DNA from: Pontiella sulfatireligans
Lineage (GTDB): Bacteria; Verrucomicrobiota; Kiritimatiellia; Kiritimatiellales; Pontiellaceae
Reading direction: 5' to 3'
Assembly: GCF_900890705.1 (NCBI RefSeq)
Contig: NZ_CAAHFH010000002.1
Coordinates: 1,798,001-1,862,000 of the forward strand
Length of the DNA stretch: 64,000 nucleotides
The notes under the pieces are model-generated. The model was not told where the DNA came from and ran no database searches. It saw only the letters and a list, made by a program, of their open reading frames with translations. A program made the translations under genes and the position numbers. This document shows, piece by piece, positions 1-64,000 of the stretch; within the stretch, counting starts at the first letter, position 1; every line of letters starts with the position of its first letter.

Positions 1-426
1 CGTGGCCTCCGTGAGCCCATCGGGAATGAGCGGCTGTTCAACAGGGGATTCCAGCTGCAGCAGAAAATCGGCACACCGGTCGGCAATATCCTCGAGCATA
101 GAACGATATTCATCTTCATAGCCCAGCTTCGTCGAACGGACATCGATATGCGTCGTTGAAACCGCTGCCCCCGTCTGCTTGTCGAGAAGCTCCAGCTTCA
201 GCAGTCCGACATAGTTGCCCGGCTCAATGGATCCGCGGTCACTCGCATCGGCAATACGGCTGCGCCGGATAATCCCATTCTTTTCTTTAAGCTCAAAATC
301 ACAGGAAAGCACCTCATATTCATAGCGCCCATTCTCTTCGAGTTCAGAAACCCGCTCTCCCGTATGGGCCGAAATAATTTTGAGGCCAGCCGGCGTGCCA
401 GGAAAAACTATGGATGGGTTATTCAC
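1..426 (-). CDS. DUF2357-type McrBC partner protein, N-terminal part (runs off left edge)
   Basis: The minus strand is open from the window edge to a GTG start at 426-424, giving 142 residues with no stop. The start is fixed by a TAA in the same frame a few codons upstream, and an AGGTCAGGA-like ribosome site precedes the GTG. The GTG overlaps the TGA of the transposase gene upstream (GTGA), so translation is probably coupled. The visible sequence includes the stretch STKLGYEDEYRSMLEDIADR, which I associate with DUF2357 proteins, the nuclease-side partners often encoded next to McrB-type ATPases. The PD-(D/E)XK nuclease region expected further on lies outside the window. Family assignment comes from residue pattern plus the McrB-like neighbour. 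Confidence 0.7.
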   Translation of the reverse strand, partial: MNNPSIVFPGTPAGLKIISAHTGERVSELEENGRYEYEVLSCDFELKEKNGIIRRSRIADASDRGSIEPGNYVGLLKLELLDKQTGAAVSTTHIDVRSTKLGYEDEYRSMLEDIADRCADFLLQLESPVEQPLIPDGLTEAT

Positions 427-1382
427 GATTCCTGACCTGCTTTATTATTTCCATCCGAACAAAACTGCTCCACCAGAAAATTGGCCTGTTCACAGCTGGC
501 GCGGGAGGCATCCGTCATTTCATTTGGAAAAGTTGAAATCCACAGTGCACGTTCTTCCAGAAAACTCCTCGTCCAATCAGCCGGAATTGATTCAGGCACG
601 CCCATCGGTAACATCCAGACAATATGTGCAGTGCCGGCCCGCAGCACATTAAGACAAGACCGCTCCCCGGGCGAAAAGAACGTGCTGCAGACCACGCCCT
701 CAAACGCGGCCAAACCGCGTTGCAATTGGGCAACGTCCTCCTCCGAAGAACGGCGCGAAACCCGCAAAGCCATCCGCGGAACATGCATCTCAAGCAACGC
801 CAGATTCCCTTTGTAAAAACGGCCCTTAAAGCTCCCTTGCGGAACATCCCTCATCGCCCAGCGCCGCGGATTAGCCCGCACATAGTTTTCCCGAACCGCC
901 AGCTCCTCTGCATCAAAACAAATCACATCATAATAATTAGGGGCCCAGACCCGCGCCGGTTCTTTCTCGCCATGCTCATGTTCTTTCTCGCCATGCCCAT
1001 GTTCTTTCCCGCCATGGCGGGAGACATCATAAGCCCCCTTCGACCGCCGCCACTCCCGCGTCACTGAACCCTTGAACATATTCACCACTTCGCCCAAGCC
1101 CTTCTCTCCCGGCCTCACAATCCGAATCAACCCGTGAAAATGGTTCGGCATAACCTGCCACGCACCCAGCTCAATATGATGGTAATGTTGTGGAATCTCG
1201 CTCCAACACCGATCAACCAGTCGACCCAGCTCATTGGGCAGCATCTCGCCCCCCTCGACCCGCCCAAAAAGGGGACGATGATAATCGGCACCCAGCGTAA
1301 GAAAATACCAGCCGGGCCGGGAATAGTCGCGCCCATCCATCCGCAGCTTCTGCGACATGCTCCGTTTGATCTCGCGCGCCAT
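423..1382 (-). CDS. REP-associated tyrosine transposase (RAYT, Y1/HUH family) with a C-terminal extension
   Basis: About 319 residues. The N-terminal half is a Y1 transposase of the IS200/RAYT type: the HUH motif is MPNHFHGLI, and the likely catalytic tyrosine is in NYVRANPRRW. RAYTs are single-copy, domesticated transposases linked to REP palindromes. The start chosen is ATG 1382, preceded by GGAGAGGG; five codons further up is only a TTG. The middle carries a His/Glu-rich heptapeptide repeat encoded by a 21-bp DNA repeat. After the Y1 domain there are about 120 further residues with a pattern like a DprA-type Rossmann domain (for example RALWISTFP then ASRASCEQANFLVEQF); this is a weak inference. 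The gene sits between the McrB-like gene and the DUF2357 gene and overlaps the latter by GTGA, as an integrated operon member would. Confidence 0.8.
   Translation of the reverse strand: MAREIKRSMSQKLRMDGRDYSRPGWYFLTLGADYHRPLFGRVEGGEMLPNELGRLVDRCWSEIPQHYHHIELGAWQVMPNHFHGLIRIVRPGEKGLGEVVNMFKGSVTREWRRSKGAYDVSRHGGKEHGHGEKEHEHGEKEPARVWAPNYYDVICFDAEELAVRENYVRANPRRWAMRDVPQGSFKGRFYKGNLALLEMHVPRMALRVSRRSSEEDVAQLQRGLAAFEGVVCSTFFSPGERSCLNVLRAGTAHIVWMLPMGVPESIPADWTRSFLEERALWISTFPNEMTDASRASCEQANFLVEQFCSDGNNKAGQES
960..1017. repeat. 21-bp tandem repeat inside the transposase gene
   Basis: Two full units and a partial third (960-980, 981-1001, 1002-1017) differ at one or two positions. They encode His/Glu/Lys/Gly-rich heptapeptides (EHGHGEKE, then EHEHGEKE). 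The third unit runs into a 16-bp perfect palindrome at 1007-1022. Confidence 0.75.
1001..1023 (-). repeat. REP-like hairpin, copy 1 (inside the transposase gene)
   Basis: The core is a perfect 16-bp palindrome: TCCCGC, CATG, GCGGGA. Read on the minus strand it begins with CTCCCGC and ends GCGGGAAAGAAC. The same stem and the same flanks recur at 1408-1430, just upstream of the gene. RAYT transposases act on such REP hairpins; that this one belongs to this RAYT is inferred from proximity. Confidence 0.6.
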
Positions 1383-1407
1383 GTGTACCCTCTCCAACTC
1401 AGTCCCA

Positions 1408-1430
1408 GTTCTTTCCCGCTACAGCGGGAG
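1408..1430 (-). repeat. REP-like hairpin, copy 2 (upstream of the transposase gene)
   Basis: The stem is TCCCGC (1414-1419), a four-base loop, then GCGGGA (1424-1429). On the minus strand it is preceded by GGAG, the kind of tetranucleotide that RAYTs recognise beside REP hairpins. It is identical to copy 1 except in the loop. It lies in the 68-bp gap between the McrB-like stop and the transposase start. Confidence 0.6.
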
Positions 1431-1450
1431 CTCCCTTGTCAGCGGGCACC

Positions 1451-2944
1451 CTACGCCTCCGCAAAACTGGTGAAACCATGTTCCTGAAGCCGCTTGCGCA
1501 TGCGCGCCAGCTTTTCGAGCGACTGCGGGTAAACCGCATTTTCTGCAACCAGATCCTCGGCCTTGATCGGATCATTCTTCAGCCAGTCCCCTTCTTTGAG
1601 ACAAAGGCGGATAAGCGCGGCCAGAACGGGCCCCAGTTTTTTCTTCGACCCATGAAGCTTGGGCAAAAGCTTCTGCATAATCGCCGCATCCATCGCCGCT
1701 TCAAATTTCCAGTCCGTGGAAAGTTCCTTGTGGAAATAGATAAAGCGGCAGATTTCATGGGCCGTGCGATAGCCGAATTCCGCGCCCGCCTCCTTCAGCT
1801 GCGGGAAAAACTCCATCAACACCTTCGACACCGCCTCGCGGGTGGCAGCGTCCAGCGGAACATCCTTCAGCTTAGCTGCGGTAACAAATGCCTTGGCGTA
1901 TTGCGCCCCCTGCCCGGCAATCGCATCGAGGTCCGGTTTGACCGGATTGGTGAGAAACGATTGCATTTCGTCTTCCGACACCCGGAACTCAATCACGTTA
2001 GCTCGGTCGAGCACCTTCGGGCTAAACATGTAGGTGGTTTCGTCCACGTTGACCGTGCCGATCACAAACAGGTTTTTCGGAATCTTCAGTTTAGCAGGAA
2101 CTTTGAGCGAGCCCTCGGCACCCCAATCCTCGCCGGTGTCATCGTGCAAGCTGATTGCCTCGCCCGACTCCATAGCCGACAGAAAATCCGCAAAATAGCG
2201 TTCCACATGAGAGAGATTCATTTCATCGAGAATCAGGAAGTGCGGCAGGTCGGGGTTTGATTGAGCCTGCAAGATCAAATCCAGCACCCCGTTATCCGGT
2301 TTGCGGTAACAACTTTCTCTTAGCGCATCCGGATAGCCCAACAGGTTTTCATTGCTCGTCCAGTCCGCCCCGACAGAAACCAATTGATACGTGCCTGAAA
2401 CCGTCTTCTCGTTGTCGCGACCTTCGTCTTTTTCTGATTCCCGAACCATGAGGACGGCAAGTTTGAAAAATTCAGTATAAAATCCATGAATGTACTTCTG
2501 ATACGCTGACAAAGCTCCGATGATATGACGGCTTTCTTTGGGATCTTTCCCCTCTTCTATCTCTCCATTTTTTAGAGCATGGTACCACTCGAAGATCACA
2601 TTAGTTGGCAATGGGATAATTGTTTTAGCAGACCCCCTCTTATTAATCACTTCAACGACGAGGTTATTGACGCAAAGCAAATCATAATTTTCCAAAAACC
2701 CGTCTGAAGTAGCTGCTTTTTCAAGCAGTTCATACAATGATGAGTTAACTCTGGAGCACAGCCACTTAGACAACAGTCGAGCTAGCTGGGTTTTCCCAGA
2801 ACCTGAAAGCCCAGTTAAAATCAGGAATTGCTTCGATAGTAAACCAGCCTGCAAACAGTGGTATTGGCTCCGGCTGAAGTAGCCCACTTCTACCACGTCA
2901 TCCAACGCGGCTGACAGCACTAACTCTCCGTTTGAAACATTCAC
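1451..2944 (-). CDS. McrB-type AAA+ nucleotidase of a McrBC-like restriction system
   Basis: 497 residues. Motor signatures are clear: Walker A GLSGSGKT at about residues 45-52, Walker B FLILDE followed by MNLSHVERYF at about 236-250, and a sensor region GTVNVDETTYMFSPK near 296-310. The MNxxxxERYF and GTVNVDETT pattern is typical of the McrB branch of AAA+ proteins, which use GTP or ATP to power a nuclease subunit that cuts modified DNA. There is no recognisable N-terminal DNA-binding domain, because Walker A lies only 44 residues in; target recognition may lie elsewhere in the operon. Downstream come the transposase gene and a DUF2357 gene, the likely nuclease partner. It is probably a phage or plasmid defence component. 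Confidence 0.85.
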   Translation of the reverse strand: MNVSNGELVLSAALDDVVEVGYFSRSQYHCLQAGLLSKQFLILTGLSGSGKTQLARLLSKWLCSRVNSSLYELLEKAATSDGFLENYDLLCVNNLVVEVINKRGSAKTIIPLPTNVIFEWYHALKNGEIEEGKDPKESRHIIGALSAYQKYIHGFYTEFFKLAVLMVRESEKDEGRDNEKTVSGTYQLVSVGADWTSNENLLGYPDALRESCYRKPDNGVLDLILQAQSNPDLPHFLILDEMNLSHVERYFADFLSAMESGEAISLHDDTGEDWGAEGSLKVPAKLKIPKNLFVIGTVNVDETTYMFSPKVLDRANVIEFRVSEDEMQSFLTNPVKPDLDAIAGQGAQYAKAFVTAAKLKDVPLDAATREAVSKVLMEFFPQLKEAGAEFGYRTAHEICRFIYFHKELSTDWKFEAAMDAAIMQKLLPKLHGSKKKLGPVLAALIRLCLKEGDWLKNDPIKAEDLVAENAVYPQSLEKLARMRKRLQEHGFTSFAEA

Positions 2945-2972
2945 GATTATTCCTCGTTATGTGATTTTTTAT

Positions 2973-3080
2973 TCAAATATTCCCGACAAACACCTTAACG
3001 ATAAATTCATGCCCCTTTAAAATTTCGAGGTTCTTCGGCTGCACGTTTTCGTAGTCGATCAATACGTAATTATTCTTCAC
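2973..3080 (-). pseudogene. Truncated PIN/NYN-type nuclease-like gene
   Basis: A GTG at 3080 with a G-rich upstream site opens a frame of 35 residues containing YVLIDYENVQPKNLEIL and then VKVFVG. That is the start of a PIN/NYN-like domain family, where YVLIDYENVQ carries the first acidic metal ligands. The frame ends in TGA at 2973-2975, long before such a domain could be complete, and 28 bp later the McrB-like gene begins. I read this as a deletion relic of a first gene in the defence operon. Confidence 0.5.
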
Positions 3081-3200
3081 GCCGCCACCCCTGTTGAATG
3101 CCCGTCCGCCTGCATGCCCCCGAGTGCAATGGTTTGAGTTGTAACCAAAACCCGCACCATTCAGCAAGCATATCCCTTGAAAAGAACCCTTAAACAACAT

Positions 3201-3860
3201 GAGTGTTTCTGTTCTCTTTTCAACAGTTCCACTGCTCTTGCAATGAAGTCAAGGTGGGCTTTTTAGCCGCACCATTGAGAAGCAATTGCGCGCGGACCTG
3301 TTCTACTGAGTTTTCGTGCTTGTTGACTTCGTCTCGCTTCGCGTGTGCCTCTTGAACCACTCCTCCGTCGTTATTCCTTTCAGGAATTATCGCTACGCGA
3401 GCGGCCATCACTCTACTACAGGAAATATGGGCAGCAAAATTAGGTGGCAGAAACATCCGACCATGCGCAGAGATATTTATCCCCCTCCATTTTTTACCTA
3501 AAACCATTCAACTGCATTAATTGACCGCGAAGACGCAAAGAAAAGAAGGTTCCTATTCTTAGCGCCTTAGTGTCTTTGCGGTCATCACCCCGGCATTTAG
3601 ATGCTGACAGCGTACTCTTGCGCTACAAGCAGCACGATTTCACCCCCTTTTAAAATGCCCTGAAGATGCTTCCACACCGACTATTACAGGAAAAACCGGC
3701 CCAAACCCACCGTAAGTCAAGTATTCGTCAAGTTATCAGTCAAGCGGCGGATCCTGTTGTAGGCGGTGGCGCTGACTCCGCTTTCCGCGCGAAAAGCCCC
3801 TCTCTGCGAGTTACGGGGTCGCCGCCCCCGCCTACAACCGAAAAGGCATGCCCTGCGTAA
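3201..3860. other. Intergenic region with inverted repeats, no gene supported
   Basis: I see no convincing gene. A 95-codon minus-strand frame at 3220-3507 has no recognisable family features. Around 3530-3590 an imperfect inverted repeat of the 'ACCGC(A/G)AAGAC' kind frames a short spacer. A larger palindromic element lies at 3756-3838. The stretch separates the defence operon from the housekeeping block and looks like debris or mobile-element footprint. Confidence 0.5.
3756..3838. repeat. 83-bp palindromic (MITE/REP-like) element
   Basis: The ends are a perfect 11-bp inverted repeat, GTTGTAGGCGG and CCGCCTACAAC. The interior is G+C-rich, with gaaaagcccc facing a later ggggtc. Each arm includes GTAG. 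It is a non-coding palindrome of the size of REP doublets or small MITEs. Confidence 0.55.
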
Positions 3861-4670
3861 CTACGCGTCTGGCTGCTCAGAACCGGCATCCATGACACAA
3901 GCCCGCAGGCTGGAAAGCACGTTTCCCACTGCTGGAACCTCGGTTGGAAGATGCGCAGCGAAACGGTCGATGATGTTGCGGTCGCGCATGAGCCGCAGCG
4001 TGGCGGGATAGCCCATGTGGTTGGCCCACGAGAGGATCAGCAGGACAAAGTCGTTGAAGCATTTGAGATCGGAGTAGGACGGCGCGCCGCGCTGGAGAAT
4101 CTTTTCGATCAGCTCCGGGCAGGGATCGCCTTCGCGGGCGAGGCTTAGGCCAATCTCCGGATGCTCGTCGAGCTGGTCGTTCTCGATGGCATCAAGGACG
4201 ATGCGGTAGATGTCGAGCCGGTCGGCGTCGCGGATGAGCCTGACCCAGCGGAGATGCGCTGGAGGCAGGCTTTCGGGAATGATGCGCGCGTTGTGGTGCC
4301 GGACGCCGTCGAGAATCGCATTGCGCAGCGCGGGATCGACCTCATCGAGCAAGCCGCTTTCGCGGATGGCCTGCCAGCCGCGCTCGCCGTGGTTGATCGA
4401 CTTGGCGTCCACGAAAGTGCCGTATTCTTCGAGCTGGGGAAAGCGGCCGACGTCGTGCAGGATACCGAGCGCCTCGGCGGTATTGGCCTCTTCGTCGCTC
4501 CAACCGCTGGTTTCAGCGAGTTCGCGGCAATTGCGCGCCACAAAGGCACAGTGCTCGCGCTTCATCTCCATCATATGCTTCATATCGCCGGCCTCGGCGA
4601 TGTAGCCGTTGGCATATTCAATGAAGTGCCGCCGAACGGCCTGGAGCTGGGTGCTGTTCATGAAATTCAT
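3861..4670 (-). CDS. HD-domain phosphohydrolase
   Basis: 269 residues with the metal-binding HD superfamily layout: His40 (KREHCAF), the HD doublet at 72-73 (ILHDVGRFP), His near 125 (VRHHNAR) and Asp in RDADRLDIYR around 148-153. HD proteins hydrolyse phosphate esters of nucleotides or similar small molecules; the exact substrate cannot be told. It is cytosolic, with no signal peptide. The start could be Met1 (4670) or Met4 (4661). Its 60-bp upstream gap from the membrane-protein gene holds repeats, so it may be transcribed separately. Confidence 0.85.
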   Translation of the reverse strand: MNFMNSTQLQAVRRHFIEYANGYIAEAGDMKHMMEMKREHCAFVARNCRELAETSGWSDEEANTAEALGILHDVGRFPQLEEYGTFVDAKSINHGERGWQAIRESGLLDEVDPALRNAILDGVRHHNARIIPESLPPAHLRWVRLIRDADRLDIYRIVLDAIENDQLDEHPEIGLSLAREGDPCPELIEKILQRGAPSYSDLKCFNDFVLLILSWANHMGYPATLRLMRDRNIIDRFAAHLPTEVPAVGNVLSSLRACVMDAGSEQPDA

Positions 4671-4673
4671 TCA

Positions 4674-4721
4674 GGCAGAATAATTAAGTGGCAGAATAAT
4701 TTTGCCTAATCATTCTGTCGC
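4674..4721. repeat. Direct and inverted GGCAGAATAATT repeats
   Basis: GGCAGAATAATT occurs twice in the same orientation (4674-4685 and 4690-4701), followed by an inverted partial copy (AATCATTCTGTC). The arms could fold after transcription of the upstream membrane-protein gene. It looks like a dispersed intergenic repeat, possibly acting as a terminator. Confidence 0.45.
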
Positions 4722-4730
4722 AAGGGCGCG

Positions 4731-5270
4731 TTAGTAGACGAAGAGGCCGAGGAGGAGGAGCGCGATGCCGAAGGCGGTTTTGCCGAAGGCGGTTGCTTTA
4801 AAGAGCGCTTCGTTCTCCATGAACGGCTTGTTGATCTTGCGGAAATACCACGGCGACATGAGCAGCACAATGCCGTAGATGATCCAGAGGTAGACCGCAA
4901 CGACCACCACAAGGCGCAGCGGCGATTCGTGCCAACGGGCGATGTGCAGGATCGGAACGGCGATCAGGCACAGAAAGCCGCCGAGCGCGCGCGGCGCGAG
5001 CAACTCCTTCATGTAGACCACGCTGGCAATGAAGACGGCCGGCGAAATCACGTAGATGTATTTTTTGTAGGCATCCAGAAAGCCCATGTTCATGCCCAGC
5101 GCTTCCTTGGCGCCGAGCACGCAGCACAGCGCCGTAAAGATCCATGCCGGCGCAACGCTGCGCGGAAACAGCTCGGCAAATTTTTTAATGAGATCAGGCC
5201 GGAAAACTCCCATCAGCCCGCCTGCCGCGGCGAGTGCTCCCAGAATTATGGCTATGGCTTGCAGCGTCAT
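4731..5270 (-). CDS. Small integral membrane protein of unknown function
   Basis: 179 residues with about five or six hydrophobic segments, starting at residues 4-22 and ending in a hydrophobic C-terminus (ALLLLGLFVY). I recognise no family. The start at 5270 is set by AGGAG upstream; that site overlaps the stop region of the malic enzyme gene, only 9 bp away, so the two are very likely cotranscribed and coupled. No function is assigned. Confidence 0.75.
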   Translation of the reverse strand: MTLQAIAIILGALAAAGGLMGVFRPDLIKKFAELFPRSVAPAWIFTALCCVLGAKEALGMNMGFLDAYKKYIYVISPAVFIASVVYMKELLAPRALGGFLCLIAVPILHIARWHESPLRLVVVVAVYLWIIYGIVLLMSPWYFRKINKPFMENEALFKATAFGKTAFGIALLLLGLFVY

Positions 5271-5279
5271 GTTATTCTC

Positions 5280-6719
5280 CTAAATTTCCATTTTGTAAAG
5301 GGATGCATCATCGGCCCTCTCGCGGGCGAGTCCGCTTTCACGGGCAACGCGCTCCACCTCTTGTGCGACCGCTTCGACCACGTTTTCGTTGAATACGGAA
5401 GGGATGATATTTTGTTCGTTCAGCTCGTCGGCGGGAATCAAGTCGGCAATGGCGTGCGCGGCGACGATCTTCATTTCCTCGTTGATGGCCGAGGCGTTGC
5501 AGCGCAGCGCGCCTTTAAAGATGCCGGGGAAACAGAGCACGTTGTTGATCTGGTTCGGGTAGTCGGAGCGGCCGGTGGCCATGATGCGCGCATAAGGCTG
5601 CGCGGTCTCGGGCATGATTTCCGGCACGGGGTTGGCCATGGCGAAAATGATGGGATCCGCGGCCATGTTTTTGACGTCGTCCTGCTTGAGCACGCCCGGC
5701 GCGGAGAGGCCGATGAACAGGTCGGCGCCTTTGATGCCTTCGCTGAGCGGCCCCTGTTCCATTTCCGGATTGGTCTTTTCCGCAAAGGCCTGCAGGTGCT
5801 CGTGGTCGCCGGAGCGGCCTTTATAGACCGCGCCGCCGAGATCGTAGCCAACAATGTTTTTTGCGCCGGCCTCCAGCATGATATTCGCGCACGCGGTTCC
5901 GGCGGCGCCAATGCCGCAGATGACGATTTTGAGGTCTTCGATCTTTTTATCGACGATCTTGAGCGCATTGAACAGCGCGGCGAGCAGGACAACAGCGGTG
6001 CCATGCTGGTCGTCGTGGAAAACGGGAATATCCATTTCCGCTTTCAGACGCTCCTCGATTTCGAAGCAGCGCGGCGAGGAAATGTCCTCCAAGTTGATGC
6101 CGCCGAAAGTCGGCGCCAGCAGCTTTACGGTTCGGATGATCTCTTCGGGATCCTGGGTGTCGAGGCAGATCGGGAAGGCGTCGATCCCGCCAAACTCCTT
6201 GAACAGCTGGCACTTGCCTTCCATCACCGGCATGGCCGCCTCGGGGCCGATGTCGCCGAGGCCGAGCACCGCCGTGCCGTCGGAAACCACGGCGACGGTG
6301 TTGCGCTTGATGGTCAGATTGTTGGCCAGCGCCTTGTTTTTGTGGATGGCCGTGCAGACGCGCGCCACGCCGGGCGTGTAGGCGATGGCCAGCACCTCGG
6401 GCTTGGCGAACGACAGCTTGCAGCCGGTTTCGAGCTTGCCGCCGATATGGTATTTGAACGTTAAGTCCTCGGCGCTGAGCAAATAGACGTTGTCGACTTT
6501 TTCCAATGCCTGGATAATTTCGCGCTGGTGCGCGCAGCTGCTGGCTTCGATTAAAATGTCGCGGACCGAAGCCTGCTCCGTACGGGAAACCAGATCGATG
6601 GTGTCGATAATGCCGCCCGCCTCGCCGATCGCGGCGCTGATGCGTCCAATAATTCCGGGTTCGCGCGGGATCTGCAGGCGAACCAGAATGCTATAGCTTG
6701 GGGAGGGGTTGATTCTCAT
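5280..6719 (-). CDS. NAD-type malic enzyme with N-terminal ACT domain
   Basis: About 479 residues. The first ~75 form an ACT-like regulatory domain (LVRLQIPREPGIIGRISAAI). Then comes the malic enzyme catalytic core: YTPGVARVC, VSDGTAVLGLGDIGPEAAMP, metal-site region FHDDQHGTAVV, and the dinucleotide fold ICGIGAAGTA. The enzyme decarboxylates malate to pyruvate with NAD(P)H formation in the cytosol. ACT domains usually confer small-molecule control. The start chosen is ATG 6719; an in-frame TTG four codons up would leave almost no spacing to the AGGA site. A membrane protein gene follows after 9 bp. Confidence 0.92.
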   Translation of the reverse strand: MRINPSPSYSILVRLQIPREPGIIGRISAAIGEAGGIIDTIDLVSRTEQASVRDILIEASSCAHQREIIQALEKVDNVYLLSAEDLTFKYHIGGKLETGCKLSFAKPEVLAIAYTPGVARVCTAIHKNKALANNLTIKRNTVAVVSDGTAVLGLGDIGPEAAMPVMEGKCQLFKEFGGIDAFPICLDTQDPEEIIRTVKLLAPTFGGINLEDISSPRCFEIEERLKAEMDIPVFHDDQHGTAVVLLAALFNALKIVDKKIEDLKIVICGIGAAGTACANIMLEAGAKNIVGYDLGGAVYKGRSGDHEHLQAFAEKTNPEMEQGPLSEGIKGADLFIGLSAPGVLKQDDVKNMAADPIIFAMANPVPEIMPETAQPYARIMATGRSDYPNQINNVLCFPGIFKGALRCNASAINEEMKIVAAHAIADLIPADELNEQNIIPSVFNENVVEAVAQEVERVARESGLARERADDASLYKMEI

Positions 6720-6855
6720 ATGGGCACTCAATTCCTGAAATTAAACAAACGGCGAATAGTGCAGGCCGCGCGAGACCAGTTCAAGCACGGATTAAGCGTT
6801 TGAACAGAACGGGCGGCCTGTGCGGCCACCCGTTCCAACCCCGGGGAACCGCTGC

Positions 6856-7428
6856 CTAAAACTCGACCACGGGCGCGGCGGAGGCCTGAGGGGCGGCCTC
6901 GAACGGGGTTTTCTTTTCGTAGCCTTTCATGCCGGCCACCATGGAGCCGGGATATTTGCGGATCATCTTGTTGTAGGCCGCAACCGACTCGTTGTAGCGG
7001 CGGCGCTCGACAGAAATCCGGTTTTCGGTTCCGGCCAGCTCGTCCTGCAACGCGAGAAAGTTTTGGTTGGCCTTCAGATCGGGATATTTTTCGACGACGA
7101 CCATCAGGCGGCCGAGCGCGCTTTCGAGCATGCCGGCGGACTTGACGCTCTGCGCCGCGTTTCCGGAGGCCTTGGCGGCGCCCCACTGGCTGCGCAGGCG
7201 CGTGACTTCCTCGAGCAGCTCCTTTTCGTGGGAGGCATAGCCCTTGACGGTGTTGACCAGGTTCGGAATCAGGTCGTAGCGGCGCTGCAGCACGGTTTCG
7301 ACATTCGCCCAGGCCTGGATGGTGGTTTCGTCCCGATCAATAATTTTGTTGTTGATGCTGATGAATATCATGAATCCAACAACGACCACGGCGAGCACGC
7401 CGCCAATTCCAATAAGTGCTGCTTTCAT
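6856..7428 (-). CDS. lemA: LemA family protein
   Basis: 190 residues. An N-terminal membrane anchor (GVLAVVVVGFMIF, residues ~10-23) is followed by the LemA four-helix core with the family hallmark AWANVETVLQRRYDLIPNLV and a helical YPDLKANQNFLALQDELAGTENRI stretch. LemA proteins sit in the cytoplasmic membrane and are commonly encoded beside TPM-domain proteins; their biochemical role is not settled. Here the nucleotidyltransferase gene ends three bases upstream of it and two TPM genes lie further upstream, so all four probably form one operon. The start is supported by GGGAGAA. Confidence 0.92.
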   Translation of the reverse strand: MKAALIGIGGVLAVVVVGFMIFISINNKIIDRDETTIQAWANVETVLQRRYDLIPNLVNTVKGYASHEKELLEEVTRLRSQWGAAKASGNAAQSVKSAGMLESALGRLMVVVEKYPDLKANQNFLALQDELAGTENRISVERRRYNESVAAYNKMIRKYPGSMVAGMKGYEKKTPFEAAPQASAAPVVEF

Positions 7429-7431
7429 AAT

Positions 7432-8145
7432 TTATTCTCCCTTGTGAATGTAGGCGTCAACTGCATCGATGACGCATTCAATGGTTTTTAGATAGGTGCT
7501 GAAGAGTTCGCCCACGGGAACATCCTTCGGCTTTTTGGTTGCTTCCTTGAGCTCCTGCACCGTTTTAAACACGGCAACGTCGAACTCCAGATGGCCGGCC
7601 AGCGCTTCCAAGGCCTGGAACTTTTTCTGCGGCACGTCTTCCCCGAACAGCCGGAGCGAGGCGCGGAAAAGGACGAGGAAGGTCGAAAGCGACTGGGTCA
7701 TCAGGTCGGCCACGGCTTTGGGCTTTCTGCCGGTGAGCAGATAGCTCTGCCGCAGCCGGATCAGCTTGCCGCGCAGCTCATGCTCAATCTCCAGCCGCAG
7801 GTTTTTCGTGTCGATCTCCAGCCCTTCGACAAGATCTTCGCCGTACAGCACCTTGTGGCACTCCTTGATGTCGAGCAGTTCGATCGGGAAGACATCCGTC
7901 GCCTGCGCCAGCCGGTCCTCGGTAAACATTAGCGGCGCCGGATTGCCGGCCTGCGCCCATTTGGACGCCGGCTTCGAGAGAGCGTCCAATGTGGACAAAC
8001 CCAGATCTTTAGCCACAACCAGAATGTTGTAGTCGGATTTTTTGTCGACATGATCGCCCGCCGCGGCGGAGCCGTAAAGCACGACCGACTTCAAGCCTGC
8101 AGGGCAAGCCTGCTTGAGTTCTTCTACCAGTTTTTCAGGTTTCAT
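7432..8145 (-). CDS. Nucleotidyltransferase-fold protein
   Basis: 237 residues. The N-terminus carries the pol-beta superfamily signature VVLYGSAAAGDHVDKKSDYNILVV (GS motif then D-x-N in place of the usual D-x-D), so one of the two metal-binding carboxylates appears to be Asn. That may mean altered or absent catalysis. The remainder is helical with no named domain. A GAGGTAA site supports the start. It sits between a TPM gene and lemA, an arrangement that suggests a shared envelope-related role, though none can be read from sequence. Confidence 0.75.
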   Translation of the reverse strand: MKPEKLVEELKQACPAGLKSVVLYGSAAAGDHVDKKSDYNILVVAKDLGLSTLDALSKPASKWAQAGNPAPLMFTEDRLAQATDVFPIELLDIKECHKVLYGEDLVEGLEIDTKNLRLEIEHELRGKLIRLRQSYLLTGRKPKAVADLMTQSLSTFLVLFRASLRLFGEDVPQKKFQALEALAGHLEFDVAVFKTVQELKEATKKPKDVPVGELFSTYLKTIECVIDAVDAYIHKGE

Positions 8146-8175
8146 ATTTACCTCGTGATGCGTAATTCGTAATTT

Positions 8176-8240
8176 CCAGGTTCAAATTTCCAGTTTCAAG
8201 TTTCAAGTTTCAGGTTTCAGGTTTCAGGTTTCAAGTTTCT
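8176..8240. repeat. Heptanucleotide tandem repeat (TTTCARG)
   Basis: Roughly eight consecutive 7-bp units, alternating TTTCAAG and TTTCAGG with some decay at one end, fill the gap between the nucleotidyltransferase start and the TPM stop. The last unit touches the TPM stop codon. Read on the minus strand it is a GAAACYT array. It is a simple-sequence repeat liable to length variation; no coding role is seen. Confidence 0.8.
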
Positions 8241-8997
8241 ACCAGCCGCCACTAGACCCGCCGCCGCCGGACATGCCTCCGCCGAAGCCTCCGCCGCCGC
8301 CAAAACCGCCGCCGCCTCCGCCGGAGCTATAGCCCCCTCCCCGTCCGCCGCTGAGCAGCAGCAACATTGCGAGATGCGGATGGCGAATGGCAAAGGCGAC
8401 GAACAAAACCAGCATGATAATCGTCACAAGGGGATTTTGTTTTTTGCTCCCCCTGCTGCTGCGATGGCGGTATTGGGAGGCCGCCCCCGTGAGCTGCACG
8501 CCGTATTCTTGGGCAATCTCCTGCGAAAGCGCCGCGATCCCGACCACAAGTCCTTTGCCCAGCTGGTTGGCCTTGAAGAGGGGCGTTATGACATCCCGCC
8601 GAATGGCCCCCGCGGCTGAATCGGGGATTGCGCCTTCAAGGCCGTAGCCCACTTCGATGCGCATCTTCTTATCCTTCACCGCCGCCAGAAGCATCAAACC
8701 GTTGTCCTTGCCTTTTTGGCCAATGCCCCACTTTTCGTATAGGCGCGTGGCAAAATCGTCAATCTGCCCGCCCTCCATCGACTGGATCGTTACGACGGCC
8801 ATTTCTGCACCGGTTTTTTGCCGCACTTCAGTGATCATCGATTCAAGCTGCCGTTCGTCTGCCGCAGAGATGACATTGGCAAAATCGCTGACGAATCCGC
8901 GCGGCTGCAGGCGGTTCAGCAACTGCTCCGAAGCCGTTGCCGTGAGCGCCGCGGCAAGGATTCCAATGATTGGAAGTATGGTTTTAATTTTTCGCAT
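8239..8997 (-). CDS. TPM-domain (YgcG-like) exported protein with Gly-rich tail
   Basis: About 252 residues: signal peptide (residues 1-23, ending ALTATAS), TPM domain (RGFVSDFANVIS, then KTGAEMAVVTIQS, EKWGIGQKGKDNGLMLL and RIEVGYGLEGAIPD), a transmembrane segment (TIIMLVLFVAFAI) and a Gly/Ser-rich C-terminus ending SSGGW. Members of this family have been linked to phosphatase activity or photosystem repair, and in bacteria commonly pair with LemA. Met1 could also be ten codons earlier at 9027. It is a paralogue of the gene immediately upstream (9048-9842), and both end in the same SGGGGSSGGW tail. Confidence 0.85.
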   Translation of the reverse strand: MRKIKTILPIIGILAAALTATASEQLLNRLQPRGFVSDFANVISAADERQLESMITEVRQKTGAEMAVVTIQSMEGGQIDDFATRLYEKWGIGQKGKDNGLMLLAAVKDKKMRIEVGYGLEGAIPDSAAGAIRRDVITPLFKANQLGKGLVVGIAALSQEIAQEYGVQLTGAASQYRHRSSRGSKKQNPLVTIIMLVLFVAFAIRHPHLAMLLLLSGGRGGGYSSGGGGGGFGGGGGFGGGMSGGGGSSGGW

Positions 8998-9047
8998 CCG
9001 TGGACAGTACTGTTTGCTGTTATCCATTCAACCCAATTGCACCGGAA

Positions 9048-9842
9048 CTACCAGCCGCCGCTCGATCCGCCGCCGCCGGAGCACCCGCCCCCAAAACCGC
9101 CGCCACAGCCTCCGCCGCCAAAACCGCCTCCGCCCGTTCCATAGCCGCCGGACTGCCCGCCATGGTGCTCGACCCACAAATAGTTGCCGCCGGAGCCGGA
9201 CTTGCGCTTCAATTTTCTCGGATAGCCGATGAAGCATATGATTCCAAGGATTGTCAGCAGGATGGCAAACCCGGCCACCTGATAGACAAAGTCCGGTATT
9301 TCCCGCAACCTTGATTTTTCCGAGCGCGCAACCTTGAGACGGACACCCTGGCTCTTTCCAACAGTCAACGAAAGCGACACAACGCCGGCCAGCAGCCCTT
9401 CGCCATAGTCGCCCTCTTTGAAGCGGGGCGTGATGTCCTCAACACGGATACGCTCCGCGTCCAAATTGGAAACCACCTGCTCCAAGCCATAGCCCACCTC
9501 GATGCGCATCATCCGATCCTTCATCGAAGCAAGAACCATCAGGCCGTCGTTGATGCCTGCCCGCCCGATTCCCCATTTGTTGAACAGACGGGTCGAAAAG
9601 CCGTCGATGCCGCTGCCTTCCAAGGACTGGAGGGTCACGACCGCAATCTCGGCCCCGGTCTTTTGCTTGAGCTCTTCAACGACCGATCCAATGCGCTGCT
9701 CGTTCTCTTCGGAAATGACACTCGCAAAATCGTTCACAACGCCGCGAGGCTGCAAACTATTGAGCAGCCGGTCCGATGCCTGGACAGACGGGATGCAGAG
9801 CAGCAAGGCCGCAACGGCGAAGGTTTTTGGTATGGATCGCAT
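9048..9842 (-). CDS. TPM-domain exported protein, second paralogue
   Basis: About 264 residues with the same layout as the next gene: signal peptide (AVAALLLCIPSVQA), TPM domain (RGVVNDFASVIS, KTGAEIAVVTLQS, NKWGIGRAGINDGLMVL, RIEVGYGLEQVV), one transmembrane helix (AGFAILLTILGIICFIGY) and a Gly-rich tail with a Cys (GGGGCGGGFGGGC). The upstream alternative start is 9872. The duplicated pair with lemA suggests a dedicated envelope module. Two Cys in the Gly-rich tail are absent from the sister protein. Confidence 0.85.
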   Translation of the reverse strand: MRSIPKTFAVAALLLCIPSVQASDRLLNSLQPRGVVNDFASVISEENEQRIGSVVEELKQKTGAEIAVVTLQSLEGSGIDGFSTRLFNKWGIGRAGINDGLMVLASMKDRMMRIEVGYGLEQVVSNLDAERIRVEDITPRFKEGDYGEGLLAGVVSLSLTVGKSQGVRLKVARSEKSRLREIPDFVYQVAGFAILLTILGIICFIGYPRKLKRKSGSGGNYLWVEHHGGQSGGYGTGGGGFGGGGCGGGFGGGCSGGGGSSGGW

Positions 9843-9906
9843 GCAGGGAGAGTAGCGGAGCGACGGCCTCACTCAATTATAATGTGCCGGCACGATTGTA
9901 AACGGC

Positions 9907-10884
9907 CTATTCCCAGACACCATAAACCGGCGCATGGCAGGCGGGGCATTGGCCGTTTTTGATGCGGTTTTGGAGGATAGAGTATCCGTTGCGCTCAATG
10001 AGAAGCTCCCCGCAGCTTGGGCAATGCGTGTTTTCGCCTTCGGTGCTGTGCATGTTGCCCACATAGACGAATTGCAGGCCGGCTTCAACGGCAATTTCGC
10101 GGGCGCGCAGAATGGTGTCGGCCGGCGTAGGCGGCAGGTGCTGCAATTTGTTTTGCGGAAAGAAGCGCGAAAAGTGGAGCGGCGTTTCGACACCGAGATT
10201 TTCGGCGACCCACCCGCAGAGCTGCTTGGTTTCTTCTTCGGAATCGTTGAGCGTTGGAATGATGAGGTTGGTGACTTCAAGCATGACGCCGCACTTTTTC
10301 ATAACCGTCAGCGCTTTGAGCACCGGGGCGAGCGCGCCGCCGCAGATGTCGCGGTAAAAGTCGTCGGAGAAGGATTTGAGATCAACGTTGGCGGCATCGA
10401 CATATTTGCAGATTTGGCGCAGCGGATCCGGGTTGATGTAGGCGGCGGTGACGAGCACGTTCATGAGCCCGGCCTCGGAGGCGGCTTTGCAGCAGTCGAA
10501 GGTGTATTCGAAGGAAACAAGTGGCTCGGTGTAGGTGTAGGCAACGGCGGGACAGCCGCGCTTGAGCGCCATCTTCGCAATGTCTGCGGGCCGGGCGCCG
10601 GAACCGCGGGAGGCATGGAGCCTCGTCTGGGAAATTTGCCAGTTTTGACACTGTTTGCAGTGCAGGTTGCAGCCGGCGGTGGCCACGGAAAGGATTGGGG
10701 TGCCCGGAAGAAAGTGAAACAGGGGCTTTTTTTCGACGGGGTCGATGTTCAGCGAGCAAGGCTCGCCATAGGTGGTGCATCGGATCTCGCCGGCCATATT
10801 TTTGCGCACACGGCAATCGCCGGTTTCTCCCGGCGCCAGCTCGCACCCTTTCGGGCAGATTGAACATTTAGCTTTTGTTTTCAT
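9907..10884 (-). CDS. amrS: Radical SAM enzyme of the AmmeMemoRadiSam type (AmrS-like)
   Basis: About 325 residues. An N-terminal Cys-rich segment (CSICPKGC) precedes the radical SAM cluster motif CNLHCKQC (CxxxCxxC), and a C-terminal zinc-ribbon-like CPSCGELL and CPACHAPVYG close the protein. This is the AmmeMemoRadiSam radical SAM family, related to pyruvate-formate-lyase activating enzymes; its substrate is unknown. Usual partners (AMMECR1, Memo) are not in this window. The start is ATG 10884, supported by AGGAAAGG, which overlaps the upstream HNH gene by 17 bp. In-frame upstream codons would reach further into that gene. Confidence 0.88.
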   Translation of the reverse strand: MKTKAKCSICPKGCELAPGETGDCRVRKNMAGEIRCTTYGEPCSLNIDPVEKKPLFHFLPGTPILSVATAGCNLHCKQCQNWQISQTRLHASRGSGARPADIAKMALKRGCPAVAYTYTEPLVSFEYTFDCCKAASEAGLMNVLVTAAYINPDPLRQICKYVDAANVDLKSFSDDFYRDICGGALAPVLKALTVMKKCGVMLEVTNLIIPTLNDSEEETKQLCGWVAENLGVETPLHFSRFFPQNKLQHLPPTPADTILRAREIAVEAGLQFVYVGNMHSTEGENTHCPSCGELLIERNGYSILQNRIKNGQCPACHAPVYGVWE

Positions 10885-11230
10885 CCTTTCCTGCAACTGG
10901 AAAAAACGAGTCGAGGCCGTCGAAAGCGGAGAAACCTTCCGACTTGAAGGAATCATCGACGGGGCCGCCGTAGCCCTTCATCTTATGCTTTTCGTGCTCG
11001 TTGTCGTGGCAATAGACGCAGAGCAGCTCCCAGTTGGAGCCGTCGGGCGGATTGTTGTCGTGGTTGTGGTCTTTGTGGTGAACGGTCAGTTCCTTGAGGT
11101 TTTTGCCCTCAAACTCGCGCGCGCAGCTGCCGCACACGTGGGGAAACATTTTGAGCGCCTTGGCGCGGTAGCCCTTTTCCCGGTCGGCCAGGTCCTGCTG
11201 TATTTTCTTAAATGCGTCTGAATGGCTCAT
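10868..11230 (-). CDS. yajD: YajD-like HNH nuclease
   Basis: 120 residues. The zinc/HNH elements are CGSCAREF, LTVHHKDHNHDNN and CVYCHDNEHEKH, matching the small YajD family of HNH endonuclease-fold proteins. The length is normal for the family. The gene overlaps the upstream epimerase gene by ATGA (11227-11230) and the downstream radical SAM gene by 17 bp, so the three form a tight operon. The biological substrate is unknown. Confidence 0.9.
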   Translation of the reverse strand: MSHSDAFKKIQQDLADREKGYRAKALKMFPHVCGSCAREFEGKNLKELTVHHKDHNHDNNPPDGSNWELLCVYCHDNEHEKHKMKGYGGPVDDSFKSEGFSAFDGLDSFFPVAGKDENKS

Positions 11231-12075
11231 CGTAAAACATCCTCCAAAGCTGATTGCAGGTCAGGGTGGCAAAATTCGTAGCCGGCTTCGATCAGTTTTT
11301 TCGGCAATACGCGTGTGCTTCCGAGGAGCAGCGCATCGCCCATTTCGCCAAACAGGAGGCGGACGGCAAAAGCGGGCATCGGCAGAATGGTTGGGCGATG
11401 GAGCGCTTTTCCAAGGGCCTTGGTGAATTCGAGGTTGGTGGCCGGGTTCGGCGCAACGAGGTTGACGGGGCCGGAAACAACGGCGTTTTCTATGGAAAAA
11501 CAGATGGCGCCGATTTCGTCTTCAAGGCTGATCCAGCTCATGTATTGGCGGCCATTGCCAAGAATCCCGCCCGCGCCCATCTTGAACGGCGGGAGCATTT
11601 TGTTGAGCGCCCCGCCTTTTTTGCTGAGCACAATGCCGGTGCGGATCCAGACGGTGCGGATGCCCGCATCGGCGGCCGGTTTCGCCGCGGCTTCCCAGTT
11701 TTTGCAGACGTCAGGCAGAAATCCGGAACCGGCGCTGCTCGCTTCATCGAGCGTTTCGTCGGCACGGTCGCCATAAAAGCCAATGGCGGAAGCGCAGATG
11801 AATACGGCGGGCTTGGAGCTGCTGGAAGCCAACTGTTCCGCAAGCTGGCGGGTGCCGCTGACCCGGCTCTCCTCGATCCGCTTTTTCTTGGCATCTGTCC
11901 AGCGCCCTTCGGCAATGCTTTCGCCGGCCAGATGCACCACGGCACCCACGCCGGAAAAATCGATGGCCTGCTCAAAGGTTCTAGGCAGCCGTCCGACTTC
12001 GTGGCCATCGGCCTGCAGATTTTCCATTAATGCGGAACCGACGAGCCCCGATGATCCAGATACTAAAACTTTCAT
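11227..12075 (-). CDS. TIGR01777-family NAD(P)-dependent epimerase (YfcH-like)
   Basis: 282 residues with the extended SDR Rossmann start VLVSGSSGLVGSALMENL, VVHLAGESIAEGRW, the ASAIGFYGDRAD motif with the active-site Tyr region, and a C-terminal DUF1731-like end (GYEFCHPDLQSALEDVLR). This family is related to sugar nucleotide epimerases but its substrate is not established. The start at 12075 has a GGAGG site. It heads an operon with yajD and the radical SAM gene. Confidence 0.9.
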   Translation of the reverse strand: MKVLVSGSSGLVGSALMENLQADGHEVGRLPRTFEQAIDFSGVGAVVHLAGESIAEGRWTDAKKKRIEESRVSGTRQLAEQLASSSSKPAVFICASAIGFYGDRADETLDEASSAGSGFLPDVCKNWEAAAKPAADAGIRTVWIRTGIVLSKKGGALNKMLPPFKMGAGGILGNGRQYMSWISLEDEIGAICFSIENAVVSGPVNLVAPNPATNLEFTKALGKALHRPTILPMPAFAVRLLFGEMGDALLLGSTRVLPKKLIEAGYEFCHPDLQSALEDVLR

Positions 12076-12205
12076 GTGAACCTCCGTTGGTTGAAGCCTA
12101 CAATCAAAAAGCGTAAAGGCAAGCGGTGTTTCTTGACGAAACCATCCTCAAACACCTACTCTTTCTACATGTTTTCTGTCGAAATTGATTAATCGGAAGG
12201 GGGGC

Positions 12206-12295
12206 ATGATGAGTGAACAGATTAAAGTAACACTGAACGAAGACGAGCTGCTCGAAAAGTCGCTCCACTCCATGGACGGCCTACCGATGCCGTGA
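12206..12295 (+). CDS. Very short ORF with strong ribosome site (possible gene relic)
   Basis: ATGATG at 12206 follows an AAGGGGGG run and opens 29 codons, including the stretch IKVTLNEDELLEKSLHSM, before TGA at 12293-12295. The IKVTLNEDEL start faintly recalls the beginning of TrpB2-type tryptophan synthase beta proteins, in which case this would be a truncated relic. That resemblance is weak. It may also be a genuine small protein or chance. Confidence 0.3.
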   Translation: MMSEQIKVTLNEDELLEKSLHSMDGLPMP

Positions 12296-12401
12296 CGTGA
12301 TGCATGACGATTGAAGCGTGATAAAACAACACGGCATTAAATTTGCGAATAAAGCGACTTACAATTCAAACAACGCCGAAAGCGGCAACGGAAGGCAGTC
12401 G

Positions 12402-12581
12402 ATGTATCCAGGAGAGAAGAAAAGCGCACTAACATGGCTGGCCCAAATTTTCGTTGGGCTGTCTGTACTCATATTAATTGGATCAATTGTCTTTGGAATC
12501 ATGGTAACCCGCGATGGCGGAACCGGTTTCCGCAACCTAAGCTCCGGCGACTCCGGAAATCCGCTTTCTGTGAAAAAATAG
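12402..12581 (+). CDS. Small single-span membrane protein
   Basis: 59 residues from ATG 12402 (GGAAGG upstream). One transmembrane helix (LTWLAQIFVGLSVLILIGSIVFGIMV as a hydrophobic block, residues ~10-35) is followed by a short polar tail. No family is recognised. A longer reading from 12318 lacks a ribosome site and adds a low-complexity Asn-rich head. It precedes a palindromic element and another small membrane protein gene. Confidence 0.55.
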   Translation: MYPGEKKSALTWLAQIFVGLSVLILIGSIVFGIMVTRDGGTGFRNLSSGDSGNPLSVKK

Positions 12582-12674
12582 TCCTCGTTTCTTTTTCCTT
12601 GCTCATAGGGCTGGAGCACAAAACAAATGAGATGCCATACTGCGCTTTGCGTGGATTGCCGCTTCGCTTTGCGC

Positions 12675-12729
12675 GGCTCATAGAGCCAACTCTACAACAC
12701 GAACCGGCGTAGTATCGGCTCTATGAGCC
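12675..12729. repeat. Palindromic intergenic element with GGCTC/GAGCC arms, copy 1
   Basis: Two 13-bp palindromes, GGCTCATAGAGCC (12675-12687) and GGCTCTATGAGCC (12717-12729), flank a 29-bp spacer that contains CTAC and GTAG. The halves are also inverted copies of one another, so the whole can fold into one long hairpin. A second copy with the same plan is at 14004-14055. Confidence 0.7.
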
Positions 12730-12830
12730 GATTGCGCCTCCGGCACCTCATTCGCGGAATGCTCTAGAGCGCTGTCCAATACGCCGCCTCGCAAGGCGTC
12801 AGCTTATTCAAACCCTTTAAAAAATTAATC

Positions 12831-13007
12831 ATGAGCGACAGACAATTCAAAGTCATACTCGGGACCATGGCCCTATTGGCCTTCGGCCTTTTGCTGGGCC
12901 TGCTCGGCGCAGAGCTGTCGGATGCCAGCAAGAACCGGGATGTGACAGCCGCTCCCGGTGGAGGCGAAGGTCTTAGCCTCCAACCCAGGCTGCTCCTGAA
13001 CGATTGA
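12831..13007 (+). CDS. Small single-span membrane protein
   Basis: 58 residues from ATG 12831 to TGA 13005-13007. It starts MSDRQFKVILGTMALLAF, has one hydrophobic helix (ILGTMALLAFGLLLGLLG) and then a short polar, Gly-containing tail. No family is recognised. There is no strong ribosome site (AAAAATTAATC precedes the ATG), so expression is uncertain. It resembles the previous small membrane gene in size and plan but not in sequence. Confidence 0.45.
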   Translation: MSDRQFKVILGTMALLAFGLLLGLLGAELSDASKNRDVTAAPGGGEGLSLQPRLLLND

Positions 13008-13118
13008 ATCTAAAAGCAGCAGGTGCGGTTTTTATACAAATTCCAGCGGAATCGATGCTAGACGGAGCGCAGCGGACAACGGTAACGTTTCCCGCTTCAA
13101 CTTAAGAAAGGGTTCCCC

Positions 13119-14000
13119 ATGAAGAATATTGTATCTGCACTTGTTTTTGTCGCGCTGCTGTCCGGTTGCGCCCACACCGCAAAACAACAGGAAGCGCCTG
13201 TCGAACCGGCGAAAAAACCCGCTGAGGCAAAGAAAAAACCTAATTGGGGATACGACAACACGCCCAAACTGCCATCCGGCTGGTGCGTCCACGATATCGC
13301 CCGGCCGCAGCCCACCGTGGTGACTCCCGCGGCGCAACCGGGCGCCGCGCCGTCGGATGCCATTATTTTGTTCGACGGCACCGATGCCTCGGCCTGGGCG
13401 GGTTCCGTACAGAACGATCCCAAGAAGAAAAAATACAATCCGGAAGGCGAGATGCGCTGGAAGGTGGAAAACGGCTATCTGGAATGCACTCCGACCGGTT
13501 CGATCAAGACGAAACAAAAATTCGGCGACTGCCAGTTTCATATTGAGTGGCAAACTGCAAATCCGCGCAAAGGCGATTCCCAAGGCGCAGGCAACAGCGG
13601 TGTTTTCATGATGGGCCGCTACGAGACGCAGGTGCTCGACAACTATGAAAACCGCACCTATGCCGACGGCATGGCCGGCTGCGTGTACGGGCAAACCCCG
13701 CCGATGGTTAACGCCTGCAAGAAGCCGGGCGAGTGGCAGTCGTACGACATTATTTTCCAGGCGCCGCGCTTCGAGGGCGAAAAGCTGGTGTCGCCGGCCT
13801 ACGTGACGGTGTTCTTGAACGGCGTTTTAGTGCAGCACAAAACCCAGATCCTCGGGCCAACCGCCCACAAGAAGCTGCCCGTCTATAAACCGCACGGCGA
13901 TGACGCGATTGTCCTGCAGGATCACAGCAACGACACGCGCTTCCGCAACATCTGGATCCGCGAGCTGGATCTGATGAAGAACACCGACAAGCCGGAATAA
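13119..14000 (+). CDS. DUF1080 (3-keto-disaccharide hydrolase-like) lipoprotein
   Basis: 293 residues. A lipobox (ALLSGC, Cys17) predicts a lipoprotein. A Lys/Pro/Glu-rich spacer follows, then a DUF1080 concanavalin-type fold: IILFDGTDASAWAG, MRWKVENGYLECT, FGDCQFHIEWQT, GNSGVFMMGRYETQVLDNY and DHSNDTRFRNIWIREL. The domain occurs widely in PVC bacteria, and some members hydrolyse 3-keto-glycosides. The start at 13119 has AAAGGG. A neighbouring Gfo/Idh/MocA oxidoreductase could generate keto-sugars, but the two genes are convergent and the link is only suggestive. Confidence 0.88.
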   Translation: MKNIVSALVFVALLSGCAHTAKQQEAPVEPAKKPAEAKKKPNWGYDNTPKLPSGWCVHDIARPQPTVVTPAAQPGAAPSDAIILFDGTDASAWAGSVQNDPKKKKYNPEGEMRWKVENGYLECTPTGSIKTKQKFGDCQFHIEWQTANPRKGDSQGAGNSGVFMMGRYETQVLDNYENRTYADGMAGCVYGQTPPMVNACKKPGEWQSYDIIFQAPRFEGEKLVSPAYVTVFLNGVLVQHKTQILGPTAHKKLPVYKPHGDDAIVLQDHSNDTRFRNIWIRELDLMKNTDKPE

Positions 14001-14003
14001 CTC

Positions 14004-14055
14004 GGCTCGCAGAGCCGACTCCATCATTCAAGTTGTAGTGTTGGCTCTATGAGCC
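14004..14055. repeat. Palindromic intergenic element with GGCTC/GAGCC arms, copy 2
   Basis: GGCTCGCAGAGCC (14004-14016) and GGCTCTATGAGCC (14043-14055) flank a 26-bp spacer containing GTTGTAG. The plan is the same as at 12675-12729. It lies between convergent genes, three bases after the DUF1080 stop, and may also serve as a bidirectional terminator. Confidence 0.7.
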
Positions 14056-14061
14056 AATTTC

Positions 14062-15045
14062 TTATTCCCCTTCGTATTCCAGCCCCCACTGCGCGCGGAG
14101 GGTGTCCATGGTTTGCATGACAGCGTGGGTTGTGGAGAGCGGCAGAATGTCGCTCTCTAATTTTTTGGCTTCAATGCATTCCATGGCATGGGCGATCTCG
14201 AACTTAAAGTTTTCCCCTTCGTCGTAGGGGAGGTCAAAAAACTCGACCTCTTCGCCTTCGCGGTGAAGCTGCAGCTGCGTGGCCCCGAGGAAATGGGGCA
14301 CACGGATATAGCCCTTGCTTCCACAAATTATGCCTTCGGTCGGCGCGTTGTGCGTGAAGGACGAAGAGAGCATGGCGCGGCGCCCGCCTTCGTAGTCGAA
14401 AAGATAGAACCCGCGGTCGTCCACGCCGGTGTCGCCGATAACGGCGGAGCTTTGGATGCGCGACGGTTGCTCGCCAAACACGATCGATGCAAAGGTGATG
14501 GGATAGATGCCGAGATCAAGCAGCGCCCCGCCGGCCAGCGCCTTGTTATTGAGCCGGTGCTCGGAAGCAAACTCGCCGGTAATGGAAAAGTCGGCCTTGA
14601 CGGTGCGGACCTCGCCGACGACCCCGTCCGCCAACAGCTCCTGCAGCTTTAGAATGGCCGGCAAAAAGCGCGTCCAAACGGCCTCCATCATGAAGAGGTT
14701 CTTTTCGCGCGCGAGCTCAATGAGCTCCAAGGTTTGCACCGCATTGACGGTGAAGGGCTTTTCGCAGAGCACATGCTTGCCGTTTTCGAGGCAGAGCTTG
14801 ATGTTTTCGTAGTGGAAGTTGTGCGTAGTCGCAATATATACGGCATCCACATCGGGTTCGGAAACGAGCGCCTCATAGTCGGTGTAGACCCGCTCCATAC
14901 CATGCTTTTGTGCAAATTCCGCCGCGCGCCCCGGCGTGCGTGATGCGCCGGCGAGCAAGGTTCCTGTTTCCAATGCCTGCAGGCTGGTCGCAAACAAATT
15001 CGCAATACCCCCACAACCGATGATGCCCCATTTAATCTCCTTCAT
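14062..15045 (-). CDS. Gfo/Idh/MocA-family oxidoreductase
   Basis: 327 residues. The N-terminal NAD(P)-binding fold begins IKWGIIGCGGIANLFATSL, followed by VDAVYIATTHNFHYENIKLCLENGKHVLCEKPF with the EKP motif of this family; the C-terminal half is the usual alpha/beta substrate domain (GGALLDLGIYPITFA). These enzymes oxidise or reduce sugars and related alcohols in the cytosol; the substrate cannot be told. The start at 15045 has AGGAG. It may be part of sugar metabolism feeding from the polysaccharide locus. Confidence 0.92.
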   Translation of the reverse strand: MKEIKWGIIGCGGIANLFATSLQALETGTLLAGASRTPGRAAEFAQKHGMERVYTDYEALVSEPDVDAVYIATTHNFHYENIKLCLENGKHVLCEKPFTVNAVQTLELIELAREKNLFMMEAVWTRFLPAILKLQELLADGVVGEVRTVKADFSITGEFASEHRLNNKALAGGALLDLGIYPITFASIVFGEQPSRIQSSAVIGDTGVDDRGFYLFDYEGGRRAMLSSSFTHNAPTEGIICGSKGYIRVPHFLGATQLQLHREGEEVEFFDLPYDEGENFKFEIAHAMECIEAKKLESDILPLSTTHAVMQTMDTLRAQWGLEYEGE

Positions 15046-15229
15046 GCATGCTCCTAGTTATAAACGGATCAACGATGCCGGAGTTTGTTGTTCGAGGCAA
15101 GCCCGCCCCGAAACAGAAGCAAACACGGCAAGAACATGTTTCAAGCCCCATGCATATTTGTAAAAGTTTTTGACTTGCCGGACGGATTGCAGATATAAAT
15201 TTCCACGTATTATCAAAGGGGCGGGCAAC

Positions 15230-15694
15230 ATGACCAAATATTCATATCAGGATGCGAAAGCCATCATCCATACCATCTGCAAGGCGGCCGAAGCCAACGA
15301 ATACAATACGCGCGAAAAATTCATGGATATGCTTCAACGCAACCCGCACATTGCATCACAGGGCTACAATGCGTTCGGCAAAGTGTTTTTCTGGAACGAT
15401 GCCTCGTACCATCTTTACGGCTATCGCGAAGACGAAGCGGTTAACCGGGATATCGTGGAGTTGATTATCCCGCCGGAGATGCGCCAGTTCGCGCGCGATA
15501 TGATTGCAAACGCGCGCAAAACCAACAAGATGCCCGAAGCTGGCGCCTACGACCTGCTGCGCTCGGACGAGCAATTCGTTACCGTGTTTTCCGGACACCT
15601 CGTTTTCCAATGGGACAAAGGCACCATGCCGGAGTTCTACTGCATCGACCTCGCGCTGGAAACCCAAGAAGACGAGCTGGCCACGATCGCTTAA
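15230..15694 (+). CDS. PAS-like domain protein
   Basis: 154 residues from ATG 15230 (GGGGCGGG upstream). The central region KVFFWNDASYHLYGYREDEAVNRDIVELIIPPEM reads as a PAS-fold sensory segment; no kinase, HTH or cyclase domain follows. It is probably a stand-alone cytosolic sensor. It converges on the transporter gene, with a 4-bp overlap of the 3' ends. A longer reading from 15170 would add a segment without a ribosome site. Confidence 0.65.
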   Translation: MTKYSYQDAKAIIHTICKAAEANEYNTREKFMDMLQRNPHIASQGYNAFGKVFFWNDASYHLYGYREDEAVNRDIVELIIPPEMRQFARDMIANARKTNKMPEAGAYDLLRSDEQFVTVFSGHLVFQWDKGTMPEFYCIDLALETQEDELATIA

Positions 15695-16686
15695 AAGCCT
15701 TTAAGCACGTAGACCCAGACCGGAATGGTCACGACGCTCAGCGCCGTGCTCAGCACCAACATTGAAGAAACAAAGCCCCGCTCCACCCCGAGCTGGCAGC
15801 TGATCACATACATCGCCACCGCGCTGGGCGTTCCGGACAGAATCACCGCAACCCCTAGCGCCGTCGGCGAGGCCTCGGGGCACATCATTCCAATCAGCAG
15901 CATCGTGAACAAGGGATGCAGCAGCAGCTTGCAGCCCACCGACCAGCTCAGCGCGCCCAAATGCGTTTTGGTTTGCTCCCACTTGAGCGACGCCCCAATG
16001 GAAAGCAGCGCCAGCGGAAGCCCCATCACCCCGATCATTTTGAGGAACGACCCAATCAGCACTGCGGATGAAACGACGGGCACGGGAAGCCCCAGCGAAC
16101 CGTCGGCCGCGCGGAACTGCTCCGCAATCACCGCCACCACAACCCCCGCAACGGCGGAAATCAGGATCGGGTTGAGAAACGCCTTCTTGATGCGCGCCCC
16201 GATTTTCACATTGCCGTCGCCGGCGCCGTAGAAGCCGATCAGCAGGTAGCCAAACAGAATTACAAACGGCAACACAAAGCCGTTGTAGATGGCGGCCTTG
16301 GCCAGCCCTTCGGAACCAAACGCGTTCTGGCAGAGCGGCAAGCCGATGTAGGTGGCATTGGGCCAAAACGTGCCGAAAACAAAAGCGGCGGCGAAGCCCC
16401 CCTTGTAGCCGTTGAATTTTGCAATCACCATCGTGATCAACGCCACCAGAACCAGCCCGATGAGCGGCATCACAATTACCGCCGGGTCAAAAAAAGTATC
16501 GAAGCGCTGCCGGGCCACTTCATTGAAAATCAGCGACGGCAGGGAAAAGGTGTAGACCAGCCAGTTGATAAACTGGCAGTGCTCCTCTTTGATCCGGCCC
16601 TTGAGCCCCAACAGCTTGCCGAGCCCCAGCACGGCGAAAACCGGAACGCAGATCACCAACACATCCATTGCCCTTAAAAAATCCAT
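15691..16686 (-). CDS. AEC-family (auxin efflux carrier-like) permease
   Basis: About 331 residues with ten or so hydrophobic helices (MDVLVICVPVFAVLGLGKLLG at the start, TALSVVTIPVWVYVLKGF at the end) in the two five-helix halves of the AEC family. A conserved polar break in the first half (FWPNATYIGLPLCQNAFG) matches the family. Members export or import organic anions such as malate. The start could be 16686 or 16671. The malic enzyme gene is not adjacent, so no link is claimed. Confidence 0.85.
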   Translation of the reverse strand: MDFLRAMDVLVICVPVFAVLGLGKLLGLKGRIKEEHCQFINWLVYTFSLPSLIFNEVARQRFDTFFDPAVIVMPLIGLVLVALITMVIAKFNGYKGGFAAAFVFGTFWPNATYIGLPLCQNAFGSEGLAKAAIYNGFVLPFVILFGYLLIGFYGAGDGNVKIGARIKKAFLNPILISAVAGVVVAVIAEQFRAADGSLGLPVPVVSSAVLIGSFLKMIGVMGLPLALLSIGASLKWEQTKTHLGALSWSVGCKLLLHPLFTMLLIGMMCPEASPTALGVAVILSGTPSAVAMYVISCQLGVERGFVSSMLVLSTALSVVTIPVWVYVLKGF

Positions 16687-16760
16687 GCGCGGACTATCGG
16701 GGAAAGGCTTGCAAAGGAACAAGCACCGAACGAATCAAATCAAGCAGAACAACCCCCGTT

Positions 16761-18059
16761 CTACCGCTCTTCAATGCGGTAGAGGTGCGTTTTGGTCCGC
16801 AGGATCAGCGAGTCGCCCAAAGCGACAGGCGATGCCATGAAGCCGTCGTCCAACTGGTTTTCGGCCAGCTGTTCGAATACGCGGCCCGCGCGGACCACGG
16901 TGGTTTTCCCATTGTTACTGAAGAAATAGATCCGGTCGCCGCAATGGATTGGAGAGGCGATATAGTTGCCGCCAGCCCGCTCGCGCCACACGGATTTTCC
17001 GGTTTCAGCCTCAAGACAAGTCAGTGTGCCCCGGTTGCTGACCATAAAGAAGAGATCATCGACCACGAGGGGCGACGGGGTGGTGGGAACATCCTTTCCT
17101 GCAAAGCGCCAAGCCACATGCGAGCCCGAAACATCGCCATTGCCATCGGGGCGGATGCCGAGGATTTCAGACGTACCCGCTCCGGTTGCTGCGAGAACGA
17201 GTCCTTTGCCGTATACCGGACTGACTGAAGCGGAGTGTCCGCTGTGCGGAACCTTCCACAACTCTTTTCCCGTACGCGGATCGTAGGCAAAAACGCATGA
17301 TGAAGCCGGGCAGAGCAGCTGCTCTTTGCCGGCGGCTTTTACAATAATCGGAGTGGCAAACGCTTTGCGGAAATCGCCGTCACGCTTCGGCTTTCCATTT
17401 TCATCCCAATCCGTCCATTCCGTAGTCCGTTCGGTTCGCCACACGGTTTTGCCGGTTTTCTTATCGAGCGCGGTTATGTATTGCTGATCCACGCCGTCGA
17501 AGGTCAGGATCAGCAGGTCTTCGTGGAGTATTGCCGAAGAGCCCGGCCCGCGGTAGTGCCGGCAGGGCATATCGTCACGCTTCCAAAGCACCTTGGCCGT
17601 CGCCGTATCCAGGCAAGCAGTTCCATAGCTGCCGAAATGCATGTAGACGCGCCCCGGCTCAAGCGCCGCCGACGGCGAGGCATAACAGTTGACGCTGTTG
17701 CCAAGCACCTCCGGCTCATCGCAATGAAACAGATGCTTTTCAAAAAGCATCTTCCCGGTTTCGGCATCCACGCAATAGGCATAGAAATCGTGTCCGTCCT
17801 CCGTGGCGCTGCTCAGCCACAACTGGCCATCCAAGGCCACCGGCGTCGACCAGCCCACGTGCGGGATTGCTGTTTTCCAACTCACGTTGGAAGTCTCGCT
17901 CCAATTTAATGGAAGCTTTGCGCCCTTTTCGGCAAGACCGCGACCCTCTGGCCCGCGAAATTCCGGCCAACCCTGCGCTCCCGCATTCAACCCGCAGAAT
18001 ACAATCCCGGCCAAAACCAGCGCGCCCCGTGATGCAAAAAAATATGGATATAGTTTCAT
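16761..18059 (-). CDS. Exported PQQ-type beta-propeller protein (BamB-like repeats)
   Basis: About 432 residues. It has a signal peptide (ALVLAGIVFCGLNAGAQ) and then repeated PQQ/quinoprotein blades: LDGQLWLSS, DAETGKMLFEK, DTATAKVLWKRD, DKKTGKTVWRTE, DPRTGKELWKVP and EAETGKSVWRE. The repeats form an eight-bladed propeller of the kind common in PVC periplasmic proteins; no dehydrogenase motif is seen. The start at 18059 puts the signal peptide first. It is divergent from the sulfatase at 18146 with 86 bp between, so a shared control region is possible. Confidence 0.85.
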   Translation of the reverse strand: MKLYPYFFASRGALVLAGIVFCGLNAGAQGWPEFRGPEGRGLAEKGAKLPLNWSETSNVSWKTAIPHVGWSTPVALDGQLWLSSATEDGHDFYAYCVDAETGKMLFEKHLFHCDEPEVLGNSVNCYASPSAALEPGRVYMHFGSYGTACLDTATAKVLWKRDDMPCRHYRGPGSSAILHEDLLILTFDGVDQQYITALDKKTGKTVWRTERTTEWTDWDENGKPKRDGDFRKAFATPIIVKAAGKEQLLCPASSCVFAYDPRTGKELWKVPHSGHSASVSPVYGKGLVLAATGAGTSEILGIRPDGNGDVSGSHVAWRFAGKDVPTTPSPLVVDDLFFMVSNRGTLTCLEAETGKSVWRERAGGNYIASPIHCGDRIYFFSNNGKTTVVRAGRVFEQLAENQLDDGFMASPVALGDSLILRTKTHLYRIEER

Positions 18060-18145
18060 GGAAACAACCATGCCGTATTTTCCAATGCACGGAAAGATCC
18101 AACCGCGCATTTGCAGACCATTGAAATTCCATCTATATTGGTTGC

Positions 18146-19738
18146 ATGAAACGACAATACTCAGCCATCGCCTGCCTGCTTATCGCCACCGCTGCCGGAG
18201 TGCACGCCGCGGAGCGGCCCAACATTCTGTTTTTATTTGCGGACGACTGGGGGCGGCACGCGAGCGCCTATGCAAAGGCGGAGGGACCGGGATCGGTGAA
18301 CGATGCTGTATCGACGCCAAATTTTGACCGGCTCGCCGACTCGGGCGTGCTGTTTCTAAACAGCTATGTGAATTCCCCGTCGTGCACGCCGTGCCGAAGC
18401 TCGCTGCTTTCGGGCCAGTATTTCTGGCGGACGGGCAACGGGGCGATCCTGCAAGGCGCCACGTGGGATCTGAATATTCCGAGCTGGCCGCTGCTGCTGG
18501 AAGCGAACGGCTACGACATTGGCTACACCTACAAAGTCTGGTCGCCAGGCACCCCGCGCAACGCGCCGATCGGCGAAAAACGAACCCAGTTCGAGCAGGC
18601 CGGCAGAAGCTTCAATTCGTTTTCGCAAACGGCCAACACGAGGATCGAAAAAGGGAAATCCATTGAGCAGGCCAAAGCGGTGCTGCTCGATGAAGTACGC
18701 GGCAACTTCCGCAATTTCCTGAAGACGCGCGGCGAAGGAAAACCCTTCGCATTTTGGTTCGGCCCGACCAACACCCACCGCAAGTGGATCAAGGGATCCG
18801 GCAAAAAACTGTGGAACATCGATCCGGATAGCCTGAAAGGGAAGATGCCCCCTTTCCTGCCGGATGTGCCGGAAGTGCGCGAGGACTTTGCCGACTATCT
18901 GGGCGAGGCGCAGGCGTTCGACAGCGCGATCGGTGTTTTGATGGACGAACTGAAGCGGACCGGTGAATTTGAAAACACCATCATTGCGGTTTCGGGCGAC
19001 CACGGCGCGCCGGGATTCCCGCACGGAAAGTGCAACTTGTATGACTTTGGAACACAGGTTTCGCTGGCGGTCTCAGGCCCCGGCATCAAAGGCGGGCGCG
19101 TGGTAAACGATTTTGTTTCGCTGCCGGACCTCGCCCCAACCTTTTTAGAGGCGGGACAAGTTGCTGTTCCCAAAGTGATGACCGCAAAAACGCTCTGGCC
19201 AGTTCTAAAATCGGACCGCAACGGCTGGGTTGATGCCTCGCGCACGGAGGTTTACATCGGACGCGAGCGGCACGTCCGGAAGGCGCGCGCCGGCAACCTG
19301 CCCTATCCGCAACGGGCGATCCGCACCAAAGACCATCTGCTGGTCATCAACTTTAAGCCCGACCGCTACCCACTCGGCGACCCCTTCAATTTGGACGGCG
19401 GGCAAGCCCCGTCAATCGACAAGCTGGAAAACAGCACCGGCGCCACCCTGCCCGATGAAGACGCCGGACCGACCAAGGCATGGATCGTTGACCACCGAAC
19501 CGATCCAAAGTGGCAGGCCTATTTTGAACGCGCCTACGGCAAGCGCCCGCGTCTGGAACTCTACGACATAAAGAACGATCCGTTCCAAATGAACAACCTC
19601 GCCGCCAACCCCGAATACAAAGAAGTAGTCGCGAAGTTGGAGAAACAGCTGCTCACCGAAATGAAAACCACCGGCGATCCGCGCCTGATCAACGACGGCG
19701 CATTTTTTGAAAACGTCTCAAAGTTTGACGGAAAATAG
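18146..19738 (+). CDS. Exported type I sulfatase (active site CTPCR)
   Basis: 530 residues. Signal peptide (to VHAA), then RPNILFLFADDWGRH with the metal Asp pair, and the formylglycine site SCTPCRSSLLSG with the modified Cys at 80. A second metal site, ISGDHGAPGFPHGK-like, appears in the middle (SGDHGAPGFPHGKCN). The site matches C-x-P-x-R but the usual Ser/Thr is Cys, which is uncommon. It hydrolyses sulfate esters, probably of a polysaccharide, in the periplasm or outside. It faces away from the main locus, across the convergent SGNH hydrolase gene. Confidence 0.93.
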   Translation: MKRQYSAIACLLIATAAGVHAAERPNILFLFADDWGRHASAYAKAEGPGSVNDAVSTPNFDRLADSGVLFLNSYVNSPSCTPCRSSLLSGQYFWRTGNGAILQGATWDLNIPSWPLLLEANGYDIGYTYKVWSPGTPRNAPIGEKRTQFEQAGRSFNSFSQTANTRIEKGKSIEQAKAVLLDEVRGNFRNFLKTRGEGKPFAFWFGPTNTHRKWIKGSGKKLWNIDPDSLKGKMPPFLPDVPEVREDFADYLGEAQAFDSAIGVLMDELKRTGEFENTIIAVSGDHGAPGFPHGKCNLYDFGTQVSLAVSGPGIKGGRVVNDFVSLPDLAPTFLEAGQVAVPKVMTAKTLWPVLKSDRNGWVDASRTEVYIGRERHVRKARAGNLPYPQRAIRTKDHLLVINFKPDRYPLGDPFNLDGGQAPSIDKLENSTGATLPDEDAGPTKAWIVDHRTDPKWQAYFERAYGKRPRLELYDIKNDPFQMNNLAANPEYKEVVAKLEKQLLTEMKTTGDPRLINDGAFFENVSKFDGK

Positions 19739-19801
19739 CTTAAATCCACTTCATGATGTCGGCCACACTGAGGGGCGCCAACCTCGCTGTCCGAGGGCGG
19801 A

Positions 19802-21145
19802 TTATTTGACCGGGCTGATTTCGTAGATGCGCGCTCCGGGCTGTGCGAGCTCGTAAATGCGCTCCTCGTAGTCGGCCTTCAGCTCAAGAAGGCGGGCAAC
19901 TTCGGTTTCGAATTCCGAATAAAACTGCGCATAGGCTTCGGGATCTTTTTCCTGCAGTTTTTTCCGGCGCCTGCCTTTGCGGGCCTGCCATTGCTGGCGC
20001 AGAGAACGAACCGCGGTTTCGTTGCGCTCTTTATTGAGCATGGCGACCGCAAGCGCCTGCTGATACTGCGGCGTCTTTTCGTTGCCCTGTAGCTCCACCT
20101 TGGATCCAAGCTGAGTATGCATATATTGCCCCACCTCGATGCCGTCGATCTTCAGCCTGTATTTTCCAGGCTTAAGGCCACGCACGGAAAGATGCTCGTT
20201 ACTCATTTTATGTCCAGACTTGGTGATTTGATAACCCAGATTCGCATCCGGCGGTAGCACCCATGGAAGCGCCTCCGCCGTAAAGGTAAAGCGAAGCGTT
20301 TCGCCTTCGCCCGCCACCTCCGACACCTCGCCGTCCGGGGATGCGACGCGCCAACTGCCATTCGGCTTACGGGTGGCATTTACCCCGCTTACAGAACGAT
20401 CCGCATTCATCTGTTCAAGCAGCTTGAAAGCCATTACGGCATGGCCGTCAGGGCCGGGATGAACCGCATCCGGAATCAGGGTAAACGCAGGATCTTCGAG
20501 CCGCTGCTGCGTGGTGTAGTAATTCAGGGGGCCGAGCATATCCACATATCCCGCTCCGCGTTCCAACGCGCTGTCGCGGACCCAGGTTCCGTAAAACGCG
20601 AGGACGGCATTGTAATAGTGCGTGGCCTCTATAATTTTTTCCTGTTCCTTCAGCCAGCGAGGCGGTTTGACGGAGGCCACGCGAGAATCATACATCGTCG
20701 GCCCCATAAAGATTCCGATCGCACCCAACGCCTCCATCCGATCAGCCAGCTCCGTCATCCCATTTTCATAGGCGTTGAAAATCTCGTGGTTGAAATGCTG
20801 ATAACTGCCGTCGTTCATCCCGAGCAGCACCGTAATGTATTTCGGTTTAAATGGAGCGACATCCTCCTCGAAACGATCCAGCGCATCGGCTGCCTTGTCA
20901 CCGCTGACGCCGGCATTATGGAAACGGATCCGTCGGTCTGGATAACGGGTATAGAAATAATCCTCCACATACTGGGTGTAGAGGCACTGGTGCGTAATGC
21001 TGTCGCCCAGAAAAACAAACGTATCACCATCCTGCAGGTCGATCGATGTAACCGGCGTTTTAAACTCCGTCGCGCCCGCCAGCATCGCTGAGCCCACGAA
21101 AAGGACCATCATTAGTTTTTTCAGTCCACGCCAGTTTACATTCAT
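19802..21145 (-). CDS. Exported SGNH/GDSL hydrolase
   Basis: 447 residues. Signal peptide (residues ~8-25), then the SGNH blocks: VFLGDSITH (catalytic Ser), HNAGVSGDKA, LLGMNDGSY (Asn block) and PDAVHPGPDGH with the Asp/His pair. The C-terminal ~160 residues are Arg/Lys/Glu-rich and helical (RQQWQARKGRRRKKLQEKDPE). SGNH enzymes often deacetylate polysaccharides, so in this locus an acetyl-xylan-esterase-like role is plausible but not proven. The start at 21145 has AAGGAGCAGGA. It is the last gene of the minus-strand carbohydrate run. Confidence 0.9.
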   Translation of the reverse strand: MNVNWRGLKKLMMVLFVGSAMLAGATEFKTPVTSIDLQDGDTFVFLGDSITHQCLYTQYVEDYFYTRYPDRRIRFHNAGVSGDKAADALDRFEEDVAPFKPKYITVLLGMNDGSYQHFNHEIFNAYENGMTELADRMEALGAIGIFMGPTMYDSRVASVKPPRWLKEQEKIIEATHYYNAVLAFYGTWVRDSALERGAGYVDMLGPLNYYTTQQRLEDPAFTLIPDAVHPGPDGHAVMAFKLLEQMNADRSVSGVNATRKPNGSWRVASPDGEVSEVAGEGETLRFTFTAEALPWVLPPDANLGYQITKSGHKMSNEHLSVRGLKPGKYRLKIDGIEVGQYMHTQLGSKVELQGNEKTPQYQQALAVAMLNKERNETAVRSLRQQWQARKGRRRKKLQEKDPEAYAQFYSEFETEVARLLELKADYEERIYELAQPGARIYEISPVK

Positions 21146-21242
21146 TCCTGCTCCTTAATTGTTCTGGATATATAAAAGCCGGATATTGATCCATACGCAG
21201 CAATGCATCAAGGCGCTTCTCATAAAGAGCCGATTTTAAACA

Positions 21243-21284
21243 CGGCGCGGAGCACCGTGCTACGTAGAATGGTGCTCTGCGCCG
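21243..21284. repeat. Imperfect palindrome with CTACGTAG centre
   Basis: Arms CGGCGCGGAGCACC (21243-21256) and GGTGCTCTGCGCCG (21271-21284) match at 13 of 14 positions, and the centre holds CTACGTAG. It lies between the GH10-sulfatase stop and the SGNH start and could end transcription or be another REP-like element. Confidence 0.6.
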
Positions 21285-21302
21285 TTTATTATCCAGAAGT
21301 TC

Positions 21303-23981
21303 TCAGTCCACCAGAATAACTTTTTTCAGTTCACAGCGGAACGCTCGAAGCACCTGCTCCGACTCCGGATTGCCGGCGAGGTTTTTCCACTCGTGGGGAT
21401 CGTTCCGGTGGTCGTACAATTCTTCCTCGCCGTTGCGGCAGTGGATGTAGCGGTAACGCTCGGTACGGAGGCTGAAATGCTGGTCGGCGGCGTTTGCGGG
21501 AACGTTCTGCTCCACCGGCACGGTGGAGGCTGAGGCCGCCAGGGAGAAGGCCGGTCCATCCCATTTTCCAACCTCTGGATGTTCAAGCAGCGGGCGCAGC
21601 GAGAAGCCGTCGAGTTTGTGCGGTTCGGGCAAGCGGGCATAGTCGATAAAGGTTGGGTAGAGGTCGATCAACGACACCGGCGTTGTGCATGCCTGGTTTG
21701 TCGCCACGCCTGGGCCGGAAACCACCAACGGGATGCGGACGCTCTCCTCCCACGGGGAATATTTAAACAGGTATTCTTTTTCGCCCATGTGGTAGCCGTG
21801 GTCGCTGGTGAAAACAATGATTGTGTTGGCTGCATATGGACTCTGCTCCAGTGCATCGAGCACTTTGCCGGTCTGGTCGTCGACAAACGCTACGCACGCG
21901 AGATACGCCTGCGTCCATTTCCGCAACTGCTCGTCGCCGCCGTTATTCATGATGGTTCGGTATTTTTCCCAGCCCCACGGCTGCGCAATGTCCTCCTGCT
22001 CGGTAAGGATTTTCGCGCAGTCGGCCGCATCGTTTTCGAGAATGGGCGCGAGTTCGACGGATTCGAGCGGGAAGAGATCGAAATATTCCTGCGGCGCATA
22101 CCACGGCGAATGCGGACGCGTGAAGCCGATGGTCAGCAGAAACGGGGCTTCGTGTTTTTTCTCCAGAAAAGCCACGGCCTCGGCGGCACAAACTTCATCC
22201 GGCATGGGATCGCGGTCGTGGCCATTGCGGAACTGCCAAGGCTTGCCGTCGTAAAACATCGTCCAGCCATATTCATCGCCATAGGGTTTTAGATCCTGGA
22301 TCGGGCCAAAGCCGTCGCCCCACCCGCCTTCCTTGCGCAGCTTCGCGGGCATCCAGGGAGGCAGTACGCCTTGCTGCAGGTTTTCGGGTTTTCCGTCGTT
22401 CGGAAGCGGCCCGAAGTTGCCTTTGGTTCCGAAGCCTGGAAATCCGTCGGAATTCTCGAAGATGGAAAAATCTTCGTGGCCGTTGTGATGGATTTTGCCG
22501 GTTGCAAAGTTGCGGTAGCCGTTGGCCGTGAAATGTTCGAACAATGTGGCGGCGGTTCCAAGCTTCGGATTCTTTTTCCAGTGGTTGATCTGCTGCTTGT
22601 AGCCATAGTAGCCGGTCGTGGTTGGATGCAGCCCGCTCCATAGACTGGCGCGCGACGGGCCGCACAGCGGACAGTTTGAAGCGGCATTCGTGAAGCGCAC
22701 GCCGCGCTTCGCCAGCCGGTCGATATTGGGTGTACTAGCCTGCGGGTGGCCGCCCATCCCGGCAATCGAATCATTTAGATCGTCACAGATGATCACCACA
22801 ATGTTTGGTTTCTGAAGCGCATAGTACGCCGGCTTGGGCTGGAAGTTCCGGTCAAACAACAACGGATACGCCGTTCGCCCCGGTACGGGCCAGTTGGCCT
22901 TCCAGGTATACCGGTCGGAGACGCCCCAGACGGTCACCCGCTCAATATGCTCGCTGTTCTTGCGAAACACCTCAAACACGGCGCGGTATTTTTCCGCCTG
23001 CTCGTTGAGCACCTCCATGGGAATGGAGTTTGAGTAGGGATTGAGTTCCGCACGAAGCTCCTCGCGCCGATTGACATCAGCACCGTGATATTCGCTGGCC
23101 CTCGGCAGCACCCCGATGTCCAACTCGGTGATGCTGACCTTCAAGCCCGTCGCAGCAAGGATATCGATGGAGTCCTGCAGCTGCTCAATCTCGGGATAGT
23201 CCAACTGCCAGTGCGCCTGCATGCCGACGCCATGGATCGGGACGCCTTTGGCTTTCAGGCCCCGCACCATGCCGGCGGCAAATTCAACCTTGGCCCGGTT
23301 CGCCATGCTGTAGTCATTGTAGAGCAGCCGAGCTTCCGGATCGGCTTCGTGAGCGAACCGAAAGGCCAGTTCGATATAATCCTCGCCAATAATTTGAAGC
23401 CACGGGGAGTCCCGATAAAAAGCCACCCGCTTCTTTTGCGGATTACCCTCTTCATCCAACGGCAGGCTTTCATCCACCACCATTTTCGTATCGATTGCTT
23501 CGTTGACCACATCCCAATATTTGATGCGGCCCTTGTAGCGACCGACCACGGTGTGAATGTGGTTGCGCATCCGCTCAATGAGCACCTCGCGGGTCACCGG
23601 GTTTCCGGCATCATCTTTGAACAGCCAGTCGGGGGTCTGCGAATGCCAGACCAACGCATGGCCGACGACGGCCAACCCGCTCTCCTCGCAAAACGCCATG
23701 AATTCATCGGCTTGGTCAAAATTGAAGAAACCCTCCTTCGGCTGAAGGTATTCCATCTTCATCAGGTTCTCGGCGGTGATGCAATTAAACTCCCGCGCCA
23801 CCACATCGCGTTCCTTTTTATTCTGACGCATGGGATAGACATACTGATGGTTCACACCGCGGCTGCCCAGAGCGGTGCCCATCAGAAAATCTTCGGCATA
23901 GACGTCTTTCAGCGGGGCGCTGAGACTGCTGGATGCCGATGCTCCGAGAATGCACAACATGATCTTGAAAATTGGTTTCAT
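21303..23981 (-). CDS. GH10 xylanase-sulfatase fusion
   Basis: 892 residues. Signal peptide (to ~22); GH10 domain ~25-389 with acid/base Glu161 (DVVNEAID), nucleophile Glu286 (ITELDIG), substrate-site HALVWHSQTPDW and VTVWGVSDRYTW. A type I sulfatase begins immediately at ~391 (KPNIVVIICDDLND), with the formylglycine Cys at 440 (CGPSRASLWSG) and later FTSDHGYHMGEK. There is essentially no linker, and the sulfatase has no signal peptide of its own. GH10 cuts beta-1,4-xylan; the sulfatase resembles the iduronate-2-sulfatase-like group. Both catalytic sets look intact. The fusion implies a sulfated xylan-type substrate processed on one chain. AGAGGG precedes the start; the sulfatase gene upstream ends 25 bp away. 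Confidence 0.93.
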   Translation of the reverse strand: MKPIFKIMLCILGASASSSLSAPLKDVYAEDFLMGTALGSRGVNHQYVYPMRQNKKERDVVAREFNCITAENLMKMEYLQPKEGFFNFDQADEFMAFCEESGLAVVGHALVWHSQTPDWLFKDDAGNPVTREVLIERMRNHIHTVVGRYKGRIKYWDVVNEAIDTKMVVDESLPLDEEGNPQKKRVAFYRDSPWLQIIGEDYIELAFRFAHEADPEARLLYNDYSMANRAKVEFAAGMVRGLKAKGVPIHGVGMQAHWQLDYPEIEQLQDSIDILAATGLKVSITELDIGVLPRASEYHGADVNRREELRAELNPYSNSIPMEVLNEQAEKYRAVFEVFRKNSEHIERVTVWGVSDRYTWKANWPVPGRTAYPLLFDRNFQPKPAYYALQKPNIVVIICDDLNDSIAGMGGHPQASTPNIDRLAKRGVRFTNAASNCPLCGPSRASLWSGLHPTTTGYYGYKQQINHWKKNPKLGTAATLFEHFTANGYRNFATGKIHHNGHEDFSIFENSDGFPGFGTKGNFGPLPNDGKPENLQQGVLPPWMPAKLRKEGGWGDGFGPIQDLKPYGDEYGWTMFYDGKPWQFRNGHDRDPMPDEVCAAEAVAFLEKKHEAPFLLTIGFTRPHSPWYAPQEYFDLFPLESVELAPILENDAADCAKILTEQEDIAQPWGWEKYRTIMNNGGDEQLRKWTQAYLACVAFVDDQTGKVLDALEQSPYAANTIIVFTSDHGYHMGEKEYLFKYSPWEESVRIPLVVSGPGVATNQACTTPVSLIDLYPTFIDYARLPEPHKLDGFSLRPLLEHPEVGKWDGPAFSLAASASTVPVEQNVPANAADQHFSLRTERYRYIHCRNGEEELYDHRNDPHEWKNLAGNPESEQVLRAFRCELKKVILVD

Positions 23982-24006
23982 TGTTTCCCTCTCATAACGA
24001 CCTGAA

Positions 24007-25707
24007 TCAGGGCGCAGGCAATACGTTCAGTTCCATGGTGGCTTTAACCGGCTCGTTTGTTCCATCCGAAACACTGACCGCAAAAACATTCATGCCAATG
24101 TCGCCGGCGGACGGCGTTCCCTCAATCCGGCCATAGTTTGCATTGGCAATGGAGAGCCATGCGGGGCCGCTAATCTTGGCGAAAACGAGTTCGTCGGCAT
24201 CAACATCCGACACGCGCCAATTGATGTAAGTCATGTAGGGCTGGCCAGCGGTTGCCTCTTTCTGCTGAAACGTCTGCGATTTCCAAACCGGTGGCTCGTT
24301 ATTGATTGTCCCGAGACCGGAAGTTATATCCCTCGCCGTGACTGCTTCGTTGTGGCGCTCAAGCCGTCGCGCCAGTTTTTCAACGATCGGTGCATATTCC
24401 GGATTCTCGGAAACATTAATATTTTCATCCGGATCCTTTTTATGGTCGTAAAGCATGCGACTGCCGTCGGTCCACTCCGAATAGGAATAGCGTTCGGTCA
24501 CCACATTCTCACCACCGTGGTAGCGGCTGAAAGCCGCAGTCTTCCAATCCATCGAGGGCTGGCCCAACAGCGGAACAAAGCTCTTTCCCTGAAGATGTTC
24601 AGGCATTGGAAGACCGGCCAGTTCGCAAAGCGAGGGGTAGATGTCGACAAACTCCACGAGCGCATCGGTTCGCTTCCCTTTGTTGAATCCGGGCGCACTG
24701 ATCATCAAGGGCGTATAGGTGGAGGTGTTGAACAGGGCATGCTTGCACCAAAGTCCATGCTCGCCCAGCTGCCATCCGTGATCGCCCATCAGAATCACAA
24801 TGGTATCATCGCGTAGTTCCAAACGCTCCAGCTCATCGAGCAGCTTTCCGACCATGGCGTCGGTGTAGGACACACAGGCATAGTAGCCATGAATCAATTT
24901 GCGGGCCGTCGCGTCAGAGACCGGCCCATTGGTCGGCATGCCGCCATAGCCGTCGCGCAATTCATTCCACTGATGGATCGCATTCGACGGGGCCCCCTTC
25001 GGGACAAACGGATTATCGGCCAGCTCCAGTTTTTCAGGGTCATACATGTCCCAATATTTTTTCGGCGCGTTGAAGGGCAGGTGCGGCTTGGTGAAGCCCG
25101 CGGTAATGAAGAAGGGGGTCCCCTCCTCCTTTGCGCGGCGGATGTCGCCAATAACCTTTTCGGCCAAGGCGCCTCCGGGATAGGCGTTGTCCGGCACATC
25201 CGCATCTTCGTAGGCCGTCATCTCAGCCCATTCCTTATCTTGGTTTTCCGGTTTCAAATAGACCCGAAAATCATTCGGTCGATGGATCTCGTGCCACGAA
25301 TTCGTGTTGTCATCCGCGTGATGATAGATCTTCCCGCTGGAGATGGTGGTGTATCCATTCGACTTAAAGTGCGTGGGGATGTCCGGAATGCCCGCCGCAT
25401 CCTCCTGCGCCCTGGTATAGTAGGTCACGAAGCGGTCGGCCGTCGGATAGAGGCCGGTCAGCAGGCTGGCGCGCGATGCGCCGCACACCGGAACCTGCAC
25501 GTAGGCCCGATCGAACACAACGCCCTGCTCCGCCAACCGATCAATATTCGGAGAAACCGTTTCGTCATGACCATAGCAACCCAGCTGCGGCCGCAGGTCG
25601 TCGATCATAATGAAGAGAATATTCGGCGCCGCCGGTTCGGCCATGCAGCTCCCGGCCACAATTATGCCGGCCATCGGAATTAAAAAGCGTAGTGAAAGTT
25701 TCATCAT
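24007..25707 (-). CDS. Exported sulfatase with C-terminal Ig-like domain
   Basis: About 566 residues. Export signal (FLIPMAGIIVAGSCMA; a lipobox reading is possible but not ideal), then NILFIMIDDLRPQLG and the formylglycine site CGASRASLLTG (Cys75), where the usual Pro is Ala. The sulfatase core ends near residue 455. The last ~100 residues (PPVWKSQTF, INWRVSDVDADELVFAKISGPAWLSI, VSVSDGTNEPVKATMELNV) read as a cadherin/He_PIG-type Ig-like fold, perhaps for binding. The sulfatase resembles the one fused to GH30 in this window. The start is one of two adjacent ATGs (25707 or 25704), with AGAAGG upstream. Confidence 0.92.
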   Translation of the reverse strand: MMKLSLRFLIPMAGIIVAGSCMAEPAAPNILFIMIDDLRPQLGCYGHDETVSPNIDRLAEQGVVFDRAYVQVPVCGASRASLLTGLYPTADRFVTYYTRAQEDAAGIPDIPTHFKSNGYTTISSGKIYHHADDNTNSWHEIHRPNDFRVYLKPENQDKEWAEMTAYEDADVPDNAYPGGALAEKVIGDIRRAKEEGTPFFITAGFTKPHLPFNAPKKYWDMYDPEKLELADNPFVPKGAPSNAIHQWNELRDGYGGMPTNGPVSDATARKLIHGYYACVSYTDAMVGKLLDELERLELRDDTIVILMGDHGWQLGEHGLWCKHALFNTSTYTPLMISAPGFNKGKRTDALVEFVDIYPSLCELAGLPMPEHLQGKSFVPLLGQPSMDWKTAAFSRYHGGENVVTERYSYSEWTDGSRMLYDHKKDPDENINVSENPEYAPIVEKLARRLERHNEAVTARDITSGLGTINNEPPVWKSQTFQQKEATAGQPYMTYINWRVSDVDADELVFAKISGPAWLSIANANYGRIEGTPSAGDIGMNVFAVSVSDGTNEPVKATMELNVLPAP

Positions 25708-25822
25708 AATAGCCTTCTGTAGAATTTGATTTATGTACACATGATATGACTGCAGTCTATCGATGTAAACCGCGACAATTGAGCCTTAAATGGGGAAATA
25801 TGAAACCACGGCATGCGTGCTT

Positions 25823-27181
25823 CTATTTATAAAATTTCTTCTTATGCTCCGCGGCCAGCCGCCGGAGCTTTTCAGCCACTTCAGGATACTCGTTAATAAC
25901 GTTGTTCTTTTCATAGGGGTCGGCTTTCAGGTCGAACAGCGACAGTTCAATCTGGCGATTTTCATATTTACCGTCCTGCCCGTCTTTCCCATACGCAACA
26001 ATATGGCGATAGCCGTGCGGCAGGTGCAGCTTCCATCGTCCGTCGCCGCCCATCACGCCGTTAAACTTTTTGCCGGTCGAAACCGGATAGTAGACGTGCG
26101 GGTTCTGCGCATCCGGCTGACCGGAGATGAGCGGCCAGACATTCCTTCCGTCGATTTCATTTTCCGGCAGCGCAGCTCCCGTCAGGCGGCATAGCGTCGG
26201 CAGCAGGTCAACAGAACAGAACATGGAGCCGGAAGATGAACCGGCCTTGAGTTTACCGGGATATTTTATGATGCACGCTGATTGCGTACCGCCATTGAAG
26301 CCCGTCGCCTTGAATTCCCGGAACGGGGTCTTGCCGGCATGGTTGCCGTAGCCCGCCCAGGGACCATTGTCGGAGGTCATGATCACAATTGTATTTCCCG
26401 CCAGACCGTTATTTTCCAATGCCTGGATGATTTGTCCGACCGACCAATCCAGCTCTTGGATCACGTCGCCATAGAGCCCGGCTCCGGATTTGCCTTCGAA
26501 CTTATCGCTGACAAACAGCGGCACGTGCGGCATGGAGTGAGGCACATAAAGGAAGAAGGGGTGATCGTTGTGGCGGCCGATAAAGTCGACCGCGCGCTCC
26601 GTGTAGCGTGTGGTGAGCGATTTCTGAAACTCCGGCGTAACGCGTTCGCAAATCACTTCGCCGTTGCTCCAATACTGCAGCGGGAACTTTCCCCAGTGCT
26701 CGGGGTCCACCGGATGGTATTCCCACATATCGTTCGAATACATCAGCCCGGCCGACTCGTCGAATCCGCGTGCAGGCGGCCGCGTTTCCGGCCGATCTCC
26801 AATATGCCACTTACCGAAGATTGCCGTTTTGTAGCCCTGCTTCCGGAACACCTCGCCCATCGTGGCAAACTTCGGATCGAGCCCCCTGCCATTCGGGCCG
26901 TGTGCACCGAAGACCCTGGTGCGCCCCGGATAGCAGCCACTTAATAATGCCGACCGCGAAGCGGAACAGATGGCCTGGGGAACAAAGAAGTTATTGAAGC
27001 GACAGCCTTCGGCCGCGAGCTTTTGCACATGCGGCGTTTCATAGAGCGGATTACCAAACGGATGAAAGTCGGCCCACCCGGAATCATCCAGAAAAATGAT
27101 CACCACGTTGGGTTGTGACGCGGCAAACACGCCTGCTTCACAAAGCAACATAACCGCCCACAATCTGAATTTGCTTACCAT
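25823..27181 (-). CDS. Exported arylsulfatase-like sulfatase
   Basis: 452 residues. Signal peptide (to ~21), then NVVIIFLDDSGWADF, the formylglycine site ICSASRSALLSG (Cys72, Ala in place of Pro), FGKWHIGD, and TSDNGPWAGYGNHAGKTPFREFK with the second metal site. It belongs to the arylsulfatase A-like branch and ends in a Lys-rich tail. The start at 27181 has AGGAG. The IS66 insertion ends 33 bp upstream of the ATG, cutting this gene off from the genes that once preceded it; expression may now depend on a promoter in the element. Confidence 0.92.
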   Translation of the reverse strand: MVSKFRLWAVMLLCEAGVFAASQPNVVIIFLDDSGWADFHPFGNPLYETPHVQKLAAEGCRFNNFFVPQAICSASRSALLSGCYPGRTRVFGAHGPNGRGLDPKFATMGEVFRKQGYKTAIFGKWHIGDRPETRPPARGFDESAGLMYSNDMWEYHPVDPEHWGKFPLQYWSNGEVICERVTPEFQKSLTTRYTERAVDFIGRHNDHPFFLYVPHSMPHVPLFVSDKFEGKSGAGLYGDVIQELDWSVGQIIQALENNGLAGNTIVIMTSDNGPWAGYGNHAGKTPFREFKATGFNGGTQSACIIKYPGKLKAGSSSGSMFCSVDLLPTLCRLTGAALPENEIDGRNVWPLISGQPDAQNPHVYYPVSTGKKFNGVMGGDGRWKLHLPHGYRHIVAYGKDGQDGKYENRQIELSLFDLKADPYEKNNVINEYPEVAEKLRRLAAEHKKKFYK

Positions 27182-27206
27182 GGGTGCTCCTTTACCGGTT
27201 ATCGGC

Positions 27207-27214
27207 TTTTAAAA
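27207..27214. repeat. 8-bp target duplication, left side of IS66 element
   Basis: TTTTAAAA directly flanks the left end and is repeated exactly at 29562-29569. Eight base pairs is the usual IS66 duplication length. Confidence 0.85.
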
Positions 27215-27248
27215 GTATGCGTCTGTTCGTTCACCCACTTGACAGCAT

Positions 27249-28781
27249 TTATGCTGACTGTGCGCGGGATGAGTTCCATTGAGCCGGAGTCCAGCTGGCA
27301 GCTTCGTTCTGTCCCATGGTTGGAAGGGCTTCGAGCACATCCCGCAAATAGTCGGCGGGGTTGATGTCGAGTTTTCGGCAGGTTTCGATGAGACTGTATA
27401 TGATGGCGCTATCCTGACCGGATCGGGGGCTGCCGAAGAAGAGGAAGTTTTTCTTGCCGATGGCCGTGGGCCTGATGGCATTTTCGACAAGGTTATTGTC
27501 GATTTCCAGCTTCCCGTGCTCAAGAAACAGGTTCAGGCTGTCCCAGCGTTTGAGGGTATAGCTGATAGCTTCTCCGAGCTTGCTTTTGGGCAGTTGTTTT
27601 TTCTGTTCACGATCCAGAATGGTTTTTATTTCATTAAGCACTGGAGCAGAGTGTTCCTGCCGATAGGTTGCCCGGTCGAGCTCCGGTTGTTTGCGCAACG
27701 TGGTTTCGTTGCGATAGAGCTTCGCAATGAGTTTGATAATTTTCCGGCTGATTGAATCCCCGGCCTCATGAAATTTACGCCGGGCATGTGCCCAGCAGCA
27801 GGCATGAATAATATTTCCCTTTTCCTGTTCATGAGCCGGGTCGTTCAGCCATGACGGATAAGAACCGTATCCATCGCTTTGCAGAAGACCGGCGTAATCT
27901 GTCAGCATCTAATCAAGACATGATGCAGCACGACTCGGAAACCATTCAAAGAGCACTCCAACGCCTGGACTGTGATAGGCCCATAGGTATCCATTGGGAC
28001 AATGGTCCTTTTTCGGGTCTTGGTATTTGATAAAAGTTTCGTCGGCCTGAATATACTCACTTTGCCGGATTTCATTTCTCAGTGCTTCGTAGATCAACGT
28101 TAACCAGTCGGCGATAAGATACATCCAGTTGCCCATGGTTTTGCGGCTGATTTCGATGCCGTGGCGGTATTTTAAAACCTGTTCCTGACGGTAGAGCGGA
28201 AGATGGTCGCAATATTTGCTCAGAATGATCTGTAGGAGCAGACCGGCAGAAGCATAGCTGTTTGGAATCAGTCTTGCCGGAGCTGGTGCGATCAGCGGCG
28301 GCACTTCACGGTTATCAATCTCAATAAACTTTTCTCGAATGATTTCACGGATAAAATACCGGGTCGGAACAACGTCGAGCTCCCGTACTTTTTCCTCCCC
28401 GATTTTTTTATAGCGACCAGGATTTCCCTGAACCTCATCGGGAATGATGATCACCTGCTCAACCGGCAGGTCTTCCGGGACCCGTTCCTTGAGCGGCTTG
28501 CGCTTTCCTCGACGGGACTCAACCGGCTCTGAATCATCCTGTTCGGCCTCTTCCGCTATTTCCAGAGCCTCTTGGGCTTCCTGCAGTTCATCGAGCAGTA
28601 GTTCCATCTGATCCGGGCTTAACTTTTCGGAACTGCGCCCGAACAGTTTTTTCAGCAGATACTGAACTTTCTCATTAAGCAGTTTAACTTCGGTTTTGAG
28701 CTGAGTGTTTTCGGCATTCAGAGACGTCCGCTCCTTTACCATCAGATCAAAATTTTCCCGGTTAAAATTCATGCCGTACAT
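27249..28781 (-). pseudogene. tnpC: IS66 tnpC transposase interrupted by an in-frame stop
   Basis: One continuous frame of about 510 codons is broken by a single TAG at 27909-27911, followed at once by ATG. The N-terminal part (290 residues) has the leucine-zipper-like start, zinc-binding-type region and the first catalytic Asp (YIQADETFIKY). The C-terminal part (219 residues) has LLQSDGYGSYP with the second Asp and NNLVENAIRPTAIGKKNFLFFGS with the Glu. The stop falls between the catalytic residues (CLD-stop-MLTDYAG). So either the transposase is dead, or the stop is read through, or two polypeptides cooperate; inactivation is simplest. Confidence 0.88.
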
Positions 28782-28836
28782 TATACCAAAACACGTTGAA
28801 AATGCGGCACCAACCTGATGGAAAATGCAAAAAAAA

Positions 28837-29184
28837 TCAGCGCTGATACCAAGGTTTGAGCGAGCCTTGTTTTAGATCAACTCCATCGAGCAGCAGGGCC
28901 AGCGCTTCCGGAGCAAGACTAAGCTTTTCATCTGCGCCAACGCCTTGAGGCCAACTGAAACAGCCCTTTTCAAGCCGCTTGATAGCAACCCACATGCCGG
29001 TACCATCCCAGTACAGCGTCTTGATCCGGTTTTTCCGTCGGTTCGTAAACACAAACAATGTGCCCGAACACGGATCTTCATTTAACCTATCCTGCACTAC
29101 ACAGTGCAATCCGTTGAAGCTCTTACGCAGATCCACCGGCTCAACCGCCAGAAATACCCGGATTGAATTACTTAATCCAAACAT
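28837..29184 (-). CDS. tnpB: IS66 accessory protein TnpB
   Basis: 115 residues matching the IS66 Orf2 family: VFLAVEPVDLRKSFNGLHCVVQ, LFVFTNRRKNRIKTLYWDGTGMW. The family is required for transposition of IS66 elements but has no known enzyme activity. It overlaps tnpA by 13 bp, consistent with coupled translation. It appears intact. Confidence 0.93.
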   Translation of the reverse strand: MFGLSNSIRVFLAVEPVDLRKSFNGLHCVVQDRLNEDPCSGTLFVFTNRRKNRIKTLYWDGTGMWVAIKRLEKGCFSWPQGVGADEKLSLAPEALALLLDGVDLKQGSLKPWYQR

Positions 29185-29510
29185 CCGGCAGCCTCCCGCA
29201 GAACCATACCGAGTTCATTCAGTGACGGAATTGGAAGCTGAACCTCAATCCCGTTCGGCAGAAAGATCTTCAGTTCATCTATCTCAGGAGGTCCGGGCTG
29301 AACTTCCACCTCGCAAAAAGCAACCTCAGATTCCTGACGTTCAATTCGCAGCCAACGGGCCAGCGTTTTCGGGTTGATGCTCCATTCCCGGCAAAACGCC
29401 GCCTGGGTCAGCCCCGCTGAATTAAACTCCTCGATCAGTTCCCGGCGTTCTTCCTCCGTATAGGAAGCCCGCCCCGACACATTGTTTTCATTCGTATCCA
29501 TGCCTGACAA
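29172..29510 (-). CDS. tnpA: IS66 accessory protein TnpA
   Basis: 112 residues with a helix-turn-helix N-terminal half (YTEEERRELIEEFNSAGLTQAAFCREWSINPKTLARWL) typical of IS66 Orf1, followed by an acidic linker and a short hydrophobic end. It is probably the DNA-binding accessory factor. The start may be Met1 (29510) or Met4 (29501). It lies just inside the right end of the element. Confidence 0.9.
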   Translation of the reverse strand: MSGMDTNENNVSGRASYTEEERRELIEEFNSAGLTQAAFCREWSINPKTLARWLRIERQESEVAFCEVEVQPGPPEIDELKIFLPNGIEVQLPIPSLNELGMVLREAAGCLD

Positions 29511-29561
29511 ATTATCAGGCTTTGCCGGAGCTGACTACGGGGTGAAAGAAGAGGCGTTTAC

Positions 29562-29569
29562 TTTTAAAA
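29562..29569. repeat. 8-bp target duplication, right side of IS66 element
   Basis: TTTTAAAA matches the copy at 27207-27214 exactly. Confidence 0.85.
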
Positions 29570-29648
29570 AACAAACTATGATATCTTCGCGTGTACGATC
29601 ACGCCACTACCGCTTCGTATACTGTATGGACGAAAAGCACGGTATACG

Positions 29649-29677
29649 AAAAAGGGATGCCGAGCAAACGGTATCCC
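29649..29677 (-). terminator. Rho-independent terminator of the PEP-CTERM gene
   Basis: On the minus strand GGGATACCG, loop TTTGCT, CGGCATCCC is followed by five T. It starts 34 bases past the PEP-CTERM stop. A separate 9-bp inverted repeat (TTCGTATAC at 29614-29622 and GTATACGAA at 29642-29650) lies beside it. Confidence 0.75.
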
Positions 29678-29710
29678 GTTTATGCAGGCGGTTCTGTAAA
29701 CCTATTGAGT

Positions 29711-30502
29711 CTAAATCATAAAGCGGCGGCGGATAAACAGGATGCCCCCGCCAAATGCGACAATCAGCCCCAACGTGGCCGGTTCCGGGATCACATCCAG
29801 TCCCATTTCATTTATCGAGACCGTGGACCCGGCAATCCAAGCGGCATCGGTGTTGAACACGAGTGTTCCGAGCTGTGTTGCTTCAAAATCCGAAAAGGTC
29901 TGTTTGGAATCACCATCGATAAAGTATTCGACGGTGTTATTATCGAAATCGAATTCTATGGCCACATTGGCTCCGCCCGCTTCTGTAAGACTGTAGGCAT
30001 AGTTACGGAATCCCCCTGCCGTACCGGTTAAATCAGTGAACAGACGAATGCGGGCCGTTGTGGCGGAATCTTTTTCAAGCCGAATTCCGGCAAGGTTAAC
30101 ACCACCGGAACTCTGGGATGAGGCAAACCAGGTCATGTCGGCGCCAACCGCATTTGCGGTGAGATCCCATGAGGTGATATCAATTTCCAAACGGTACGCA
30201 CCCGTGGTGATCGGTGTTGCATATTGATCCAAGGTCGCATTTGCGTTTGCAGTGCCCTTGCCCGGGAGCTTTCGGTACATGGCGCCGGCATGAGTCGTGT
30301 CGATAACCAGGTTACCGCCACCGTCCTGCGCAACCGTACCCGGCCCTCCGAAATTCCAAACGCTTCCAATCGTCCCCGTATTGGTGGAAGCACCTATAGA
30401 GATACCAGAAGCCTCATTGAACCCGAAATATTCAACCGGTGCTGCAAACACACCACCTGCAGCAAACAGAACAACCATCGTTAATAGTTTTTTCATTCTC
30501 AT
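29711..30502 (-). CDS. PEP-CTERM-anchored surface protein, concanavalin-like
   Basis: About 263 residues. Signal peptide (LLTMVVLFAAGGVFA), a beta-rich body resembling a LamG/concanavalin fold (AYRLEIDITSWDL, NVAIEFDFDNNTVEYFIDG), and a textbook PEP-CTERM tail: IPEPATLGLIVAFGGG then a hydrophobic end and RRR. Such proteins are processed by an exosortase and released or anchored at the surface; no exosortase is in the window. The start is ATG 30502 (AAGGGGA upstream), although the frame is open further. It lies directly after the GH30-sulfatase gene, on its own terminator. Confidence 0.9.
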   Translation of the reverse strand: MRMKKLLTMVVLFAAGGVFAAPVEYFGFNEASGISIGASTNTGTIGSVWNFGGPGTVAQDGGGNLVIDTTHAGAMYRKLPGKGTANANATLDQYATPITTGAYRLEIDITSWDLTANAVGADMTWFASSQSSGGVNLAGIRLEKDSATTARIRLFTDLTGTAGGFRNYAYSLTEAGGANVAIEFDFDNNTVEYFIDGDSKQTFSDFEATQLGTLVFNTDAAWIAGSTVSINEMGLDVIPEPATLGLIVAFGGGILFIRRRFMI

Positions 30503-30650
30503 GTCCCCTTCTTTCCTGACAACCAAATGCGATGTCATGATCGCACTATTCTTTCTCAATTTAGGAAGACCATTTTATGGAGCACACTAAATATATCAAT
30601 CGGCAGTCCTGAATGCGGAATGCGGGAAAATAAAACCCGCCTTCGTTTCA

Positions 30651-33600
30651 CTAAGGCTTGAAGAGAATCCGGATGCGCCCGAATCGGTTGGTGGCGGTTT
30701 CGGTGGTCTCGAGATCTCGTACAGTCACCCGCTCCCAGTCGGAGTCAATCGGCACAACCGTCTCCGTTAAGACCGGACTTATCCAGACATTGGAAACCAG
30801 GTTGCTCGTGAATTCTGGAATATATTCCAAATCGTAAGCACCGCACCGGCGCAAGTATTCGAGTTCCAATGCCTGGAAACTATTCGTGTCGGCAATTTGA
30901 TAGGTCGGCAGTCCGGATGTTCCAATGCCTGGAAGCAACACATGGTAGTCGTTGGTCGTCATATCCAGATTAAACGCATACTCGAACAGGTTGATGACGG
31001 TGTCGCTATCCGCATCCGCATCGAGCAGCGCATCCGCGCCGGACAACCCGGCCTCGACCAACGTCGCCGCGAAGGAAGTCTCTGCATAGATTTCAATGGA
31101 GTCGATCCAGACGTCCGCATCGTCGCCGCCAAACTGCAACCGGATTTCTGCGTCGGGATCGACGCCGGAAAGATAGTCCAGCTGGATGCCGGTAAATTCA
31201 TAGGATCGACTGACCGTATCAATCGGCACGTCCAGCTGGAGATAAGCATTGGTGTTGTTATTCTTATTGCGCCACAGAATACGCAGCTCACGATCCGCCG
31301 CGGCCCGGGCCTCGAACCGGAAGGTGTAGAGTTTGCCAGCCTGTGCAGGCACAATCTGCTCAAGCGCAATTTTATAAGGCGAAGTAGTCCCGTCTGTAAT
31401 ATCCACATACAACTCCAAATCCGGCGCTGCTCCAACGGTGGCAAAAGAGACTGTTGCATCGGCATGGATATTTTCCGACCAGTTGTTCAGACCATCTTCA
31501 AACTCTCCATTGACAACCAGGTTATCGCCGGAAGCATTCGATGGAGGGTTCAGTTCATCCAGCCGCGCCTGAAGCTGCGCTTCGAGCGAAGCAACGTCGT
31601 CGGCGTATTCGGCGTGAGCCACCACATTCGTGTCTTCGCGGGGATCCAGGAAGTGGTCGTAGAGTTCGCGCTCGACGAAAATGTTGGAATTCTGCACGCG
31701 CCACTCCGTATAGCGGTATCGGTCGGTGCGCATGGAGTAGCCCATGTTGCCGCTGCGCGGATATTGGCTGAGCGCATCATCGTCGCCCGTCGAATCCGGG
31801 TTTTGCAGGAGCGGCACCAGGCTGTCGCCTTCCAGCTGCACAGGGTGCGGAATGCCGCATAGATCAAGCAGCGTTGGATAGAGGTCGACGGCTTCGGTGA
31901 GCGCGTCGATCTGAGAGGCGCCGGGCATCCACGGCACTTTCACGATCATGGGAATGCGCGTGGCGCGTTCAAAGTTGGTATGCTTCGTCCATTGGCCGTG
32001 ATCGCCGAGATGCCAGCCGTGGTCGCCCCAGACGACAACGATGGTATTGTCCGCCAATCCTTCGGCCTCGAGCCCTGCCATGAGCCGGCCAAGCTGCGCA
32101 TCCATGTAAGAGACGCTCGCGTAGTAGCCGTGAATGAGTTCTTTCTCTTGCGCATCGGAAACAGGGCCGGTGGCAGGAATGCCGTCATAGTTGCGCAGCT
32201 CGCCCCAGGAGGTGTAGGCGAAGGTGGAGGCATCAACCGCATGATCGTCCGTATGCGGCAGCACCAGGTCGTTGGTGGTGTACATATCCCAGTAGGTTTG
32301 TGGAGCAACAAAGGGAAGGTGCGGGCGGACATAACCCACGCCATAGAAGAAAGGCTGCTTTGTTTTCAGATCGGCCAGCTTCAGAATGGCTTCGTCGGTC
32401 ACCGCGCCATCGCGATAGACGTTGTCAGTCACGTTGGTGCATTCAGTCGGAGGATTACCCGGCCCCAGCGAACCGTAGACTCCCGGACCTGAGGACCATG
32501 GCTCGCTCCATGAAAGATCATCGTTCAGATTTCCGTGGTATACTTTTCCGATCCCGACGGAATAGTAGCCATAATCCTGCAGGTATTGCGGGAGGGTTTC
32601 AACCCATGGGATGGTGTCGCGGAAGTTGGTCGTCAGGTCGAACACCTGAGTGGAGTCCGGACGCATGCCGGTCATAAGGCTGGTGCGCGACGGCGAGCAA
32701 ACCGCCTGCTGCACGTAGGCGCGGTTAAACTGATAACCGTCTGATGCGAGCTGATCCATGTTCGGCGTGATCATTTGCGCCGCGCCATAGCCGCGGGTTT
32801 CCGGACGGAGGTCGTCGACACAGATCATTAGGATGTTGGGGTTGGCCGGCGCGGATGGAGGTGTAGCCGAAAGATCAAGCGTGGTGATGGATTCGGCAGG
32901 GATTGCAACAGAGGCGGCCGGGTTAAACACACCGATGTTCGTGCAGTTGAATGCATCGGTAGATCGGTAGATATCTCCTCCCGAAATTGAGATATCGACA
33001 AAAGAGATATCCAGATGCGCGGTGCTAGTATCATCATTAACGATGACAACCGTTACCTTCGTTTCATCCGGACTGATATACGCTGAAATATCTATGGCAT
33101 CCTCGGAAGAAACGGCATCCAAACGTCGCCAATCGGCATTGATGAATGCGGAAAAATGTTTAAACGCATAATATTCCGGCGTGATGATGTAGCTCGACGA
33201 ATCCGGGATATCGATGAGTCCCTGCTCGCCGTTCCAATAGAGCGACCAGTAGAAGTAAGAAGACACTTCCTCGATCGTCAGCGCGTTATGCATCAGCCTC
33301 GCCAGATTAAGTTTTCTGACGAGCGGAGAATTCGTGTTGGCATCGAGCACACAGTACTCCGTCTGAAACAGCGGCTTATAGCCATAGTCGGTATTAAACT
33401 CGGCCATGTTCGAATTAAGCACATCGGGATTCTCGCCTACGTTATTTTGGTAGTAATGATGCGCAAAACCATACGCATGGAATGGATGGATCAGATTATC
33501 GATATAAGCATCCAGCTTGTTGAATGAAATCGTTTCCGGCCCGAGCATTTTCGGCATGGCCACTGTTCCTTTGCGAAGGGCCAGCTCCTGCCAGACGGCT

Positions 33601-34916
33601 TCGAATACCTTATTGTAACCAGCGAAGTTGGTCGTCTCAACCGGCTCAAATCCGCAGCTATTATAATCCGGATGCCAGTTTGGTTCGTTCTGAATGCTGA
33701 TATAATCGGCATCAACGCCTTCAGAATTGTAATAATCCAGACTATCGGCCCACCATGCTGCATAATCACCATATCGGTATCCATTGACATCAGAGTCTAG
33801 CGTCGCATCATCTGATCCTGCCTGCGATCCCGTGCTTTTCAGGTATGCGGGCGGTGTCCAGGATGACATCAGGATTTTCAACGGCTTTCCCAAGGCCGCC
33901 TCACCCAATTGGATCGTAGCAACCGTATCGTCCACCTTGTTCACATAGCCATCATGGTCATACACATTCTGGATTCGGAAAATATCGAGGCTCAGATCCC
34001 GGAACAACAGATTGGCGAGTTCTGTAGAATTGTTGTTGCTGATGAGCCGGTTGATGTAAAACGCACCGGAGGCACCAAATCCCTCGATTTTCTGATGGCG
34101 CAATCCGCCGTCCACCACCGTGGCGGTCGGAGCGGAAGCCCCCTGAACCGAAAAGAGTTCCACTCCAATATTGACGCCGTTCGCGACTGTGGCTCCGCGG
34201 ACTGCGTCGATGCGGAAGCCGACCCATGTGATGCCGGAGAAGGTCGGAGTTGAAACACCGCCAATGATGCCGGCCTCCGTGGAGGTGTTGGCCGTAGGGG
34301 TGAAACTGAAATAGGACAACGTCGTTGCTTCGAATGAAAAAACAGTGCAGGAAACGAGAGGCTGCGGGGCGGAAATATGATAGCCCGAGCTGTCCTTGAG
34401 CACGAACCGTATCGTGGTGGATGAAACCGCCCCGTTGGGATTGATATACCCCGCCTCGCCGCTCACCGTGTCGCCGGCGGCATCCATCAGAATCAGGCCG
34501 GAATCCAGCCCGTTCAGGAAATCCTCCTGCTCGAAAAGATACAAGCCGGACGAGGCCTCGCCCGCAATACCAGCGCCTGCATTCCACCGAACTTTGAGGC
34601 CGGCATTCGCCCGGTTGTTCGCGGACCACATGCTCTCCCCTTCTTCTTCAAACCCGCCATATACAGACTGACCGGTGTAGCCGGGGCTGGAAATCGAATC
34701 CAACGTGGTCGAGCTTTCGCTGAAGAGCAAGTCGCTGGTCTGATTGATGGCGCTTGAAATCGTGTCGGCATCAAAGTCGACCAGGTTTACAGCCTGAGCG
34801 GGAAAGGCTCCCCCAACCAGAAACACGCTCATTAAGTAAAAACATGATTTCAGTTTCATAAGACCACTCTTTTTGCGGGTTACTGCAGTATTCAACAAAT
34901 TCGCGGTTCGCTTCAT
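30651..34916 (-). CDS. GH30 glucuronoxylanase-like / sulfatase / CBM fusion
   Basis: 1421 residues. Order: signal peptide (residues ~20-42), recurring surface module (~44-262, with GLYLFEQEDFLNGLDSG), GH30 domain (~266-685) with acid/base Glu411 (SIQNEPNW) and nucleophile Glu520 (LFQTEYC), type I sulfatase (~692-1121) with formylglycine Cys740 (CSPSRTSLMTG), a CBM4/9-like fold (~1130-1275, NLVVNGEFEDGLNNWS), and the C-terminal module (~1276-1421, LDADADSDTVINLFEYAF) shared with other giant proteins here. GH30 enzymes of this type cut glucuronoxylan next to GlcA branches. It overlaps the upstream gene by ATGA; a start at Met20 (34859) would begin directly with the signal peptide. Confidence 0.9.
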   Translation of the reverse strand: MKRTANLLNTAVTRKKSGLMKLKSCFYLMSVFLVGGAFPAQAVNLVDFDADTISSAINQTSDLLFSESSTTLDSISSPGYTGQSVYGGFEEEGESMWSANNRANAGLKVRWNAGAGIAGEASSGLYLFEQEDFLNGLDSGLILMDAAGDTVSGEAGYINPNGAVSSTTIRFVLKDSSGYHISAPQPLVSCTVFSFEATTLSYFSFTPTANTSTEAGIIGGVSTPTFSGITWVGFRIDAVRGATVANGVNIGVELFSVQGASAPTATVVDGGLRHQKIEGFGASGAFYINRLISNNNSTELANLLFRDLSLDIFRIQNVYDHDGYVNKVDDTVATIQLGEAALGKPLKILMSSWTPPAYLKSTGSQAGSDDATLDSDVNGYRYGDYAAWWADSLDYYNSEGVDADYISIQNEPNWHPDYNSCGFEPVETTNFAGYNKVFEAVWQELALRKGTVAMPKMLGPETISFNKLDAYIDNLIHPFHAYGFAHHYYQNNVGENPDVLNSNMAEFNTDYGYKPLFQTEYCVLDANTNSPLVRKLNLARLMHNALTIEEVSSYFYWSLYWNGEQGLIDIPDSSSYIITPEYYAFKHFSAFINADWRRLDAVSSEDAIDISAYISPDETKVTVVIVNDDTSTAHLDISFVDISISGGDIYRSTDAFNCTNIGVFNPAASVAIPAESITTLDLSATPPSAPANPNILMICVDDLRPETRGYGAAQMITPNMDQLASDGYQFNRAYVQQAVCSPSRTSLMTGMRPDSTQVFDLTTNFRDTIPWVETLPQYLQDYGYYSVGIGKVYHGNLNDDLSWSEPWSSGPGVYGSLGPGNPPTECTNVTDNVYRDGAVTDEAILKLADLKTKQPFFYGVGYVRPHLPFVAPQTYWDMYTTNDLVLPHTDDHAVDASTFAYTSWGELRNYDGIPATGPVSDAQEKELIHGYYASVSYMDAQLGRLMAGLEAEGLADNTIVVVWGDHGWHLGDHGQWTKHTNFERATRIPMIVKVPWMPGASQIDALTEAVDLYPTLLDLCGIPHPVQLEGDSLVPLLQNPDSTGDDDALSQYPRSGNMGYSMRTDRYRYTEWRVQNSNIFVERELYDHFLDPREDTNVVAHAEYADDVASLEAQLQARLDELNPPSNASGDNLVVNGEFEDGLNNWSENIHADATVSFATVGAAPDLELYVDITDGTTSPYKIALEQIVPAQAGKLYTFRFEARAAADRELRILWRNKNNNTNAYLQLDVPIDTVSRSYEFTGIQLDYLSGVDPDAEIRLQFGGDDADVWIDSIEIYAETSFAATLVEAGLSGADALLDADADSDTVINLFEYAFNLDMTTNDYHVLLPGIGTSGLPTYQIADTNSFQALELEYLRRCGAYDLEYIPEFTSNLVSNVWISPVLTETVVPIDSDWERVTVRDLETTETATNRFGRIRILFKP

Positions 34917-36064
34917 TTTAGGTGCTTCATAAAGCGATTAATCGCTTCCGTATTGGCTTCGCTGATATGCCGAACCAACGTCATGTACGGAGTTCCGTCC
35001 TCGCGCAGCATGCCTTGTTTGAGCACGTCGCGATGTTCCGCAAAGCGGTCAATATATTGACACCGCTGATAACCGATAATGTAGGATTTATCGAATGCGT
35101 CCCTTAAATACCGGGCATAGGCCTGCCCAGCGGCCTCCTCGTTTTCCATCTGCTGCCACATGGTCTTTGAATATTCCGGCGTCGGGAAGCTGCACTGATG
35201 GTCGCACAGCAGGATCGGTTTTTTGAACCTGGCATGCAATCGGTCGAAAAAGTCGCCGTTGAACTCCGCCCCGCCCGGCTGGATCGACAGGACATCGATA
35301 TAGGGCAACGCCTCCTCGACCACGCAATTGGGATGGTCGTTTATCAGATAACGCTCGCCAAAGATGAGCGCATCGGGATGCCGCCGCCGCGTCTCTTCGC
35401 CAAGCACCTTGTAGAGCTCACGCGCGATCAGCCGCAGGAAGTCTTCATCCAGGGTTCCTCCCTCTTTCAGGAATTGTTCGTACCGCATTTTTCCCGGTGC
35501 ATCGGCGGGCATTTCACGCAGGGTCGACACCCAGTCGGTTCCGCGTTTTTTACGCGCCCGCTCCAGATCCCACTGCGGCGTATCCGTCCAGTAGTAGCCG
35601 ATCAGGTTGGGGTTGCCCAGCTGTTTGCCCACTTCATAACCAATCACGTTTCTTATCTCTTCCTGAACCGCCGGATCGAAAATATCCGGGTAGTAAAATT
35701 CTGAGTCGGGCATGTAGTTCGCATTCTTCGTAAGGTACATCGGAGCCAGATAGGGCATCATCCGGGTCAACGGTGCCGGAGAACCGTAGCCCGCTGTATT
35801 GAAGCCCCATGATGTAAGATTCTTGAAGACCGCGTCACATTCCTTCTCCCGGTCGCCGGAAAAGGAATGGGGGAAAATATTTTGAACATGATTCACGCCC
35901 AATGAAAGAAACGGCTTGCCAGCCGGATCCATCAGGCAATCCCTGCCATTATTTTTTTCAAGATGGAATAGGCCTGCAGCGTTCCCTTTCAGCCCGGCCC
36001 CGCGTGCATCCATCGAAGACGCTAGGCATGCACACATGATACAACTCCATATTATTTTCGACAT
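34913..36064 (-). CDS. Exported TIM-barrel-like glycoside hydrolase candidate
   Basis: 383 residues with a signal peptide (SCIMCACLASSMDARGA). The body (PFLSLGVNHVQN, WGFNTAGYGSPAPL, LIGYYWTDTPQWD, DALIFGERYLIND, KPILLCDHQCSF) has the rhythm of a GH clan A-type barrel, distantly like GH50/GH86-type agarases or GH5-like proteins, with GER as a possible acid site. I cannot assign a family. AAGGAG supports the start. It couples to the GH30 fusion through an ATGA overlap, so it probably acts on the same polysaccharide. Confidence 0.6.
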   Translation of the reverse strand: MSKIIWSCIMCACLASSMDARGAGLKGNAAGLFHLEKNNGRDCLMDPAGKPFLSLGVNHVQNIFPHSFSGDREKECDAVFKNLTSWGFNTAGYGSPAPLTRMMPYLAPMYLTKNANYMPDSEFYYPDIFDPAVQEEIRNVIGYEVGKQLGNPNLIGYYWTDTPQWDLERARKKRGTDWVSTLREMPADAPGKMRYEQFLKEGGTLDEDFLRLIARELYKVLGEETRRRHPDALIFGERYLINDHPNCVVEEALPYIDVLSIQPGGAEFNGDFFDRLHARFKKPILLCDHQCSFPTPEYSKTMWQQMENEEAAGQAYARYLRDAFDKSYIIGYQRCQYIDRFAEHRDVLKQGMLREDGTPYMTLVRHISEANTEAINRFMKHLK

Positions 36065-36080
36065 CGAAAATCTCCTTCTC

Positions 36081-37547
36081 CTATAACTCTACCGGCCCCG
36101 GATGGTTGATCTCGGTGGCGTTTGCTGCGGCACCGGGCATTTCGGCGTGGGGGTTTTTGTTTTTGAATTTTCCCGCAGGGATGATTTTTCCATCCTCGAT
36201 CCGCGGCGGGCTGTGGCGATGGGGCGTGGGATTTTTAGGAATCGTGTCGCCGGTCTGCTCCGTCCACTGATCGATCAATCCGCGCGCCTTTTTCAACGCT
36301 CCCGCGTATTCCGGATTATCGGCCAAGTTGGTAAGCTGGTTCGGATCCTTGCTTAGTTTGAACAACTCCTCTTCTGGGCAGGGATTCGCGAAGATCTGCT
36401 GCTGCTCAGGCGTTGTCTTCCCCGCGGCATGCGCCTTCCACAACTCCTCTCCCGCAGGATACTTGGTGTCGGATTCATACGTAAGGTTGGGCTGGTTCGG
36501 ATAGTTGTTCCGGATATAGACAAAGTCGCCGAAGCGCACCATGCGCTCATGGTTTTTATAGACATGCCAGTTGTGCTCCGAAAACACCAGCTGCCGCGTT
36601 TCGGTCGCCGGGTTGTTCAAAATGGGAAGAAAGCTCTGACCCTGGATGCAGGCTGGCTTTTCAATACCCGCCAACTCCAGACAGGTGGCGCTCAGGTCGA
36701 TGGAACTGATCAGGCTATCAGTCATCGCCGGGGTTTTTATAATGCGGGGGTAATGAACCACCCAGGGCGTTTTGATGCCGGTGTCATACAGGCGCGACTT
36801 GCAGCGCGGAAAAGGACGGCCGTTGTCGGCCGCCACCACAATCAGCGTATTGTCCAGCACTCCCTGCCGTTCCAGTTCAGCCGTCACCAGCCCGATATAG
36901 TGATCGTAGCGGCTTACCTCGTGGTAGTAGCTGGCCAGGTCCTCGCGCGTCACCGGGGTGTCGACCATATAGGGAGGGATGATCACATCCTCCGGGTTGT
37001 ATACCGGGGCTTGTTCACTTTCCTGCCAACCGCGGTGTGCGTCGATGGAAGAAAACCAGAAGAAAAACGGTTGGTCCTTGGGACGGTTTTTCAGATGCCC
37101 CACCCAATCCTCCTCCTTGCCCGGGCCTCCGCCCTTGGTGATTTGATCAAAGGCGCGGTCCGTGTTTCCAAACATGTGGTTTTTGCCCGACAGCACCGTG
37201 TAGTAGCCCGCCTCTCTCAGAAGCTCGGGAAATCGGATTTGCGCGTCGGGTAGCTTGACATGGAGTTCCGGCGCGCCGGTGTTATGGGGGTAGCGTCCCG
37301 TGATAATGCTGCATCGGCTGGGACTACAGCTACTGGTTGTCAGATAGGCGTTGTCAAAACGCATACCGCTCGCCGCCAACGCATCCACATTCGGTGTCTT
37401 AAGCGTCGGATGGCCGTAGCAACCGAAATCCTCCTGCGACACATCGTCAGCAATGAAAAATACGATATTGGGCCGTTCTTCAGCCGCGGCACTCGCGCCC
37501 CACGCTAACAGCAAACCCATACTAGAGATGAAAATATTTTTGTTCAT
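36081..37547 (-). CDS. Exported sulfatase (heparan N-sulfatase-like branch)
   Basis: 488 residues. Signal peptide (to ~21), RPNIVFFIADDVSQED, formylglycine site SCSPSRCSIITGRYP (Cys74), and VVAADNGRPFPRCKS with the second metal site. It belongs to the sulfamidase-like group, whose marine members are usually polysaccharide O-sulfatases. The tail is Pro/Lys-rich. GAGGAG supports the start. It sits 16 bp from the TIM-barrel gene and 22 bp after the PhoD-like gene, in one operon. Confidence 0.92.
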   Translation of the reverse strand: MNKNIFISSMGLLLAWGASAAAEERPNIVFFIADDVSQEDFGCYGHPTLKTPNVDALAASGMRFDNAYLTTSSCSPSRCSIITGRYPHNTGAPELHVKLPDAQIRFPELLREAGYYTVLSGKNHMFGNTDRAFDQITKGGGPGKEEDWVGHLKNRPKDQPFFFWFSSIDAHRGWQESEQAPVYNPEDVIIPPYMVDTPVTREDLASYYHEVSRYDHYIGLVTAELERQGVLDNTLIVVAADNGRPFPRCKSRLYDTGIKTPWVVHYPRIIKTPAMTDSLISSIDLSATCLELAGIEKPACIQGQSFLPILNNPATETRQLVFSEHNWHVYKNHERMVRFGDFVYIRNNYPNQPNLTYESDTKYPAGEELWKAHAAGKTTPEQQQIFANPCPEEELFKLSKDPNQLTNLADNPEYAGALKKARGLIDQWTEQTGDTIPKNPTPHRHSPPRIEDGKIIPAGKFKNKNPHAEMPGAAANATEINHPGPVEL

Positions 37548-37569
37548 TCGGCAGCTCCTCTTCAGTCGT

Positions 37570-39066
37570 TCAGCCCGGCGTCAGTTGCGAACGGGTGAGT
37601 TTGGTTGTATAAATTTCCGTCTCGTTCTCATCCAGCAGTCTGAAGGTGACCGTCGGATCGGCAACCGTTGTATTGAACTCAAACTCACTGAACGCGTATT
37701 TATAGGAGATTCCGTAGAGCTGGGTTTCCCATGCTGGATCCGTTGCCGCCAGTCCGCCCCGCCCGCCGCAGCAGGCGCCTTCAAACTCGTAAAACTTAAA
37801 TCCGCCGGAGCGCGGAATGGTGAAGCCGCGCGCGCCATGCCGATCGCCGGAAATCATCAGCACGCCGGCGATCTTATGTTCCTCGATAAAGCGGAACAGT
37901 TCTTCCCGACCTTCGGGATCATATTTTCCCCACGAATCTTTTCCCCCGGAGACATAATCAGAGAACATCGTTCCACACGAAAGGATGATAAAGGGCGCCG
38001 TACAAGCCAGCAGCTTTTCCTTCAGCCACGCCATCTGTTCCTTCCCGAGAAACGAATCCCGGCCTTTTGCATGATCACGGAAATAGCGGTTATCGAGCAT
38101 AATCACATCCGCTGGCCCAATCCGCCGGTGCAGGAACAGTCCTTCGCTTCCGTTGCCATATTCCGGGTTCACCCAAGATTCACGGAAAACCTGCAACGTC
38201 CGCTGTCGATCTTCGGCCGAAAACTTTTTCATCACTCCCGACACATCGTTGGCGGCATAATCGTGATCATCCCAGGTTACATACACGGGCATTTCCGAGG
38301 CAAAGTTTTGCCAACGCGGTCGGAGATCTCGCAGCAAAACATCATGACGCTGCAATCCGGCATGCCCCAGACGATCCTGCACCGCGACATCGCCGATCAT
38401 CAGCATCGCCAGCGGCTTGCGGGCGCGGATGGTATCCAAATGCGCATGACCGAGACCCCAGCGATGCCAGCAGCTTCCGAATGCAATACGCGAATTGGGG
38501 TGCTGTTCGGGCACGGTACGAATGCACTGCGCGCCAATCGATGCAACCGGATTCCCATCGATCAGAATCTGATACCGATTCTCCGTTCCCGGCTTCAGTC
38601 CGCTCACCGCCACCACCGCCGTCAAATCGGTTGTGGCCGAGCTGGCCACCGGACCCAATGTTTGGCCGCCCACCCGCACGCTGACCTGCGCGGGCCGCAA
38701 CGTGCGCACCCAAACTGACGCGCCTGTTTCAGAAATATTGCCCAGCATCGGGCCGCCCAACAGCGACAGTCCGGCCTCCGCACATAATGCTTGGAAGGGT
38801 GAATGGGACAGCAAATCGGCAAACGAAGCCTGCGGATCTGCTTCCAGCACCGCGTAGGCCTGTTTCAACATTTCAATACGCACAGGCGCCTGCTTTTGGT
38901 ACAAGCTGAAAATCTCGAGACTGGTCGCCAGACCGCCAGCTTTCATCCGTATATGCCCGTACGGATCGGCCCGTCCTTTTTTCTTACTCTTTTTCGCAGC
39001 GAACGACCCGACCGGAGCGGCCAGTGCGAACCATCCGGCTGATTGAATAAAGTGACGTCGTCTCAT
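37570..39066 (-). CDS. Tat-exported PhoD-like phosphatase
   Basis: About 498 residues starting at ATG 39066, which overlaps the upstream sulfatase stop by ATGA. The signal begins MRRRHFIQSAGWFALAAP, a twin-arginine type. The catalytic part follows the PhoD metallophosphatase plan: FGSCWHRWG, LMIGDVAVQD, VYVTWDDHDYAANDV, MLDNRYFRD and ISGDRHGARGF. PhoD enzymes are Ca/Fe phosphodiesterases or phosphomonoesterases. Its place among sulfatases suggests removal of phosphate or a related ester from the same polymer, or a sulfatase-like side activity, but this is inference. Confidence 0.85.
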   Translation of the reverse strand: MRRRHFIQSAGWFALAAPVGSFAAKKSKKKGRADPYGHIRMKAGGLATSLEIFSLYQKQAPVRIEMLKQAYAVLEADPQASFADLLSHSPFQALCAEAGLSLLGGPMLGNISETGASVWVRTLRPAQVSVRVGGQTLGPVASSATTDLTAVVAVSGLKPGTENRYQILIDGNPVASIGAQCIRTVPEQHPNSRIAFGSCWHRWGLGHAHLDTIRARKPLAMLMIGDVAVQDRLGHAGLQRHDVLLRDLRPRWQNFASEMPVYVTWDDHDYAANDVSGVMKKFSAEDRQRTLQVFRESWVNPEYGNGSEGLFLHRRIGPADVIMLDNRYFRDHAKGRDSFLGKEQMAWLKEKLLACTAPFIILSCGTMFSDYVSGGKDSWGKYDPEGREELFRFIEEHKIAGVLMISGDRHGARGFTIPRSGGFKFYEFEGACCGGRGGLAATDPAWETQLYGISYKYAFSEFEFNTTVADPTVTFRLLDENETEIYTTKLTRSQLTPG

Positions 39067-40649
39067 GATTTCTTTTCCTTTTTCTTCGACTTGCTCTTTT
39101 TTTGATTCTTTGCAGGTTTCACGCCGACAGACGTTGACCACGCATCATAAAGACCGCGCAGCTCGGCAAAGGTTTCGGGGAATTGTGCTTTCAAGTCGGT
39201 GGTTTCATTACGATCGATTTCCATATTGTACAGTGCCCATTCAGAACCTTTAGCGACCGCTTTCCATTTTCCGCGCCGAACGGCCTTACCCGCTTTCCAC
39301 TGCCAGAAAATGGGCTTCACCCGATCCGTAGCTTCCGCTCCCAGCAAGGCCGGCAGAAAGCTCTCGCCTTGCATGGGCGTGATTTTCTGGTCGCGGAATT
39401 CCGAGGGATAGGTCGCACCGGCTAATTCAGCCAGCGTAGGCATGACATCGATAAAATGGAGCGGACGGTGATCAATCGAGCCATGGTTTTTAATTTTTCC
39501 CGGCCAATAGGCGATAAATGGAGTGCAGATGCCGCCTTCATAGCTGTCGTTCTTATAGAAACGGAAAGGCGTATTGCTGACGTTTGCCCAGTTTTTGCCC
39601 AGCGATGCCCAGTAAGACATGGAACCGATTGGCCCGGTTCCACCGACCCCTTTCTCGGCGAATACCGGGGAACTTCCATTGTCGGACGCGAAAAGAATCA
39701 AGGTATTGTCGAGTTCTCCCAGTGCTTCGAGCTGGACGAGCAGTTTGCCAATATTCTGATCCACGCAATCAATCATCGCCGCATAGACCTCCATACGTTC
39801 CTCTTCCTTTTTCCGCTCATCATTCGAAAGAGAATCCCAGCCACTGAAGGTCGGGTCGGAGAGTTTCATCGCCGGATCAGCCAGCCCCAGTTCCACCATC
39901 TTTTCATAGCGAGCGGTTCGAATGGCCTCATAACCGGCGCTGTATTTTCCGCGGTATTTCGCGATGTCCCGCGGCCAGGCCTGCAGCGGATCGTGCGGTG
40001 CGGTGTAGGCAAGGTAGAGGAAGAAGGGTTTCTCCTCTCTCTTGTATTCTTCGAGATAGGAGATCGCGTATTTCGTAAAGTAGTCGGTCGAGTAAAAATC
40101 CTTTTCCGGCGGGGTGTACGGAGTGAAGGTTTGATCATCAATACACCACGCACGCTGGCCGGGATTTTTCTGCGCGGGCTGTGGCTCACCGGGGCGCGGA
40201 TGGCCGGGATTAAAATGATTACTGGCGCCGTCCCGCAAACCGAACCAGCGTTCGAAACCCTTCTCATAGAGACTCTGCTCGCTATGATGTTTTCCTGCGG
40301 CCAATGTTCGATAGCCCGCCGAACGCAGGACATCGCCCAGCGTAACCGCATCGCGGATGCCGCTGAATTTAGTGTGCATGCCGCACTGCTGGGCATACAC
40401 CCCGGTCAGCAGACAAGCACGCGATGGATAACATTTTGAGGTATTGTGCATCTGGGAAAAACGCATCCCCCGCTCCGCCAAATGGTCGAGGTTCGGCGTA
40501 TTGATCTCTCCGCCGTAACACCCGATATCGGAATAACCCATATCGTCGACCAGAATGAAAATAATATTAGGGCGCGGGTCGCCCCGCGTCGCATGCACCG
40601 TAAATAACGCGAGGAGTCCCGCCACCAAAATGAACTTATACTGTTTCAT
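39063..40649 (-). CDS. Exported arylsulfatase with basic tail
   Basis: 528 residues. Signal peptide (AGLLALFTVHA), NIIFILVDDMGYSDIGCYGG, formylglycine site CYPSRACLLTG (Cys73), AAGKHH, and FASDNGSSPVF with the second metal site. It belongs to the arylsulfatase branch, usually Ca-dependent. The C-terminus is very Lys-rich (KKSKSKKKEKKS), perhaps for binding an anionic polymer. It starts 30 bp after the GH115 stop with AAGGTAG and overlaps the PhoD-like gene by ATGA. Confidence 0.92.
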   Translation of the reverse strand: MKQYKFILVAGLLALFTVHATRGDPRPNIIFILVDDMGYSDIGCYGGEINTPNLDHLAERGMRFSQMHNTSKCYPSRACLLTGVYAQQCGMHTKFSGIRDAVTLGDVLRSAGYRTLAAGKHHSEQSLYEKGFERWFGLRDGASNHFNPGHPRPGEPQPAQKNPGQRAWCIDDQTFTPYTPPEKDFYSTDYFTKYAISYLEEYKREEKPFFLYLAYTAPHDPLQAWPRDIAKYRGKYSAGYEAIRTARYEKMVELGLADPAMKLSDPTFSGWDSLSNDERKKEEERMEVYAAMIDCVDQNIGKLLVQLEALGELDNTLILFASDNGSSPVFAEKGVGGTGPIGSMSYWASLGKNWANVSNTPFRFYKNDSYEGGICTPFIAYWPGKIKNHGSIDHRPLHFIDVMPTLAELAGATYPSEFRDQKITPMQGESFLPALLGAEATDRVKPIFWQWKAGKAVRRGKWKAVAKGSEWALYNMEIDRNETTDLKAQFPETFAELRGLYDAWSTSVGVKPAKNQKKSKSKKKEKKS

Positions 40650-40679
40650 GTTAATCTACCTTTTAATCAGGGTTGTCCT

Positions 40680-43358
40680 TTAAGACGCAGGCGTTTCTGT
40701 TTGAATTGATTCAATAATCATTTTTTCCAAAACAACATTGTCGTCTATTCGGAAAATCTTCAGCACGTGTTCTCCCGGGCTGATGCCTACAAATCTGACA
40801 TCGATCGTATGCTTGTTGTTAACCACTGCTTTAGCCCAGGCTTTTTCCTCTGCTGTATGCTGACCAGCCCCCGTTGCATGTAAATCAAAGTTGAGGATTT
40901 GCACGGGCTCATCGTCTATCGTCACAGCCAAACGCATACCGCCCTGGCCTATTGTGTCCAGTGTCGGGCTCAGCTCTAGGGTGACGTTTGCACTACCGTA
41001 AAAGGGTTGCTCTATTTTATACGTCAGAGCAACGTTGTCGCTGACACGGGTTGCTGCTTTGCCCTGTGGCAGGGCCACCACGGCGGCGCTGGATTGCCCC
41101 AAATGCTCTACTCGGGTCCAAGTTAATCCATTGTTATTGTGCGCGTTGCTGAACTCGCCTGCATTGATTATTTGAATATGGACTGGTTGGGGCATCTCCA
41201 CAAAGCTCACTGCGATGTCATTTTTTACGCCATCTACTTTAGATACCGGGGGCATAATCTGCTGTTCGGGATGCCTCCACGTGACGTAGCTCATATGTAT
41301 CTGATTAATCATGCCATCCCATTTGCCATCGTTAATCTGATGATACTGATCCGTCAGCTCCGCATCGCGCTGAAAGTTGCGCGTTACGATCTGTTGAAAG
41401 TGATTAGCGCGGGCGTCCCCTTCTTCGGCCAGTACTTTATTCCAGGCCGCTGCGAAATACATTTCGTACAGGTTACTCATCGCGGAAATCGGCCATTCGA
41501 CGAGTTGGAAAAATGCAGCGTAGTGCTCTTCACCTATCTTCGCTTTCACGCGTATCATGTCACGTTGTAGCTGTCGCCATTTTTTTACATGTTGGTAGAA
41601 CGGACCCCCTTTAAGGCTTGGTAGACCGATGCTCCCGATGGCGAAGGTATTCTGGTTCAGCAGCTCAGGTTTACGCGTTGCTGCGTAGGTACCATAACGT
41701 TGAATTAACCCGGCGATCTCAAGGGCCAGTTCACGGCCAAACGTTTGTTCCGCAAAACCGGTCGCGTATTGTGCCAACGCCTGAGTATCCATCGCTTCAG
41801 GATCCCATGCCATGGTAAGAAAGAAGTCGATAGGGTACTCAATGGGCTTGAGATCACCTACGTTAACCACCCACAAATCTCTCGCGCCACGTTGATAGGA
41901 CAAGTCCATTTGCTGCCAGACCTTGCCAATTTGAATGGTGTTGTTCCATTTGTAATTTCGAGGTACTCCTACGTAATCAAAGTGATAGTAAACGCCAAAG
42001 CCCCCTTCTCGATCCAACTCTTTTGTGGGCAATCGGCGTACCAGCCCCCAGTTATCGTCGGCGAACAACAAGGTAACGTCATCAGGCACCGTCATGCCTT
42101 TTTCGTAGTAGTCTAATACTTCTTTGTACAGCGCCCATACCTGGGGCGTAGCATCAGCCGGAGCGTCCGTCACATCCGCAATAATGTCTCTTTGATCGCT
42201 GACGATTTTTTCCAATAAATCGATCGCAGTACCTTCTGACATCGGCTCGTCGCCATCCCCTCTCATCCCAACCGTGACGAGTGATTCATAGGACGATCCA
42301 TTGCCTTTAGACATCATGCGCTCGATGCCGGCACGCCAAAACGTTTTAATATTTTCGCTATTCGTTTCGTAATCCCACTCACCAACCCCAATGCATGGAT
42401 TGCGTGTTTTTCGACGCCACTCTGCGTGGGCTCGCGCCATTGGCTCGTGATGGGACGTGCCCATAACAATCCCCATGTTATCGGCTAACGCAGTATTCTT
42501 TGGATCATCCAAATGAAACGACTTGCCCCACATAGCAGGCCAAATGTAGTTCCCTTTCAAGCGCAGTATCAAATCGAACACCCGTTCATACATCCCCGAA
42601 TTAACACCACCGAACTTCTTCTCAGCCCAGCCCTTTAATGCCGGATCTTCGTCATTAATGAAAATGCCGCGATAGCGCACTTTGGGTTGATCCGTCACGC
42701 TGCCTGCAGTAACAAATACATTTTTATGCTGCACAGTAGGGACATCAGCAAACCAATACCAAGGGGACACACCCATTTGTTCGGAAAGATCAAAGGCGCC
42801 ATAAATTGCACCGCGACGATCAGCGCCCACAATCACCAACACATGCTCAACATCTGGCCATGGCTTTTCAACAACGGCTACTTGAAAAGCTTCCCATTCA
42901 CCTTTAATGGTGGAGATGTCTACCTTTCCTTGTGAAACAAGATCGTCAATGAGCGGGTGGTTGCCCAGAACACCCATTAAAACGGCTGGGTGTTTAAGGG
43001 TATCGCCGGCTTCAATAATGCGGGTCGCAGAACCGCCTATTTTATATAAATCTTCGGCGAAAGCTGTTGCGCCCCGTTTTACAGCCGGATCAGCGCTCTC
43101 AGAAATGACGATGGGCAGCGGTTGGCCATTGTTGATAAGAGGCATGCCGCTCTTACCTTCAAAGCAAACCGACGCGGGTGGTTCACTGGCAAATACGCCA
43201 GATGATGAGATCACACACACAAACAATGCAGTTTGTATGATTGCCCGCAGGGTGAGTTTTCGGCTAGCCGTTGCGATGACCTGCCGAGCAGTCAACAACA
43301 TCTCTGCCTCCCGCAGCATTCCGATGATCTGTTCTGTAGTGTATTTCTTAATTGTCAT
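40680..43358 (-). CDS. GH115 xylan alpha-glucuronidase with IS3-derived N-terminus
   Basis: 892 residues. The body (~60-890) matches GH115: GRRGAIYGAFDLSEQMGVSPWYWFADVP-type blocks, YRGIFINDEDPALKGW, GNYIWPAMWGKSF, TVGMRGDGDEPM, LLFADDNWGLVRRLP, GGFGVYYHFDYVGVPRNYKW and TMAWDPEAMD. GH115 removes GlcA or 4-O-methyl-GlcA from glucuronoxylan. The signal peptide (IIQTALFVCVISSSGVFA) is at residues ~39-57, not at the start. The first ~34 residues (YTTEQIIGMLREAEMLL) are the beginning of an IS3 OrfA transposase; see the relic entry. Base composition looks lower in G+C than neighbours, suggesting recent acquisition. The 30-bp gap to the next gene suggests cotranscription. Confidence 0.92.
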   Translation of the reverse strand: MTIKKYTTEQIIGMLREAEMLLTARQVIATASRKLTLRAIIQTALFVCVISSSGVFASEPPASVCFEGKSGMPLINNGQPLPIVISESADPAVKRGATAFAEDLYKIGGSATRIIEAGDTLKHPAVLMGVLGNHPLIDDLVSQGKVDISTIKGEWEAFQVAVVEKPWPDVEHVLVIVGADRRGAIYGAFDLSEQMGVSPWYWFADVPTVQHKNVFVTAGSVTDQPKVRYRGIFINDEDPALKGWAEKKFGGVNSGMYERVFDLILRLKGNYIWPAMWGKSFHLDDPKNTALADNMGIVMGTSHHEPMARAHAEWRRKTRNPCIGVGEWDYETNSENIKTFWRAGIERMMSKGNGSSYESLVTVGMRGDGDEPMSEGTAIDLLEKIVSDQRDIIADVTDAPADATPQVWALYKEVLDYYEKGMTVPDDVTLLFADDNWGLVRRLPTKELDREGGFGVYYHFDYVGVPRNYKWNNTIQIGKVWQQMDLSYQRGARDLWVVNVGDLKPIEYPIDFFLTMAWDPEAMDTQALAQYATGFAEQTFGRELALEIAGLIQRYGTYAATRKPELLNQNTFAIGSIGLPSLKGGPFYQHVKKWRQLQRDMIRVKAKIGEEHYAAFFQLVEWPISAMSNLYEMYFAAAWNKVLAEEGDARANHFQQIVTRNFQRDAELTDQYHQINDGKWDGMINQIHMSYVTWRHPEQQIMPPVSKVDGVKNDIAVSFVEMPQPVHIQIINAGEFSNAHNNNGLTWTRVEHLGQSSAAVVALPQGKAATRVSDNVALTYKIEQPFYGSANVTLELSPTLDTIGQGGMRLAVTIDDEPVQILNFDLHATGAGQHTAEEKAWAKAVVNNKHTIDVRFVGISPGEHVLKIFRIDDNVVLEKMIIESIQTETPAS

Positions 43359-43418
43359 GAGGCCGTCCTTATCCGTTTTATCCCCGCAGAATACTAACTC
43401 TGAGAGTGGGTTCGTTCA
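43257..43418 (-). mobile_element. IS3-family left-end relic fused to the GH115 gene
   Basis: The minus strand reads TGAACGAACCCACTC from 43418, like an IS3-group terminal repeat, then AAGGACGG and ATG at 43358. The first 34 codons (KKYTTEQIIGMLREAEMLL) match the conserved OrfA start. At about codon 35 the reading frame passes directly into the GH115 leader. The rest of the element is absent. The relic probably supplies the ribosome site and start codon, and perhaps the promoter, of the hybrid gene. Confidence 0.7.
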
Positions 43419-43440
43419 CTGATACGTTAATTGATTAAAG

Positions 43441-46044
43441 TTACTCCGCGAGAGGAACCTGTTTATAGAGCTGTTTTCGCATTTGCTTCAGGATCTCCTG
43501 GTGTTCCGGGCTGGACACTAGATTCGTCCATTCATGAGGGTCATTCCGGTGGTCATACAGTTCTTCCTCGCCATTTCGGCAACGAATGTAACGATGGCGC
43601 TCCGACCGCACACTGAAGTGCTGATTGTCTGCTTTGGCCGGCACATTCCGCTCCGCGGGAACCTTGGAAGCGCAAGCAGAAATGGAAACCGACGGACCGG
43701 ACCATTTTCCGTCCGCGGGGTTTTCAAGCAACGGTCTCAATGAAACCCCGTCGAGCGTGTGCCCGGGAGCCGATAGGCCGGAATAATCGACGCAGGTCGG
43801 ATAGAGGTCAATCAGTGAGACCGGCGTTGTGCATTGACGGTTTTTCGCCACGCCCGGCCCGCTAATAACCAGCGGGATTCTGACGCTCTCTTCCCACGGG
43901 GAATACTTAAAGAGAAAATCCTTTTCGCCCATATGATACCCATGGTCGCTCGTAAAGATCACCAGCGTGTTCTCTGCATACGGACTGTCTTCCAGTGCAT
44001 GGAGAACCTGACCAATCATATCGTCCGCAAATGCCACACAGGCCAGATAAGCCTGAGTCCACGCCCGCAATCGCTCCTCCCCTCCATTCTTCATGATGGA
44101 ATCGTACTTTTCCCATCCCCACGGATGGGCGAGATCGTGCTGCTCCGTCAAAATTTTCGCACAATCCGCCGCATCGTTTTCGAGGAGAGGTGTCAGCTCA
44201 ACCGATTCAAGGGGAAAGAGGTCAAAGTATTTCTTCGGAGCATACAAAGGGGTATGGGGTCGTGAAAACCCGACGGTCAGAAGAAAAGGTTTGTCGTGTT
44301 TCTTCCCCAGAAAACCAACCGCTTCGGCCGCATGCACTTCATCGGGCAGCGGGTCGCGGTCGTGTCCGTTTCTATATTCCCAGGGCTTCCCGTGATAAAA
44401 GGAGGTCCATCCATACCCTTCTCCGAAAGACGAGAGATCCTCAACGGGGCCAAATCCATCGCCCCATCCACTCCCCTTACGCCAGTCCTCCGGCCACCAC
44501 GGGGGGGCGATTCCGTGTTTTTTATTTTCGGGCTTCCCATTGTTGGGAACGGGACCGAAGCTCGGGAGGCTGCCAAATCCGGGAAACCCATCCTCATTTT
44601 CAAATATACTCAGAACCTCGTGTCCGTTGTGATGGATTTTACCGGTGGAAAAGTTCCTATATCCGTTGGCCGTAAAGTGCTCAAACAGCGACTTTGTTTT
44701 TCCAATGACTGGATTTTCATTCCAATGATCCGTTGGCCGGCCCGTACCATAAAAACCAGAGGCATGCGGATACAGTCCGCTCCACAAACTGGCACGCGAT
44801 GGTCCGCACAGCGGGCAGTTCGATGCCGCATTCGCAAAGCGCACCCCTCCCTTGATCAAGCGGTCGATATGGGGCGTCTTGGCCTGCGGATGGCCCCCCA
44901 TTCCCGCGATCGTATCGTTCAGGTCGTCGCAGATAATGACGACGATATTCGGAGGAGACTTCGTTTGGGCCAATGCAACCAACTCTGTAGTTTCTGTTAC
45001 TAGCCAGAGAAAGGGGGCCTGACCGTGAAAATCGCCCAACGTCCGGGGTCGGTTTAGATAAAATTCGATATCGTCCTGCTGTCCGGTGCCAATGCAAATC
45101 TCGCGGAGTTGGCCCTTTCGGTCCACATGGGCACACAGGGCCTTAACGGCCTGCTTCACTGCCGGTTCATAATCTGATGCATCCAACCAGCCGCGATTGA
45201 GGCCGACACTCATGGCAAAGGCAAACATGGCGGTACCGGAACTTTCAGCCCAAGCGTATTCATAGTCGATGAGCTGACGCCACATGCCGTTGTCGGATTG
45301 ATAGGCCAGAAGCGATGCCATCATCTTCCGGTATGCTTTCATAATCTCGGGCTGGAGTTTGTGATCGGCAGGCAAATCGCTGAGTACTTCGGCCAGACTG
45401 ACAGCGACCCAACCGTTACCGCGTCCCCAATGGTAGTGAAATTTAGGACCGTGATAGAACAAACCATTATCCGTTTGGAGCTTCTTAAGATAAGCGGCCA
45501 ATTGCAGGGCCGCACGATCGGCGTACTTCATCTCTTTGGTCGCTCTATAGGCCTGAATCTGAAGCATCCCCACCATATACATATCGTCAATCCACCAGCG
45601 TGTCTGGGAGGTTAGACCGTCTTCTCGGGGCTTTTCCCACTGCTGATCCGCAAACCACAATCCCAGCTCGAGATGCCGTTTGTCGCCGTTAATCATATAG
45701 ATCTGTAGCGAGAGAGCCCCGGTGACAAACTGATCGACATGCGGATGGCGGGAAATGAGATCGTTGCCCGGTTCCAGTAGTTTTTCGTAGCGGGCAATGA
45801 TTCGTTCAAGCCGTTCGGTGTCGTTTTGCTTTTGAGCAAAGCGAAGAGCCCCAACTGCCGCACACGTTTCGGCATAATGAAGTCCCTGATCTCCATAATA
45901 CATGGTTCCGCGGGAAAGCAGGTTGTCAATGACACGGCCGGCAAGTTCCTTGGGATCATTACTCGGGACCCCCGAAAGGTTGGTGTCCGCCATTGAAACA
46001 GTGATGCTGGTTAGCAGGACTAGAGAAGTGATGATTGATTTCAT
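43441..46044 (-). CDS. GH105 unsaturated glycuronyl hydrolase-sulfatase fusion
   Basis: 867 residues. Signal peptide (to ~19); GH105-type (alpha/alpha)6 domain ~30-360 with RWWIDDMYMVG (catalytic Asp near 153), YHWGRGNGWVAVSLAEV and AESSGTAMFAFAM. A short linker (QTKS) leads into a type I sulfatase at ~365 (PNIVVIICDDLND) with formylglycine Cys413 (CGPSRASLWSG) and FTSDHGYHMGEK. GH105 enzymes remove the unsaturated uronic acid left by lyases. The sulfatase is visibly close to the one fused to GH10 in this window, sharing long motifs such as NDAADCAKILTEQ. AAGGAACC precedes the start. Both domains look complete. Confidence 0.92.
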   Translation of the reverse strand: MKSIITSLVLLTSITVSMADTNLSGVPSNDPKELAGRVIDNLLSRGTMYYGDQGLHYAETCAAVGALRFAQKQNDTERLERIIARYEKLLEPGNDLISRHPHVDQFVTGALSLQIYMINGDKRHLELGLWFADQQWEKPREDGLTSQTRWWIDDMYMVGMLQIQAYRATKEMKYADRAALQLAAYLKKLQTDNGLFYHGPKFHYHWGRGNGWVAVSLAEVLSDLPADHKLQPEIMKAYRKMMASLLAYQSDNGMWRQLIDYEYAWAESSGTAMFAFAMSVGLNRGWLDASDYEPAVKQAVKALCAHVDRKGQLREICIGTGQQDDIEFYLNRPRTLGDFHGQAPFLWLVTETTELVALAQTKSPPNIVVIICDDLNDTIAGMGGHPQAKTPHIDRLIKGGVRFANAASNCPLCGPSRASLWSGLYPHASGFYGTGRPTDHWNENPVIGKTKSLFEHFTANGYRNFSTGKIHHNGHEVLSIFENEDGFPGFGSLPSFGPVPNNGKPENKKHGIAPPWWPEDWRKGSGWGDGFGPVEDLSSFGEGYGWTSFYHGKPWEYRNGHDRDPLPDEVHAAEAVGFLGKKHDKPFLLTVGFSRPHTPLYAPKKYFDLFPLESVELTPLLENDAADCAKILTEQHDLAHPWGWEKYDSIMKNGGEERLRAWTQAYLACVAFADDMIGQVLHALEDSPYAENTLVIFTSDHGYHMGEKDFLFKYSPWEESVRIPLVISGPGVAKNRQCTTPVSLIDLYPTCVDYSGLSAPGHTLDGVSLRPLLENPADGKWSGPSVSISACASKVPAERNVPAKADNQHFSVRSERHRYIRCRNGEEELYDHRNDPHEWTNLVSSPEHQEILKQMRKQLYKQVPLAE

Positions 46045-46120
46045 ATTTTTGGTTCCTTGAATCTCGGTCAGTTTTTAGTAGTTAAACGGGCGGCGGAACG
46101 GCGGAGCGTGCAACGTTTGA

Positions 46121-47587
46121 TTAGGATGATGGGTGCAGCAGAAAAGCCTTTGCTGTTGGAGCATCCTCATCCTTCCAGCCATAGAACAGCAACATGCCAT
46201 CAACGATTTCACCGTTTGGTTCTACAACCGGCTGGATATGATTGAAGCGCCATCCGGGATACCGTTTTCTATCCGGCGTCAGATCCCGGAACTTTCTCCA
46301 GGTCTCCCCGTTATCCGCTGAAATCCACTCCTCAACGTTGCCGCCTCCACGATCATCCATATAGCCGCCCCGACGATACCCTTTGCCAGTGATTAGGTAT
46401 GCGTGAATGACGCCGTCTTCACCATGGATAAGATGGCCGCTGTTCCAGTAATGGTTTGAATGAGTAATTCTGGTTTTTCGCCATTCTCCGTTTTCGCGAC
46501 GGACATAATAAAAGTCATGCTTCGTCAGAGACGTCTCACCAGTGAGTATGTGCAGAAAGGTTGGCTCATCGTTCTTATCCAATGCGATGGCCGGAGGAAT
46601 GCCTGCCCCCCGCCAATCCGTGTCCCAGATAAGACAATGCTTCTTTGAGTAATCGAGATCGATCGGCGTCGTCAGCGTTTTTCCGTCCGCATTGACCACC
46701 TCATAAGTCTCTAGGTTGATCTTTACGTAATGAAGATTGTATTTCCGAATATCAACCTTCTTATCGTAACGCGGATTGAAGAGGCGCTCATTAGCCTTCT
46801 CTGTAATATTGTCGTCATAGTCAATATAGGCCATATGTAAATATTTTCCATCACGACTCGGCAAAGCAGTTCGATAAGCGGACCAGTCGGTTCTCCCCTT
46901 GATGTCTAGGTCGGTGACGTCCTGCTCCGGCCCAACCCATGTTTTTCCGTTGTCATCGCTGATGCGATACGTCCACGAGCTGGTATGCCCATCGGTTCGA
47001 TAGGTGATGACTTCTTTGTCATCATAAATGCGGAAAACCGTTTGGTAAGAAATCTGAGGAGCAATTTGGGGAGCCTCCTCCCATTCGATATCCACCACTC
47101 CTGCGGCGACAGGCTTGCTTGAGACAAGGTGTATGCCCGGCGTCCTGTGGCATCCATGGAGCACGTGCAGGAAATCGGATTCGTCAGCCCATATAATGGG
47201 GCTGTAATGGTGATCGGCATTCCTGGGTCCGATACGTACGGGTTCAGTGAACGTGCGCGATGTTGGATCATAACTGATGAACATCGGGTAGGCGTCACCC
47301 TTGAGGTTCTTTGTCGGGGTCGCGTCAGCATTGTAGACGATGTAGAGACGCCCATGCAGCAGGACAGACTGCGGTCGCTGCCGTGCGTCGTAAAGCATGT
47401 TGCGCTTTCCTCCGCTGCCGAATTCCAATATTTCGAATGCTTTTGGTTCTGCTTCCTTACAAGCAGCAACCTGCTCCACAGAGTTCTCTTCGATGTCCTC
47501 GGTTGATTGAGCGAATAGGTGCCCAGAAGCGAAGAGGCAACCTGCACCAATAAAAATTGGCAACAAAGCTGAAATCGTGTTTCTCAT
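46121..47587 (-). CDS. Exported BNR_4-type propeller protein (possible lyase or hydrolase)
   Basis: About 488 residues from ATG 47587 (AAGGG eight bases upstream); seven extra codons are open before it. Signal peptide (PIFIGAGCLFASGHLFA), then a BNR_4-like beta-propeller with DARQRPQSVLLHGRLYIVYN, DHHYSPIIWADESDFLHVLHGCHRTPG, YRISDDNGKTWVG and WISADNGETWRKF. Propellers of this class include ulvan lyases of families PL24/PL25, among other functions. Beside a GH105 enzyme, which needs a lyase product, a polysaccharide-lyase role is attractive but unproven. Confidence 0.75.
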   Translation of the reverse strand: MRNTISALLPIFIGAGCLFASGHLFAQSTEDIEENSVEQVAACKEAEPKAFEILEFGSGGKRNMLYDARQRPQSVLLHGRLYIVYNADATPTKNLKGDAYPMFISYDPTSRTFTEPVRIGPRNADHHYSPIIWADESDFLHVLHGCHRTPGIHLVSSKPVAAGVVDIEWEEAPQIAPQISYQTVFRIYDDKEVITYRTDGHTSSWTYRISDDNGKTWVGPEQDVTDLDIKGRTDWSAYRTALPSRDGKYLHMAYIDYDDNITEKANERLFNPRYDKKVDIRKYNLHYVKINLETYEVVNADGKTLTTPIDLDYSKKHCLIWDTDWRGAGIPPAIALDKNDEPTFLHILTGETSLTKHDFYYVRRENGEWRKTRITHSNHYWNSGHLIHGEDGVIHAYLITGKGYRRGGYMDDRGGGNVEEWISADNGETWRKFRDLTPDRKRYPGWRFNHIQPVVEPNGEIVDGMLLFYGWKDEDAPTAKAFLLHPSS

Positions 47588-47630
47588 AACATATGCCCTT
47601 ATTAACATTAAAAAAAAATACTTCCCGTTT

Positions 47631-48497
47631 CTACCGATTCAAATGGCTCTCCGCGCAACGTTGCTCAAAACGTTGGCGGCTGATTCCTGCCTCTTTTTCG
47701 CAGGCGCTGATAATCCAGGTTGAGAGCATTTTTGTCGGCTTCGAAACCAGCAGGATTTCGCTATCTGTTCTAACTGTTTTAGCAACGTCGCCGGGATTAT
47801 AGAACACGGCGGCACCGATGGCTTGCGGGGATGCCGCCACATCTTCCGGGTGGATGCCCCACGTGCCGATATACTGATCGCCCTCGAAGGTGTCCGTGGT
47901 CTCCCAATAATTAATCCCGGTCACAAATTCGACCGGATCATCGCAAAGCGCGAACGCCTCCACCTTCATCTCCCGAATGCCGGTAAAGGCCGAAACACGA
48001 ATCAGGATATCCACTGTTCCACCCTTATACGGAACGTCCTCGGAAAGCATTTCAATTTGGGAAAAGCTGGCCTCTTTGCGGACCCGGGCCGTGCGCATGG
48101 AAACCGGATCAAGCCGGACGACGTTGCCATTATCCCACAGGCGTACGCCCCCGATCCCAATGGTCGGCCCAACCTTGTATTGATCGGAACCCCAGCCCGC
48201 CTGTTGCTGCTCTTCGGTCGGATACCATGAAGCACCCGCCAGTTCCAGGCCGGCCCGTTGCTTGTTATAGACATCGAGCGCGCACTTTTTGTCGAAATAG
48301 ATCCTCACCCCCATCCACTCGTTTTCAATCGCCGGGCCGTGATGCGCCAGCTTCTGGAACAGGTTCCCGCTTTCGGAGTGGATCTCAGATTCCTGCGTTG
48401 CTTTGTCTTTCCATTTCAGGCTGACATCCGTCCGGTTGTCGGCCCGGGAAAATCCCGAGAGAACCAGGAGTGCCACTATTGTCATTATGACTTTCAT
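47631..48497 (-). CDS. DUF4861-family exported protein
   Basis: About 288 residues from Met34 of the open frame, where the signal peptide starts (KVIMTIVALLVLSGFSRA); the upstream extension lacks a signal-like feature. Motifs AHHGPAIENEWMGVRIYFD, ALDVYNKQRAGLEL, WGSDQYKVGPTIGIGGVRLWD and TGINYWETTDTFEGDQYIGTWGIHP fit DUF4861, a beta-sandwich-type family found in polysaccharide-utilisation loci. Function is unknown. The next gene follows after 43 bp. Confidence 0.8.
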   Translation of the reverse strand: MKVIMTIVALLVLSGFSRADNRTDVSLKWKDKATQESEIHSESGNLFQKLAHHGPAIENEWMGVRIYFDKKCALDVYNKQRAGLELAGASWYPTEEQQQAGWGSDQYKVGPTIGIGGVRLWDNGNVVRLDPVSMRTARVRKEASFSQIEMLSEDVPYKGGTVDILIRVSAFTGIREMKVEAFALCDDPVEFVTGINYWETTDTFEGDQYIGTWGIHPEDVAASPQAIGAAVFYNPGDVAKTVRTDSEILLVSKPTKMLSTWIISACEKEAGISRQRFEQRCAESHLNR

Positions 48498-48573
48498 CGT
48501 ATTTCCTGTTCGTTCCTGGTTATGAATGCTGTTTTTCTCCTGCATATTCAAATACGCACCCCTATTGATGAAT

Positions 48574-49383
48574 TTATAGAATTCTTTGATCTTCAACTAT
48601 TCCGTTCCGGCCAGCAGCACGCATCGGTGTCGTCACCCAGACCGGATCTTTTTCGGCTTGCGGATAGACCCCCTTTCCAGATGCGCTAATCAGTCCTATC
48701 GTGGCTGGCTCCGAGATGGCGGCGGTTGCCGTAAACTTCGTCACTCCGAAGTTGACACCAGCACCTCCGATTGCAGGACCTTCTGCGCTCAGGAGGTAGC
48801 CAATAGAGTCGATGCTTTTGAACGTAGGAGTAGCCGCCGCTCCGATTACTGAGACGCCAGCTATAGTTGATGGATCATAGGCGTACCAGTTTGCGGTTAA
48901 TGCATTGACGCGGTACGAGGTGGCATGAGAGGCAGAAGCATCGGAAATGTAGAACTTCCCAGCTTCTTCGATCACAAAGTGCATCGTAGCCGAATTCAGC
49001 CTTGTGGTTTTAGAGACAAAGGCAGAGCCGATTTTTATGACATCCACGCCAGCTTCGAAGCTAACGCCGGGGGTCTTGAACGTGAACAAGGCTTCCCCTC
49101 CATTTTCGGTGGAGTCGTTCATCCGAATGAACGTTCCGTTTGCAGCTTTTAAACTCACAAGAGTCGTCGAGCGCTCGTTCATGGCGGCATAGATGGCCGG
49201 ACCGGTATAGTTTACGCCGGCGGAGGCGTATGTCGGAGTTGTCGTATTCAGCACGAAAGACGAGGGTGTGTTGTCAGAGTCGGCTAGAATCTGAGTGGCT
49301 GCGTCGAAATCCACGACCACAACGGCTTGTGCCGCCACGGAAAGCAACCCCATCATAATGGTAAATACATATCTCATCTTCAT
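48574..49383 (-). CDS. Surface module protein with disrupted PEP-CTERM tail
   Basis: 269 residues. Signal peptide (to ~20), then a single recurring surface module (~21-222: VVDFDAATQILADS, YTGPAIYAAMNERS, EEAGKFYISDASASHATSYRV, WYAYDPSTIAGVSVIGAAATP). After ISEPATIGLISASG the expected hydrophobic and basic end is missing; instead the frame runs on through VYPQAEKDPVWV. Dropping one G from the five-G run near 48671-48675 would give a short basic tail (SIRKPKKIRSG) and a stop. It is either a frameshifted PEP-CTERM protein, a phase-variable tract, or a sequencing error. AAGGCGA precedes the start. Confidence 0.75.
   Translation of the reverse strand: MKMRYVFTIMMGLLSVAAQAVVVVDFDAATQILADSDNTPSSFVLNTTTPTYASAGVNYTGPAIYAAMNERSTTLVSLKAANGTFIRMNDSTENGGEALFTFKTPGVSFEAGVDVIKIGSAFVSKTTRLNSATMHFVIEEAGKFYISDASASHATSYRVNALTANWYAYDPSTIAGVSVIGAAATPTFKSIDSIGYLLSAEGPAIGGAGVNFGVTKFTATAAISEPATIGLISASGKGVYPQAEKDPVWVTTPMRAAGRNGIVEDQRIL
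48721..49323 (-). repeat. Surface-module DNA repeat, copy 1
   Basis: About 600 bp encoding the module is nearly identical in DNA to copies at 55608-56206, 60188-60797 and 61121-61725. Copy 1 is the most diverged of the four. Confidence 0.8.
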
Positions 49384-49582
49384 TGCATTATCGCCTTTGT
49401 TTGCCTGTATTCATTTTCTTATTTGAAAGCGTATGTTAGCTCTCAGGCCAAAACATTCAATCCCTAGAAGTGAACGCCGAATGCTAAAAAATGAACCCGG
49501 TTTACTCGGCTCTCCCTTATGGTTTCTGGCTGGTGATTTTGTGCGGGTTGAGCAGTCCTTGCAGCAGTCCGTATTCTTTCAT

Positions 49583-51016
49583 CTATTTCTGACTTCTGAT
49601 TTCCTTCCACAGCGCACTGGTTCTCGTGACACGCTCCGGTGCTTCCAGCTCGGTCGCCCAGCCTTGATCCCCCTGCGCCAGCATCCAGGCATCGAGTTGC
49701 TTGATGAGATCCTGTTTAACGGATTTAAGCTCCGGTTGATCGATGAGGTTAACGAGGCAATACGGATCTTTTTTGATATCGTAGAGTTCTTCCGCCGGAC
49801 GATGCGTCATGCGATTAATATAGGCCTGTGCATCGACATCACCGTTGAGAGCCAGCGCCGCAAGTTCTGAACGTTTGGGGTTCAGCTCCGGGACAAAGGG
49901 GTTCGTCGCATGAAACGTGATCGGGCGCTCCGGTTTCAGGTTGCGAATATAGCGATAGCGTTCGCTCACGACCGTTCGCATGCCATAGGGCTCTTTGTTT
50001 CCATTCACGCCCGTCATGGTCTGGGATCCATAGGAATAGTTTTTATGCTGCTTTTTGCCCTTCAGGACGGCCAGAAACGATTTCCCATCGACGGGCGCAA
50101 CCAGTTTCCCGCCGGCGGCCTCAACGAACGTTGGAACCACGTCGCCATATTCGACCAGCGCTTCGGTTTCGGTGCCAGGCTTCACGTTACCGGGCCAGCG
50201 AACAATAAGCCCGCTCGACAGGCTGTGTTCATAGTTGTTCCACTTTCCGAACGGGAACGAACTACCCTGCTCCGTGGCGACCATCACCAGCGTGTTGTCT
50301 TTGACCTTATATTCATCCAGATACGAGAGGCATTCCCCGACCTGCTGATCAAAGAAGGTGCATTCTGCAAGGTACTTGTGATAGTCGCTCCGATACTTAG
50401 GGGTATCAAAAATATTGGGAGGCAGCACCAACTGTTGCGGGTCGTAAGCATCGGGGTTGCCACGGGTATACGGGCCATGCGGATCATACGAAGCAGCAAA
50501 CAGGCAGAACGGCGTGTCCGATTCCGTGCATTCCTCAATGAACTGCTTGAGCTGCGGGTTGCGAATCACGACCTCTTTTGCCGGAGTGTTCTTGTTGTCG
50601 CTATAGCCATGTTCCATGCCGTCAAGATATTCGAAGGGAAAGACGGATTCAGGATTAATATGTGTCTTCCCCACCAGCGCCACGCGATAACCCTGCGCTT
50701 TCAGATGATGCACAATACTTTTTGTGCCGGGATTTGCGAAGGTGTGATTGGGGTACGCCCCGCTGTGGATCGGATAGATTCCGGTGTAGAGATTATGGCG
50801 CGTCGGCGAGCACATGGCTGCAGCCTGATAACATCGATTAAACTTCAGCCCCTCTTCAGCCAACGCATTGAGATGCGGTGTTTTGGCTTGTCCGCCATAA
50901 ACCTCCAGATCCCGGAAGGTGCAATCATCGGCTAAAATGAACATTAAATTTGGTTTCACGGGTTTCGCAAAAGCGGAGCAGTTCAACAGGATCAATAAGG
51001 GTATCAATAGGCGCAT
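49583..51016 (-). CDS. Exported sulfatase (active site CSPTR)
   Basis: 477 residues. Signal peptide (IPLLILLNCSAFA), NLMFILADDCTFRDLEVYGGQ, formylglycine site MCSPTRHNLYTGIYP (Cys69), VGKTHINPE, and TEQGSSFPFGKWNNY for the second metal site. Ser is replaced by Thr in the core motif. It is a close paralogue of the divergent sulfatase at 51366-52769, with a shared DDCT start, SGAYPNH and GDQG-containing C-terminus. AAAGGAAA precedes the start. It is the first gene of the long minus-strand run. Confidence 0.92.
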   Translation of the reverse strand: MRLLIPLLILLNCSAFAKPVKPNLMFILADDCTFRDLEVYGGQAKTPHLNALAEEGLKFNRCYQAAAMCSPTRHNLYTGIYPIHSGAYPNHTFANPGTKSIVHHLKAQGYRVALVGKTHINPESVFPFEYLDGMEHGYSDNKNTPAKEVVIRNPQLKQFIEECTESDTPFCLFAASYDPHGPYTRGNPDAYDPQQLVLPPNIFDTPKYRSDYHKYLAECTFFDQQVGECLSYLDEYKVKDNTLVMVATEQGSSFPFGKWNNYEHSLSSGLIVRWPGNVKPGTETEALVEYGDVVPTFVEAAGGKLVAPVDGKSFLAVLKGKKQHKNYSYGSQTMTGVNGNKEPYGMRTVVSERYRYIRNLKPERPITFHATNPFVPELNPKRSELAALALNGDVDAQAYINRMTHRPAEELYDIKKDPYCLVNLIDQPELKSVKQDLIKQLDAWMLAQGDQGWATELEAPERVTRTSALWKEIRSQK

Positions 51017-51365
51017 TGGAGTTTCCTTTTTTGTATAGCGTATCTTTCTACTTGAGAGCCTCTTGCAAAACCCTTTGGGTTTGCGAGGCGGTTATTCGTT
51101 AAAAGTTATTGGTTATTAGCCCACCAGATTCAACAGGCGAGTTCTTTCTATGGGTACACCATAAACCCCCGAAACATTCACGCAACCCATGTTATCGAAA
51201 CAAAAATCCAAAAAAATGAAACTCCACATGGAGGTACCGCCCCATGAATTTAGGAAGCACCGTTGGAATTTCACTATTAACGATAATGAATTCAAAACCA
51301 CCCGTTGACACCAACATGCACTCTATGAACAATTGAGGTTTAATTATAATAATGAGCCATCCATT
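51017..51365. promoter_or_regulatory. Divergent intergenic region between two sulfatase genes
   Basis: This 349-bp, A+T-rich stretch separates two divergent sulfatase genes and must contain the start signals for the long minus-strand run and for the plus-strand gene. I could not pick convincing promoter boxes. A clear hairpin lies at 51058-51089 (GCCTC/GAGGC outer stem, GCAAAACCC facing GGGTTTGC). No coding sequence is supported. Confidence 0.5.
51058..51089. repeat. Hairpin in divergent sulfatase intergenic region
   Basis: GCCTC, TT, GCAAAACCC, TTT loop, GGGTTTGC, GAGGC. It has no T-run, so a REP-like or regulatory hairpin is more likely than a terminator. Confidence 0.6.
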
Positions 51366-52769
51366 ATGAAAATACTTACTCCAAACTCCATGAAACACCG
51401 TCTACTCCTCTGCTGCCTGTTGCCATTCGTTTCATTGGCCGCTCCAACCCAACCCAACCTTATTTTTCTTATGGCCGACGACTGTACCTATACCGATCTC
51501 GGCGTATATGGAGGACAAGCGTTCACGCCCAACCTGGATCGCCTCGCCAGACAGGGGATGAGATTTGACAATTGTTGGCAAACCGCACCCATGTGCGCCC
51601 CGACCCGGATGAATATTCTAACCGGCACCTATCCAGTTAAATCAGGGGCCTACCCAAATCACAGTCAGGTTGACCCCGAAATAAAAAGCGTTTTCCACTT
51701 CCTCAAACCCGTCGGATACCGCATTGCAATGTCCGGAAAAACACATATCAGCCCCCGAACGGTATTTGACTTCGAATACTATTCGGTGAACAAGGATCCG
51801 GACTTCACCGTTGTCCGGAAATTCATCCGCGAGTGCCAGAATACAGATACACCGTTCTGCCTGTTCCTGATGTCGAACCATCCGCATGATCCATGGGACG
51901 CGGGAGATCCGACGCGCTACCCACCCGATCAACTGGAGCTTCCACCACACTGGGTGGATACGCCCGAGACGCGAGATTGCTATTCGCGCTATCTTGCAGA
52001 GATCACGGAGTTTGACCGGGAAGTCGGCCAAACCATGACATTGCTTGACCAGGAAGGGCTTGCCGACGACACCGCTTTGATGGTTGCCAGCGAACAAGGC
52101 AGCGCATTCCCCTTCGCCAAATGGACGTGCTATGCAGAAGGATTACGCAGCGGAATGATTGTGCGCTGGCCGGGACAGATCAAGCCCGACGCAACAAGCC
52201 AGGCCATGGTCGAGTATTCCGATATCCTTCCAACCCTGCTTTCGATCGCAGCAGTCGAACCGACCCCATCGATTCAAGGAAAAAGCTTCCTCCCTGTGCT
52301 ACGTGGCGAAACCAATTTTCATAAGAACTATACGTTTGGCATCCATACATCGACCGGCATCAAGTGCAGCACGCAACCGTTCGGGATTCGCTCGGTTCGA
52401 GACCAACGATATTCCTACATCCGGAACCTGCACCCGAACAACCGCTTCCAAAATGTGATCAACAATAATCCCGATGCCGAATACTACCCATCCTGGAAAA
52501 TGAATGCTGCTCAAGGCAATACCAAAGCCGCCGCAAAGATCCTCCGGTATGAACAGCGCCCGGCGGAGGAATTGTATGACCGAAAACTAGATCCTCTTGA
52601 ACTGAACAACCTAGCCGACCTCCCGGAATATACATCCAAGAAGGAGGAACTGTCACAACAGTTGGATAGCTGGATGCGGCAGCAAGGCGATCAAGGATGC
52701 ATCACAGAAGAAAACGCTGCGGAACACTATGCAACATGGTATCGCGAGAAGCTCGGACTGCCGGATTAG
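51366..52769 (+). CDS. Exported sulfatase (active site CAPTR), divergent paralogue
   Basis: About 467 residues from ATG 51366; an ATG 24 bases later (51390) starts directly with the signal peptide (HRLLLCCLLPFVSLAA), and only a TTG lies further up, so the start is uncertain. The sulfatase has NLIFLMADDCTYTDLGVYGGQ, the formylglycine site MCAPTRMNILTGTYP (Cys77), ASEQGSAFPFAKWTCY and a C-terminus with GDQG. It is a paralogue of the sulfatase on the other side of the intergenic region and probably acts on a related sulfate ester. Confidence 0.92.
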   Translation: MKILTPNSMKHRLLLCCLLPFVSLAAPTQPNLIFLMADDCTYTDLGVYGGQAFTPNLDRLARQGMRFDNCWQTAPMCAPTRMNILTGTYPVKSGAYPNHSQVDPEIKSVFHFLKPVGYRIAMSGKTHISPRTVFDFEYYSVNKDPDFTVVRKFIRECQNTDTPFCLFLMSNHPHDPWDAGDPTRYPPDQLELPPHWVDTPETRDCYSRYLAEITEFDREVGQTMTLLDQEGLADDTALMVASEQGSAFPFAKWTCYAEGLRSGMIVRWPGQIKPDATSQAMVEYSDILPTLLSIAAVEPTPSIQGKSFLPVLRGETNFHKNYTFGIHTSTGIKCSTQPFGIRSVRDQRYSYIRNLHPNNRFQNVINNNPDAEYYPSWKMNAAQGNTKAAAKILRYEQRPAEELYDRKLDPLELNNLADLPEYTSKKEELSQQLDSWMRQQGDQGCITEENAAEHYATWYREKLGLPD

Positions 52770-53303
52770 AGCGTTCTAAGAAAGAATATACCTACCCAAT
52801 GAAACTCCGAGCGACTGCTTTTTTGAACCATGACCTCTGGTCATTATTTTCTCCGCAAATTATCGGTCGCTACGCTCGCGGGACGGGATCACAGGATTTT
52901 CAGGATGTGGTTGAATGGAATCCTGCTCAATCCCAACCCATATTCCGTAAATTGATTTTAATTGCTTGTTTTCCGCACCTATTGCAGTGCTTGAGCTTCG
53001 GGGCTCTCTGCCAAGAGGATCAACCGGATAAAATCCCGTTCATCCAGTTCATCCGGTCAAAAAATATTCCAGCTTAGCTGTCTCTCCATAAAAATTATCG
53101 TAGAGTCGCCAATTTATATCGCGTAAGCGGTCCTACACCCCCGATTAAGTCGCGCTTACATCTCTGAGAATCTTTTGTTCGATCAAAATTCCTGTTCTCC
53201 ACAAAACTCCATACAGAACCTTTGTTTCCCAAATCACGGAATGGTTCAGATACAAAAAACGCCCCGGAAACGGGGCGCATTCATTGTGATAAACCAGCAC
53301 CAC
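52770..53303. other. Intergenic region without a supported gene
   Basis: A 534-bp stretch between convergent genes. Around 52895-52935 lies CAGGATTTTCAGGATG facing GGAATCCTG, a dispersed inverted-repeat type common between genes in such genomes. From ~53120 on, the sequence is a near copy of 57709-57885, and it ends in the terminator at 53254-53277. No coding sequence is supported. Confidence 0.6.
53254..53277 (-). terminator. Rho-independent terminator, copy 1
   Basis: Minus strand: CGCCCCG, four-base loop, CGGGGCG and six T. It sits 27 bases past the stop of the giant gene at 53304. It is one of three near-identical copies in this region. Confidence 0.85.
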
Positions 53304-56300
53304 CTACGGGGTGAACTCGATCTGCAAACGAATAAACTGCTGGTCTTCCTCGTCGGTTGGAATCCAGTTGGTGACGGCATTGAAGTTAGTAATTCCCGAC
53401 GTTCCGCTACCTACCTTATAGGCGCTGCCGTCGGCCCAGTTCGTGTTGACCAAGTCGGTTCCCACGTCAAGAATAGTAGTCAGCCCGCGTTCGACGGCAT
53501 CGTCACGCTCAAAGTAAACAAACTCGATGTAGTTTGTTCCACTATCTTCCATTTGCGACTGCACGGGGGTGTTGCCTTGGTCGTCTCCATCCACCGGACT
53601 TCCTCCCAGCGCATATTCTGCGAGGTTGGCCAGCAGATCGTTATCGGCATGATCCCCAAAATTTGTGGTTCCACCGAGCCCGGGATATTCAGCAATCCAC
53701 TGATCCCACATGGATACCGGCGTCGCTTCACTATTCATTGGCTCAGGCATCACGGCAGGCGCGCTCATCAACACCACACTGACATCATCCAGGTCAAAGG
53801 TGGATGAGGCCCCGGCTTCAACCCAAAGGCGGATGGAAGAGATTGTCTCCTCCGAAGGCAACCTGAAGGTGTACTCAATAAGTTTCCAATCGGATGTAAT
53901 ACCCCACGGCTCCGAGGACGATGTGGTGGCGTCGAGCGCACAGTGGACGTTAACGGTTTGAGCTCCGCTGGTCGAACGCACCCAGGCCCGATACCGATAG
54001 GTGGCTCCCGCGAGGAAAGCGGAAGCTGCCAGCTCCGGCGAGGGTGATTGGTACGTACAGGCGAGTCCGTAGGAACCCCGCCGAGCCGCGTTCGTCGCAA
54101 CGCTACCGGATGCAACAGACACGTCCCAACCCGTCAGGTCAGCCGGGGTTTCAAATCCCAGATTGGAAACATAGTTTTTGCGCAGGCCGTCGTTCTGAAC
54201 CTGAGCGAGTCCTGAAATGGTAAAGAAGGAACGGACATAGCCGCGCTGACTACGATCCGTGTTGCCGACATCGTTCCAGGCCTGCTGAACCCATGGCGTG
54301 AGATCCGTATCCACCACATGGGCCATGGCAGCAATCGTCGCGATCCCGCCTTCGGTCGCTTTATTACCTTTGTAGACTACATTTACGTTGGTACAGGTGC
54401 CATCCAGCTCATAATCGTTCAAAAGATTGTCCACCCCGATTCCGGCAGCCCACGCGGCCACCTTGTTGAACGATTCCAGTAAGCCGGCATCCATGTCCTG
54501 CGGATAATTGATCATCGAATTCAAATACCGGTCCCACACTTTCTCGGTTGGGTCGTCGCAGTACCGAGCCCAATCCTCCTTGCCTGAATGTTCCACCGGA
54601 TTTCCCTGCAGGTCACTGGTAGCGGGGACCAGCCCGGTTACGGGATGCGAACCGCGCAACAGCCATTGGTTCTGGGCATGGGGCGCTAAATCATAAAACT
54701 CAGCGTCTACAGAAGCTCCGAATTCAGCCGCCAACCGGCACCCCAGCGGTTGCATGTAGGTACACTCTGTGTAGGCATCCAGCCCGAGAGAATCGTTCGG
54801 GAACATTTTAATAATGCCCTTTCCATACCCCGCGGCGTTATTGGCGGAATAAATCACCTCTCTATCAGAGGCCGGGTCTTCAAAACCCTTATGTGCCTGC
54901 CAAAAGGCCGCGTGGCGATCCGCCAATTCAAGGTATCGTGGTTCGCGCCATTTTGCGTACGCTTGATATAAAACGGTTGCCAGCCCGTAATCGTGTCCCT
55001 GACCCACATACGTGGAGCGATATTCTTCGCCGCTTTCGTAAACGGTAGCGTTGAAAAACCACTGTCCGACGACAGCATCCCAGTGCCAATGATAATCCTC
55101 AAACAGGTTGACGCCTTGGTCGAACATGGCCTTGTCATTCTCGCCCATAAGAATGCATGGCAGCCATTCGACCGCATGCCTCGAGCTCACCTCGCCAGAA
55201 GAATCATCCAGGGCGTAGATGGTATTCGTATCGCCCCGGAAATGGTCAGAAGTCGTGTAATAATCGTGCAGCATATTTGCGCTTACTGTAGCCCGCGCGG
55301 CCTCAAACTGAGCATCCGTTTTGCCCAGCAGGGTTTTAAAGAGGTTGGGTACGTCCCGGGAGACCCGTTCGATCCACTTCACATTCAGACGGTCATACAC
55401 CAATTGCTCTTCTTCCACGGAGAGCTGATGGTCAAAAACAACCACCTCGGCCACCTTTCCGTTATAGGTCTTTCCGAGAAACAGCTGATCCATATCGGTC
55501 AAGCCGGATGCCGTTCCCACCGCAATGGCGGGAGCCGCATCTGAGGAAGTCCACAGCTCGACCTCAAAATCCGGATGATCAATCAACACTTCCTGCCCAC
55601 CTGCCTGTGCCGTAAACTTCGTCACTCCGAAGTTGACACCACCACCTCCGCTTGCAGGACCCTCTGCGCTCAGGAGGTAGCCAATAGAGTCGATGCTTGC
55701 GAACGCAGGAGTAGCAGCCGCTCCGATTACTGAGACGCCAGCTATAGTTGATGGATCATAGGCGTACCAGTTTGCGGTTAATGCATTGACGCTGTACGAG
55801 GTGGCATGAGAGGCAGAGGCATCGGAAATGTAGAACTGCCCGGCTTCTTCGACCACAAAGCGCATCGTGGCCGAATCCAACCTTGCGGCTGAAGAGACAA
55901 AGGCAGAACCGATGCTTAAGACATCCACGCCGGCTTTGAAGCTAACGCCGGGGGTCTTGAACATGAACAAGGCTTCCCCTCCATTTGCGGTGGAGTCGTT
56001 CATCCGAATCTGCGTTCCGGCTCCAGCCATTAAAGACATAAGCACCGAGGAGCGCTCGTTCATGGCGGCATAGATAGCCGGACCGGTATAGTTTACGCCG
56101 TCGGAGGCGTATGTCGGAGTTCCCGTATCCAGCGCGAAAGACGCGCCTGTGCGGCCGGAGTCGACTAGAACCTGAGTGGCTTCATCGAAATCCACTACCA
56201 AAGCGGCTGGTGCCGCTGAATCCGGCCAATACACCGCGAAAACCTGAAATTCATTCACCGGCGCATCAAACACACAGCGCATAAAACGACTCACAGGCAG

Positions 56301-57413
56301 ATCCAGCGCATTGATTCCGTTAAAACTGTTTTCAACATAGATCGGGTGTTTGGAAGTCAAGGCATCTACCTGTCCGACACCATAAACTCCATCCCAGCCG
56401 GTTACCCGTTGGTCGGTTGCATCAATCGAGAAGCGGTAATGCTCTTTTGCGTCCATCTGAAAGACACATCCATCAATGCCTTCCCAAACCGGCACCTCCA
56501 GCTCGGGTGCCTCGATCACCGACAGCACCGACAGCACGCCGTTGGACGGGGTTGTGGTGAATTGGTACCCGCCCGAAGCGTCATCAATCCAGATTCCTGA
56601 GCCTACAGAAGTTTCGGTAAAGTCCTGCACATTGAAGGTTGCATCCCAAGTCGCAGTGCCTTGCTTGGCTGGATCAGGAGTAACAAGATCAACAATCGTC
56701 CAGGAATCGCCGACCATCGTGCCGGCGGCCGTTAAATCAAAAATAAAGGTACCATTCCCTTTGAATTCCGGCTGCCAAGAGGTCGGATTGGAATCAACTA
56801 TTTTTTTATTCACGCCGTTCGCCCCGATTTCAAACGTCATGGAACCCGCGGCCCCCAACACCAGGCTTCCCTGTTTTTCGAGTTGCCAATCTCCGCCGAT
56901 GACCTTTGTCGCACCGTTAAGTTGAACTTTGCTTGTAGACTTTCCTCCCGTAAAAATAACGTCGCCTCCGGTGGTATTGTCAAAATCACCGTTGAACTCC
57001 AGCGTGTCAGCGCCGTCGATGATAAGCGTATGGGGTTTTTCGCTGACGGCAAATTCCACCTTGGAATTGATGGTCACGGTTCCCGCTCCATCTAGTAGCG
57101 TAATGGATGTATTGCCTAAATTACCCGCCGTCAAATTGTTGCCGCTAATCGACCATGCTCCATTCGGATTTGGACCGAACACGATATCGGATCGCTTCAG
57201 CGCAGTGCTGGTATCATTGGTTGTGGCCACATTAACCGTATCGTTCGTAAAATAGAGATCGGTTGTTCCCAGTGCGCCGGGTTTGGCCAGCCCGACCCAG
57301 TTGTTGGTTTCGGACCAGTTTCCATTAACCACACCGGTCCAGTCATATTCATCCGCAAATGCAATGCCCACCATTGCGCTCATTGCCATTATCGCTAATA
57401 TGCATTTTTTCAT
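53304..57413 (-). CDS. Giant modular exported protein with GH8-like domain
   Basis: 1369 residues. Order: signal peptide (1-20), autotransporter-type beta-strand domain (~22-300, YDWTGVVNGNWSETNNW), first half of a LamG-like fold (~305-395), recurring surface module (~403-602), second LamG half (~605-680, TYNGKVAEVVVFDHQLS), an (alpha/alpha)6 domain (~690-1090), CBM4/9-like fold (~1095-1240) and the shared C-terminal module (~1245-1369, ending FIRLQIEFTP). The helical domain follows GH8 order (MGENDKAMFDQG, GHDYGLATVLYQAYAKW, SHPVTGLVPATSDLQGNP, GGIATIAAMAHVV), but the hallmark EG motif is not obvious, so a remote GH8 assignment is tentative. AGGAG supports the start. Confidence 0.85.
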   Translation of the reverse strand: MKKCILAIMAMSAMVGIAFADEYDWTGVVNGNWSETNNWVGLAKPGALGTTDLYFTNDTVNVATTNDTSTALKRSDIVFGPNPNGAWSISGNNLTAGNLGNTSITLLDGAGTVTINSKVEFAVSEKPHTLIIDGADTLEFNGDFDNTTGGDVIFTGGKSTSKVQLNGATKVIGGDWQLEKQGSLVLGAAGSMTFEIGANGVNKKIVDSNPTSWQPEFKGNGTFIFDLTAAGTMVGDSWTIVDLVTPDPAKQGTATWDATFNVQDFTETSVGSGIWIDDASGGYQFTTTPSNGVLSVLSVIEAPELEVPVWEGIDGCVFQMDAKEHYRFSIDATDQRVTGWDGVYGVGQVDALTSKHPIYVENSFNGINALDLPVSRFMRCVFDAPVNEFQVFAVYWPDSAAPAALVVDFDEATQVLVDSGRTGASFALDTGTPTYASDGVNYTGPAIYAAMNERSSVLMSLMAGAGTQIRMNDSTANGGEALFMFKTPGVSFKAGVDVLSIGSAFVSSAARLDSATMRFVVEEAGQFYISDASASHATSYSVNALTANWYAYDPSTIAGVSVIGAAATPAFASIDSIGYLLSAEGPASGGGGVNFGVTKFTAQAGGQEVLIDHPDFEVELWTSSDAAPAIAVGTASGLTDMDQLFLGKTYNGKVAEVVVFDHQLSVEEEQLVYDRLNVKWIERVSRDVPNLFKTLLGKTDAQFEAARATVSANMLHDYYTTSDHFRGDTNTIYALDDSSGEVSSRHAVEWLPCILMGENDKAMFDQGVNLFEDYHWHWDAVVGQWFFNATVYESGEEYRSTYVGQGHDYGLATVLYQAYAKWREPRYLELADRHAAFWQAHKGFEDPASDREVIYSANNAAGYGKGIIKMFPNDSLGLDAYTECTYMQPLGCRLAAEFGASVDAEFYDLAPHAQNQWLLRGSHPVTGLVPATSDLQGNPVEHSGKEDWARYCDDPTEKVWDRYLNSMINYPQDMDAGLLESFNKVAAWAAGIGVDNLLNDYELDGTCTNVNVVYKGNKATEGGIATIAAMAHVVDTDLTPWVQQAWNDVGNTDRSQRGYVRSFFTISGLAQVQNDGLRKNYVSNLGFETPADLTGWDVSVASGSVATNAARRGSYGLACTYQSPSPELAASAFLAGATYRYRAWVRSTSGAQTVNVHCALDATTSSSEPWGITSDWKLIEYTFRLPSEETISSIRLWVEAGASSTFDLDDVSVVLMSAPAVMPEPMNSEATPVSMWDQWIAEYPGLGGTTNFGDHADNDLLANLAEYALGGSPVDGDDQGNTPVQSQMEDSGTNYIEFVYFERDDAVERGLTTILDVGTDLVNTNWADGSAYKVGSGTSGITNFNAVTNWIPTDEEDQQFIRLQIEFTP
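55608..56206 (-). repeat. Surface-module DNA repeat, copy 2
   Basis: Encodes module residues ~403-602 of the giant protein at 53304. It is inserted between the two halves of a LamG-like fold, splitting it. Confidence 0.8.
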
Positions 57414-57610
57414 GATTCCACCGCTCCTTTTATTTGGTCATTGATGGCACGGCCTGACTCCAAGCTTACTCTGGCACCGCTTTCTTCACGTATACCTAAA
57501 ATAAGACAATCCACCATTCTTTCAATCCCTAGTAACGAATCTAAAATCGGCAAAAACGAAACCCCCTTTTCCAATATCGCGATAACGCTCGTTCTGTTTA
57601 ATCCTGACAT
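57414..57610 (-). pseudogene. Relic 5' end of a module gene
   Basis: A 66-codon frame starts ATG 57610 with GAAGGGGAGA upstream. Its first residues (MSGLNRTSVIAILEKG) match the start of the giant gene at 57887 (TEFNRKSVIAILAAF) and the DNA is visibly similar there; then homology stops. It overlaps the next gene's ATG by 4 bp. It looks like the orphaned beginning of the gene whose N-terminus was replaced by the beta-strand domain. Confidence 0.6.
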
Positions 57611-57644
57611 TGTTTGATCTCCCCTTCTATAGATCTGTGTAGAG

Positions 57645-57676
57645 AACGTTTACCTTCGCGAAGCGAATGAAACGTT
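57645..57676. promoter_or_regulatory. Palindromic candidate operator, copy 1
   Basis: AACGTTT and AAACGTT flank a CTTCGCGAAG centre in a 32-bp imperfect palindrome (AC on one side, CGAATG on the other). The same 70-bp neighbourhood recurs at 61822-61853, in front of another giant gene. It may be a protein-binding site or simply duplicated with the genes. Confidence 0.4.
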
Positions 57677-57836
57677 GTGCTGAACACCGCTTCCCTCATT
57701 CTTCGGGTAAGCGGTCCTACACCCCCGGTTAAGTCGCGCTTAAATCTCTGAGAATCTTTTGTTCGATTGAATTCCTGTTCTCCACAAAACTCCATACAGA
57801 ACCTTTGTTTCCCAAATCACGGAATGGTTCAGATAC

Positions 57837-57860
57837 AAAAAACGCCCCGAAAACGGGGCG
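57837..57860 (-). terminator. Rho-independent terminator, copy 2
   Basis: Same stem CGCCCCG/CGGGGCG with AAAA loop and a six-T tract on the minus strand, after the stop of the gene at 57887. Confidence 0.85.
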
Positions 57861-57886
57861 CATTTATTTTGCTAAACCAGCACCAC

Positions 57887-60800
57887 CTACGGGGCGAACT
57901 CGATCTGCAGGCGGATGAACAGCTGGTCTTCCGCGTCGGTTGGAATCCAGTTGGTGACGGCATTGAAGTTAGTAATTCCCGACGCTCCGCTACCTACCTT
58001 ATAGGCGCTGCCGTCGGCCCAGTTCGTGTTGACCAAATCGGTTCCCACATCAAGAATAGTAACCAGCCCGCGTTCGACGGCATCGTCGCGTTCGTAGTAA
58101 ACAATCTCAATATAATTTGATCCATCGGAAGAAATCATGGTCTGAGTTGCCGTGTTGCCTTGGTCGTCTCCATCCACCGGACTTCCTCCCAGCGCATATT
58201 CTACAAGATTGACCAGCAGATCGTTATCGGCATGATCCCCAAAATTTGTGGTGCCACCGAGCTCGGGATATTCAGCAATCCACTGATTCCACCAGGATGC
58301 AGGCGTCACTTCACTATTCATTGGCTCAGACATCACGGCAGGCGCGCTCATCAACACCACACTGACATCATCCAGGTCATAGGTGACTGCCGGGCCGGCT
58401 TCAACCCAAAGGCGGATGGAGGAGGTTGTCTCCTCTGAAGGCAACCTGAAGGTGTATTCAACAAGCTTCCAATCGGATGTAATACCCCACGGCTCCGAGG
58501 TCGATGTGGTGGCGTCAAGCGCACAGTGGACGTTAACGGTTTGAGCTCCGCTGGTCGAACGCACCCAGGCCCGATACCGATAGGTGGCTCCCGCGAGGAA
58601 AGCGGAAGCTGCCAGCTCCGGCGAGGGTGATTGGTACGTACAGGCGAGTCCGTAGGAACCCCGCCGAGCTGCGTTCGTCGCAACGCTACCGGATGCAACA
58701 GACACGTCCCAACCCGTCAGGTCAGCCGGTGTTTCAAATCCCAGATTGGAAACATAGTTTTTGCGCAGGCCGTCGTTCTGAACCTGAGCGAGTCCTGAAA
58801 TGGTAAAGAAGGAACGGACATAGCCGCGCTGACTACGATCCGTGTTGCCGACATCGTTCCAGGCCTGCTGAACCCAGGATGTGAGGTCGGTATCCACTAC
58901 CTGTGCCAGGGCGGCGATGGTGGCAATTCCACCTTCGGTTGCTCCGCCGTTTTTGTAGACTACCTGCTGGTTGGTTCGGGTGCCGTCCAGCGCATAGTCG
59001 TTCTGGAAATTATTGACCCCGATTCCGGCAGCCCACGCAGCGACTTTATTAAGCGACTCCAGTAAGTCGGCGTCCATATCCTGCGGATAATTGATCATGG
59101 AGTTCACATATCGATCCCACACTTTTTCGGTGGGATCGTTGCAGTAGCGGGCCCACTGCTCATCTTTGTGTTCCACAGGATTTCCCTGCAGGTCGCTGGT
59201 GGCAGGAACCAGCCCGGTTACGGGATGCGATGAGCGCAGCAGCCACTGGTTCTGGGCATGGGGTGCCAAATCATAAAACGTTGCGTCAACGTCGGCACCA
59301 AAGTCCGCCGCCAACCGGCAGCCGAGCGGTTTTTGATAGGTGCATTCCGTATAGGCATCCAGCCCGAGCGAATCGCCCCGGAACATTTTGATCACGCCCT
59401 TTCCGTAACCTGCGCTGTTGTCGGCCGAGAAAATCATTTCCTGGTCGGCTTCAGGATCTTCAAAGCTACTGTGAGCCTGCCAGAAGGAAGCATGGCGATC
59501 GGCCAGTTCGAGGTAGCGCGGTTCGCGCCATTTTGCGTAGGCCTGATAGAGAACGCTGGCCAGCATGTAATGGTTTCCCTGTCCCGAATACGTCCCGCGG
59601 TATTCGTCGCCGCTATCGTAAATGGTATCATAAAAATACCACTGCCCGACCACGGAATCCCAGCGCCAATGATAATCCTCAAACAGGTTGACGCCTTTGT
59701 CGAATAGGGTCTTATCATTCAGGCTGAGGAGAATGCACTCCAGCCATTCGCCCTGATGCGCCGACACCACTTCGTCATCTTTCAGACCCTGGCAGAAGAT
59801 GGTATTGGTATCGCCGCGGAACCCTTCTGAAGTCGTGTAATAATCGTGCAGCAAATTTGAGCTCACCGTGGCCAGTGCATCGGCAAATTGAGCATCCGTT
59901 TTGCCCAGCAGGGTTTTAAAGAGGTTGGGTACGTCCCGGGAGACCCGTTCGATCCACTTCACATTCAGACGGTCATACACCAATTGCTCTTCTACCACGG
60001 AGAGCTGATGGTCAAAAACAACCACCTCGGCCACCTTTCCGTTATAGGTCTTTCCGAGAAACAGCTGATCCATATCGGTCAAGCCGGATGCCGTTCCCAC
60101 CGCAATGGCGGGAGCCGCATCTGAGGAAGTCCACAGCTCGACCTCAAAATCCGGATGATCAATCAACACTTCCTGCCCACCTGCCTGTGCCGTAAACTTC
60201 GTCACCCCGAAGTTGACACCACCACCTCCGATTGCAGGACCCTCTGCGCTCATGAGGTAGCCAATAGAGTCGATGCTTGCGAACGCAGGAGTAGCAGCCG
60301 CTCCGATTACTGAGACGCCAGCTATAGTTGATGGATCATAGGCGTACCAGTTTACAGTTAATGCATTGACGCTGTACGAGGTGGCATGAGAGGCAGAGGC
60401 ATCGGAAATGTAGAACTGCCCGGCTTCTTCGACCACAAAGCGCATCGTGGCCGAATCCAACCTTGCGGCTGTGGAGACAAAAGCAGAACCGATGTTTAAG
60501 ACATCCACGCCGGCTTTGAAGCTAACGCCGGGGGTCTTGAACATGAACAAGGCTTCCCCTCCATTTGCGGTGGAGTCGTTCATCCGAATCTGCGTTCCGG
60601 CTCCAGCCTTTAAAGACATAAGCATCTTGGTCCCAGCTAAGCGCTCATTCATGGCGGCATAGATAGCCGGACCGGTATAGTTTGTGCCATCGGAGGCGTA
60701 TGTCGGAGTTCCCGTATCCAGCGCGAAAGACGCGCCTGTTAAGCCGGAGTCGACTAGAACCTGAGTGGCGTCATCGAAATCCACTACCAAAGCGGCTGGT

Positions 60801-61789
60801 GCCGCTGAATCCGACCAATACACCACAAAAACCTGAAATTCATTCACCGGCGCATCAAATACACAGTCCAGATAACAATCCGCAGGAAGATCCAATACAT
60901 TGATTCCGTTAAAACCGCTTTCAACATAGAGCGGGCGTCTAGAAGTCGAGGCATCTACCTGTCCGACACCATAAACTCCATCCCAGCCGGTTACCCGTTG
61001 GTCGGTTGAATCAATCGCGAAGCGGTAATGCTCTTTTGCGTCCATCTGAAAGACACATCCATCAATGCCTTCCCAAACCGGCACATCCAGCTCGACGGTC
61101 GGCGGGGGCGGAGTGCCGGCGGTTGCCGTAAACTTCGTCACTCCGAAGTTGACACCATCACCACCGATTGCAGGACCATCTGCGCTCAGGAGGTAGCCAA
61201 TAGAGTCGATGCTTGCGAACGCAGGAGTAGCAGCCGCTCCGATTACTGAGACGCCAGCTATCGTTGATGGATCATAGGCGAACCAGTTTGCGGTTAATGC
61301 ATTGACGCTGTACGAGGTGGCATGAGAGGCAGAGGCATCGGAAATGTAGAACTGCCCGGCTTCTTCGACCACAAAGCGCATCGTGGCCGAATCTAGCCTT
61401 GCGGCTGTAGAGACAAAGGCAGAACCGATGTTTAAGACATCCATACCGGCTTCGAAGCTAACGGCGGGAGTCTTGAACATGAACAAGGCTTCCCCTCCAT
61501 TTGCGGTGGAGTCGTTCATCCGAATTCTCGTTCCGTCTCCAGGCTTTAAAGACATAAGCGTCGCGGAGTGCTCGTTCATGGCGGCATAGATAGCCGGACC
61601 GGTATAGTTTACGCCGTCGGGGGCGTATGTCGGAGTCCCCGTATCCAGCGCGAAAGACGCGCCTGTGAGGCCGGAGTCGACTAGAACCTGAGTGGCGTCA
61701 TCGAAATCCACTACCAAAGCGGCCTGTGCCGCGCACGAAAAGGCAGCAAGTATCGCTATAACGCTCTTTCTATTAAATTCCGTCTTCAT
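57887..61789 (-). CDS. Giant modular exported protein with two surface modules and GH8-like domain
   Basis: 1300 residues. Order: signal peptide (AILAAFSCAAQA), surface module A (~24-222), first LamG half (~235-325), surface module B (~335-540), second LamG half, GH8-like (alpha/alpha)6 domain, CBM4/9-like fold and the shared C-terminal module. From the second LamG half onward it is nearly identical to the neighbour at 53304, about 4.58 kb away, so the two are tandem duplicates; the GH8-like part differs most (SSNLLHDYYTTSEGFRGD, VSAHQGEWLECILLS). It lacks the beta-strand domain of the neighbour. AGGAG supports the start. It is probably surface-bound and active on the same polysaccharide. Confidence 0.87.
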   Translation of the reverse strand: MKTEFNRKSVIAILAAFSCAAQAALVVDFDDATQVLVDSGLTGASFALDTGTPTYAPDGVNYTGPAIYAAMNEHSATLMSLKPGDGTRIRMNDSTANGGEALFMFKTPAVSFEAGMDVLNIGSAFVSTAARLDSATMRFVVEEAGQFYISDASASHATSYSVNALTANWFAYDPSTIAGVSVIGAAATPAFASIDSIGYLLSADGPAIGGDGVNFGVTKFTATAGTPPPPTVELDVPVWEGIDGCVFQMDAKEHYRFAIDSTDQRVTGWDGVYGVGQVDASTSRRPLYVESGFNGINVLDLPADCYLDCVFDAPVNEFQVFVVYWSDSAAPAALVVDFDDATQVLVDSGLTGASFALDTGTPTYASDGTNYTGPAIYAAMNERLAGTKMLMSLKAGAGTQIRMNDSTANGGEALFMFKTPGVSFKAGVDVLNIGSAFVSTAARLDSATMRFVVEEAGQFYISDASASHATSYSVNALTVNWYAYDPSTIAGVSVIGAAATPAFASIDSIGYLMSAEGPAIGGGGVNFGVTKFTAQAGGQEVLIDHPDFEVELWTSSDAAPAIAVGTASGLTDMDQLFLGKTYNGKVAEVVVFDHQLSVVEEQLVYDRLNVKWIERVSRDVPNLFKTLLGKTDAQFADALATVSSNLLHDYYTTSEGFRGDTNTIFCQGLKDDEVVSAHQGEWLECILLSLNDKTLFDKGVNLFEDYHWRWDSVVGQWYFYDTIYDSGDEYRGTYSGQGNHYMLASVLYQAYAKWREPRYLELADRHASFWQAHSSFEDPEADQEMIFSADNSAGYGKGVIKMFRGDSLGLDAYTECTYQKPLGCRLAADFGADVDATFYDLAPHAQNQWLLRSSHPVTGLVPATSDLQGNPVEHKDEQWARYCNDPTEKVWDRYVNSMINYPQDMDADLLESLNKVAAWAAGIGVNNFQNDYALDGTRTNQQVVYKNGGATEGGIATIAALAQVVDTDLTSWVQQAWNDVGNTDRSQRGYVRSFFTISGLAQVQNDGLRKNYVSNLGFETPADLTGWDVSVASGSVATNAARRGSYGLACTYQSPSPELAASAFLAGATYRYRAWVRSTSGAQTVNVHCALDATTSTSEPWGITSDWKLVEYTFRLPSEETTSSIRLWVEAGPAVTYDLDDVSVVLMSAPAVMSEPMNSEVTPASWWNQWIAEYPELGGTTNFGDHADNDLLVNLVEYALGGSPVDGDDQGNTATQTMISSDGSNYIEIVYYERDDAVERGLVTILDVGTDLVNTNWADGSAYKVGSGASGITNFNAVTNWIPTDAEDQLFIRLQIEFAP
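60188..60797 (-). repeat. Surface-module DNA repeat, copy 3
   Basis: Corresponds to module B of the 57887 gene, inserted within the LamG-like fold at the same place as copy 2. It carries a three-residue insertion (LAGTKM region) relative to copy 2. Confidence 0.8.
61121..61725 (-). repeat. Surface-module DNA repeat, copy 4
   Basis: Corresponds to module A at the start of the 57887 gene. It is near-identical to copies 2 and 3. Confidence 0.8.
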
Positions 61790-61821
61790 TTTATTCTCCT
61801 CTTTTTATGAACTGTGTAGAG

Positions 61822-61853
61822 AACGTTTACCTTCGCGAAGCGAATGAAACGTT
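61822..61853. promoter_or_regulatory. Palindromic candidate operator, copy 2
   Basis: Identical to the palindrome at 57645-57676. It lies 33 bases upstream of the giant gene at 57887. Confidence 0.4.
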
Positions 61854-61925
61854 GTGCTGAACACCGCTTCCCTCATTCTTCGGTTCAGAACCTTTGTATC
61901 CCAAATCACGGAATGGTTCAGATAT

Positions 61926-61949
61926 AAAAAACGCCCCGCAAACGGGGCG
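61926..61949 (-). terminator. Rho-independent terminator, copy 3
   Basis: Same CGCCCCG/CGGGGCG stem with six T on the minus strand, after the stop of the rightmost gene. Confidence 0.85.
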
Positions 61950-61975
61950 CATTCAATCTACCAAACCAGCACCAC

Positions 61976-64000
61976 CTACGGCGTGAACTCGATCTGCAAA
62001 CGAATAAACTGTTTGTCTTCCACCTCAGTTGGAATCCAGTTCGTGACCGCATTATATCCCGATACGGCCGAAGTACCACTGCCGATTTCATAACCACTGC
62101 CGTCTGCCCAGTTGGTATAGACCAGATCAGTTCCCACCGTGAGAATCGAGACCAAACCTCGGGTTGCCGCATCATCGCGCTCGAAGTAGATATACTCGAT
62201 TACATTGGTCGCACCACTCAACTGCGACTGTACCGGAGTGTTGCCCTGGTCTACCGGGTTGGATGGATCGCCGCCGAATGCATATTCGGACAGGTTGTCG
62301 ACCATATCGCTGTCGCCATGGTCGAGCAGGCCGGTGTTGGCGCCGACTCCGGGATATCCACCAAGCCAGTCGTTCCAGAGCGAGGTCGGGGTGACGGTCA
62401 GCGTGCCAGCCTGCGCGTCGAAGCTTGTAACGGCCATACGCGGATATTTGTGCAGAGCGGCGTTTGTTAAAATCGTCGCCTGTGTCCAGAAACCAATCGC
62501 CTCGATGTCCTGCAACGATGGAGTCGCCGCATTCGAAATGGCTGCAACATTCGACTCCGGATCGTAGTCGAACCAGGAAAGTTCCGACGCCTCTGCGGTC
62601 AGATCAACATACACATCGTCCGTAATCAACCCCGCGGAGTTGTCGATATTGGTTACGGTCGCACTGATATAATAGCTGCCCGCATCTTGCACCACCCAGC
62701 GGAAGCTGGCCGATTTCAGGCGTGCGGGATCCTTTGGATCAAAATTAACCGATGCGTTGAGGGTATCGTTCGTGGAAGCCATGAAGACAGTTCCCGCATC
62801 AAGGCCGTTCAGGAAGTCTTCCTTTTGAAACAGAAAAATACCGGTGGAAATATCGTCTTCCGCGTTTTTCCCCGCATCACTCGTTCCGCGAGGCCCATTC
62901 CACTGCAGCGCGCATCCTGTACTATTATTAAAAGCAAGAGCGGCATTATTGGAGGCGGGATCCACCGACGTATATACATCAAACCCGGCATAAATCGGCT
63001 GCCCCGAATAATTCGTGGAAACAGGTAAACTCGGGGTGTTCATGTCCAGCAAGAAGGGAATGTATTCATAGAATACGTTGTTCGTGATCTGGCTGAAATC
63101 AAAGTCGACCGCCAGTAACGCCGGAGGCGGCGGAGTCCCAATCACCGACAGTACACCGTTGGATGGGGTCGTGATGAATTGGTACGCCATTGCGCCATCG
63201 ACCCAGACTCCTGAGCCTACAGAAGTTTCGGTAAAGCCCTGCACATTGAAGGGTGCATCCCAAGTCGCCTTGCCTTGCTTGGCTGGATCAGGAGTAACAA
63301 GATCAACAATCGTCCAGGAATCGCCGACCGTCGTGCCGGCGGCCGTTAAATCAAAAATAAAGGTACCATTCCCGTTGAATTTCGGCTTCCAACTGGTCGG
63401 ATTGGAATCAACTATTTTTTTATTCACGCCGTTCGCCCCGATTTCAAACGTCATGGAACCCACGGCCCCCAACACCAGGCTTCCCTGTTTTTGGAGTTGC
63501 CAATCTCCGCCGATGACCTTTGTCGCACCGTTAAGTTGAACTATGCTTCCAGAGAGTCCTCCCTCAAAAATAACGTCGCCTCCGGTGGTATTGTCAAAAT
63601 CACCGTTGAACTCCAGCGTGTCAGCGCCGTCGAGGGTAAGCGTATGGTTTTTTTCACTGACGGCAAATTCCACCTTGGAATTGATGGTCACGGTTCCCGC
63701 TCCATCTTGTAGCGTAATGGATGTATTGCCTAAATTACCCGCCGTCAAATTGTTGCCACTAATCGACCACGCTCCATTCGTATTTGGACCGAACACGATA
63801 TCGGATCGCTTCAGCGCAGTGCTGGTATCATTGGTTGTGGCCACATTAACCGTATCGTTCGTAAAATAGAGATCGGTTGTTCCCAGTCCGGCGGGTTTTT
63901 CCAGCCCGACCCAGTTGTTGGTTTCGGACCAGTTTCCATTAACGCTTCCGTTCCAGTCATAATCCACCGCAAACGCGACGCCCACCATTGCGCTCATTGC
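61976..64000 (-). CDS. Modular exported protein, start beyond right edge
   Basis: At least 674 residues; the frame is open to the edge, and the first visible residues (MSAMVGVAFA) correspond to positions 11-20 of the signal peptide of the 53304 paralogue, so about ten codons are missing. Order: autotransporter-type beta-strand domain (near-identical to that of 53304), a diverged surface module with TGIFLFQKEDFLNGLDAG, very like the one in the GH30 fusion, and the shared C-terminal module ending FIRLQIEFTP. No catalytic domain is seen, so it is probably a structural or binding surface protein. Confidence 0.85.
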   Translation of the reverse strand, partial: AMSAMVGVAFAVDYDWNGSVNGNWSETNNWVGLEKPAGLGTTDLYFTNDTVNVATTNDTSTALKRSDIVFGPNTNGAWSISGNNLTAGNLGNTSITLQDGAGTVTINSKVEFAVSEKNHTLTLDGADTLEFNGDFDNTTGGDVIFEGGLSGSIVQLNGATKVIGGDWQLQKQGSLVLGAVGSMTFEIGANGVNKKIVDSNPTSWKPKFNGNGTFIFDLTAAGTTVGDSWTIVDLVTPDPAKQGKATWDAPFNVQGFTETSVGSGVWVDGAMAYQFITTPSNGVLSVIGTPPPPALLAVDFDFSQITNNVFYEYIPFLLDMNTPSLPVSTNYSGQPIYAGFDVYTSVDPASNNAALAFNNSTGCALQWNGPRGTSDAGKNAEDDISTGIFLFQKEDFLNGLDAGTVFMASTNDTLNASVNFDPKDPARLKSASFRWVVQDAGSYYISATVTNIDNSAGLITDDVYVDLTAEASELSWFDYDPESNVAAISNAATPSLQDIEAIGFWTQATILTNAALHKYPRMAVTSFDAQAGTLTVTPTSLWNDWLGGYPGVGANTGLLDHGDSDMVDNLSEYAFGGDPSNPVDQGNTPVQSQLSGATNVIEYIYFERDDAATRGLVSILTVGTDLVYTNWADGSGYEIGSGTSAVSGYNAVTNWIPTEVEDKQFIRLQIEFTP

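Follow-up and report, generated by a model that had tools for sequence, protein, structure and literature searches.

A sulfatase lineage joined to GH105 and GH10 glycosidases in Pontiella sulfatireligans

Two genes of Pontiella sulfatireligans carry closely related sulfatase domains on unrelated glycosidases, one of family GH105 and the other of family GH10. Both lie in the stretch of DNA analyzed here, a window of 64,000 nucleotides (contig NZ_CAAHFH010000002.1, positions 1,798,001 to 1,862,000), and we refer to them as GH105-Sb and GH10-Sb, where Sb denotes the sulfatase lineage that they share (Table 1). We consider it likely that Sb is an S1 carbohydrate sulfatase module attached to unrelated secreted glycosidases, with desulfation and cutting probably taking place consecutively. 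The sequences establish the architecture of the fusions, the kinship of their sulfatases, the unfused neighbours, a third partner and a mosaic block within the domain; from these we infer the direction of the GH105 event, the activity, the substrate and the cooperation of the halves. In the mechanism that we propose, Sb would have been joined without a signal peptide of its own, right from where its fold begins, to the C-terminal end of secreted glycosidases. Its partners are GH10 in three genomes of a single genus, GH105 in the window and, in genome G611, a GH120-type domain.

Table 1. Positions in the window of the fusion genes, their parts and the neighbouring genes discussed
Feature	Position	Strand	Description
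GH10-Sb, GH10-sulfatase fusion gene	21303..23981	-	892 aa
Sulfatase half of GH10-Sb	21306..22808	-	residue 392 onward (PNIVVIICDD)
GH10 half of GH10-Sb	22809..23981	-	residues 1-391; solved GH10 xylanases as relatives, best 4k68 (E 1.2e-96)
Sulfatase Sa	24007..25740	-	directly upstream of GH10-Sb
GH30-type-sulfatase fusion, third in the window	30651..34916	-	weak GH30 profiles, sulfatase, CBM_4_9; other sulfatase lineage
GH115	40680..43358	-	directly downstream of GH105-Sb; Pfam
GH105-Sb, GH105/GH88-sulfatase fusion gene	43441..46044	-	intact frame, 867 aa
Sulfatase half (Sb) of GH105-Sb	43444..44955	-	residues 364-867
Mosaic block of Sb	44356..44580	-	sulfatase residues 126-200, protein residues 489-563
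CGPSR formylglycine-type motif of GH105-Sb	44794..44808	-	residues 413-417
GH105/GH88 half of GH105-Sb	44956..46044	-	residues 1-363; start hydrophobic, signal-peptide-like
BNR_4 protein	46121..47608	-	directly upstream of GH105-Sb; sole PDB matches two PL25 ulvan lyase entries (E 7e-7, 4e-6)

Two fusions with a closely related sulfatase

The sulfatase halves of GH105-Sb and GH10-Sb are 72% identical over 499 amino acids (query residues 363-862, E 3.7e-267), and the next-best full-length sulfatases of the genome match at 46-47% (150 candidates scored); within the window genome alone, the two halves are each other's nearest. A preliminary description of the window had proposed from four motifs (IICDDLND, CGPSRASLWSG and two more) that a closely related sulfatase sits on both a GH105 and a GH10 enzyme. 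This holds, since each motif occurs once per fusion protein and is absent from the rest of the six-frame translation of the window, and the motifs are the visible part of the 72% identity, which over 499 residues rules out a chance likeness. At the DNA level the match between the two genes begins at nucleotides 1093 and 1174, at the PNIVVIICDD codons that start the sulfatase fold, and extends at 70% identity over 1427 columns. The glycosidase halves, which had been described as unrelated, give no mutual blastn match at E 1e-5, and DNA similarity is confined to the sulfatase half. Between the two sulfatase halves pN is 0.16 and pS is 0.80, with synonymous sites saturated, and these values speak for purifying selection.

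Domain boundaries leave almost no linker in either protein. In GH105-Sb, Pfam places Glyco_hydro_88 (PF07470) at residues 52-353 (E 4.5e-57), Sulfatase (PF00884) at 365-756 (E 3.5e-49) and SGSH_C at 706-861, while in GH10-Sb the GH10 domain (PF00331, 24-390, E 8.7e-99) is followed by Sulfatase at 392-782 (E 2.7e-50) and SGSH_C at 733-888. The N-terminal half of GH105-Sb is labelled GH105 and not GH88 because of its solved relatives: ten PDB sequences match it, including YteR and entries named GH105, with 3k11 the best (E 1.6e-33). In the alignment with YteR its D104 and D153 stand opposite D88 and D143, the catalytic Asp pair of that enzyme; the solved chain 2gh4 has Asn at the position of the second Asp. 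Alongside its profile match, the GH10 half contains VNEA at 159 and ITELD at 284, presumably the acid-base and nucleophile motifs of a xylanase of this family.

Several features place Sb among the S1 sulfatases. The CGPSR motif fits the pattern C-x-P/A-S/T-R, and D10, D11, C50, R54, K106, H109, H234, D337 and K350 of the domain, presumably residues of the S1 metal and sulfate site, are invariant in 48 rows. A structure model of the Sb half (pLDDT 90.2, pTM 0.93) gave 463 Foldseek matches at E <= 0.001, of which the best 50 are sulfatases and related hydrolases, alkaline phosphatase superfamily sulfatases among them. By sequence and profile the best solved relative is 6hhm, the ulvan sulfatase P18_S1_7 of Formosa agariphila (E 5e-40, 5e-64, 3e-95), which among those best 50 of 463 matches also has the highest target-length TM-score (0.77) and ranks third by E-value. 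P18_S1_7 differs from the Sb fusions in standing alone and is 26% identical to Sb, and membership of Sb in subfamily S1_7, suggested by this nearest solved sequence, is a lead only. P18_S1_7 acts on xylose-2-sulfate, and two reviews disagree on whether its mode is endo or exo. AlphaFold2 applied to the whole GH105-Sb fusion with a six-row alignment gave a mean pLDDT of 52, good solely in the GH105 half. An anaerobic sulfatase maturase is encoded in the window genome. From the conserved residues and the selection on the domain, both halves of GH105-Sb are predicted to be likely active.

Unfused neighbours and further partners of Sb

Relatives of Sb were sought in four overlapping sets of genomes. 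Matches were found in 7 of 345 genomes of the class at E <= 1e-130 (best 4 candidates per genome), in 9 of 387 genomes of a phylum sample at 1e-120 (best 3 per genome), in 13 of 43 genomes of the Opitutia-type family f51 at 1e-130, and in 4 of 384 genomes sampled from the class of f51 at 1e-140 (best 4 per genome). Absences in these searches are soft because just the best few candidates were scored per genome.

The GH10-Sb architecture recurs in two genomes of the same genus as the window, G005 and G017, as open frames of 899 and 909 aa. Across the three genomes the GH10 halves share 78-82% and the Sb halves 76-81%, and the fused GH10 halves form one clade (100/99). This fusion looks like a product of merged neighbouring genes, as the same gene order exists unfused in 12 of the 13 Sb-bearing f51 genomes, where Sb is a separate gene with a leader-like start and a GH10 gene lies directly upstream (the copy in G603 is cut by a contig end). 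In these pairs the GH10 stop and the Sb start, taken at the nearest start codon, overlap by <=23 nt or are separated by a gap of <=24 nt. The surroundings agree as well: a relative of Sa precedes the fused gene in G005 and G017 as Sa itself does in the window, and one (59-65%) stands before the unfused GH10-Sb pair in 5 of the 12 f51 genomes (G634, G345, G417, G635 and G607). In G345, GH10 ends in KPAYHALRELKQ and a stop, and Sb opens with a leader, after which comes PNIVIIICDD; in the window protein the sequence is KPAYYALQKPNIVVIICDD. Loss of the stop codon and the leader from a pair like that of G345 would yield the fused form, and GH10-Sb most likely arose in place in this manner.

The thirteenth f51 genome, G611, encodes a GH120 insertion domain, CBM_6, a beta-helix and Sb in one open frame, in which Sb begins at the same point of the fold as in the window. 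A 91-N assembly gap lies within the later part of this Sb, with the remainder after the gap, and the glycosidase part matches the GH120 insertion-domain profile but not the whole GH120 profile. GH120 is a beta-xylosidase family. The G611 fusion looks like a separate event because its Sb groups with the f51 copies (87/83), and with GH10, GH105 and GH120-type attachments the Sb lineage has three glycosidase partners. A second Sb-like sulfatase (45-46% to Sb) is located directly behind Sb in G481 and G605 and is also present in G603 (L129:6432-9290; L150:6973-9327, minus strand; L153:609-2999, plus strand); Pfam finds a C-terminal Big_7 in the first two of these loci and CBM_4_9 in L129.

Among the genomes searched with the sulfatase half, where few best candidates were scored per genome, GH105-Sb was found in the window genome alone. 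With the GH105 half as query, 2 of 345 class genomes match at 1e-90 (best 5 candidates per genome), one being the window's own; the other, G004, holds close relatives of 62, 56 and 55% in frames of 475, 357 and 369 aa. In f51 the GH105 half matched 0 of 43 genomes at 1e-60, in a search run without a positive control.

Fusions of glycosidases with sulfatases are already known, and what appears to be a new variant is one traced sulfatase with several partners and unfused neighbours. In marine Bacteroidetes, a GH10 with a sulfatase domain occurs in polysaccharide utilization loci (PULs) predicted to act on sulfated xylan or a xylose-rich glycan (PMC6794258). Like GH10-Sb, that protein unites both domains and adjoins more sulfatases; unlike the window fusions it belongs to another phylum, and the accessible part of the source does not mention a GH105 version (PMC6794258). 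Our search of Bacteroidia matched 24 of 375 genomes at E <= 1e-75 (best 2 candidates per genome); 26 of the 27 matches listed involve the GH10 half alone and 1 of 27 the sulfatase half alone, and no protein matching both halves of GH10-Sb is among the matches listed for the 375 genomes. One ORF in L178 resembles a long GH10 fusion, and by eye it has no sulfatase motif. P36 GH78|S1_25 of Formosa agariphila likewise combines a glycosidase with an S1 sulfatase, and ulvan oligosaccharides are processed by its two domains one after the other (PMC8511951). It differs from the Sb fusions in being a rhamnosidase with a sulfatase of another subfamily, whose structure 6hr5 matches the Sb profile more weakly than 6hhm does. 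Multidomain sulfatases of Planctomycetes associated with Porphyra, joined like Sb to glycosidase and other domains, led to a proposal of adjacent-gene fusion and domain swapping (PMC4807772); those fusions were, in the portion of the source consulted, mainly estimated by protein length, whereas Sb is a single lineage traced over unfused neighbours and three partners. Glycosidases and sulfatases are described as neighbours in a paper on P. agarivorans, whose main text, as far as accessible, contains none of the words "fusion", "bimodular", "GH105" and "GH10" (PMC10880615). No published GH105-sulfatase fusion was found in a literature search on sulfatases fused to GH10, GH105 or GH78, which covered few subscription papers.

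Relationships among the sulfatases and a mosaic block

Protein trees of Sb were computed from 35 rows and from a 20-row subset that omits 15 of the 35 as long, partial or remote, including the partial rows of G611 and G603; the 18-row sets used for DNA trees and block tests also omit G321b and G309b. The window sulfatase halves, the congener GH10-Sb domains and unfused Sb form one clade, which comprises 20 rows of the 35-row tree (100/98) and 15 rows of the 20-row tree (100/100). Rather than falling in distant sulfatase subfamilies, the two domains thus represent one lineage placed on GH10 and on GH105, families known for endo and exo action respectively, and this part of the preliminary description is borne out. 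Its expectation that the two window sulfatases are exclusive sisters fails once other genomes are included, as the full-length protein rejects that pairing (AU p 0.0057). GH105-Sb pairs with the GH10-Sb of G017 in both protein trees (92/90 with 35 rows, 92/94 with 20 rows), and in the best full-length protein trees unfused Sb are interspersed among the four fused Sb of the genus. The 20-row tree rejects neither a clade of the four fused Sb (p 0.33) nor one of the three GH10-Sb (p 0.24). DNA trees join the four fused Sb (SH-aLRT/bootstrap 96.1/78 for codon positions 1+2, 99/87 for all positions) and do not resolve the order among them; the all-position tree has GH105-Sb beside, not inside, the three GH10-Sb (50.2/52).

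The conflict over the window pair apparently stems from a mosaic block at about residues 126-200 of Sb, in which GH105-Sb closely resembles the GH10-Sb of G017 but not that of the window. Over the whole domain 20 sites pair GH105-Sb with G017, against 4 and 3 for the other two pairings, and 13 of the 20 fall in residues 130-185, a density equalled in 0 of 20000 random draws. When residues 126-200 are removed, the four fused Sb form a clade (80/79, not starred) with GH105-Sb next to the group of three GH10-Sb (65/71). The data then reject neither a pairing of GH105-Sb with the window GH10-Sb (p 0.32) nor one with G017 (p 0.43). The block by itself rejects both the window pair (p 0.0005) and a clade of the three GH10-Sb (p 0.033); these p-values are descriptive because the boundaries were picked after the identities were seen. 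We read the block as a sign of recombination between sulfatase copies, the alternative being shared selection on a substrate loop.

These relationships bear on how GH105-Sb arose. Its sulfatase would be a close copy of the one in GH10-Sb, and two routes can be envisaged: a GH10-Sb copy may have had its glycosidase half replaced, or an unfused sister copy may have been captured. In the strict form of the second route, unfused Sb paralogues were joined independently to GH10 and GH105 and no glycosidase half was ever exchanged. We regard this as a serious possibility, somewhat short of probable: outside residues 126-200 GH105-Sb stands beside and not inside GH10-Sb, the all-position DNA tree agrees, and G611 demonstrates that independent fusion of Sb can occur, but the full-length protein joins GH105-Sb to the GH10-Sb of G017, and the window genome and its congeners yielded no unfused Sb at the thresholds used, with few candidates scored per genome.

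Gene setting, substrate and function

GH105-Sb is part of a minus-strand gene run from 49383 to 30651 with gaps of <=82 nt. The run begins with an unnamed protein, a DUF4861 protein, the BNR_4/PL25-like protein, GH105-Sb and GH115, and continues with a sulfatase, a PhoD-type protein, another sulfatase, a weakly agarase-like protein and the GH30-type-sulfatase fusion, which lies between GH10-Sb and GH105-Sb. GH105 enzymes need an unsaturated uronate (PMC8511951), and the lyase-like gene ahead of GH105-Sb fits this need. The presence of GH10, GH30 and GH115 suggests xylose and glucuronic acid, and from these neighbouring genes our guess for the substrate is a sulfated glycan of xylose and uronic acid. 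The same neighbours make it plausible that the GH10 and GH105 fusions serve one pathway, as had been proposed. P. sulfatireligans F21 has 480 sulfatases, and strains F1 and F21 are described in the accessible part of the source as not growing on unsulfated xylan (PMC7356697), which speaks against plain xylan and, at the level of the whole organism, fits a need for sulfated substrates.

Other genes of the window and related loci deserve mention in their own right. The weakly beta-agarase-like protein (34913-36064, minus strand, 383 aa, E 1e-6) has no Pfam match, and its relatives (49-67%) are found near Sb in several f51 loci; it is possibly an undescribed glycosidase of the Sb pathway. An IS66-type transposase in two adjoining frames (27249-28781, minus strand, NCBIfam NF033517) separates the gene groups of the GH30-sulfatase and GH10-Sb and is a possible agent of rearrangement. 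By eye, an N-terminal domain (VVDFDxATQ...) is repeated at 48574-49383, 53304-57413 and 57887-61789 (minus strand) and at the N-terminus of 30651-34916; the protein at 53304-57413 (minus strand) has no Pfam match, and in f51 the N-terminal part of the GH30 fusion finds matches of 37-40% among the proteins encoded right after Sb. The GH30-type fusion has counterparts in G005 and G017 (L098:149-4366, L099:1248-5072), with identities of 87% and 66% in the sulfatase part and 49% and 47% in the N-terminal part, an imbalance attributable either to uneven divergence or to another exchange. Elsewhere in the window genome sulfatases are fused with GH32, GDSL, a weaker GH10 match and GH57-type domains (L105:2620-6204, L106:3429-7127, L107:4185-9440, L112:3430-6525), and several with non-catalytic domains; this is not a census because the loci were chosen by frame length with 150 candidates scored. 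A 1215-aa frame of the same genome (L103:3595-7239, minus strand) combines GH88/GH105, DUF4861 and ADP-ribosylglycohydrolase domains, and DUF4861 also occurs two genes upstream of GH105-Sb in the window. In a Saprospiraceae genome, L155:1438-4368 (plus strand) encodes a sulfatase with a chondroitinase B-type (PL6-like) domain in the opposite domain order.

In the function that we propose, each fusion would probably take off sulfate and cut a sulfated xylose/uronic-acid glycan in consecutive steps within one secreted protein, and the glycosidase partner would decide between endo and exo cutting. It is unlikely that the halves do not cooperate at all and that the fusions came about neutrally from gene order, each half serving its own substrate. 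The richness of the genome in sulfatases, its several other long sulfatase fusions with varied partners and the near-absence of a linker would suit such non-cooperation; however, three genomes retain GH10-Sb and conserve both of its halves, one sulfatase has acquired three different partners, and the domains of GH78|S1_25 do act in consecutive steps (PMC8511951). An assembly or annotation artefact, or a decaying gene, can be dismissed even though GH105-Sb was found in one genome, as the frame is intact within a 2.76-Mb contig (genome of 7.4 Mb in 5 contigs), pN/pS is low and GH10-Sb recurs in two other assemblies. A bolder version of our consecutive-step proposal, which we put forward tentatively and on balance doubt, is that Sb is a portable desulfation module of one specificity, mounted time and again, at the same point of its fold, behind enzymes of a single sulfated xylose/uronic-acid pathway, whether endo-acting (GH10) or exo-acting (GH105, GH120-type); recombination of block 126-200 would then re-tune its substrate loops.

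The sulfated glycans of algae make up a large pool of carbon that is still poorly resolved, and most of the hundreds of sulfatases found in such bacteria have yet to be assigned a specificity. Because Sb occurs unfused beside GH10 and elsewhere fused to GH10, GH105 or a GH120-type domain, its specificity is tied to three glycosidases, and its substrate can therefore be narrowed by experiment. The lineage also offers the before-and-after states of a gene fusion, and with them a way of asking what fusing adds to catalysis.
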